Both the position numbers and the translations under genes were made by a program. A stretch of DNA of 36,357 bases from Pararcticibacter amylolyticus (lineage in GTDB: Bacteria; Bacteroidota; Bacteroidia; Sphingobacteriales; Sphingobacteriaceae): contig NZ_QEAS01000012.1 of NCBI RefSeq assembly GCF_003130405.1, positions 1 through 36,357 on the forward strand. Reading direction: 5' to 3'. Within the stretch, counting starts at the first letter, position 1, and every line of letters begins with the position of its first letter. Below the pieces are notes generated by a model. It was given only the letters and a program-made list of their open reading frames with translations. It was not told where the DNA came from and ran no database searches. Below are positions 1-36,357 of the stretch, in pieces.

Positions 1-166
1 CTATGACCGGAAGGGCTTTTAACCAGGCGCTGTCGGAGCGGCGGTAGCCTTCTTTCATGAACTGATCGGTCTGTGCCTTAATTTCTGCCGGAATATCGGG
101 GTACTGCGCGTGGGCGGAGCCTATGATGCCCGCAAGTAACGGAACTAAAAAAATCCTTCTCTTCAT
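1..166 (-). CDS. Secreted protein, N-terminal fragment, possibly a PL1-type pectate lyase
   Basis: The gene runs off the left edge of the window; only the first 55 residues are visible. It starts with a clear signal peptide (MKRRIFLVPLLAGIIGSAHA, then Q), so the product is exported. The mature N-terminus (YPDIPAEIKAQTDQF, later RRSDSAWLKALPVI) resembles, from memory, the N-terminal region that precedes the parallel beta-helix in secreted pectate lyases of Bacteroidota. That similarity is the only basis for the enzyme name, because no catalytic residue lies in the fragment. A pectin lyase would fit the GH28, GH95 and DUF3826 genes further right. The gene has its own promoter region (267-332) and lies beyond the terminator at 358-379, so it is a separate transcription unit. 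It could equally be another secreted carbohydrate-active enzyme. Confidence 0.6.
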   Translation of the reverse strand, partial: MKRRIFLVPLLAGIIGSAHAQYPDIPAEIKAQTDQFMKEGYRRSDSAWLKALPVI

Positions 167-266
167 CGTTCAAAATATACTATAACCGGAATATGTGTGT
201 TTCCTGATCAATCAAAATGATATATCATTTCAAGCTGCCGGTTTTCTGGTTAGAATCTAAGCAATT

Positions 267-332
267 CAAAGATGCAATAAGAACGATTATTTTTTTTGTA
301 TTATTTTCTCATGGTGATGTAGGATATTAGCA
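267..332 (-). promoter_or_regulatory. Candidate promoter and operator of the secreted lyase-like gene
   Basis: On the minus strand the 9-mer TGCTAATAT (324-332, continuing as CCTA) is followed exactly 50 nt downstream by CATCTTTG (267-274), which differs by one base from the Bacteroidota -7 element TAnnTTTG. The same 9-mer and the same spacing occur in front of SusC2 and of the SSS symporter. No convincing -33 element was seen. The assignment rests mainly on the shared spacing. Confidence 0.4.
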
Positions 333-357
333 AGGGAAAGAGGCAGATACTTAAACG

Positions 358-379
358 AAAAAGCCGCCCGTTTGGCGGC
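358..379 (-). terminator. Rho-independent terminator after susD1
   Basis: On the minus strand a GCCGCC/GGCGGC stem with a 5-nt loop is followed by five T. It begins 11 nt past the susD1 stop codon. It ends the sigma-independent part of the susC1D1 unit and insulates the lyase gene to the left. Confidence 0.85.
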
Positions 380-389
380 CTTTTCATTT

Positions 390-2318
390 CTACCATTCCG
401 GGTTTTGCACCAAAGTAGGACTTCGCTGCAGCTCCGTATACATGATAGGGAATAGATAATGTTTAGTTGAAAATACTCTCTCCTCCACACAAAACCGCTC
501 CATTTTATATTTTACGCCACTGATTACAATCTTACCGTCATCGGCCTGCACAGGCTTCATGCCATTAATCATTCGCTGGCACTTAGGATAAGCCCCGTTA
601 TTGTCTTTCCAGTAGTTTTGAGATCTTTCAGTATTCGATGATCCCGCTCCTTTCCAAACAGTCTCTTTAGCAGTTTCAACGACATTATTTGGTTCCAGAT
701 ATAATCTGCATACCCATGGCCTCTTATCTTCATAGAAGAACTCCACACGGCGTTCCCGTTTTATATAATCTCTCATTACGGCTGCATCCATTTTAGCAGA
801 AGGAGGCATCGGGAGCATAAAAGAGCGGGCTCTCACCTTATTGATCATATCATAGATCTCCTGGTTGGGGCCACTGCTTTCATTGACCGCCTCGCAGTAG
901 ATATATATAAACTCAGGTAACCGCCAGACAGGAGGACAATTGATATCAAAGCTTCCGCTTTTGTTGTAGGCTTCTTTCTGGAACTTCCGTAAATAATATC
1001 CCGTGGTTGTGGCATTCGTTGCACCTACTTTGTCTGATCCGGTAGCGGTATTCACAGTTTTTTTATTGTTACTGTTGTCCCGGTAAGGAGCTCCATGATA
1101 AATGATATCACGGTAAAAACGGGGATCGCGACGAAGATAAGGGTTAGCATCATCATATCCGGCGGTTCTGGCTGCAGCAGAGTAAACAGGATAACCATAT
1201 CCGTCAGGAGCCATATATTCATACTCATCCACCTGCTCCTGCACTGGCTGCTGGCGCGAAGACCCGCTTCTGCTCGGAGGGTAAATATCACCCTGCCATG
1301 CCTGGTTCTTATCCCTGGCAAGAAAAAATATCGCCTCGTTTTCAAACGCATTCATGTCATAATACATATCCCACAGGCGCGCGTAAACAGTAGAGTTATT
1401 CAGGTCCTGGTTATTATTGTCCTTAAAATCCGTCTGATCATGCCTTTCGTACAAACTATACCTTGTCCTTCCCTCCACCTGAAAATTAATCACAGCAGCG
1501 GCCGCATCCTTTGCCGCCGTCCAGCGTTTCACATCATAAGTATATTCACTTTCAAACTGACGGGTTCCTGTATATCCGAATTTATCTTTCGCTCCATTGT
1601 AGAGAGGAGTAGCGCCGATCCACCTGGCAACTGCGATCAGGGCTAAACAGGCTCCTTTTTCTACCCTTCCAAAATTGATATTTGATTGCCCGTAAAATCC
1701 AGGCACTCTGTTGTAAGCTTCATTCGCATCAGCAACGATCTTTTCAATGACTGCATGTACCGACTCCTTTTTGAACTGCATCGGGTCGTCACTCTTAATC
1801 ACCTTATCTATATAGGGAACCTCACCATACAACCTCAAAAGCAGCAAGTGGAAATAAGCCCTCAAAAAATAAACTTCACCGATCCTGCATTGCAGGTCGC
1901 CCGGCTGAAGCGGATTATCCGGAGTCTGGTATTTTTCGACGCCCTCAAGGATGACGTTTGTATGCCTGATACTGGTATACAGTCCTTCCCAAAACTGCCC
2001 GTTGTTATTACCCGGTATCGAGTTAGGGTTCCAGGCGCCCGTGTTGTAATTATTCGTGATATTCCCCTCTACTGTAGATCCTTCACACTCATCGGTTATG
2101 GCTGATGACGAAAAATGAGTGAAGAATACCAGCGGGCTGTTCGCCTTCCTGGCCCGGTAATAAGCTTCACTCACCAGCTTGTCGACTTTCTCATAACGGG
2201 AGAATACCTGTTGTTCCGTTATCTGGTCGTCCGGCTCCCTGTCAAGGAAACTATCGTTACATGCAAAAACACATAACATCGTAATAATGAATCCAGCCGT
2301 ATATATTGCACTTTTCAT
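390..2318 (-). CDS. SusD1, RagB/SusD-family surface glycan-binding lipoprotein
   Basis: A 642-residue outer-membrane lipoprotein that caps the SusC1 transporter and binds the oligosaccharide. The signal peptide ends in lipobox VFAC with Cys20, followed by NDSFLDREP, the acidic type of sequence that directs lipoproteins to the cell surface in this phylum. The N-terminal TPR-like region is rich in aromatic residues (for example GEVYFLRAYFHLLLLRLYGEVP near residue 145). The C-terminal region has the family's EFIYIYCEAVN and ERRVEFFYEDKRPWVCRLY motifs (roughly residues 475-550). It starts 13 nt after the SusC1 stop, so the two are cotranscribed and probably form a complex. It is not closely similar to SusD2 or SusD3 and should recognise a different ligand. 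The ligand itself cannot be read from the sequence. Confidence 0.93.
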   Translation of the reverse strand: MKSAIYTAGFIITMLCVFACNDSFLDREPDDQITEQQVFSRYEKVDKLVSEAYYRARKANSPLVFFTHFSSSAITDECEGSTVEGNITNNYNTGAWNPNSIPGNNNGQFWEGLYTSIRHTNVILEGVEKYQTPDNPLQPGDLQCRIGEVYFLRAYFHLLLLRLYGEVPYIDKVIKSDDPMQFKKESVHAVIEKIVADANEAYNRVPGFYGQSNINFGRVEKGACLALIAVARWIGATPLYNGAKDKFGYTGTRQFESEYTYDVKRWTAAKDAAAAVINFQVEGRTRYSLYERHDQTDFKDNNNQDLNNSTVYARLWDMYYDMNAFENEAIFFLARDKNQAWQGDIYPPSRSGSSRQQPVQEQVDEYEYMAPDGYGYPVYSAAARTAGYDDANPYLRRDPRFYRDIIYHGAPYRDNSNNKKTVNTATGSDKVGATNATTTGYYLRKFQKEAYNKSGSFDINCPPVWRLPEFIYIYCEAVNESSGPNQEIYDMINKVRARSFMLPMPPSAKMDAAVMRDYIKRERRVEFFYEDKRPWVCRLYLEPNNVVETAKETVWKGAGSSNTERSQNYWKDNNGAYPKCQRMINGMKPVQADDGKIVISGVKYKMERFCVEERVFSTKHYLFPIMYTELQRSPTLVQNPEW

Positions 2319-2330
2319 GTCGTATGTACT

Positions 2331-5300
2331 TTAGAATGTTACGTTAACCCCAAAATTGTATATCTTCTGAATCGGGTACCAGGCACCCCAGCCGTCTCCG
2401 GTTTCAGGATCTATATCTGCACTATCCAGGCCGTCCCAGGTGATCAGGTTGAGGCCCTGTGCATAGATTCTCACCTGCTGGAGGCCTGCAGCTTTTGTAA
2501 GGCGCCGGGGAAGGATATAGCCGACTTCCATATTTTTCAACCGCAAATACTTCGCATCATACAAAAACAAACTGCTCCTGTCGTTTTTATTGTTGTCGTG
2601 GGTGCCCATATGCAGAGCAGGATACGTAGCTGTCGAAGCAGTCTCCGGTGTCCACCTGTTAAGATGCATACCTTTAACTTTGCCTATTTTATCCTGGTCA
2701 TACTGGGGAAAATCCCAGGCAGCCGCTCCTGACAACAGTATAGATGTATTAGCAGCACCCTGGAAGAGGAAGCTGAGATCGAAATTTTTATACTGTACAC
2801 CCAAAGGTATTCCGAATTGGATCTCCGGACTCCGGGGATGTCCCATTGAGGTCCGGTCATTATCATCGATCACCCCGTCGTTGTTCAGATCTTTGTAAAC
2901 AGCATCTCCGGGAATGAGAGTTCCCCAGGTCTGGTAGCCACTTTGGTTGAGTTTAGAAGCTTCCGCGTCATCCGATACAAAATGATCAAAGACGTACACA
3001 TAATTAAGTCCCAGGCTCTTTCCGGTTTCCTGACGCCAGCCATCCTGCCTCGGTATTTCATTCATGTAGATGAGCCTATTCCTGGCGAACGTAAAATTGG
3101 GTTTAATGTAGTACCTGAAGTCTTTACCGATCTTATCATCCCATGAGAGGTCAAAGTCGATACCCCGGTTTCTCACCTTTCCGAGATTTACATACGGAGC
3201 ACCTTTACCCACCACCGAAGGGAAGCCGACCTTATTATTTCCATCATTCAGGTTGGTAATAATATCATACCTGTCTTCATTGAAAACATCAATCGTGGTA
3301 CTCAACCGGTTGTTAAAGAAGACCGCATCCAGTCCGATATTAGTCTTCTTCGCCTTTTCCCAGGTAATAATTTCATTTGGCAGGCGCCCTTCCACCATAC
3401 CCGTACTACTGCTGCCAAAGTTCTGACCAAAGTAGAAGGAATGGTCGGTCGTATTGTAGTAAGAAAGGTAAGCAAACCTGTCGCCCGCGATCTTATCACT
3501 ACCCACCAAACCATAAGATCCCCTGATCTTTAACTGATCCAGCCAGCCTTTTGAAGACTCCATGAAACTTTCTTTGCTGATGATCCAGCCAAGTGAGGCA
3601 GCAGGAAAAAATCCGTACCGTTTATCCGGAGCAAAGTTTTCAGATCCATTATAGCCAAAGTTGAACTCCGCGAGATATTTCTCGTCATAGTAATAGGACG
3701 CCCTGCCGGTAATACCCTGGTAACAATAGGCAATATCCTTATCTGAAGTCCTGAGAGAACGGTTGAGAAGTACCATTCCCGAAACTTCATGAAGCTCATC
3801 AAAGGTCCTGGCATAATCAGCCCTGAACTGGTAATACGTTTTACTTACATGAGCATTTGTACTAAGATCGTTGCGAAGGGTCTGATCGATCACATATTTA
3901 TTACCATTCTGATAAGCTCCATCATAATGTCCAGGCTCCATATAAACGTCTGCTCCGCTCGCAGGCACAAATGTGGCGTAACCGGGATACTGTGCATAAC
4001 CTTCCGAGTAGTATTCGACATCTCTTCTTAACCACCGTCCTTCCGAGGCATCGTATGAAAATGAAGCTTCAACCTTCAGCCCTTTTGTAATAAAATCAAG
4101 GTTATGACCAAGGGCAAAGGTTCCATCCAGGTATGTATTCTTTTCATTCTGGTAACCGGTCCTGCTTAACTCGCCCAGGACATTCAGCCTGTTGATATTA
4201 TTCCCATACAGCATTCCGTAAGGATTATTTACCTGGTAAGCGGCATTCGCCGCATTCCCGTTATTTTCCAGTGTGATAGGAAGATAGGAAGGCTGCGTAA
4301 TAGCCAGGGTAATTACCTTCCCGGCAGACGTTCCCGGTGATGTCCGGTCTGTAATACGCGCGCCAAGGTCCAGGCGCGCCCAAAATCTCTCTGTAATATT
4401 AATATCAATGTTCGATCTGAAATTATACCGTTCAAACTTAGATTCCACATCCGCATTCGCGTCGTTGATATGTTTAAAGTTTCCTCCCTGGTTAAAGAGA
4501 TTTCCCAAAACATAATAGCGGGCCTTGTCAGTCCCCCCTCTGATCGAAAGAGAGTAATCCTGTTGCGTAGAGGTTTTGAAGATATAATCAAAATAGTCCC
4601 AGTTATATCCCAATCCATCTGAATTATCCCCTTTAGCCATCCTGAACTTATCAATAGCATCCTGGGAAAATAGTTTAAGAGCTGATACGTCGGATCCATT
4701 CATCTTCGCATCATTTATTTTCGCCTCATTGTACAGCATAGCGTAGTCGGCCGACCCGAGGTATTTTGGAAATTTTACGGGATTGTTATACCCACTGGCC
4801 AGCTTGAAATTGACTGTTGCTTTTTCCGCAGCCTGCCCGCGCTTGGTAGAGATTACGATAACACCATTGGCTCCCCTGATGCCATAAGCGGCAGTTGCCG
4901 ACGCATCTTTCAGTATAGTAAACGTCTCGATTTCGTCGGCAGACAGATAGCTCATATCCCGTTCAACCCCATCTATAATAACAATAGGCGATTGATCCCC
5001 ATACGTTGCTTTCCCCCTGATGAAAATCTCACTCTTATCTACCCCCACTTCTCCACCTTTATACTGATTGGCGATCAGTCCGGGTAAGCGGCCTGCCAGG
5101 GCGTTGTTTACATTGGCCGTTGGACTCTGCTGCAGATCTTTGGTGGTAATGGTAGCAACCGATCCGACAAGGGTCTCTTTCCTTTGCTTGTTATAGCCCA
5201 CCACCACTACTTCCTGCAGTGCCCGGGAATCTTCTACCATGTACACCTTTACCTGCTTCTTTCCCTGTAACGGCATTTCAGAAGGCTGAAAACCCACGTA

Positions 5301-5846
5301 TGAGAATACCAGTATAGCTTCAGCATAGGGCACCTCTATGGTGAATTTCCCGTTGGCGTCTGTAACAGATCCGAGCTGCGTCCCCTTCACCCTGACGGTA
5401 ACCCCGATAAGCGCTTCACCATATGTCCGGTCATAGACAGTACCAGTAATTCTGACAGGAGGCGAGGCTATATCAGGCGGATTAACGCCTTTATATACTA
5501 CGACAGTCTTATCATCAATCACATAACTTAATGACTGATCCTTGAAACATGCTTTCAAAACAACTTCCAGCGGTATATTTTTAGCGTGAATATCCACTGG
5601 AACCGTTTCCTCCAGCATTTCCGAATTGTAGATAAAATTATATCCCGTTTGTTTGTGCAGGATATTGAATACATCTTCCAGGGAAGCTTTATTCACTTTA
5701 ACAGTAACACTCTGGGCTCTCGTTACTGCTGAAGCCTGCAATAAGGTTCCTGCGATTAACAGTATTATGAGCTTCATAATAATCAGCGGCTTAAAAAAAG
5801 GCAAAGCAATCCCCTTGCATTTAAATTCAATGTTGATTTTGTACAT
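2331..5846 (-). CDS. SusC1, TonB-dependent outer-membrane transporter with STN signalling domain
   Basis: Imports oligosaccharides across the outer membrane using TonB energy, in a complex with SusD1. From the chosen Met (5846) it has 1171 residues: signal peptide ending near SAVTRAQ; an STN domain at about 47-118 (ASLEDVFNILHKQTGYNF); a CarboxypepD_reg-like barrel at about 131-215 (GEALIGVTVRVKGTQLGSV); the linker EVVVVGYNKQRKETLVGSV; the plug (NNALAGRLPGLIANQYKGG, then IVIIDGVERDM); and a beta-barrel ending in NFGVNVTF. The open frame extends to 5900, but the 18 extra residues do not look like a signal peptide, so the inner Met is preferred. The STN domain is the part that contacts FecR-type anti-sigma factors, and a FecR/ECF pair lies directly upstream. 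SusC2 and SusC3 lack this domain. It lies about 100 bp after fecR. Confidence 0.95.
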   Translation of the reverse strand: MYKINIEFKCKGIALPFFKPLIIMKLIILLIAGTLLQASAVTRAQSVTVKVNKASLEDVFNILHKQTGYNFIYNSEMLEETVPVDIHAKNIPLEVVLKACFKDQSLSYVIDDKTVVVYKGVNPPDIASPPVRITGTVYDRTYGEALIGVTVRVKGTQLGSVTDANGKFTIEVPYAEAILVFSYVGFQPSEMPLQGKKQVKVYMVEDSRALQEVVVVGYNKQRKETLVGSVATITTKDLQQSPTANVNNALAGRLPGLIANQYKGGEVGVDKSEIFIRGKATYGDQSPIVIIDGVERDMSYLSADEIETFTILKDASATAAYGIRGANGVIVISTKRGQAAEKATVNFKLASGYNNPVKFPKYLGSADYAMLYNEAKINDAKMNGSDVSALKLFSQDAIDKFRMAKGDNSDGLGYNWDYFDYIFKTSTQQDYSLSIRGGTDKARYYVLGNLFNQGGNFKHINDANADVESKFERYNFRSNIDINITERFWARLDLGARITDRTSPGTSAGKVITLAITQPSYLPITLENNGNAANAAYQVNNPYGMLYGNNINRLNVLGELSRTGYQNEKNTYLDGTFALGHNLDFITKGLKVEASFSYDASEGRWLRRDVEYYSEGYAQYPGYATFVPASGADVYMEPGHYDGAYQNGNKYVIDQTLRNDLSTNAHVSKTYYQFRADYARTFDELHEVSGMVLLNRSLRTSDKDIAYCYQGITGRASYYYDEKYLAEFNFGYNGSENFAPDKRYGFFPAASLGWIISKESFMESSKGWLDQLKIRGSYGLVGSDKIAGDRFAYLSYYNTTDHSFYFGQNFGSSSTGMVEGRLPNEIITWEKAKKTNIGLDAVFFNNRLSTTIDVFNEDRYDIITNLNDGNNKVGFPSVVGKGAPYVNLGKVRNRGIDFDLSWDDKIGKDFRYYIKPNFTFARNRLIYMNEIPRQDGWRQETGKSLGLNYVYVFDHFVSDDAEASKLNQSGYQTWGTLIPGDAVYKDLNNDGVIDDNDRTSMGHPRSPEIQFGIPLGVQYKNFDLSFLFQGAANTSILLSGAAAWDFPQYDQDKIGKVKGMHLNRWTPETASTATYPALHMGTHDNNKNDRSSLFLYDAKYLRLKNMEVGYILPRRLTKAAGLQQVRIYAQGLNLITWDGLDSADIDPETGDGWGAWYPIQKIYNFGVNVTF

Positions 5847-5950
5847 TTGGATGTTAAGTAAAATGCGTGAAAAACTTTTCTTGACAATTGCCTCAGGCAA
5901 CCGATCGGGTATGTTGGTAGCATCCCGATCTTTTTTGATTGGTTGTATTC

Positions 5951-7120
5951 TTATTTCATAACAGTTATTCTCCTTCCATCAATTTTAAAGTGAATTGTAT
6001 TGGTTAACTCGAGTTTTTTCAGCACCATCTGAAGATCTGAATACCGGGACACCGTACCACCGAACCGCATTGTTTTCAGCCCGCTTTCATATGTGATCTC
6101 AACATCATACCACCTCGCTATTTTATTCATAATGGTATGTATATCTTCATTATCAAACTGAAACAAGCCATTCTTCCAGGCCATGACATTCTCTGTGTCA
6201 ACATTCTTTACTTTCAGTTCACTCTGCCTGACAATAGCCTGCTGGCCCGGAAGGAGTATTTTAGACTCCCCTGTATTGACCAAATTGACACGGACACTTC
6301 CTTCCAGCAGCGTTGTCTTACCAGTAAGTTCGTCCTCATAAGAATTGATATTGAAATGGGTTCCCAGAACTTCCACAAGCTGCTTTTTACAAGCTACTTT
6401 AAATGGCATCTGCCTGTTGCCGGTAACCTCAAAATAAGCTTCACCTTCCAGCTCCACTTTCCGTTCATTCCCACTGAAGGCCAGAGGATATCTCAGCGTA
6501 GATGCTGAATTCAGCCAGACTTTGGTTCCGTCCGGCAGGTCAATTTGATAAATTCCTCCTCTTGGCGTCTGCATCGTATTAAAATTTTTCGCTGCAGCTT
6601 CAGCATTATCTGAAATTGCCCGGTAAACAATTTGCCCGTCGCTGGCTTGCGAAATCTCAACGCCCGTCTGTCTGACAATGGTTCCTCCTGATCTACCGTC
6701 GAGAATGACCTTTGATCCGTCAGACAGTATCAGCACCGCCTTCTTGCTTCCGTAAGTAATTGGATGATTAGCAGGATGCGTTTTCTGGACGAAGCTGGTA
6801 GCCGCCGGCCAGCGAAGTGCGAAGTACAAGCCTGCTGAAAAAATGATCAGTACAGATGCGGCCGCAACTATCCGGGACAAACTGTATAATTTGAAAGATT
6901 GGCTTCCCGTCTTGCGGGTAGTATTATTTAATCTCTTCCAGATCTCCTTTTCCAACAGCTGCTTTTCGTTCTCTAAAAGCTCATCCATACCATTATCTGC
7001 ACTTTCAAAAAAGTCATAATACTGATCCAGAAAGCGTTTTTCAGATTCCAGCGCTTTTCCGGATATCACTTTCCGGGCAATTCTTTGCAGATATTTATTG
7101 GTGTAATAAGATCTTCTCAT
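5951..7120 (-). CDS. FecR-family anti-sigma factor
   Basis: A 389-residue inner-membrane regulator that holds the neighbouring ECF sigma factor inactive until SusC1 signals that substrate is bound. The cytoplasmic N-terminus (about 1-80) precedes one membrane segment at about 82-102 (IVAAASVLIIFSAGLYFAL). The periplasmic FecR domain spans about 180-280 (TPRGGIYQIDLPDGTKVWLN, LEGEAYFEV, VLGTHFNIN). A C-terminal secretin-like domain (about 318-387, DIHTIMNKIARWYDVEITY) is the part expected to meet the STN domain of SusC1. It lies between the sigma gene and susC1, the standard order for this type of signalling cassette. Confidence 0.95.
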   Translation of the reverse strand: MRRSYYTNKYLQRIARKVISGKALESEKRFLDQYYDFFESADNGMDELLENEKQLLEKEIWKRLNNTTRKTGSQSFKLYSLSRIVAAASVLIIFSAGLYFALRWPAATSFVQKTHPANHPITYGSKKAVLILSDGSKVILDGRSGGTIVRQTGVEISQASDGQIVYRAISDNAEAAAKNFNTMQTPRGGIYQIDLPDGTKVWLNSASTLRYPLAFSGNERKVELEGEAYFEVTGNRQMPFKVACKKQLVEVLGTHFNINSYEDELTGKTTLLEGSVRVNLVNTGESKILLPGQQAIVRQSELKVKNVDTENVMAWKNGLFQFDNEDIHTIMNKIARWYDVEITYESGLKTMRFGGTVSRYSDLQMVLKKLELTNTIHFKIDGRRITVMK

Positions 7121-7287
7121 TTGTCATTTCTTTTTTCATCAGTTAGTATCACCTCTTTAGGGATGCCAGGATTAGAACTATCTGCGATCTTTTTGGCTGC
7201 ACTGGCTTAATTTCTTTTCTGCTGCTTATTATGCTAAAAGGTTTTAATGCTTGTTTTATAGATAGTCTGAAAACAAAGAAAAAGTCC

Positions 7288-7295
7288 CAAAACTA
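7288..7295 (-). promoter_or_regulatory. Possible -7 element upstream of fecR
   Basis: The minus strand reads TAGTTTTG, a match to TAnnTTTG, 168 nt before the fecR start in the 255-nt gap between the sigma and fecR genes. It lacks the TGCTAATAT motif found at other promoters here, which fits control by the ECF sigma factor or the housekeeping sigma rather than by the shared activator. The match is short and could be chance. Confidence 0.25.
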
Positions 7296-7375
7296 TTTTT
7301 ACTTTTTTTGAGAGAGGGGACGGAAGGCAAAAGAACCAGGCATAAAACGAACCATCCGAGAAGGTTTGCTCTGAA

Positions 7376-7957
7376 TTATTTAAAGTATGAATACAGGATC
7401 ATGACAACACTGAGGTAATGCCCAATATAGCTCTGCAGATCGCGCAGGGATGTTGCCAATTGATTTTGAACTGTTTTTTGGGATATGTTCAACAGGACGC
7501 TGATTTCTTTCGTGGTTAAATTTTCCATATACCGCAATTGAAAAATCTTACGCCGCTTTTCCGGCAGTGTCTCTATCCAGAGCGAAACAAGATGTTCCAG
7601 CTCACTATACTGGAACCAGGCATCTGCTGTTAAAGATGATGCAGCCATATTCTCGAAGGGCTCAACAAAATGAGGGCTCATCCGGCCCTTAGTCATCAGG
7701 CTATATATCTTGTATCTAACCGCAGTGTGAAGATAAGGTGACAGGTTTTCGATATCCTTCTTATTACTTTGGTTCCATAGATCAGCAAAAACATCATGAA
7801 CAATGTCTTTACAGGTTTCTTTGTCCCTCAAACGCTTGCAGGCTACCTTATAGGAGGATTCCCAGTTTCGCTTATAGAGCTCTTCAAAAGCGCGATGATC
7901 CTGTACTTTCAATAGCATTAAAAGCTCTTTTTCATCTAACTGCTTATAATTAGACAT
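7376..7957 (-). CDS. ECF-type RNA polymerase sigma-70 factor
   Basis: A 193-residue alternative sigma factor of the kind that activates SusC/SusD genes in Bacteroidota. Region 2 covers about 22-92 (FEELYKRNWESSYKVACKRL, then DIVHDVFADLW at 51-61, the core-binding and -10 recognition segment). Region 4 covers about 125-175, with the helix-turn-helix LTTKEISVLLNISQKTVQNQ at 147-166. A short hydrophobic tail (YLSVVMILYSYF) follows region 4. Together with FecR and the STN-bearing SusC1 it forms a cell-surface signalling cascade. It is probably transcribed first in this unit. Confidence 0.95.
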   Translation of the reverse strand: MSNYKQLDEKELLMLLKVQDHRAFEELYKRNWESSYKVACKRLRDKETCKDIVHDVFADLWNQSNKKDIENLSPYLHTAVRYKIYSLMTKGRMSPHFVEPFENMAASSLTADAWFQYSELEHLVSLWIETLPEKRRKIFQLRYMENLTTKEISVLLNISQKTVQNQLATSLRDLQSYIGHYLSVVMILYSYFK

Positions 7958-8541
7958 AAATCTGGTGATGCGAATATTTTTTAAAAAAACTAAATTTCTA
8001 TCACTTTTTATAATGTCTTCTCAAGTTATAGTTATCAGAAAAATTGATGTGATATAAGCGGTCAGAAGGTATAAAATCTGTTCCTGATACATCTGTCAGG
8101 AGATAAAGTTCGCTGGAACCAGGATATTGGCAGACGGCCTCTGTTCATCCCCGCTGTGTCACGTAGCGTTCATTTTTCTACGATTTTGCCGAACGTGTCC
8201 GCACGAGGGGGCGGCCGAGTCTCGAACCAGCTCACCAGCGGTCCCGACTGGTTCCGCACGAGGGCCTCACTGGCACTTAGAAAGAGGCTAAAGACGGTAC
8301 GTCCCCCTACTCTCTGATCAAAATATTCATTAGCTGATTGCCAGCACCAAAGCCTATTAATACAGGTACACTAACTGAAAAGACAGGCAGTTTCGCACTT
8401 CCAGACGATTTTGATACTGAACAACTTAAAATGCCTTAATTTAAATAAAATTCATTGAATGCTTGATTAGAGAGCAATAGTCTAATACTATGCAATCAAA
8501 TATTTCCGCCATTTCTTCAAGGTTATCAGAAAATATCGTTA
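7958..8541. other. Intergenic gap with a GC-rich patch and possible gene remnants
   Basis: No convincing gene in 584 bp. The flanks are AT-rich, but about 8090-8310 is markedly GC-rich. It holds two copies of CCGCACGAGGG (8199-8209 and 8254-8264) and an inverted pair GAACCAG/CTGGTTC (8224-8230 and 8248-8254). On the minus strand two overlapping open stretches end here: one ends in GNQLMNILIRE at 8311, the other in RADTFGKIVEK near 8179. Neither has a good start or a family I recognise. The composition and internal repeats suggest a dispersed repeat or the remnant of an inserted element. Confidence 0.4.
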
Positions 8542-9030
8542 TTATTCCTCTATCTTTTTTTCTCTAGTATAAATAGAGACTGTTTTCAGTCCACCTCTCA
8601 AAACGCCATCGCCAACATCAATTCTGAGTTTGATGATTTTTTTGTTCGGCACAACTGAAATCTCTAGCATTCCATACACTCTTTCCTTACATTTAAAACA
8701 CCCTGGTCTATAAGCTGGCGTCCAACTTGTTTTTTTGAAATAATTAATGATGTTTAAAAGCAAACTTTCATCATTCCAGCTTTCCCCATATATTTTCCCG
8801 TCTTTAGAGATTTCGAATCCATAGTTGTAAACTTGATAATCATCATCATCCCGAAGCTTACGATATAATTCTTTAACTCCTTCGTCATGGCTCCAGAATT
8901 TAGTAAAGCCAGCCTGATCCGTAAACTTAGGCCAAACTAATTTTGCAGGATACACTTTGTATCCCGATTGCCCAACGTTTTGATATCCAAAATTCAGCAA
9001 TAGAACAACAGCAGTTAAAACGTTAATCAT
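8542..9030 (-). CDS. Small secreted protein of unknown function
   Basis: A 162-residue product from the Met at 9030. The frame is open to 9141, but the inner start gives a hydrophobic N-terminus (MINVLTAVVLLLNFGYQNVG) that looks like a signal peptide or anchor, whereas the upstream extension does not. The mature part is rich in aromatic and charged residues. It has the stretch SWTPAYRPGCFKCKERVYGM with two nearby cysteines, followed by beta-strand-like LEISVVPNKKIIKLRIDV. That layout faintly recalls the C-terminal domain of TonB-type proteins (TP.Y..G followed by strands), but the similarity is too weak for a name. It lies downstream of the SusE-like gene, beyond a probable terminator, so it may be transcribed alone. 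Confidence 0.6.
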   Translation of the reverse strand: MINVLTAVVLLLNFGYQNVGQSGYKVYPAKLVWPKFTDQAGFTKFWSHDEGVKELYRKLRDDDDYQVYNYGFEISKDGKIYGESWNDESLLLNIINYFKKTSWTPAYRPGCFKCKERVYGMLEISVVPNKKIIKLRIDVGDGVLRGGLKTVSIYTREKKIEE

Positions 9031-9264
9031 TTTACAATTTTGATTGGTGTCGTTGAACTTGTTGATAAAGAAATTGAACGCAAAGTAGTTTGCCCTCCAT
9101 CGGGCAAAGCCCCTTTTTTCGTAATCCAGATTTGCTTTCAATTTAGGATAAGTACATCAAAAGCATTTTTTAGTAAAGTGCCAGATATATTTAAGTATAC
9201 TCTTGCAAAATGAATTTAGAAGAAAATAGAACAAATACGCAGGCAAAACAAGGTAATTTAATAA

Positions 9265-9291
9265 GAAGAGGCTACATTGTGCAGCCTCTTC
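9265..9291 (-). terminator. Stem-loop terminator after the susC2D2E2 unit
   Basis: A perfect 9-bp stem (GAAGAGGCT/AGCCTCTTC) with a 9-nt loop lies 16 nt past the stop of the lipoprotein gene. The sequence after it on the minus strand is AT-rich but is not a pure T run, so termination may be partial. Confidence 0.6.
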
Positions 9292-9306
9292 CAGAACTTT
9301 AGCTAT

Positions 9307-10263
9307 TTATTTCTGCACTTTCACACTAATATCCAAATAGGGCTTCTCTTCCAAGTCCTTAGTCAAAGAATTTATATAGATTGCGCCGTATTTACCTTCC
9401 GCAGTCAGAAAATAGATCAGGTTTCCGCTTGCCAAATTTGTTGTTGTCTGTTTAAGATTAATAGCGCTACCTGCCTTTGCTGCGGTCTCGATCGATTTTG
9501 CAGACACTAGTGTAGTGTTAAAGATAGTGAGCCCTCCACTAGCTGGAGACTTAAAAAGTGTTGCCTTTTTTTGCCAGGTACTAATGTCATAAACGCCTAA
9601 AGGATTTGGGGTAACATTTAACGCGTAAATATTATACCTATATTCAACTGTATTAGTGGTGGTATTGATCGTCCATGTCCTGTATAACCCAAAGTCTATA
9701 TCTGCAGAGTTTTCTTTCCCGCTTGTATAGCTGAATACTTCCCCCCTTTGTATTGAAAAGTAACAGGGAGCTACCCGGGTGGCTGTATCAGGTGTATAAA
9801 GCCTTCTATTGGGATAATGAATATAGCTCGGTCTGACTTCTATTGTAACAGATTTGCCACCATCTCCCATATAATAGTTCTTCTTGTTCATGGGATAGAT
9901 TCTATAACTGGTTTTGCCGTCCCGCAACATTGTTAATGTAACCCGTCCGGAATATTCTCTTCTTTTGGTTTCATCGGTTATAGAAGTGGAGGTCCGTTGC
10001 GGCTCAGTTCTGCTTCCTTCAGATTTTTCAACAACAATATAATACATATCCTCTTTTGCAGAGGTAATAGTATAATCAATATACACCACGTCTCCGTCAT
10101 TTACCAGTTTGTAATCAGTTACACTCAGGGGATCATCGCCATGAAATGTCACTGAAACATCTGTAAACATGTTAAAAATATTCTCTGATTCCTTTTTGCA
10201 GGATGTTGCAATAAGCATAGCTATTACAGAGATGTAAAGCAACAATATATTTTTACGTTTCAT
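9307..10263 (-). CDS. Surface lipoprotein in the SusE/SusF position
   Basis: A 318-residue lipoprotein: the signal peptide ends at ATSC with Cys22, followed by KKESEN. The rest looks all-beta, with many aromatic and threonine-rich strands, and ends in YLDISVKVQK. An opening region near residues 33-85 (DVSVTFHGDDPLSVTDYKLVNDGDVVYIDYTI) resembles an immunoglobulin-like fold. Genes in this place, directly after susD, usually encode accessory surface glycan-binding proteins (SusE/SusF-like), and that is the inferred role. I do not recognise a specific family. It follows SusD2 after 32 nt and ends the unit at a stem-loop. SusC1/D1 and SusC3/D3 have no such partner. Confidence 0.85.
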   Translation of the reverse strand: MKRKNILLLYISVIAMLIATSCKKESENIFNMFTDVSVTFHGDDPLSVTDYKLVNDGDVVYIDYTITSAKEDMYYIVVEKSEGSRTEPQRTSTSITDETKRREYSGRVTLTMLRDGKTSYRIYPMNKKNYYMGDGGKSVTIEVRPSYIHYPNRRLYTPDTATRVAPCYFSIQRGEVFSYTSGKENSADIDFGLYRTWTINTTTNTVEYRYNIYALNVTPNPLGVYDISTWQKKATLFKSPASGGLTIFNTTLVSAKSIETAAKAGSAINLKQTTTNLASGNLIYFLTAEGKYGAIYINSLTKDLEEKPYLDISVKVQK

Positions 10264-10295
10264 TTTTCTTCAATTGAGTATGCAACATTATAAAA

Positions 10296-12164
10296 CTAGT
10301 CAGCAAGTGGATCAAATGTACCGCCGGACCAGCCAATAGTGGGTTGTATATTTACGCCGGTATTCACAAAATCATCATGAAAAGTATAGAAATAATGAAA
10401 TTCAGGAATGTTATATGGCTGATATCCCGATGGGGTGACAATAACTTTACTGAAGTATTTACTATAAACAGAACGATCTTCAATATTAATTGTCTCTCTG
10501 AATCTTTGGCCGGTAGAAGGATTAACAATATTCTCTAATTCAGTTTTATAGTTTGAGTTTGTTAACCTGATTTCAATCGTAGTCAAACTACCGCTTAATA
10601 AATGCATTCTGCGTGTCCTGCGCAAGTCAGCATTGCGCTTATGCTCAAATGCAAATTCGATCATCCGCTCATTTATAATCAAATCGCGCATTTTTACCTG
10701 ATCGGATGCAGCACCTAATCCGTAATCATTACCAGCAGTTCCTTGTTCAATACCGGCCCTTACTCTTATTTTCCGAACCATATCTTTAGCGAGTGCCAGA
10801 TTACCGGTTTCGTTAGCGCATTCTGCATAATTCAAAATCACCTCCGCAAATCTCATTTCAATCCAATCCATTCCGCTTCCCCCAATGTTGCTTGAATATG
10901 CTACCGATGAAGTCGGAAGTGAGGGTGTAGTAAAACGCTTGCAGTATACCCCCATTAGCGTTCCCTCGTTGATGGCGCCAACATAAGTCCATTGTTTCCT
11001 GGTTGAATTTCCGCTCAACGGCCACTCACCTCCATTATAGGCTATTGTCGCCTTAAACCTAGGATCCCTGTTTTGCCAAAACATTAAATCGTCATATGGG
11101 TAGGCACTCTGGCCTATCTTATTGCCGTCCGCCATTGGATAGGCATTCAACAACAGAGTAGTAGCTCGATAACCATTATGCGGTGAGCCACCTTCAGAGC
11201 TCGGCCTGGATCTTCTCTCGCCATCGTGGCCCCGTCTCTCTATTGTACTGCTATAAGTGCGCACCATAATAACTTCCTTATTGGCTGTACCCTCCGTTTG
11301 AAAGATAGTTGAATAATTCGGATGCAGTTCCCGACCAGAGGCCAAACATAGATTGTAAGCTTCTTCGTTTGCCTTAAGAGCCTCATCCCATCTCCCAGCC
11401 TCGTTATTAGGATTGAATTGTGGACTTGCCCAATACAGAAGGACTTTAGCTTTTAAGCAGGTCGCCGCTAATTTTGTCAACTTCCCTCTACCGTTTTCAT
11501 CTTGCCACTCAATGTTATTTAGTTTATTGATAGCAGAGTCTAAATCCGTTATAATTGCCTGGAAGCACTCCCTGGCGCTAGCTCTTCCGCTAACTTGAAT
11601 ATTTTCGGGATCCTGGGGTTCCAGTACAAGAGGAACACCGCCATATACCTTCACCAGATCAAAATATACCATTGCTCTCAAAGCATGGTATTGCCCTAAG
11701 ATAGCTTTCTTTGAAGATTCAGGCATAGTCCCTTGCGGGATAAACTTAATAGCATTATTACAGCGGGAGATATCTAAATATTTATTGTTACCGGCATTGA
11801 AACCATATTTATTCCCCACAAACCGGACGTCATTATTGCCAAGTACTCCTTGTAACCCTAATGCAGCCCTGGTATACTGATCAGAAGTTGGAAAATAATT
11901 CTCATCACTTGCATAATGAACACCAACACGGCCTCCGGCGGTCTCTGAATTATTATCCTGGAAGGGAAACTGAGGCATTACCACCTCGTATGTTCTATTC
12001 AGATGCAGCTGAACAGCCCCTTCTGTACTCCAAATTGCAGCATCCATTCCGCCTCTATCTCTCAATTCGAAAAACTCATCCTTATTTATACATGCTGTGA
12101 ATGAAAGTGCTGCTAATGTATATACTAAATACCTTCTCACAGTTTGTTTATATCTTCTCATCAC
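10296..12164 (-). CDS. SusD2, RagB/SusD-family surface glycan-binding lipoprotein
   Basis: A 622-residue lipoprotein with Cys25 in lipobox FTAC. SusD features include KYLDISRCNNAIKFIP and KAILGQYHALRAMVYFDLVK followed by YGGVPLVLEP (near 130-185), the segment EMRFAEVILNYAECANETG, and NERMIEFAFEHKRNADLRRT near the C-terminus. It ends in GTFDPLAD. It shares this ending and many internal blocks with SusD3 (GTFDPLK), so the two are paralogues, whereas SusD1 is more distant. It starts 7 nt after the SusC2 stop. It should bind the glycan imported by SusC2 and act with the lipoprotein encoded just downstream. Confidence 0.94.
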   Translation of the reverse strand: MMRRYKQTVRRYLVYTLAALSFTACINKDEFFELRDRGGMDAAIWSTEGAVQLHLNRTYEVVMPQFPFQDNNSETAGGRVGVHYASDENYFPTSDQYTRAALGLQGVLGNNDVRFVGNKYGFNAGNNKYLDISRCNNAIKFIPQGTMPESSKKAILGQYHALRAMVYFDLVKVYGGVPLVLEPQDPENIQVSGRASARECFQAIITDLDSAINKLNNIEWQDENGRGKLTKLAATCLKAKVLLYWASPQFNPNNEAGRWDEALKANEEAYNLCLASGRELHPNYSTIFQTEGTANKEVIMVRTYSSTIERRGHDGERRSRPSSEGGSPHNGYRATTLLLNAYPMADGNKIGQSAYPYDDLMFWQNRDPRFKATIAYNGGEWPLSGNSTRKQWTYVGAINEGTLMGVYCKRFTTPSLPTSSVAYSSNIGGSGMDWIEMRFAEVILNYAECANETGNLALAKDMVRKIRVRAGIEQGTAGNDYGLGAASDQVKMRDLIINERMIEFAFEHKRNADLRRTRRMHLLSGSLTTIEIRLTNSNYKTELENIVNPSTGQRFRETINIEDRSVYSKYFSKVIVTPSGYQPYNIPEFHYFYTFHDDFVNTGVNIQPTIGWSGGTFDPLAD

Positions 12165-12171
12165 TCAAAAA

Positions 12172-15100
12172 TTAAAAGTTAACACTGAAACCCAAAGAAA
12201 TTGTTCTGATGGTTGGATAATCATACGCCGTGGATGTATACGGATCCTTATACTTTAACGGGTTTACGATTGTCCATAGATTATTTCCGGTTAATAAAGC
12301 TCTTGCTCCACCTATTCCCAACCTGTTAGCCAAAGAAGATGGTAGCTTATAACTTAAAGTCATATTATTAACACGGATAGTAGTTCCATCCACAGCCCAG
12401 AAATCTGAGTTTTTGCCGATTGAAGGATCGTCAAACCTTGGATACTTTCCCTCCATCGGATTTTCCGGTGTCCATCTATCCTTCCAGATAGCGAGAATAT
12501 TTCTGGTATTCGAGGGTGCGCTACGTGCCTTACTGTCATAAAATACTTTTCCGCCCAGTTTGGCATATATACTACTATTCAGACTAAAAGCTTTATAGCT
12601 TAAATTAAGTGAGATTCCGGATGAAAAGAATGGGTTTGTATTATTGAATAATGGAACCATATCATAATCATTGATAATACCATCGCCATTCGTATCTTCA
12701 TAACGCAACCACCCTGCCTGAGGGGCTTGCGCATACACCGTATAATTCGGATTTTCCAGTAAAAAAGCGTCAACCTCAGCCTGTGTTCTGAACATTCCGT
12801 TTGACTTAAGACCGATGTTTGAACTATTATATTTTCTTGGATCCGTTCCAAAAGTCAACCATTTTGTAGCGCGATTCTCCTGTAAGTCACCAGGAGTATA
12901 GATTACCCTGTCAATCACAGAATTGCCATAGCTGAAGTTTATGCTGGTACTCAAGTTCAGATCTTTTGCCAGCTTTGCTTTGTATCCAATATTAAATTCA
13001 GATCCCCAGTTATATGCTTCTCTGTAATTTACAGCCGGAGCTAAAAACCCTGCATAAAACGGAAACCTGTTATTCCCGCCTTTATCAAAACCATCATATG
13101 TATAATTTCTGAAGACTTCAACACTTAAATCCAGTTTATTATTGAACATAGACAGCTCTACCCCCGCATTGAAAGTTTGCTTCTTTTCCCAGGTTATATC
13201 CGGATTGGGGAAGACAGATGGATTTATTCCATTGGTATTTGTATTTCCATAAAGATATCCGTTCGTCACATCTACCGTATATCTTTCCTGCCACAATCTT
13301 TGGTCAATACGATCGTCCCCTGTGATACCATAATTCACCTTTAATTTCAAAAAGTCAATAAAAGGTACATTATCTTTAAAGAAATCTTCTTTACTCACCA
13401 CCCAACCAAGGCCAATGCTGGGTGATAAACCCCAACGGTTCCCCGAAGCGAAGTTAGAGGAAGCATCGAGACGTGCTACTGCCTCCAAAAGGTACTTTTT
13501 GTCGATATCATAATTTAAACGACTAAAAAAGGAGCGTTTGGTAGTTTCGTAAATTTGTCTTGAATGCCGGGTCAGCGTATTCACGTCAAATGCCCAATAA
13601 TCATCAGATCCGGGAATGAGCTGATTTTGCCAATAAACAGTCAAATCTTCGGAGTCTGAAACAGATTGTTCACCTCCAACAATTATATCAAAGCTATGCT
13701 GACCAAAAGTGTTTCCGTACTGTAAAGTAAAAAAGCCCTGGTAACTATTGCTTCGTTTCAGACCAGGTTGAATCTTACTGTTTGCTGATGAAACGGCATC
13801 AAATGTCTGTTTAGTGGGATCAGGATTTAACTCGGTGCTATAAAGCGCCGAATTATTTCCCATTCTCAAGAAATTATATAATTTATAGGGAGCTTCATAC
13901 ACTGTTCCTGTAGAATTGTCCCCTCCCTGAGAAACCTGTAATTTCGCCGTTAAACCTTTTAAAAAACGCGGCTGGTAAGTCAAGCTGGCATTAATACGAT
14001 ATCCCTGAGTTTTTCTGTCGTCGTAATAACCTGACTGAAGAACAGCGAGAGGATTTTTTAAAGAAGCGTTGTTAAAATTAACAGGCATTCCATCAATACT
14101 GATTGGAACCCAACGAGGCACTGAAATCATTGACTCAAAGAAGGATTGGTCGTCCTCAGTGACGCTGTTCTTACTTTTCCGTATTGTATGATCAACATTA
14201 AAAGCAATATCTGCTTTTAACCCTTCCAGAATAGTGGCAGTTACACCACTCCTGAAGCCATATTTATCCTGTTTCAGCCCGGCATAATTACCATTCTCAT
14301 TCTGATAATTGCCTCCTGCAAAGAATGTAATTTTTTCACTCCCACCAGATATACTTAAATTATGTCTTTGCGTAAAAGCTGATTTCCACAGCTCATCGAA
14401 CCAGCTCTTATAGTTTAATCCTTTGATGTATTCCAGATCCTCTTCTAGAAAAAACGTGTCACCGCCTTTATTAAAGATCCGGTACGTATCATTTAATAAA
14501 ACGGCATGATCATAACCAGACAGCATATCCGGCGTACTCGCCGCATCAGACACGCCGAAGTAGCCGTTATAACTCAGGCTGGGCTTTCCTTCCTTTCCTC
14601 TCTTTGTGGTTACCAGAACAACTCCCTTTGCTCCAGAAGCACCGTAAATAGCAGCTGATGCATCTTTCAGAAATGTAAGATTCTCGATCATAGAGGGGTC
14701 GATTGCGTTGAAAGCATCTCTTCCAACAGTAATCCCGTCGACAATATAGAGGGGTTCGGCAGTTGTTCCAGCAGGCGATTGTTCAGAAATACTGGCATTT
14801 CTAATGTTTAAAGTAATCGAGGCACCCGGCCTTCCGGATGTCTGGTCCACACTTACACCAGCAATTTTATTACGCAAGGCTCCTGCTATGTTCGGAGCCG
14901 GAATATCCATTAATTCTTCACCGCTGATAGTAGCTACTGAGCCGATCAGCTCTGATTTCTTTTTCGTGCCGTAACCTGTCACCACAACCTCATCCAGTCC
15001 CTGGGTTGATTCAGCCAGTTCCACATTAAGTTGCGTTCTTCCGTTAACTGCAATTTCTTTTGTGGTAAATCCGACATAAGTAAAAACCAGTGTTTCATTG

Positions 15101-15363
15101 CCGGTAGGAAGATTGATCCTAAATACGCCATTTACGTCTGTACTGGCACCAGTGCTTGTTCCTTTAATCTTAACAGAAACTCCAGGTAAAGGCTCCCCTT
15201 TACTGTCTTTGACGGTTCCTGTGAGGTTAACTCTGGCCGTAACCTCCGAACGTTCCCGGTTCGTGGCGTAAGAAATACCTGGCAGTCCAGATGATAGTAC
15301 CAAAAAACATATAAGCCGCAGGCTAATTCTCTGATAGAGTTGCTTTTGTAATTTTCTTTTCAT
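12172..15363 (-). CDS. SusC2, TonB-dependent outer-membrane transporter without STN domain
   Basis: A 1063-residue SusC-family importer. After a signal peptide ending near SGLPGISYA comes a CarboxypepD_reg-like domain (about 46-120; VKDSKGEPLPGVSVKIKG), the linker GLDEVVVTGYGTKKKSELIG, the plug (ALRNKIAGVSVDQTSGRPGA, PLYIVDGITVGRD) and a long beta-barrel ending in TISLGFSVNF. There is no STN domain, so it is unlikely to signal to a FecR protein. Its N-terminal 120 residues and plug are close to those of SusC3, pointing to a duplication of the susCD pair. It has its own promoter about 310 nt upstream and heads the unit susC2, susD2, lipoprotein. Confidence 0.95.
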   Translation of the reverse strand: MKRKLQKQLYQRISLRLICFLVLSSGLPGISYATNRERSEVTARVNLTGTVKDSKGEPLPGVSVKIKGTSTGASTDVNGVFRINLPTGNETLVFTYVGFTTKEIAVNGRTQLNVELAESTQGLDEVVVTGYGTKKKSELIGSVATISGEELMDIPAPNIAGALRNKIAGVSVDQTSGRPGASITLNIRNASISEQSPAGTTAEPLYIVDGITVGRDAFNAIDPSMIENLTFLKDASAAIYGASGAKGVVLVTTKRGKEGKPSLSYNGYFGVSDAASTPDMLSGYDHAVLLNDTYRIFNKGGDTFFLEEDLEYIKGLNYKSWFDELWKSAFTQRHNLSISGGSEKITFFAGGNYQNENGNYAGLKQDKYGFRSGVTATILEGLKADIAFNVDHTIRKSKNSVTEDDQSFFESMISVPRWVPISIDGMPVNFNNASLKNPLAVLQSGYYDDRKTQGYRINASLTYQPRFLKGLTAKLQVSQGGDNSTGTVYEAPYKLYNFLRMGNNSALYSTELNPDPTKQTFDAVSSANSKIQPGLKRSNSYQGFFTLQYGNTFGQHSFDIIVGGEQSVSDSEDLTVYWQNQLIPGSDDYWAFDVNTLTRHSRQIYETTKRSFFSRLNYDIDKKYLLEAVARLDASSNFASGNRWGLSPSIGLGWVVSKEDFFKDNVPFIDFLKLKVNYGITGDDRIDQRLWQERYTVDVTNGYLYGNTNTNGINPSVFPNPDITWEKKQTFNAGVELSMFNNKLDLSVEVFRNYTYDGFDKGGNNRFPFYAGFLAPAVNYREAYNWGSEFNIGYKAKLAKDLNLSTSINFSYGNSVIDRVIYTPGDLQENRATKWLTFGTDPRKYNSSNIGLKSNGMFRTQAEVDAFLLENPNYTVYAQAPQAGWLRYEDTNGDGIINDYDMVPLFNNTNPFFSSGISLNLSYKAFSLNSSIYAKLGGKVFYDSKARSAPSNTRNILAIWKDRWTPENPMEGKYPRFDDPSIGKNSDFWAVDGTTIRVNNMTLSYKLPSSLANRLGIGGARALLTGNNLWTIVNPLKYKDPYTSTAYDYPTIRTISLGFSVNF

Positions 15364-15669
15364 ATTCCTTTCGTTAATTTGTAAAGTCAGACCTCTCCCA
15401 GCACCTTTTTGAAGGTGGAATTCTTGAAGATAACCGTCCTTATGAGCGGTTGAAATGATTGATGCGGTGGTAGCTTTCTCTATGACATAGTTGATTTCTA
15501 TCTGGTTAAAAATTGGTTGGTGATTGTTTATTTTGATTTACACTTCAGTTTAACCGAGTAAGTTGTTAAAAAGCAATTCTTCCTTATAGAACTTAAAAGT
15601 TAATCGCAGGTTGTTATGTGTTTGTTAGTTTAAATCAGTTAGTTAGTCTATAAAAAGAACTTTATATAA

Positions 15670-15735
15670 CAAATATAACCAGATGAAAATGGCTTTTCCT
15701 ATATTATTTTTCCAATATTCTGTATAATATTAGCA
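15670..15735 (-). promoter_or_regulatory. Candidate promoter and operator of susC2
   Basis: The minus strand reads TATATTTG at 15670-15677, an exact match to the Bacteroidota -7 element and the only one I found in this gap. TGCTAATAT at 15727-15735 lies 50 nt upstream of it, the same 9-mer and spacing as at the lyase and symporter genes. Transcription would start near 15663, giving a leader of about 300 nt. No clear -33 element was found, which fits activator dependence. Confidence 0.5.
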
Positions 15736-16078
15736 TTCAAAAAAAGCCCACCAGTTTCGCCTGTCATATCGCTATCTTATCAAATCTCCATTTTTTTAAC
15801 AAAAATGAACACAGTTTATTAATTGGTTAAGATAGATAATATCAAATAATCAAAATAAAGATCGCTTTCTTACAACTTACAAGCCCGACATAGGACGTCT
15901 AATAAATAGGCATTACGAATATAACATGCTAAAGATTAAAAAGGTGTTAGGTACTAATCCTTTAAGATAGACGCGAACAAGATTGATTTTGGGTCAGCTG
16001 AAACTTTAAAGTGCAAAATTGCTTGAATATTCAACAAACTGATACAAAGCAAGTGATATAAAGACCAAATCATTCAAT

Positions 16079-16114
16079 AAAAAAGGACGTCTCATTATTT
16101 ATAAGACGTCCTTT
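16079..16114 (-). terminator. Rho-independent terminator after susD3
   Basis: A perfect 11-bp stem (AAAGGACGTCT/AGACGTCCTTT) with an 11-nt loop ends in a run of six T on the minus strand, about 30 nt past the susD3 stop. It closes the unit of isomerase, DUF3826, susC3 and susD3. Confidence 0.88.
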
Positions 16115-16144
16115 CAACAAGCTAGTACCTTGTATACTATTTTA

Positions 16145-18124
16145 TTACTTCAATGGATCAAATGTTCCCATTCCATTTAAGCTATTCCAACCTGTTGTTT
16201 GTTCGAGGTAAGGAGAGCTTGTAAGTACATTCTGGTGTAACCCAAAGAAATAGTATTCTTTATACCACGTGAATTTCCATCCAGCAGGGTTAGTAGGATC
16301 CAAATCATCCTTAGAGGTAACCTTCAAATACTTGTCGTAAAGTTCATCAATAGGGGTTGTTTCACGATCAGCTAAACCACCAGCGATTAGTGGATTGGCA
16401 GTTCCGACATAGTCAGTCCCGTCAGTCTTCTTAACCACAATCCGATAACCGGTTCTTCGTGTTCCATTCAAAGGTCGCATCTTCAAACGAGCCAGGATAG
16501 CATCACTTACCTCATCACCACCAAAAAGCATCCACCGTCTCAAATCCCAAAAACGCTTATTTTCGTAGGCAAATTCCACTTTACGTTCGTTCAGGACAGC
16601 AGCAAACAAATCGTCACGATCTGTTATATTACTAAGACCATAGTTTCCATCTAAGTTCTCAACTCCAGCTCGCTCTCTAATAGACCTAATAAGATTCCGG
16701 CCTTCCATCAGTTTATCACTTCCAATAGCAGACTCTGCGAGATTGAGAACTACTTCAGCGAAACGCATTTCCATAAAGTCAGTTCCGCTGAAATTGAAAT
16801 TACCAAGAGCGCTTGAAGCACTAGGGTTACTAGCCTTGCATATGTATACACCGCTGGCATTAGGATTAGCCTCTGCAGCACCATTATAGCTTGATGCCGA
16901 TGCGCTTTGCTTCCAAACGTAATTCCACAACCTGAAATTTACAACTCCCGAAGTTCCGACATATGGCCATGATGCACCAGTATAGACAAATGTCTTATAA
17001 AATCGTGGATCACGATTTTTATAGAATTTGTTTTGATCATATGTATATGCAGAGCTTCCCGCCATCTTTCCATCTTTCATCGGAAACGATTCAATCATTT
17101 CCCTAGTGGGAGAGATCGAGCCACTTCCTCCTGCAGATCTTGGACGAATAGCTTGTTCCCAACCGTTATTTTTCTGTGCATTACCGCTTTGAACGTTGTT
17201 AAACCCAAAGACAATAACAGCTTCCGGATTAGAAACTTCCTGAAGGAACATATTCCCCCATGCAGTAGCATTTTCAAGTGAACCGGTTTTGTATAATCCA
17301 AATCCGTTAGCTTCCAACAAGTTTTTCGCAGCAAGGTTAGCATCATATGCTCTCTGCCAGCGGGTCTTGTCGTCATTTCTATTAAAAAGCGGACTGGCCC
17401 AAGTTAACAAGGCCCTGCCTTTTAAAGCAGCAGCACCACCACTGGTTATACGACCCCAATCCGAGCTAGGCCAGGAACCAGGAAGCAAACTTTGCGCCAT
17501 ATCCAAATCAGCAATGATTTGATTTAAGGTTTCCTCTGAAGTACTGCGTGGCGTTTTAGTGTCTTGAGCATCACTGGTCGGTTGTTGAGGGGTCAATACA
17601 ATCGGTACTCCTCCATAAAGTCTCCAAAGCTGAAAATATTGCCACCCTCTCCAGAAGTAAAGCTGTCCCTTTAACTTATTTTTCACGTCGTCAGCCATTC
17701 CATACTTATCCACTTCAGTAAGAAATACGTTAATTTCACGAAGTCTTGTCCAAGTATTATTGGCCATACTGGTACCCATTCTTTGGCCGAAGTACTTATC
17801 TGCATGATCAAATTCGTAAGATATTTTCGCCCAAACTTTATTCCAGGTAGTCTCTCCAGCTAACTCTTCAGTTGTTTGTGTGAATACATTATTATACCCA
17901 CCATTATCTGTAGCCGACTGGTCTACTATAAAAGCCTGCGCATTTCCGGCAGGGAGGAACATTCCATATACGTAGTCAACATATGCCTGCGCCAAGACGG
18001 GATTTCTGAAAGTTTCCTCATCAACTGCACCGTAATCTCTCTTCTCTTCTAAAAAATCGTCCTTACATCCAGTAGCTATAGCAACTAAAGCTACAAGCAT
18101 ATATATATATTTATTGATCTTCAT
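16145..18124 (-). CDS. SusD3, RagB/SusD-family surface glycan-binding lipoprotein
   Basis: A 659-residue lipoprotein with Cys20 in ATGC followed by KDDFLEEKRD, an acidic surface-export type of sequence. SusD features include KLKGQLYFWRGWQYFQLWRL and YGGVPIVLTP (near 150-180), FMEMRFAEVVLNLAESAIGS and LNERKVEFAYENKRFWDLRR (near 515-535), and the ending GTFDPLK shared with SusD2. It starts 18 nt after the SusC3 stop, so it is its transport partner. Unlike the SusC2/D2 unit, no accessory lipoprotein follows; a strong terminator comes next. Confidence 0.94.
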   Translation of the reverse strand: MKINKYIYMLVALVAIATGCKDDFLEEKRDYGAVDEETFRNPVLAQAYVDYVYGMFLPAGNAQAFIVDQSATDNGGYNNVFTQTTEELAGETTWNKVWAKISYEFDHADKYFGQRMGTSMANNTWTRLREINVFLTEVDKYGMADDVKNKLKGQLYFWRGWQYFQLWRLYGGVPIVLTPQQPTSDAQDTKTPRSTSEETLNQIIADLDMAQSLLPGSWPSSDWGRITSGGAAALKGRALLTWASPLFNRNDDKTRWQRAYDANLAAKNLLEANGFGLYKTGSLENATAWGNMFLQEVSNPEAVIVFGFNNVQSGNAQKNNGWEQAIRPRSAGGSGSISPTREMIESFPMKDGKMAGSSAYTYDQNKFYKNRDPRFYKTFVYTGASWPYVGTSGVVNFRLWNYVWKQSASASSYNGAAEANPNASGVYICKASNPSASSALGNFNFSGTDFMEMRFAEVVLNLAESAIGSDKLMEGRNLIRSIRERAGVENLDGNYGLSNITDRDDLFAAVLNERKVEFAYENKRFWDLRRWMLFGGDEVSDAILARLKMRPLNGTRRTGYRIVVKKTDGTDYVGTANPLIAGGLADRETTPIDELYDKYLKVTSKDDLDPTNPAGWKFTWYKEYYFFGLHQNVLTSSPYLEQTTGWNSLNGMGTFDPLK

Positions 18125-18142
18125 TTCTTTTGCTGTTAAAAG

Positions 18143-21100
18143 TTACAATGTCAAATTGAGCCCGAATGAATAAGTTTTCAATGCAGGATAAGCATCCCAT
18201 GCAATAGACGGATCTTTATATCCAAAAGGATTATACAAATTGAACGGGTTAACACCACTTAAATAAAGACGGGCATTGCTTATCTTCATTTTGTCAGTGA
18301 TCTTTTTAGGGAGGCTGTAACCCATATTTATACTAGCAATCCTCATTCTGAAAGCATTTACCTCCCAAAATTTCGAAGATTTATCGTACATCTTATCCCA
18401 TTCAGGATTAGGCATGGAACCAGACGGATTCAGCTCAGGATCATAAACATCCCCCCAGATTTCAGGTAAGCTTGTAAATACCCTGCTTATGTCATTGTTC
18501 AGTTTCTTCCTCTCGCTCCTTTCAGACCATCCTCCAAAGCTACCAGCGATTACACAATCAAAACTAAATCCTTTATAACCAGCCTTTAAAGTAGTACCGA
18601 AACCATAATGGTTATTTGCTCTTTTCTTTAACTGAACTTGGTCGTTTTCATCAATAATACCGTCAGGAGCGGCAAATGTTCCATCCGCTTGTAATGGCCC
18701 CCGAACATCACGATAATATAACATCCCCTGTTTAAGATCGGCGACAGTACGGATCGTCTGCCCAAAAATAGACGTAGGATGATATGTATCATAGTAAGCC
18801 TGAATCTCCTCCTGGCTTCTGAACATACCTAAATAGTCGTATCCCCACTGTCCTACATCACTGGACTTTCCTGGTCTTTCTTTCCAAGGATATAATATAT
18901 CTACGGAATTGTAATCGCCCTTAACAACTTTATTATCTGCCCAGTTAAAACGTGCAGAAATACCGTAGTTAAAATCTTTACCAACTTTCGAATTCCAGCC
19001 AATTTCAATTTCGTAACCGAAAGAATTAGCTTTTCCGTAGTTCTCTGATGCTACAGAGCCACCGACTGTTACAGGTACACTACCAACCCTTTGAATTAAT
19101 AGATCGGATCCGTAATTATAATATCCTTCTATTGTAGTAGAAAGTCTTTCATTAAGGAACCGGGCATCAATACCTATGTTATTTTTAAACTCCTGTGTCC
19201 AAGATGCACCACGATTAGGAGTTACTCCCATTTTAATACTATTGGTACTATTATTATTACCTCCGAATACAGCACCTTTACCTTCTTCTAAAGTGTAACG
19301 TTGCTTCCATGCCCAGGCTTGGAATGTATCGCTTCCGAGCAAGCCTGTCGCATATCTTAATTTAAGGAAGTTTATGGCGTCAATCTTGAAGAAGTCTTCT
19401 TCCGAAATAACCCATCCTAATGATCCTGAATAGAACTTACCCCAATAATTCTCGGGGGCAAATTTAGTTGAAGCATCTGTTCTGAAGAGGAATTCAAATA
19501 AATACTTCTCTGCATAACGGTAGTTCACCCTCGCAATATAGCCAAGCGAACCAGATTCACTCCGAAGAGTTCTCCCTTCGTATGTTCCGAATGCGGTATT
19601 AAACTGTCCGTTTGTAGCCTGGATAGGATCATTCCTCCAAACATCTTCCTGCTTACTATCTGCGTCTCCTCTTTCTACTGTAAATAACCCGCTAATATTA
19701 TGTTTCCCAAATTGCCTGTCATAATTCAGAATAAAGTTCATTTGAGTATTACTCGTATTCAGATTCGAAAAGTATAGACGATTCCCATTACTTACAGAAA
19801 CGGTAGTGTACTCGGTAGCACCATCATAGATATGACGATGCTCTCCCAGCCCTGTAAACTGATAGACGTCATATTTTGTTCCGACTTGGGATCCTCGTGA
19901 GCCACCGTTATTACGGGAATAAGATGCCTTCGCATTCAATCCTTTCACAAAAGGAACCTTATATTCAGCAGACAGGTTTACAGTAAAAAATTTCCCATCC
20001 GTTTCAGCAAGATTCCCAAGTCTTTGAAGTTCATAGAAGTGATATCTGGATAAATCGTTATTTGTACCGGGTAATTTGACAGGTAAACCGTTTATATAAG
20101 TAGGAATATAACGTGGGGTTAGCAAAAGATTTTTATAATCATCTTCTACACCTTCTCCCGAAACCTTATTAAATGTCTTGACCTGGTTATCATTATTTCC
20201 GGATACTTGTAATGAAACTTTTAAATTTGACGCCACTTCTACATCTGTTCCAGCCCTAAAATTCCAACGGTCATAATCAAGGGTGCCTAGATTTCCATTT
20301 TGTTTGGTGTATCCAATACTTCCAAAATATGTTGCCTTTTCTGCCCCCCCACTTACGCTAAGATTATGACGAGTGTTATAGCTTGAAGACCAGGCACCAT
20401 CCAGCCAATCGTAATTAAGTGATTTAAAAGCATCCAGTTCATCTTGGCTGAAAACAAAATTACGGTAAGTGTCGCCAGAAACTGCAGCTGTCTTGTTCGA
20501 ACCATTGGGGCCGTTCATTACATTGAAATACTGAGCGAACTCATAAGCACTCATCATCTTTGTACGATAGGCCTCATCGCTGATAGCAACAGATCCATTA
20601 TATGAGATCCTTGGTTTCCCTGCTTTACCTTTCTTTGTGGTAACCAGAACAACACCGGCTGCACCTCTTACACCATAAACAGCTGCAGAAGCATCCTTAA
20701 GGACTGAAATACTCTCAATTTCAGCAGGATCCAAATTATTGAAAAGACTCGCATCAGGTTGATTCTGTCCATCCATCTGTATTACACCATCAATAACATA
20801 CAGCGGACTTTGCTGTGCGCCCACTATCGGATTTCTAATGGTCAGCGATGCTTTCGATCCTGGTCTAGAATTACCACCGCTAACACCAACCCCCTGAAGT
20901 CTTCCCGATAAAGCAACGCCAATGTTGGTAACCGGCAAATCAGCAACCTCTGCAGCCTTGATATCTACAACAGAACCAGTCAGGTGAGCTTTCTTCTGAA
21001 CACCATATCCCACTACTACAACTTCATCAAGAGCCTTCGAATCTTCTAACATCTTGATGTCTATTTTGGTCCTGCCATTTGCTACAACCTCCTGAGATTT

Positions 21101-21406
21101 GAACCCAAGATAAGTGACAACGAGCACCTCGTTTCCGGTAGGAAGGTTTAGTCTGAAAACTCCGTTTACGTCAGTGCTTGTACCTGAATTTGTACCTTTA
21201 ATTTTAATGGAGACACCTGGCAAAGGTTCACCTTTAGTATCTGTTACAGTACCTGTCACATTTACTCTCTTCATAGTCCCCAGCGTAGTGCGGTCGTTAG
21301 CCGCCCCATAGGAAGTTCCGGGGGCAAAGCCGGATAGCAACACCCCGCAACATACAAGCCTGAAGCCGATAGTTTTGAAGAATTGCGTTTGTAATTGTTT
21401 TTTCAT
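18143..21406 (-). CDS. SusC3, TonB-dependent outer-membrane transporter without STN domain
   Basis: A 1087-residue SusC-family importer: signal peptide (ending near GTSYGAA), CarboxypepD_reg-like domain at about 48-125 (TDTKGEPLPGVSIKIKG, STDVNGVFRLNLPTGNE), linker ALDEVVVVGYGVQKKAHLTG, plug (ALSGRLQGVGVSGGNSRPGS, PLYVIDGVIQMDG) and a barrel ending in YSFGLNLTL. It is paralogous to SusC2, most clearly over the first 150 residues. It lies downstream of the isomerase-like and DUF3826 genes, with 189 nt of hairpin-containing sequence in between, and upstream of SusD3. That ties this importer to the sugar handled by the isomerase. No STN domain, so control is more likely through the nearby AraC protein. 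Confidence 0.95.
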   Translation of the reverse strand: MKKQLQTQFFKTIGFRLVCCGVLLSGFAPGTSYGAANDRTTLGTMKRVNVTGTVTDTKGEPLPGVSIKIKGTNSGTSTDVNGVFRLNLPTGNEVLVVTYLGFKSQEVVANGRTKIDIKMLEDSKALDEVVVVGYGVQKKAHLTGSVVDIKAAEVADLPVTNIGVALSGRLQGVGVSGGNSRPGSKASLTIRNPIVGAQQSPLYVIDGVIQMDGQNQPDASLFNNLDPAEIESISVLKDASAAVYGVRGAAGVVLVTTKKGKAGKPRISYNGSVAISDEAYRTKMMSAYEFAQYFNVMNGPNGSNKTAAVSGDTYRNFVFSQDELDAFKSLNYDWLDGAWSSSYNTRHNLSVSGGAEKATYFGSIGYTKQNGNLGTLDYDRWNFRAGTDVEVASNLKVSLQVSGNNDNQVKTFNKVSGEGVEDDYKNLLLTPRYIPTYINGLPVKLPGTNNDLSRYHFYELQRLGNLAETDGKFFTVNLSAEYKVPFVKGLNAKASYSRNNGGSRGSQVGTKYDVYQFTGLGEHRHIYDGATEYTTVSVSNGNRLYFSNLNTSNTQMNFILNYDRQFGKHNISGLFTVERGDADSKQEDVWRNDPIQATNGQFNTAFGTYEGRTLRSESGSLGYIARVNYRYAEKYLFEFLFRTDASTKFAPENYWGKFYSGSLGWVISEEDFFKIDAINFLKLRYATGLLGSDTFQAWAWKQRYTLEEGKGAVFGGNNNSTNSIKMGVTPNRGASWTQEFKNNIGIDARFLNERLSTTIEGYYNYGSDLLIQRVGSVPVTVGGSVASENYGKANSFGYEIEIGWNSKVGKDFNYGISARFNWADNKVVKGDYNSVDILYPWKERPGKSSDVGQWGYDYLGMFRSQEEIQAYYDTYHPTSIFGQTIRTVADLKQGMLYYRDVRGPLQADGTFAAPDGIIDENDQVQLKKRANNHYGFGTTLKAGYKGFSFDCVIAGSFGGWSERSERKKLNNDISRVFTSLPEIWGDVYDPELNPSGSMPNPEWDKMYDKSSKFWEVNAFRMRIASINMGYSLPKKITDKMKISNARLYLSGVNPFNLYNPFGYKDPSIAWDAYPALKTYSFGLNLTL

Positions 21407-21473
21407 GTTCCTTTGTTCGTTTATTTATGTATAATTCTTCCCTATGTCCTGCTAAAAGCGTGGCAATAGAGAC

Positions 21474-21592
21474 AATCGCTCAGCAACAGCGATTAAATCA
21501 GTTATTCTGCAATTTTATGATTGATCTTCCAGATGGATCATCTTTGAACTAAGCTATTGGGAGCTTAATTCCTGTTGAACTGCACTCAACAG
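21474..21592 (-). other. Hairpins between the DUF3826 gene and susC3
   Basis: The 189-nt gap (21407-21595) has three stem-loops: CTGTTGA/TCAACAG (21572-21592, immediately after the DUF3826 stop), AAGCT/AGCTT (21551-21566) and AATCGCT/AGCGATT (21474-21494). None is followed by a T run and no -7 element was found, so they look less like terminators than like mRNA processing or stabilising structures within one operon. Confidence 0.35.
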
Positions 21593-21595
21593 CGT

Positions 21596-22285
21596 TTACT
21601 GTCCTTTCTGTCTTTCCTTCAACTTCTTTTCCCACACCTCACGAGCTGTTTTGGTGTCAACCCCTTCTGCTGTAAGATAATTATTAATTCTTCCCTTGTA
21701 TTTTCCAAACCACCAATGTTTCTTTTCTGAAGATTCGGCATCCATGGCATGCTCTCTTGCTTCAGTTAGATCTGATAATATCCTTGCTTTTTGTTTTTCG
21801 TTAAGAGTAGGCAGCATTTCAAGGTATGCCTGGTAAGTGCCGGGCAATACGTTGTAGGTCATGCCGTCTTTCACTTTTTCTACCTGTTCAGCACTCAGTT
21901 CTTTTGATAAACGGGAAATATATTTCTTGTGAAGCTTGCTCAATTTCTTCTCTTCAGCTGCTTCCAGGTTTTTGATCTTTGCTTCAACCGCCTGCTTGTC
22001 TTCTCCGCCCTGCTCCTTTAAAGCCTTTATCTTCGCTTTCCTGGCATCATGAAAAGTATTCAGATCCCGGTATTGCTGTGCAATAATGTCTGTGACCTTT
22101 ACAGACTTCTCCTGATCTGAAATCCCCAGGTTCACAACAATCTTTTCTGCCCTCTGAGTAATCACCTTTGTATACTCAGCTTCTTTATCCTTCGCATTCT
22201 GGTCCTGTGCAAACGATCCCGCTCCTGTTCCAAGAAACAGGGCCAGTGCAACTGAAACCCTCTTCAACAATTTGTACATGTACAT
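21596..22285 (-). CDS. DUF3826-family secreted protein
   Basis: A 229-residue exported protein with a signal peptide ending at GTGAGSFAQ (about 25). The mature part is highly charged and largely helical (KDKEAEYTKVITQRAEKIVV, KIKNLEAAEEKKLSKLHKKY), with the conserved blocks YNVLPGTYQAYLEMLPTL and EKKHWWFGKYKGRINNYLTA towards the end. This pattern matches DUF3826, a family found in pectin-related loci of Bacteroidota. Its biochemical role is unknown; a periplasmic helper or binding role is only a guess. It follows the isomerase-like gene by 24 nt and precedes susC3. Two adjacent ATG codons (22285 and 22279) could each serve as start. Confidence 0.8.
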   Translation of the reverse strand: MYMYKLLKRVSVALALFLGTGAGSFAQDQNAKDKEAEYTKVITQRAEKIVVNLGISDQEKSVKVTDIIAQQYRDLNTFHDARKAKIKALKEQGGEDKQAVEAKIKNLEAAEEKKLSKLHKKYISRLSKELSAEQVEKVKDGMTYNVLPGTYQAYLEMLPTLNEKQKARILSDLTEAREHAMDAESSEKKHWWFGKYKGRINNYLTAEGVDTKTAREVWEKKLKERQKGQ

Positions 22286-22309
22286 TTATATATAGTGAAT
22301 AGTTATGTT

Positions 22310-23929
22310 CTATCCTAGTTTTACATCTCCGCAGAAATGTACTTCAATACCCAGCTCAGCCAATGCTGCTGCCTTAATACGGCAAGCTTTATAAGCACTT
22401 TCCTTATCCGGAGTGTAAACCACCTGAATGTGATTTGCTTTATGACGTGCCATCATCTGATCCCTGCTGACACCATCAAGCACAGCATGCATGATGGGCC
22501 ACTGCGGATTTGTTTCGTTAAAGCGTCTTTGGGTTTCTTCTTCGGGAAGATACACGCACTCTCCTACTCCCAAATCACAATGCAGCTTATTATCCATCAC
22601 AAACACGCGGCTCCACACAATCGGTCCCGGCTTGCTGACACCCTTAAGTGTGCCTCCACCGAACGGAAAGAACATAGGTGGTTGTCTTAAGCTTTCCGCC
22701 CCTTTGTACCCATCAATGAAATGAGATGCAGGTGCTGCTCCCGAGATGAGGAATACCCATACAAAGTCATCCACTCCTTCTCCGCTGAAGTGTTCTCCCC
22801 AGCGAAGATCATGAAGGGTATTATCTCCGTCGAGGCCAAGCTCTTTCCAGAGCTTGTAAGTAACGTATCCGTCAATTCCGGCGCATTCATCCACCTCGTT
22901 GAAGTGAGGTAACGCCTGTCCGGCAAATAATTCTTCTCCTGATTCGCTGTATACCGGAGGGCGGTCTGTATTGTTCAGTAAACCTTCTGTCAGGTCACTT
23001 GCAACTGTCAGGTCCTTTAAGCCCTGCTGATATTGAATACCTATCGTTTCGCAACCAAATGTGTCGGCTATGCGAACAGAAGCAATGTACATTTTGCATT
23101 GCTCCAGGGTTTGTTCTCTTGTTAATTCATTCTTAGGGTGGGTTCCCCAGTTGAAAGACATTCCTTTTCCGAGCATCCAGTTCAAAACAGCTTCAGCATC
23201 GGCATCACTCACCTTTAACATGGCTGCGTACAACGCTGACTGGCTTAGTCTTTCCTTAAAAATTCCGGTTGCATGAAGAAGGTCATCAGGAACAATCGCA
23301 TTATACATCCCCATACACCCTTCATCAAAAACGCCCATAATGGATTTTCTTTCCCTCAGTCTTTTTGCAAAGCTACGTCCTGTGAGTTCATCCTGTACGG
23401 GAATTTTCACCAGATCGAAATCTTTTACATGGCTCTGATCATGTCTGATATTTCCGGTAGCCAACCACTCGCTTAATCCCTCCTCAAAAAACTGATCGTC
23501 GAAGTTTACGCTCCAGAGGGTACTGTACTTTACGCCGGCCTTTGTTAAAGAACCATTCAGATTTAACATACCTACCAATCCGGGCCACATTCCGCTCCAG
23601 TTTGCCAATGTGAGGACAGGTCCTTTATGTGTAGTTAATCCTGCAAGTACGTGATGAGAGTATTGCCATACGCTCTCTGCAACAATGATAGGCTGCTCAG
23701 GGTTGATATTCCTGAAAACTTCCATTCCCATCTTCTGGGAATCAATAAATCCATGCTTTTTTTCAGGATCGTACGCGTGGGCACGCTTAACGGTCCATCC
23801 CTGCTTCGCAATGGCTGCTGTCAGCGCCTGCTCCATAGCTTCCTGTGTTGCCCAGCAATCCAAATTAGCTGAGAGACGGAGATCACCACTTGCTACCAGT
23901 AAAACCTCTTTTGATTCTTCTTTCAACAT
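22310..23929 (-). CDS. L-fucose/L-arabinose isomerase-superfamily protein
   Basis: A cytoplasmic enzyme of 539 residues from the Met at 23929; the frame is open to 23965, but the extra 12 residues (MCFRTIFSNYCT) look non-native. The long alternating alpha/beta layout and the C-terminal MARHKANHIQVVY block (His512 in the longer frame) fit the L-fucose isomerase fold, where a C-terminal His helps to bind the metal. Acidic residues in FNEVDECAGID and ETIGIQ are candidate metal ligands. L-fucose isomerase converts L-fucose to L-fuculose; the substrate here may differ, since the protein is shorter than the roughly 590-residue enterobacterial enzyme. The GH95 enzyme nearby could supply L-fucose or L-galactose. 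First gene of the unit with DUF3826, susC3 and susD3; divergent from the AraC gene. Confidence 0.75.
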   Translation of the reverse strand: MLKEESKEVLLVASGDLRLSANLDCWATQEAMEQALTAAIAKQGWTVKRAHAYDPEKKHGFIDSQKMGMEVFRNINPEQPIIVAESVWQYSHHVLAGLTTHKGPVLTLANWSGMWPGLVGMLNLNGSLTKAGVKYSTLWSVNFDDQFFEEGLSEWLATGNIRHDQSHVKDFDLVKIPVQDELTGRSFAKRLRERKSIMGVFDEGCMGMYNAIVPDDLLHATGIFKERLSQSALYAAMLKVSDADAEAVLNWMLGKGMSFNWGTHPKNELTREQTLEQCKMYIASVRIADTFGCETIGIQYQQGLKDLTVASDLTEGLLNNTDRPPVYSESGEELFAGQALPHFNEVDECAGIDGYVTYKLWKELGLDGDNTLHDLRWGEHFSGEGVDDFVWVFLISGAAPASHFIDGYKGAESLRQPPMFFPFGGGTLKGVSKPGPIVWSRVFVMDNKLHCDLGVGECVYLPEEETQRRFNETNPQWPIMHAVLDGVSRDQMMARHKANHIQVVYTPDKESAYKACRIKAAALAELGIEVHFCGDVKLG

Positions 23930-24166
23930 TGTACAATAATTTGAAAAAATAGTCCGGAAACACAACCTGTGAACTACAAAATACCCAAACGCCTGAACGT
24001 TTTGTTATTTCGGTTTATCTGGTTTAATAACCGGATATCGTTAAGTTTATAACTTCCCTTTCGCTTTTTAATTAAGGAATGAAACCACACAAATATGCAT
24101 CTCCCCGTAATACTATTGTTGCATATTGTTATCCTATTTCTGTACAATCTTACCATCTGAAATTCT

Positions 24167-24174
24167 TACCTTTG
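24167..24174 (+). promoter_or_regulatory. Candidate -7 element of the araC-type gene
   Basis: TACCTTTG matches TAnnTTTG and lies 47 nt before the start codon, giving a leader of about 40 nt. Upstream, at 24124-24136, TATTGTTATCCTA resembles the TGCTAATATCCTA motif of the other promoters (9 of 13 positions) but at a different spacing (about 35 nt), so autoregulation is possible. The opposite promoter, for the isomerase, is less clear: GTATTTTG on the minus strand at 23977-23984 is one base off consensus. Confidence 0.4.
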
Positions 24175-24221
24175 TGGCATTGTTACTTCGGTACAAATAA
24201 TGAGAGAGATTAGTAGAAAGC

Positions 24222-25097
24222 ATGAAGCCTTTATTTCATAAAGTCCCGGTTAAACTCCAGAATTCGTTCAGCGCAAGGCATGATGTGGCACCGAATTTCG
24301 GTACGGTGTGGCACTATCACCCTGAACTGGAAATTCAGTATGTAATTAAAGGCGAGGGAGTCCGTTTTATAGGTGATAATATCAATAACTTCTCATCCGG
24401 TGAACTGATCCTTCTCGGAGAAAACCTTCCGCATACATGGCGATGTAATGAAGCTTATTTTCAGTCTAATCCTGAACTCGAAGTGGAAGCCATCGTCGTT
24501 CAGTTCCTGCCCGACTGCCTGGGAAAAGACTTTCTTAATCTTCCGGAGGCGTACCTTATTCCCAAGCTGTTTGAAAAAGCAAAACAGGGAATGGTGATAC
24601 AAGGGAAAGCAAGAAAGAAGATGAGTGAGCTGCTCATTTCAGCAGTCAACGCAACCAACCTCGACCGCGTGATCATCCTGATATCCATTCTGAAGACCCT
24701 GGCGGAAACCACAGAATACACCACCATCACCACAAGTCAGCATACATTCACTTCTTCAACAGAATCCGATAATATCAGGCTCAATAAAGTATATAACTAT
24801 ACTCTTTCTAACTACAAGAAGGAAATCAGCCTGGAGGAGATCTCCTCCCTGAGCAACCTGAGTGTTACTTCGTTCTGCCGGTATTTCAAGCTGATGACCA
24901 AGAAAACATACTATGATTTTCTTATCGAGATCCGCATCAGTCACGCTTGCCGGGCACTTATTGAAGATAAATTACCTACAGAAGTTATTTGCTTTGAATG
25001 TGGTTTCAACAATGTTTCTAATTTCTACCGGCACTTTAAAAAGGTGACCGGGATGACACCACTGGATTATAAGAGAAAATATTTGAATAAACCGTAA
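24222..25097 (+). CDS. AraC-family transcriptional regulator with cupin sensor domain
   Basis: The only clear gene on the plus strand. The 291-residue product has an N-terminal cupin-type sugar-sensing domain at about 25-75 (FGTVWHYHPELEIQYVIKGE, ELILLGENLPHTWR) and a C-terminal double helix-turn-helix at about 195-289 (LEEISSLSNLSVTSFCRYFK, then ECGFNNVSNFYRHFKKVTGM with TPLDYK, the AraC signature). Regulators of this build (RhaR/RhaS-like) bind direct repeats near promoters and respond to a free sugar in the cytoplasm. It sits between the isomerase-led unit and the glycosidase/transport unit and is divergent from the first, so it is the likely activator of both. It is also the best candidate for binding the TGCTAATAT motifs; that link is inference. 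Confidence 0.93.
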   Translation: MKPLFHKVPVKLQNSFSARHDVAPNFGTVWHYHPELEIQYVIKGEGVRFIGDNINNFSSGELILLGENLPHTWRCNEAYFQSNPELEVEAIVVQFLPDCLGKDFLNLPEAYLIPKLFEKAKQGMVIQGKARKKMSELLISAVNATNLDRVIILISILKTLAETTEYTTITTSQHTFTSSTESDNIRLNKVYNYTLSNYKKEISLEEISSLSNLSVTSFCRYFKLMTKKTYYDFLIEIRISHACRALIEDKLPTEVICFECGFNNVSNFYRHFKKVTGMTPLDYKRKYLNKP

Positions 25098-25101
25098 TCA
25101 G

Positions 25102-25168
25102 TTATGGATTATGAGTTATGAATTATCAGTTTGCAACTTAGTTCACTCATAATTCATAACTCATAACT
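25102..25168. repeat. Inverted array of heptanucleotide repeats
   Basis: Between two convergent genes lies a perfect 18-bp inverted repeat (25109-25126 and 25149-25166, 22-nt loop). Each arm is itself a tandem heptamer array: TTATGNN units in the left arm (25102-25129) and CATAACT-type units in the right arm (25148-25168). The stem is nearly all A/T with no T run, so it is a weak terminator at best, although it could serve both strands. Confidence 0.75.
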
Positions 25169-25176
25169 AACTACGC

Positions 25177-26115
25177 TCAGCTGATTGCCAGCTTAAGATC
25201 CAGCTCCTGCTGGAGATTTGTATAGTTCTGGAACAGTGTTTCTATTTCGCGGGTAATGGAATTGGTGAATTCGCCCACTTTCCTGCGGGTGAATGTTGAA
25301 ATATTCAGTCCGCGTTTCTGAAGAAAATATTTAGATACAACCGGATATACATTGTGCATCACGTCCATGTTATCGATGAGGAATTGCTGAACCTTCTGAA
25401 CTTCGTCCTGGAGGGAAGCGTCATTATAGTGATCACATAACCAAACGATGAGCTCAGGGAAATAATTGCCCTGGATACAGGAGAGGCCTTTTGATCCTGC
25501 CTTAAGAGATTCAACAGCATGTACCATGTAGGCATCGTATAGTCCAAACTCAGGGTATGACTCTGTTGCAGCCAGTTTGGCTTTTATCTGGTCGATATCA
25601 AGGCAAGTGTCTTTGTGGTAGATCACCCGACCTGTATCCACAAAAGACTTCAGTTGCTCTGCAGATAAAAGTCTCTTGTAAGGTACCGGACATTCATAAA
25701 ATCCCAGGGGAATACCGGGAGTAAGGTGAAGCAATTCAAATACACGTTCGTTGAATACGGCATCACTTTCTTTTTCTCCGGCAAGCAGGCTGCTGATCAT
25801 GATTACCGCTTGTGTACCGGTATCGTGTACCCGCTTTACAAAGTCAGCCTGCTTTGATATCTCTCCGCCAAAGGTTCCTGTTGCTACAACCGGCACCTTC
25901 CCGTCTACTACTTTAATGACATGTTTTATAGCGTCCAGCCTTTCCTTGTCTGTCAGTTCAAACATCTCGCTCGACAGGCAATTGGCAAATAACCCGGAGG
26001 CTCCGGCTTCAAGGTATATTTCTGTAAGTTCTGTTAAAATGTTATAGTCAATTTCTCCATTGTCTTTAAACGGAGTGAGCATCACCGGAATAAATCCCTT
26101 CTTCTTATTTTCCAT
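25177..26115 (-). CDS. DapA/NanA-family aldolase (dihydrodipicolinate synthase superfamily)
   Basis: A 312-residue cytoplasmic TIM-barrel lyase of the class that forms a Schiff base with a 2-keto acid. Visible active-site elements are Lys168 in YHKDT (Schiff-base lysine), Tyr140 in GFYECP and the N-terminal TPF motif (14-16). The usual GTTGE carboxylate-binding loop is replaced by NCLSSE (45-50), so the substrate probably differs from those of DapA and NanA. Members of this superfamily cleave N-acetylneuraminate or 2-keto-3-deoxy sugar acids (KDG, deoxy-fuconate/rhamnonate). In this context a 2-keto-3-deoxy acid derived from uronic acid or deoxysugar is the most likely substrate. It is the last gene of the right-hand unit, about 140 nt after the symporter. 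Confidence 0.87.
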   Translation of the reverse strand: MENKKKGFIPVMLTPFKDNGEIDYNILTELTEIYLEAGASGLFANCLSSEMFELTDKERLDAIKHVIKVVDGKVPVVATGTFGGEISKQADFVKRVHDTGTQAVIMISSLLAGEKESDAVFNERVFELLHLTPGIPLGFYECPVPYKRLLSAEQLKSFVDTGRVIYHKDTCLDIDQIKAKLAATESYPEFGLYDAYMVHAVESLKAGSKGLSCIQGNYFPELIVWLCDHYNDASLQDEVQKVQQFLIDNMDVMHNVYPVVSKYFLQKRGLNISTFTRRKVGEFTNSITREIETLFQNYTNLQQELDLKLAIS

Positions 26116-26170
26116 CGTTATATATATGTCAGTTTATATTCTTTCCCTCTGGGTTCCGGTAATGTTGTAA

Positions 26171-26281
26171 GCTATCAGTGATCAGCAGTCGGCTATCAGT
26201 TGCAAGAGATCCATCTTAAATTTTTAACTCTCTACTTTAAACTTTCTACTCTTAACTTTCAACTCTCCACTTTAGACTCTG
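26171..26281. repeat. Degenerate heptanucleotide tandem repeats
   Basis: Two blocks of 7-nt units. 26171-26205 has GC-led units such as GCTATCA (twice) and GCAGTCG. 26226-26281 is eight units of the form NACTYTN (for example AACTCTC, AACTTTC). The second block extends into the 3' end of the symporter gene, so its last residues (ESKVES) are encoded by repeat units. Confidence 0.8.
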
Positions 26282-27839
26282 TTCCCGTCTCTCGTCTCCT
26301 GAACTTCGTTAACAGGATACCGGTAAGAAAAATCACCAGTGTTCCGATCACAATGATCATATTGATATGAAGCGGATTCCTGAGATAAGCATATTCATCA
26401 GGAAGGTTACCGGAAAGTGTCATCCAGATGATTACCAGGATACCGATGATAGTAGCTATTAAAGCCTCGTGATTACGTGTCTGCCTGCTGATCATACCCA
26501 GCAGGAACAAGCCCAGCATTCCGGCCGCAAATATTCCTGAAAGCTGCCACCAGACATCCAGCACGCTCTTTACTCCGATCATAGCGATCCCGGTTCCCAT
26601 CCCCAGCAGACCAAATACCACTGTTGCTATATGCAGCAGCTTCAGTGTCTGCTTTTCGTCAATATCGCTTTTAAAGTATCTTTTATAAATATCGACGGAG
26701 AATACCGTCGCGGATGCATTCATTCCTGAACTGATCGTACTCATAGCGGCCGAAAGGATCGCTGAAACGATTAGCCCTACCAGTCCTGCGGGGATCTTCG
26801 TCACCATAAAATGAGGCATCACTTTGTCGCCGTAATCAGCAGGCTGAAGGCTTGAGGCAAGCTGGGCTATCTGATCCTTACTTGCTGATAAAGGCAAGCG
26901 CTCTGCTGCCACCTGCAACCGGATCCCTTCTATCAATTCAGGGTGAACCTGGTAATAAGCAAAAAGGCATGTTCCAATGATGAAAAACAACAACGAAGCC
27001 GGCACATACATCCACACACAAAGCCAAACAGACTTGGACGCTTCCTCAGCCGACTTAGCAGTATGATAGCGCTGCACATAATTCTGGTCCATCCCAAAAT
27101 TATTGAGGTTAATAAAGAACCCGTACAAAAGGATCACCCAAAAAGAGGAAATGGTTAAATCAGGAGCGAAACTGCCGAGACTAAATTTATCGTTCTGCTG
27201 GCCAATCTCCATGATCTTTGAAACACCTCCGGGCATCCCCTGGATGATCAGGTACAGGATCAGTACGGCTCCCAGGGTTTTGACAATCCCCTGCACCACC
27301 TCTGTCCAGATTACCGCTTCTATCCCTCCCATTACTGTATAAATAATGATGCAGATCCCCATTACCAGCATGATGGACGACATAGAATACCCAGTTAAAG
27401 CCTGAAGGCTCAATGCGATACCAAAGAATACAGATCCCATTCGGGCTAACTGCGTCAGCAGGAAGCAAACCACTGCATACGTTCTGGCCCAGGGCCCAAA
27501 ACGGTGCTCAAAATGGGTGTAAGCCGATATCTCGCCCGTACTTCTGTAAAAGGGCACAAAGTACTTGGATGCTACCCATGCCGCCAAAGGCATGGAAAGA
27601 CTAAAAACAAACGAATTCCAGTTAGATCCAAACGCTTTACCGGGTACCCCCAGGAAGGTATTGCTGCTCAGGAAAGTCGCATAGATCGATATCCCGATAG
27701 CCCAACCCGGAATCAGTCCGGAAGCTTTTGTAAACTGCTCTGCATTCTTATTTTTCCTTGAAAAATAAACGCCAACGAGGATCATCCCCAGAAGATAAAT
27801 TGCTATAACAGCAAGATCGAAAATTGGAAGGCTCTTCAT
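26259..27839 (-). CDS. Sodium:solute symporter (SSS family)
   Basis: An inner-membrane sugar importer of 526 residues driven by sodium, with about 13 membrane segments (for example FDLAVIAIYLLGMILVGVYF at the start and INMIIVIGTLVIFLTGILL at the end). Family landmarks include GWAIGISIYATFLSSNTFLG and GLIVSAILSAAMSTISSGMN, the conserved sodium-site helix. The frame is open four codons further, to a TTG at 27851; the ATG at 27839 is preferred. Relatives carry sialic acid, glucose or other monosaccharides, so the product probably takes up the sugar released by GH95/GH2 in the periplasm. It has its own promoter and shared operator (27920-27985) and precedes the aldolase gene. Confidence 0.93.
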   Translation of the reverse strand: MKSLPIFDLAVIAIYLLGMILVGVYFSRKNKNAEQFTKASGLIPGWAIGISIYATFLSSNTFLGVPGKAFGSNWNSFVFSLSMPLAAWVASKYFVPFYRSTGEISAYTHFEHRFGPWARTYAVVCFLLTQLARMGSVFFGIALSLQALTGYSMSSIMLVMGICIIIYTVMGGIEAVIWTEVVQGIVKTLGAVLILYLIIQGMPGGVSKIMEIGQQNDKFSLGSFAPDLTISSFWVILLYGFFINLNNFGMDQNYVQRYHTAKSAEEASKSVWLCVWMYVPASLLFFIIGTCLFAYYQVHPELIEGIRLQVAAERLPLSASKDQIAQLASSLQPADYGDKVMPHFMVTKIPAGLVGLIVSAILSAAMSTISSGMNASATVFSVDIYKRYFKSDIDEKQTLKLLHIATVVFGLLGMGTGIAMIGVKSVLDVWWQLSGIFAAGMLGLFLLGMISRQTRNHEALIATIIGILVIIWMTLSGNLPDEYAYLRNPLHINMIIVIGTLVIFLTGILLTKFRRRETGTESKVES

Positions 27840-27919
27840 ATTATTTGTCAAATAAATCAGATTTATTTGATGCGTTCAAATTCGTTAGTTTTAACAGTTA
27901 TAGCAGCGATCATTTAATA

Positions 27920-27985
27920 CAAAACTACTTTTGGCGAACGCACCAATCATATATCATTTTTTCAAGCTATTATAGGATATTAGCA
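27920..27985 (-). promoter_or_regulatory. Candidate promoter and operator of the SSS symporter unit
   Basis: The minus strand carries TAGTTTTG at 27920-27927 (an exact TAnnTTTG match) and TGCTAATATCCTA at 27973-27985, with 50 nt between the end of the 9-mer and the start of the -7 element. The 13-mer is identical to the one before the lyase gene. The leader would be about 70 nt. This suggests that symporter and aldolase can be transcribed without the upstream glycosidases. Confidence 0.5.
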
Positions 27986-28113
27986 TGAAGCAGGAAGCTT
28001 TTAGCCATCAGCAGTCAGCCTTTCAGGAACCAGATGTCAGGATAAAGTTACGGCAGCTTACTATAATACTAACTGCCATAACTTACTACTTACAACTTAA
28101 TACTTATAACTTT
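27983..28113. repeat. Degenerate heptanucleotide tandem repeats
   Basis: 27983-28024 has six GC-led heptamers (GCATGAA, GCTTTTA, GCCATCA and so on). 28079-28113 has five units of the NACTTAN type (CTACTTA, CAACTTA). The last unit reaches into the stop codon of the GH2 gene (28112-28114). About 54 nt between the blocks shows no repeat. Confidence 0.75.
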
Positions 28114-31100
28114 ACTGCACATCGAGGCCGGAAATCCCCAATCCCTCCGCATTCACAGAGATGAGGCGAACCTTATAGGTACCAGCATTGATCATGGAGC
28201 CACTGGAAGTAGGATAATAGTTCCACTTTCCTGTTTTGCTGGGCGCCAGTTCAACCATTTCCTCTTTCATTAGTGTACCGTCAGCAGCAAGCAGCTGAAG
28301 TTTTGCACTGAGATTATGGGTGAATGTATTGGCATACTTGATGGTGAATGAATAGGTATCGGCAACGCCGACAGATATTGTCCACTCTAAGGTATCACCG
28401 GATGGCTTTTTGAATACCACCGCGTCTTTTTCATTAACAGTTGCCTTTTCAATTCCGGCAGTCAGTGCTGCCTGTGGTGCTTTATAGCCTTTGACCGGTT
28501 TAAGATCGTAGGCAGGCGCAAGCGTGGTGGCCGGCAAAACTGTAACTGTATACATCGGCGAAGCGGGGTTATTGGCTTCCAGTTTTACTGTCTGCCCTTT
28601 CTCTACCCTCTTCCTGTATACTTTAAATTTATTTCCCCTGTTATCTTCTATGACAGTCTTTGTATCATCATAGCCCTGCATCCAGGATAGCACGCGGGCC
28701 TTTTCATCCAATCCTACAAATACATCAGATTGCGCGTTGACAGTAAATTCCAGTCCCGACAGTTTTCCGGATGTTCTGATCCATTCAGCACCGTAAAGAT
28801 TTGAAGGCAGAGATGAAAATAAAACGGCATCATCATCATACAACTTATCCCCAGTGTTAAGCCAGGTCTGTACTGCGGCGACAGCCCCGGTACCGGCAGT
28901 TTTCAGGCTTCCGATTAACAACGGAGATGCCGCGGCTGGTTTTATGTCCCTTCTGATTGAAGCAACGGCAATCGCGGAAATTAAAGCTTGTCCTGAATTC
29001 ACTTTAGGGAAAGAGATGATCAGCTGACCGCCGGTTACCTTTACTTTCACCGATTTCTTCAGAGCTCCGTCATGTCCGGCTTCTTTCCAGATATCGAGGT
29101 TTTTGATAACGGTATTTCCGTTCACGGCAACATCGAACAGGCGCCAGCCGGAGCAATCCATCCCGCCTCCGGTACCAAGCCATGGTTCTGTGAAATAAAG
29201 TTCTACCATGTATTCACCGTCAGGAACCGGGAACTGATAGGATAATTTATCCCTGCCATACCGAAAAGTCTGAAATAAAGGCCAATCCTGGGAGCCATTG
29301 ATAGGATCATTCGTTTTTCTCTGGCTGGCAAAGAAAGAAGGCATTCCAGGATAATCGTCTGTCCATGATCTTGAGCCCCAGGTAGCGGCGTCAGTTCTGC
29401 GACGATCAGCATTCCACATGTTGCCGTTCTGATCGGTATAATCAGGACCACCGCAGTTTACACGGTACAGGTACTGATAACCTTTTTGAGGAACTGTCAG
29501 GGGCTTCGCCCCATCTAAAAATACATGGAAGCCGGGAGCCTTGGGCAGGTGATTTAAAACGATATAATCTTTAGCAACTTCTTTTCCGTTTACATAGCCT
29601 ACTGCATACAGCACATTATATTGTATATCGGCTTGATTCCATTGAAAATGTGTACCCACGCCATCTCGCTTCCTTCTCCCCAGCGAGCGATTCCGGACAT
29701 CATTAAATAACTCTACTTCATCACAGTTTGAATAGATCGTAATACTGTCTTTTTTTCCCGGCTTTGTCCACCTGTCAGGCCAGGTATGTGAGGCGATGTA
29801 CACCATAGGCTCTTTATCCTTTGGTGCATAATTTGCCCTGAACATATAATACACATCAAGAGGTTCTTCCCATGGAGTTAAAAGCCCCTTATAGTTAACA
29901 GGGCCGATCCTGTCAATTTCTCTCAAACCTTCTCCCCCCTGTACCCTTCCCGGGTTATCGTGCGAAGTGAAGAGCCAGAAATAATGCCCGCTGGTCTTAT
30001 CCTTCACCGATTCGGCCAGTTTCACCTTCATTTCCATTAATTGAGTCATCCGGTCTTCACTGAAAACACCATTTTGATTGAACGGACCTTCGGTATGCAG
30101 ATCTAATGTCCGCCAAGCTCCGTACTCTCCTATCAGGACCTGTCTTTGCACATCTTCTGCATATGTTGCAGGATTCCCTCCATAAGTGCCCGTCCAGTTT
30201 TGCGGAACATCCCAGTCTGTACCTGCCCCCCCGTTACAGGTAGTCACCTTCCTTTGTGAAGAGGCTGTCGGATCGAGTTGCCTGATCATCTCTGTACATT
30301 CCCTGGCAAAATCTTCAGGAAGAGTGCTTTCATTCTCAAGTCCCCACAAAACGATGGAAGGACTGTTCCTTCGTTCTTTCACCCAGTCGCGCAGCAGCTC
30401 TTTGAAGTTCTTTCTGAATTCAGGATTGTCAAACCAGACGTGCGCAGCCATCTGCGGCCACCACAAAATACCAAGCTTATCCCAATACTCCTGGTAACGG
30501 AGATTGTGAGGCTGATGAGCATCCCTGAACGAGTTAAAACCCGCTGCTTTCATCTGCATCACTCTCGAATGGATCTGCTCCGATGTAAAGGCGTGACTTT
30601 GCCCGATCAGATGTTCGTACTCGGCTATTCCGTTGATGAATACCGGTTTACCGTTCAGATAAAATCTTTTATCATTGGAATTCCTTCCGACCGGCCAGCT
30701 GATCCACCTGATACCGTAAGGAGTTGAAATGCGATCGGTGATCTTTCCGTTTTCGATCACTTCAGAAACCAGGCTATATAAGTAAGGATCCTCAAGCGAC
30801 CATAAATGAGGATTTATAATTTCAGGCGTATTCTGCTTAACAATCAATGTTTTACCAGCCGGTATATTTTGCTTTGACCGGAGTTCGGATACAAGCCTCC
30901 CGTCTTTCGCTACCAGGCGGCTGACAACGGTTACAGCTGCCGGTTTGCTGCTGTAATTCTTTACTTCCGTCTCTATATTCAGCCTGGCAGACCGCGCAGA
31001 AATAGTGGTATCATTCCAGATATGAACACCGAAGGGTTCAATCCTCACCGGATTGGTTACGATCAGGTGCACCGGCCTGAATATGCCCATTGGCTGCGCC

Positions 31101-31636
31101 CCTTCTGAAAAGCCGCGTTCTTCTGAACAGCCGCCGCATACCCAGGGAAGATCCCTGATCTCTGCCGGATGATCGGCCTTTACCGCGAGCAAGTTAGGAG
31201 AGCCATTTTTCTTAATAACATCCGTAACATCGAGGGTAAAAGAAGTTCGCCCACCAGCATGATAACCTACTTTCTTTCCGTTCAGCCACACGGTGGCATA
31301 AGAACCTACCCCTTCAAACCACAGAAAATATTTTTTTCCCTGCTGCACCTCGTTTACCCTGAAGGTTTTCCGGTACCAGGAGAAACCATGACGGTTTCCA
31401 TGCATCAGACGCCTGTAGCCTCCGTACTCATCCCAGTTGTGCGGGACGTCCACCTTCTTCCATTTTTTATCATCGTACCCGGTTTTTTCAAAGCCGGCGA
31501 AGGCATTTTTATTCTCATCATTGGCTATGGTATTCCAATCACTATTTAAGGAAATACTCTTTCTCATCGCAGTTTGTGCTGATACCAGCGATAACTGCAT
31601 ACTCACGTAAAGACAAACTAGAATAAAATGCTTCAT
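28112..31636 (-). CDS. Secreted GH2-family glycoside hydrolase with malectin-like domain
   Basis: A 1174-residue exported enzyme (signal peptide ending near VSAQ). Domain order: GH2 sugar-binding jelly roll at about 28-195 (HGFSWYRKTF, GVGSYATVWLNGKKVGYHAG), Ig-like domain at about 198-310, TIM-barrel at about 325-600 with acid/base Glu436 in LWGLENES and nucleophile Glu504 in IGEYGAW, a DUF4982-like Ig domain at about 625-695, a malectin-like domain at about 720-895 (YRVNCGGPDYTD), and a C-terminal carbohydrate-binding-like sandwich at about 1040-1174. GH2 enzymes remove beta-linked galactose, glucuronate, mannose and other sugars; the specificity here cannot be read. In a pectic locus a beta-galactosidase or beta-glucuronidase acting on side chains is likely. 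Confidence 0.92.
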   Translation of the reverse strand: MKHFILVCLYVSMQLSLVSAQTAMRKSISLNSDWNTIANDENKNAFAGFEKTGYDDKKWKKVDVPHNWDEYGGYRRLMHGNRHGFSWYRKTFRVNEVQQGKKYFLWFEGVGSYATVWLNGKKVGYHAGGRTSFTLDVTDVIKKNGSPNLLAVKADHPAEIRDLPWVCGGCSEERGFSEGAQPMGIFRPVHLIVTNPVRIEPFGVHIWNDTTISARSARLNIETEVKNYSSKPAAVTVVSRLVAKDGRLVSELRSKQNIPAGKTLIVKQNTPEIINPHLWSLEDPYLYSLVSEVIENGKITDRISTPYGIRWISWPVGRNSNDKRFYLNGKPVFINGIAEYEHLIGQSHAFTSEQIHSRVMQMKAAGFNSFRDAHQPHNLRYQEYWDKLGILWWPQMAAHVWFDNPEFRKNFKELLRDWVKERRNSPSIVLWGLENESTLPEDFARECTEMIRQLDPTASSQRKVTTCNGGAGTDWDVPQNWTGTYGGNPATYAEDVQRQVLIGEYGAWRTLDLHTEGPFNQNGVFSEDRMTQLMEMKVKLAESVKDKTSGHYFWLFTSHDNPGRVQGGEGLREIDRIGPVNYKGLLTPWEEPLDVYYMFRANYAPKDKEPMVYIASHTWPDRWTKPGKKDSITIYSNCDEVELFNDVRNRSLGRRKRDGVGTHFQWNQADIQYNVLYAVGYVNGKEVAKDYIVLNHLPKAPGFHVFLDGAKPLTVPQKGYQYLYRVNCGGPDYTDQNGNMWNADRRRTDAATWGSRSWTDDYPGMPSFFASQRKTNDPINGSQDWPLFQTFRYGRDKLSYQFPVPDGEYMVELYFTEPWLGTGGGMDCSGWRLFDVAVNGNTVIKNLDIWKEAGHDGALKKSVKVKVTGGQLIISFPKVNSGQALISAIAVASIRRDIKPAAASPLLIGSLKTAGTGAVAAVQTWLNTGDKLYDDDAVLFSSLPSNLYGAEWIRTSGKLSGLEFTVNAQSDVFVGLDEKARVLSWMQGYDDTKTVIEDNRGNKFKVYRKRVEKGQTVKLEANNPASPMYTVTVLPATTLAPAYDLKPVKGYKAPQAALTAGIEKATVNEKDAVVFKKPSGDTLEWTISVGVADTYSFTIKYANTFTHNLSAKLQLLAADGTLMKEEMVELAPSKTGKWNYYPTSSGSMINAGTYKVRLISVNAEGLGISGLDVQ

Positions 31637-31644
31637 AAAGAATA

Positions 31645-31679
31645 GCTATTGGCTTTTAGCGTTTGGATTAAAGACTAAA
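31645..31679. repeat. Short heptanucleotide repeat block
   Basis: Five 7-nt units beginning with G (GCTATTG, GCTTTTA, GCGTTTG, GATTAAA, GACTAAA) lie directly upstream of the GH2 start and downstream of the GH95 gene. The unit GCTTTTA recurs in the arrays at 27997, 34606 and 36268. Confidence 0.6.
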
Positions 31680-31719
31680 AGCAAGTAACCCATACCAGAA
31701 AGTGGCGTTCAACCGTAAT

Positions 31720-34566
31720 TTAAAATTGTATCTTTTTCAGTTCTCCGTCGAACTGGTACCTTTCTCCTTTTGCCGTTTTAATCTGGAGGATTTTCTGTCC
31801 GTAGCGGAGACTACAACTGCCCCCCTCCTTTGAAAGGATCTCTACCCGGTTTAACTTACCGGCATTCCAGGAAAAACTGAGTTCAAATCCACCGCGGGCG
31901 CATATCCCTTTAACATCTCCATCCGGAAATGAGGAAGGAAGTGCGGGAAGAAGGTCAATCAGTTCATTCTGACTTTGCAGAAGCAACTCGGCAATCCCCG
32001 CTGCCCCTCCGAAATTTCCATCGATCTGGAAAGGTGGATGGGCGTCGAACAAATTGACATAAGAACCAGCTCCACCATTTTCGGCAGGGCTTAACAACAT
32101 TTTAATCAGATTATAAGAATGGTCCCCCTCTCTGAACCTTGCCCATAGATTAATTTTCCAGCCAAGGCTCCAGCCTGTTGCAGCATCCCCGCGGTAAATA
32201 AGCGATTGACGGGCGGCTTTCATCAGATCAGCGGTATGTTCCCAGTTAATTTCATTTCCGGGATATACAGCCCAGAGATGCGAGACATGCCGGTGTTTAT
32301 TGGTGGTATCATCTTTATCTTCCAGCCATTCCTGCAGTTGTCCGTACTTACCAACCTGGTTAGGGGCAATCTGCTTATACTTCTGCTGAAGGGTGTCGGC
32401 AAGGGATTTATCCGTTTGGAGTACAGACGCAGCCTGAATACAATTTCTGAACAGATCGCGGATTATCTGATGATCCATCGCAGGACCCGCTACCAGACCT
32501 CCCTGCTCAGGGGAATTGGACGGTGTACTGATCAACCAGCCTGTACGCGGGTCTTTTACAAGGAAAGAATTAAAGAATAAAGCCGCATCTTTCATAACAG
32601 GATAAGCCCTGTTTTTCAGAAATTCTTTATCCTGGGTATACAGATAGTGCTCCCAGAGATGGTGGCACAGCCAGGCGGCCCCTGTCACCCAAATACCATG
32701 GGTTGAAGAGTTAATTGGCGCAGTGCCTCTCCATAAATCTGTATTATGATGCAATACCCATCCCGGGGCGTTGTAATGCATTTTTGCAGTCTGTCTTCCG
32801 GTAGACCTAAGCTCGTCGATCATATCGAACAGAGGCTGAGCCATGGGGGATAAATTAAGCATCTCCGCAGGCCAGTAGTTCATTTCCAGATTGATGTTCG
32901 TAGTATATTTGCTGCCCCATGGTGGGGTCAGCAAATCATTCCAGATACCCTGCAGATTAGCGGGCCGGGTACCGGGTCTTGAACTTGATATCAAAAGATA
33001 TCTTCCATATTGCACATACAGTGCGGCAAATGAAGGGTCCGATACCGAAGCAAATTGCTTCAGCCTTTCGTCGGTTGGTATATTGTCCCTGGTATCTTTA
33101 CCAAGGTTAATAGAAAATGTATTGAAGTACTTCTGGTACTCTTTAACATGCGCATTTCTTACGGCTCCGTAAGTTTTACCGGATACAGATGCTAACGCTT
33201 TCTTACACGCCAGGGAAGGATCGCCGGATACGTCCTTGTAGTTCTTATAGTTTGTACCGGCTGTCAGATATAGAGTAACAGCGTCTGCGCCGCTAATATT
33301 TATTTTATTCCCGGATGCGGATACCTTTCCTTTCGATGTCACAACCCTCAGATAACTTTCACCTTTCAATACGCCATTACGCACTTTCAAAGAAAGAGCG
33401 AGTGTCTGATTGTCTATTTTCCTGACAGATGAATACTTATGGGGACTGCCTAAACCCGCAGAGAAATGAAGGCTTCCCGGCTTACTGGCACTGATATGTA
33501 CCGCGATAACCTGATCCGGCTGGCTGACGAAATATTCACGGGTAAACGTGACGCCGTTAACTTTGTAGCTTGTGCGGGATACGGCGGTACGAAGATCAAG
33601 CTCCCTCCGGTAATCCGAAGTCTTATCATGTCCCGGGAAATTAAGAAAAAGATCACCGAAAGGCTGATAATCTGCCTGAAAACGCGGAACAGCTGGAGGT
33701 TCATCGTTCTGCACCAGGAATTTCCATGCTTTGCTTAAAGACAGCGCGGAAGATTCCTGTTCTCCTTCCGGATAAACCAGTAATTTCCGGGAAGTATCTT
33801 TATATCCGACAAAGCCTCCTTTGTCAAAATAGTTGAGCACCTGAACAGCAATATAATTCTTTCCGGGTTTAACATCAGATGCAGATAGTTTATATTGACG
33901 TCCCGCCCCGGCATCATCCATACTGCCGATCAGCTTGCCGTTGACATAGGTAAAGTCCTGATCCCGTATTTTCCCGAGATCCAGAACCAGGTTCTTCCCC
34001 TTCCAGCTTTCGGGCAATTCAAACGTCGTTCTGAACCATATAGCCCCATCAAGTCCCTGCCAGCCAGCAGCCTCCCAGCCTTCCGGGGTGGGCACTATCA
34101 TTTCCTTCCACTTGCTGTCATCGTAATTGACAGCAGAAGGATTTCCGGTAAGCCCTTTCAGTGCACGCATTTCTTTAAACCATACATCCTTATTTCCGGC
34201 ACCCGACAACACTCCCATAAACTTCTCTGCCGCCAGTGCTTCTGCCTCTTTCTGCTTTCCTTCGAAAAGCAACTGCCGGATCTCAGGCAGATATTTTGAA
34301 GCCCCTTCCCTGCTGTAGACTCTGGGCTCACCGGTCCATAACGTTTCTTCGTTAAATTGTATCCTTTCCTGCCCCGGACCTGCAAAGATCATAGCTCCTA
34401 AACGCCCGTTCCCTATAGGCAAAGCATCAGTCCACCTGGCAGCAGGATCCTTATACCAAAGCTTCAGATCCTGTCCTTTAACCGGGGCACACAAGGCCAA
34501 CACGCCCGTAGCCAGGACAAGCTTTTTAAACCAGGATATCAGATATGAGAAATAGGGTATTGTCAT
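31720..34566 (-). CDS. GH95 alpha-L-fucosidase/galactosidase with an inserted jelly-roll domain
   Basis: A 948-residue secreted enzyme that removes terminal alpha-1,2-linked L-fucose or the related L-galactose. The hydrophobic segment LVLATGVLALCAP acts as signal peptide. GH95 hallmarks are present: ALPIGNGRLGAMIF (48-61), NINLEMNYWPAE with Asn557 and Asn559, SPEQGG with Glu687 (general acid) and QIDGNFGG with Asp849. These correspond to the catalytic Asn/Asn/Glu/Asp set of characterised GH95 enzymes. Unlike the standard family layout, about 175 residues (roughly 120-297) interrupt the N-terminal domain between EAEALAAEKFMG and YQPFGDLFLNFPGH. They resemble the carbohydrate-binding jelly roll found in sialate O-acetylesterases (AIWFRTTFELPESWKGKNLV, DQDFTYVNGKLIGS). 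It sits between GH28 and GH2 and is probably cotranscribed with them. Confidence 0.93.
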   Translation of the reverse strand: MTIPYFSYLISWFKKLVLATGVLALCAPVKGQDLKLWYKDPAARWTDALPIGNGRLGAMIFAGPGQERIQFNEETLWTGEPRVYSREGASKYLPEIRQLLFEGKQKEAEALAAEKFMGVLSGAGNKDVWFKEMRALKGLTGNPSAVNYDDSKWKEMIVPTPEGWEAAGWQGLDGAIWFRTTFELPESWKGKNLVLDLGKIRDQDFTYVNGKLIGSMDDAGAGRQYKLSASDVKPGKNYIAVQVLNYFDKGGFVGYKDTSRKLLVYPEGEQESSALSLSKAWKFLVQNDEPPAVPRFQADYQPFGDLFLNFPGHDKTSDYRRELDLRTAVSRTSYKVNGVTFTREYFVSQPDQVIAVHISASKPGSLHFSAGLGSPHKYSSVRKIDNQTLALSLKVRNGVLKGESYLRVVTSKGKVSASGNKINISGADAVTLYLTAGTNYKNYKDVSGDPSLACKKALASVSGKTYGAVRNAHVKEYQKYFNTFSINLGKDTRDNIPTDERLKQFASVSDPSFAALYVQYGRYLLISSSRPGTRPANLQGIWNDLLTPPWGSKYTTNINLEMNYWPAEMLNLSPMAQPLFDMIDELRSTGRQTAKMHYNAPGWVLHHNTDLWRGTAPINSSTHGIWVTGAAWLCHHLWEHYLYTQDKEFLKNRAYPVMKDAALFFNSFLVKDPRTGWLISTPSNSPEQGGLVAGPAMDHQIIRDLFRNCIQAASVLQTDKSLADTLQQKYKQIAPNQVGKYGQLQEWLEDKDDTTNKHRHVSHLWAVYPGNEINWEHTADLMKAARQSLIYRGDAATGWSLGWKINLWARFREGDHSYNLIKMLLSPAENGGAGSYVNLFDAHPPFQIDGNFGGAAGIAELLLQSQNELIDLLPALPSSFPDGDVKGICARGGFELSFSWNAGKLNRVEILSKEGGSCSLRYGQKILQIKTAKGERYQFDGELKKIQF

Positions 34567-34577
34567 GGTGTTTTTTT

Positions 34578-34689
34578 GCTATCGGCAGTCGGCTATCGGC
34601 AATCAGCTTTTAAAGCTGTTAGCAATTGGCTTCGGGCCGTTAGCTTCCTTGTTTGAACTTTGAACTCTCAACTTTGAACTTACTACTTA
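34578..34689. repeat. Largest heptanucleotide repeat array
   Basis: 112 bp, almost all in 7-nt register. 34578-34612 holds five GC-led units (GCTATCG twice, GCAGTCG). After a 2-nt slip five more follow (34615-34649, GCTGTTA to GCTTCCT). 34655-34689 has five units of the GAACTTT type. The array fills the gap between GH28 and GH95 and stops 5 nt before the GH28 stop codon. No terminator or promoter was recognised within it. Confidence 0.85.
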
Positions 34690-34694
34690 CCGCA

Positions 34695-36347
34695 CTATTC
34701 AGCAATAATTTTCTCTTTCACTGCCGGGTCCTGCACAACGGGGGTTTTTACATTTTTGAAGTTATTATTTTTAAGGGTTATACCTTTAGACTGCTCACCA
34801 TTAACCTTTAAAAATGTATCCGTACCGGGCGCAGGGAACGAATTATAGAAGAAAACATCTTTGGTATTCGTCAATTCGGCTACAGGCACCCCAGGCAATG
34901 GTTTCAGGCTTTTCAGTCCGTTTGCTACCAATGTCGTCACGTTTTCCGTTTTCAGAACCGGGCCGGCTTTTGTATTGACATGAACATTATGGAACTCTAT
35001 GTTCGCTGCATTTTTAATATGAAAACCAGATTCGGCGTCCATATTAATATCATTAAAGGTGATATTTTCTACCGGCATTTCTTCGAGCCCGTTTATATAG
35101 CATGCCTGTTTCACTCCTGATGCCGTAATATTGCTCAGATGGATATTCCTGAATGCAGGCGTTCTCTCTGACACCGGTTCAGGCTGTGTTTTTGCATACT
35201 GCAGATCAAGTACGATAGCCTGTTCCTGAATGTTTTTCATGATGATATTATCCACCCTGATCTCTTCTACAACACCGCCTCTGCCTCTGGCAGACTTTAT
35301 CCTGATACCCCTGTCTGTGCCATCAAATACACAATTCGAAATGGTAATTTTCCGGACATCTCCGGACATTTCGCTTCCAATTACCACACCACCATGTCCT
35401 GACAACATCGTACAATTGGTGATGGTGTAATTTTCTGCCGGTGCAGCCATAGCTCTTCCAGGTTTATCTTTCCCTGATTTAATAGTGATACAGTCATCCC
35501 CTACACTTATATGACAGTTGGAAATATGCACGTACCTGCACGACTCAGGATTAATTCCATCGGTATTAGGAGAATGAGGGTTGTTGATCGTAACTCCTGT
35601 AACAGTAACATTTTCACAAAACTCCGGGTTTACGGTCCAGAACGGAGAATTCCGGATAGAGATTCCCTCGATTAACACATTCTTACAGAACATCGGCTGA
35701 ATAAACGGAGGGCGAAGAAAGCCCCGCTTCATCTGCTTAGGCTCATCCGGAAGTAAAATATCCTTATTCAGGTCATCGAACATGTACTGCCATTTCGACC
35801 TTGGCTGACCTTCTTTGTAGCCCTCTACAAAATCCCACCATTTCTTTCCGTGCCCGTCAATAAGCCCTCTTCCCTTAATGGTGATGTTCTCTGCTTTATA
35901 GGCATAGAATAAAGGAGAAAAACTCGTTACATCAACCCCTTCGTAGCGGCTCTTCACCATTGGCAAATAATGGTCAAAGTTATCGCTGAAATGTAATTCA
36001 GCACCCGCTTCAATGTAAATCGTAATATTGCTTTTCAGGTGTATGGGACCGGTCAGATACTTACCTGCCGGAAAATAGACAGTACCACCACCCGCTTTGA
36101 AAGCCGCATCTATAGCTTTCCTGATAGCATCTGTTGCCAGCTTACTGCTGTCATTCTTCGCTCCATACTTCAGAACATTATAGTGTTCCTGCGCAAACCC
36201 GGACAGGGAAGCAAACAAAAGTGCCAGACACAATGCAAGTTTGCAGGAAAACTGTTGTCTGCTGTCAGCTTTTAGCAATCTACTTTCGTTTAAGCGCCCC
36301 TCATCATAAGTGAGCTCTGTACTCGTATATATCTTCGTGTTGTTCAT
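34695..36347 (-). CDS. GH28 polygalacturonase-type glycoside hydrolase
   Basis: A 550-residue exported parallel beta-helix enzyme that hydrolyses galacturonan-type backbones. The GH28 signature motifs are in order: NTDGINPES (Asp263), VGDDCITIKSG (Asp284 and Asp285), SGHGG (His318) and RGIRIKS (Arg349, Lys351). The first coil reads YNVLKYGAKNDSSKLATDAI, typical of pectate-active helices. The signal peptide core KLALCLALLFASLSGFAQ lies unusually far in (36-53), behind an extension partly encoded by heptamer repeats (36254-36288). The true start might be the TTG at 36278. The gene begins near the right edge, so its promoter is outside the window. It leads the visible right-hand unit. Confidence 0.93.
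   Translation of the reverse strand: MNNTKIYTSTELTYDEGRLNESRLLKADSRQQFSCKLALCLALLFASLSGFAQEHYNVLKYGAKNDSSKLATDAIRKAIDAAFKAGGGTVYFPAGKYLTGPIHLKSNITIYIEAGAELHFSDNFDHYLPMVKSRYEGVDVTSFSPLFYAYKAENITIKGRGLIDGHGKKWWDFVEGYKEGQPRSKWQYMFDDLNKDILLPDEPKQMKRGFLRPPFIQPMFCKNVLIEGISIRNSPFWTVNPEFCENVTVTGVTINNPHSPNTDGINPESCRYVHISNCHISVGDDCITIKSGKDKPGRAMAAPAENYTITNCTMLSGHGGVVIGSEMSGDVRKITISNCVFDGTDRGIRIKSARGRGGVVEEIRVDNIIMKNIQEQAIVLDLQYAKTQPEPVSERTPAFRNIHLSNITASGVKQACYINGLEEMPVENITFNDINMDAESGFHIKNAANIEFHNVHVNTKAGPVLKTENVTTLVANGLKSLKPLPGVPVAELTNTKDVFFYNSFPAPGTDTFLKVNGEQSKGITLKNNNFKNVKTPVVQDPAVKEKIIAE
36254..36288. repeat. Heptanucleotide repeats inside the 5' end of the GH28 gene
   Basis: Five 7-nt units (GTTGTCT, GCTGTCA, GCTTTTA, GCAATCT, ACTTTCG) lie within the open frame just before the signal-peptide core. 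They encode about residues 20-31 of the called protein. They belong to the same family as the intergenic arrays to the left. Confidence 0.6.
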
Positions 36348-36357
36348 ATTTATTTTG

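Follow-up and report, generated by a model that had tools for sequence, protein, structure and literature searches.

Degenerate heptanucleotide arrays between genes of Pararcticibacter amylolyticus are a local instance of a repeat class common in Bacteroidota

Short tandemly repeated heptamers (STRR) are present in cyanobacteria, and the arrays reported here, for which the original prediction proposed a resemblance in style, do appear similar to them. According to PMC4692102, Mrazek, Guo and Shah reported in 2007 a general excess of heptamer tandem repeats in bacteria, with the DNA segment held by the polymerase suggested as the cause of the number seven. As these surveys are described, both that work and Huang and Mrazek (2014, PMC4060949) dealt with plain tandem repeats, and strongly degenerate arrays would probably have been under-counted in them.

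The GGGNATC arrays of Xanthomonas and Nostoc, as set out by Rehm et al. (2015, PMC4692102), share many properties with those of Bacteroidota: both consist of intergenic tandem seven-nucleotide units, both are scarce between divergent ORFs, lie near stop codons and occur as inverted pairs, and in both the location is kept while length and sequence vary among relatives. On the stop side the coding strand is G-rich in the GGGNATC arrays and purine-rich in those of Bacteroidota. The two differ in that GGGNATC is described as one G-tract unit able to form quadruplexes, whereas the Bacteroidota arrays comprise several strongly degenerate families in another phylum. Furthermore, near starts the G-rich strand of the GGGNATC arrays is reported to be mainly the non-coding one, whereas the Bacteroidota arrays there tend, if to either side, to be purine-rich on the coding strand (35 purine-rich to 19 pyrimidine-rich, n=54, with start calls that are rough). 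Since AGTT-type units, which have no G-tracts, follow the same placement, quadruplex formation is unlikely to be the sole cause of the position behind stops.

TAACTGA arrays are known from Beggiatoaceae, Cyanobacteria and five Bacteroidetes (MacGregor 2015, PMC4679880). They share the heptamer unit and the intergenic position, and according to that account some Bacteroidetes mix in other heptamers and close relatives lack the array in the equivalent gap; unlike the arrays studied here, they are described as one fixed unit, which in the Guaymas Beggiatoaceae genome is found mostly directly before starts. In the P6b heptanucleotides of the Nostoc trnL intron, two degenerate classes are reported to secure the pairing of a stem, and a swap of class keeps a similar fold (PMC4476775); these repeats sit inside a group I intron, whereas the Bacteroidota arrays lie between protein genes. 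Among the open-access matches listed, judged by titles and the starts of abstracts, no description of degenerate heptamer arrays in Bacteroidota was found besides that of MacGregor. The earlier reports (GGGNATC, TAACTGA, cyanobacterial heptamers) have stood as separate oddities. The present arrays represent a widespread variant of a type of repeat described in a few other bacteria, not a new kind of system; here the degenerate, multi-family form is measured across a phylum with controls for period. In many Bacteroidota the sequence of a gap is a changeable repeat, which calls for caution when gene ends, terminators and horizontal transfer are considered.

The stretch of DNA that was analysed (the window, 36,357 nucleotides) is bases 1-36357 of contig 12 from the 6.31 Mb draft genome of P. 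amylolyticus (G000). It carries SusC/SusD pairs and carbohydrate-active genes, as judged by Pfam matches; the nearest named relatives of its GH95 protein are from Bacteroidota, and no known RNA families were found in it at gathering scores. Genes were called as longest ORFs and start positions are therefore rough. Six ORFs at 8542-21406 have a GC3 of 0.34-0.38, compared with 0.45-0.49 at 390-7957 and 0.45-0.53 at 24222-36347, which is possibly a sign of a different origin, independent of the arrays.

Self-identity at lag 7 was measured in the six intervals for which arrays of period 7 had been predicted (25102-25168, 26171-26281, 27983-28113, 31645-31679, 34578-34689 and 36254-36288). In that order the values were 0.65, 0.54, 0.44, 0.64, 0.55 and 0.57, compared with means of 0.26-0.30 in dinucleotide shuffles of the same intervals; none of 2000 shuffles attained the observed value in the first five intervals, and 1 of 2000 did so in 36254-36288. 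Lag 7 was the highest of lags 4-12 in all five right-hand gaps, and the nine left-hand gaps of at least 30 nt gave 0.23-0.32 with no standout. Segments of 28 nt with at least 20 lag-7 matches were found at 17 positions, all of them beyond 24 kb, against a mean of 0.01 positions in 100 shuffles of the window. It is clear that the predicted arrays exist, exceed shuffled sequence and are absent from the first 24 kb. The further prediction that they fill or border gaps holds for the five right-hand gaps; the interval 36254-36288 instead falls within the GH28 ORF (34695-36347), at its 5' end. The weakest of the five is gap 31637-31719, whose lag-7 score of 9.5 is below the threshold of 12 used for array gaps. 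TRF also found arrays of period 7, 14 and 21, several of which match better at 14 or 21. The features are collected in Table 1.

Table 1. Heptad arrays, blocks and stem arms in the window
Feature	Position	Strand	Evidence
Heptad array filling convergent gap; AGTTATG then CATAACT units	25088-25174	.	lag-7 score 23.0
5' arm of heptad stem	25109-25126	+	fold of 25085-25190
3' arm of heptad stem	25149-25166	+	fold of 25085-25190
GC-led block, gap shared with 26213-26280 array	26171-26201	-	direct reading; lag-7 self-identity 0.54 over 26171-26281
ACT-led array (AGTTNNN on coding strand)	26213-26280	-	lag-7 score 19.2; TRF periods 7/14/21
GC-led block, gap shared with 28081-28112 array	27983-28026	-	direct reading; block order
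ACT-led array immediately downstream of GH2 stop	28081-28112	-	lag-7 score 15.5; TRF
Weaker array, GH95/GH2 gap	31635-31679	-	lag-7 score 9.5 (<12); 0/2000 shuffles for 31645-31679
GC-led block (GCCGATA type, coding strand) ahead of GH95 start	34578-34608	-	TRF; lag-7 self-identity 0.55 over 34578-34689
ACT-led array (AGTTCAA/AGTTGAG, coding strand) immediately downstream of GH28 stop	34652-34690	-	lag-7 score 18.7
Short GC-led array in 5' end of GH28 ORF, codons 20-32	36254-36288	-	lag-7 self-identity 0.57, 1/2000 shuffles; translation

The array in the convergent gap separates the gene of an AraC-type regulator (24222-25097, + strand) from a DHDPS-family gene (25177-26115, - strand). Some arrays run into neighbouring ORF ends: 10 bases are overlapped by 25088-25174 and 1 by 28081-28112, and 26213-26280 overlaps the SSF transporter ORF over its final 22 bases and extends downstream. 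In the GH28 ORF the GC-led heptads are translated in frame (SRLLKADSRQQ) and are followed by a signal-peptide-like stretch; the N-terminal heptads are longer in the orthologue of the relative G396 (SRLLIADSRKPASQLLMANSQQ) and missing from that of the relative G397. Unless the true start of translation lies further in, this may be a case in which coding sequence was gained by capture of a repeat array. GGGNATC pairs with up to two mismatches numbered 4 in the window, with 2.2 expected; none is exact, and one overlaps the GC-led block at 34591. No exact TAACTGA pair is present in the window, and the single match with two mismatches, at 25157, compares with 0.4 expected.

The window arrays are a local instance of a class common in Bacteroidota. 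In 827 kb of G000 (345 readable gaps, score at least 12) period 7 was seen in 9 gaps, period 14 in 8 and period 11 in 4, the remaining tested periods within 4-16 giving 0-2 gaps each. In other Bacteroidota (40 stretches from 38 genomes, with 364 gaps in 687 kb) the count was 26 gaps for period 7, 19 for 14 and 15 for 21, followed by 10 for period 8, 9 for 20 and 8 for 16, with 2-6 for the other periods between 4 and 13; gaps with period 7, 14 or 21 exceed those of every other period from 4 to 24, and the density of arrays in these stretches is biased upward because all but one of the genomes were selected as matches to four consecutive AGTTNNN units (AGTTNNN x4). In G396, sampled in 37 stretches of which three cover the homologous cluster, period 7 was seen in 45 gaps and each of the other periods between 5 and 13 in 0-6, at a stricter score of at least 14. 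Gaps with more than 5 N were excluded from these period counts, from the extra stretches of G396 (n=14) and from the pooled placement set described below. Period 11 was slightly raised in G396 as well as in G000 (6 gaps at score 14, and the above 4 of 345 gaps at score 12), and in the genome G316 period 8 was also raised (14 gaps, compared with 25 at period 7).

Matches to the AGTTNNN x4 pattern were obtained in 168 of 395 Bacteroidota genomes (79 of 171 genera), among them that of the window. The reversed pattern proved not to be a neutral control, because it also picks up heptamers of other families, and patterns of period 6 and 8 were taken as controls instead: in a fixed subset of 99 genomes, which includes G000, the period-7 pattern matched 38, that of period 8 matched 8 and that of period 6 matched 3.

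The cluster of AraC regulator, DHDPS, SSF, GH2, GH95 and GH28 genes is syntenic in G000, G396 and G397, three members of one genus, with 72-91% protein identity. The gap ahead of GH95 holds 128, 75 and 405 nt of heptads in G000, G396 and G397, respectively, of partly different families; in nine other relatives, where the upstream gene may be a different one, it measures -11 to 43 nt and is array-free. The DHDPS/SSF gap is 143 nt long in G000 compared with 55 and 53 nt in G396 and G397, with scores of 19.2, 5.1 and 9.4, so that G000 alone is above threshold. In the convergent AraC/DHDPS gap G000 and G396 agree in 47 of 90 alignment columns, and the divergent gap upstream of the AraC gene has no array in any of the three. 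Arrays differ between these relatives both by presence and absence and by change of family.

A wider comparison of G000 with G396 used 38 gap pairs, defined by neighbouring best BLAST matches of at least 60% identity. Among the 30 pairs readable in both, arrays were present in 4 (G000), 7 (G396) and 2 (both) at score 12, and in 5, 8 and 4, respectively, at score 10.5. The other 8 pairs have N runs in or beside the G000 gap, and since the G396 partner has an array in all 8, the arrays of G000 are probably under-counted. Runs of N number 77 in the 827 kb of G000 (stretches L094-L133 and the window contig), 44 of them within gaps, and they may mark repeats masked or lost during assembly.

The original prediction took the uneven distribution to divide the window into two parts with different histories. 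The arrays do not support this: the right-hand cluster is syntenic and 72-91% identical in two array-bearing congeners, and arrays are found elsewhere in G000 and across the phylum. The idea of a foreign right-hand cluster marked by its arrays was rejected on the same synteny. Nor is the lack of arrays in nine left-hand gaps unusual, because even array-rich G396 has them in just 46 of 373 gaps. For G000 the right-hand cluster is array-dense: 4 of its 5 gaps have an array, compared with 9 of 336 readable gaps (hypergeometric 1.2e-6). This comparison was made post hoc, and many other G000 gaps were unreadable, holding N runs.

Placement was assessed in a set of gaps pooled from five sources: G396, G316, the remaining sampled stretches, 80 GH95 loci of mixed phyla (the best 80 of 571, 21 of the 80 from other phyla) and G000. 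Arrays occupy 86 of the 1048 co-directional gaps, 25 of the 232 convergent ones and 10 of the 295 divergent ones, the last class being array-poor compared with the rest (p 0.0015 pooled; p 0.022 in an earlier subset). Within co-directional gaps, 51 of the 86 arrays are no more than 15 nt from the stop, where random placement would give 30.4; near starts no clear excess was seen (32 of 86 no more than 15 nt away, 30.4 expected, with rough start calls). When arrays overlapping an ORF by more than 15 nt are left out, 44 are near the stop and 27 near the start. Thirty loci picked by the AGTT pattern were excluded from all counts; in these, arrays are found at both starts and ends of genes and in either orientation.

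Of 92 arrays no more than 50 nt from a stop, 71 have a purine-rich and 17 a pyrimidine-rich coding strand. The first 40 nt behind the stop were compared between gaps with and without arrays, any gap with N being excluded from this strand-composition comparison and from those of folds and helix arms (in the G000/G396 pairs N was only marked). The ratio of purine-rich to pyrimidine-rich was 63:21 with arrays and 383:394 without in co-directional gaps (p 6e-6), and 34:10 and 212:147, respectively, in convergent gaps (p 0.02). Since the array-free convergent gaps also lean to purine, the bias is partly inherent to gaps of this kind. At the start side of co-directional gaps the corresponding ratios were 55:28 with arrays and 405:379 without.

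The convergent gap of the window folds strongly. The RNA of 25085-25190 is predicted at -34.3 kcal/mol (z -7.0, with 0 of 200 shuffles equally stable), and both arms of the longest helix in the gap (25098-25176) lie within the heptad array. The AraC/DHDPS convergent gap alone gives -25.7 kcal/mol in G000, -51.6 in G397 and -34.7 in G396; the heptad stems are built from AGTTATG-type units in G000 and G397 and from GTTCTGT/GTTGTGT units in G396. The folding model suggests that the gap may act as a bidirectional terminator; a stem followed by a T-run was absent from 25098-25176 in a simple scan covering loops of 3-8 only. The other five stretches of the window gave fold z of +1.0, -1.85, -0.34, -0.36 and +0.33, none of which clearly beats shuffles; for the best, z -1.85, 11 of 200 shuffles were as stable.

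In G396, a fold z of -3 or lower was found in 8 of 10 convergent gaps with arrays and 22 of 31 without, in 5 of 31 co-directional gaps with arrays compared with 31 of 175 without, and in 0 of 3 and 1 of 50 divergent gaps, respectively. Since strong folding is seen in convergent gaps whether or not they hold an array, it appears that these gaps call for a hairpin and that arrays sometimes supply one. The longest helix was located in 22 convergent array gaps (40-350 nt): the array contains both of its arms in 8 gaps, a single arm in 7 and no arm in the other 7. Of the 8 helices with both arms in the array, 5 are at least 12 bp long, and in G396 the array contains both arms in 6 of 10 gaps. Arrays thus often adjoin the hairpin rather than form it. 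Hairpins as a general rule were therefore rejected, co-directional array gaps folding no more than others. A purine-first arm was likewise rejected as an array-specific rule, since array-free convergent gaps also show it (65:26).

On balance, the arrays are probably old minisatellites of degenerate heptanucleotides that are tolerated in intercistronic gaps and at 3' ends, and some of them have probably come to serve as bidirectional terminators. They would lengthen and shorten as one or several units slip or are exchanged unequally, and because the length would change by such steps the pitch would stay locked while the bases drift; this is the simplest account. Arrays would be tolerated behind stops and purged from promoters, and selection may act against orientations that give the mRNA a pyrimidine-rich array. 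Rho could bind pyrimidine-rich, C-containing RNA, and the purine bias in operons may stem from selection against RNA open to it in this way. In some convergent gaps, such as that of 25088-25174, an inverted pair of arrays would then act as a bidirectional terminator. Besides the folding results above, the following speaks against this explanation: transversions between units are no rarer than transitions (539 and 431, respectively), unlike plain point-mutation drift, and drift does not account for a pitch of seven.

Alternatively, the arrays could be purely neutral minisatellites without a role, their placement and orientation mirroring only what selection tolerates. The turnover, the replacement of unit families and the presence or absence among congeners are all consistent with this, as are the facts that most array gaps fold no better than others and that in 14 of the 22 convergent array gaps the array fails to give both arms of the longest helix. 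The heptad hairpin, however, is kept in one convergent gap of three species even though the unit family differs in one of them, and we consider a wholly neutral origin rather unlikely.

On the purine-rich strand the units include AGTTNNN, GACANNN, AGTATCA, GGTTGYA and AGCTNNN, among others; several families are present per genome and they are frequently mixed inside a single array. GC-led blocks had been predicted to stand often beside ACT-led blocks in the same order; in all 11 cases scored, which come from 9 distinct gaps, the GC-led block precedes the ACT-led one on the ACT strand (two gaps were scored on both strands, two of the nine are from the window, and the motif match extended beyond arrays). 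In 49 clean arrays, self-identity was 0.684 at lag 7, 0.678 at lag 14 and 0.589 at lag 42, with arrays more than 90% identical removed and with detection through lag 7 favouring that lag; units five or six steps apart are almost as similar as adjacent ones. This agrees with the proposal that the register is kept while units vary, and that the arrays did not arise by recent slippage of a single unit. The GH95 loci taken by themselves show a steep drop in self-identity, from 0.691 to 0.320.

Such a flat lag profile would also be expected if the arrays were bound serially in the 3' UTR, as DNA or RNA, by a protein with a pitch of seven nucleotides, the unit then being a core of 4-5 nt and a spacer of 2-3 nt. 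S1, Csp or Csr proteins were proposed by MacGregor for TAACTGA arrays (PMC4679880), and RRM proteins were considered here as candidates. The orientation bias on the coding strand fits this reading, as does the observation that 14 of 85 arrays vary unevenly (p<0.05) among the phases of the heptad; the phase test is, however, confounded by indels, by the shared ancestry of units and by inverted arms, and it is not treated as proof. Further, one genome contains several unit families, and RRM genes show no clear association with arrays (22 of 30 array-rich compared with 18 of 30 array-free genomes, p 0.41), on which ground they were rejected as partners. Serial binding of this kind is therefore doubtful.

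REP sequences are intergenic and repetitive, and some form hairpins; each is a single palindrome, and the class is linked to a Y1 enzyme. The arrays resemble them in the first three respects, and Y1_Tnp (PF01797) is present in 28 of 30 array-rich compared with 13 of 30 array-free genomes, all hand-picked (p 5e-5), with no such skew for the control DDE_Tnp_1 (14 of 30 and 15 of 30), but that the arrays are products of a mobile-element enzyme, as REP sequences are of Y1 (RAYT) transposases, is highly improbable: the tie to Y1 was not confirmed in a family-matched set of 58 genomes (27 of 33 compared with 18 of 25, p 0.53; 17 of 33 compared with 6 of 25 for matches at E<1e-20, p 0.057), the array-bearing genomes G029, G277, G250 and G336 have no match, and heptads flank 0 of 3 Y1-like genes in the DNA examined.

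We regard it as an unlikely idea that across Bacteroidota it is the pitch and not the sequence that is conserved, and that a cellular process or binding partner with a seven-nucleotide step builds or maintains the arrays, perhaps at the 3' ends of transcription units, so that families change while pitch and coding-strand orientation persist. The AGTTNNN x4 pattern also extends to other phyla (Planctomycetota, Verrucomicrobiota and others), where it matched 12 of 21 genomes, a non-random set drawn through GH95 homologues. In one genome (G456, a Phycisphaerae MAG represented by locus L073), AGTTCGT/AGTTCTT heptads are abundant, with 62 forward and 50 reverse matches.
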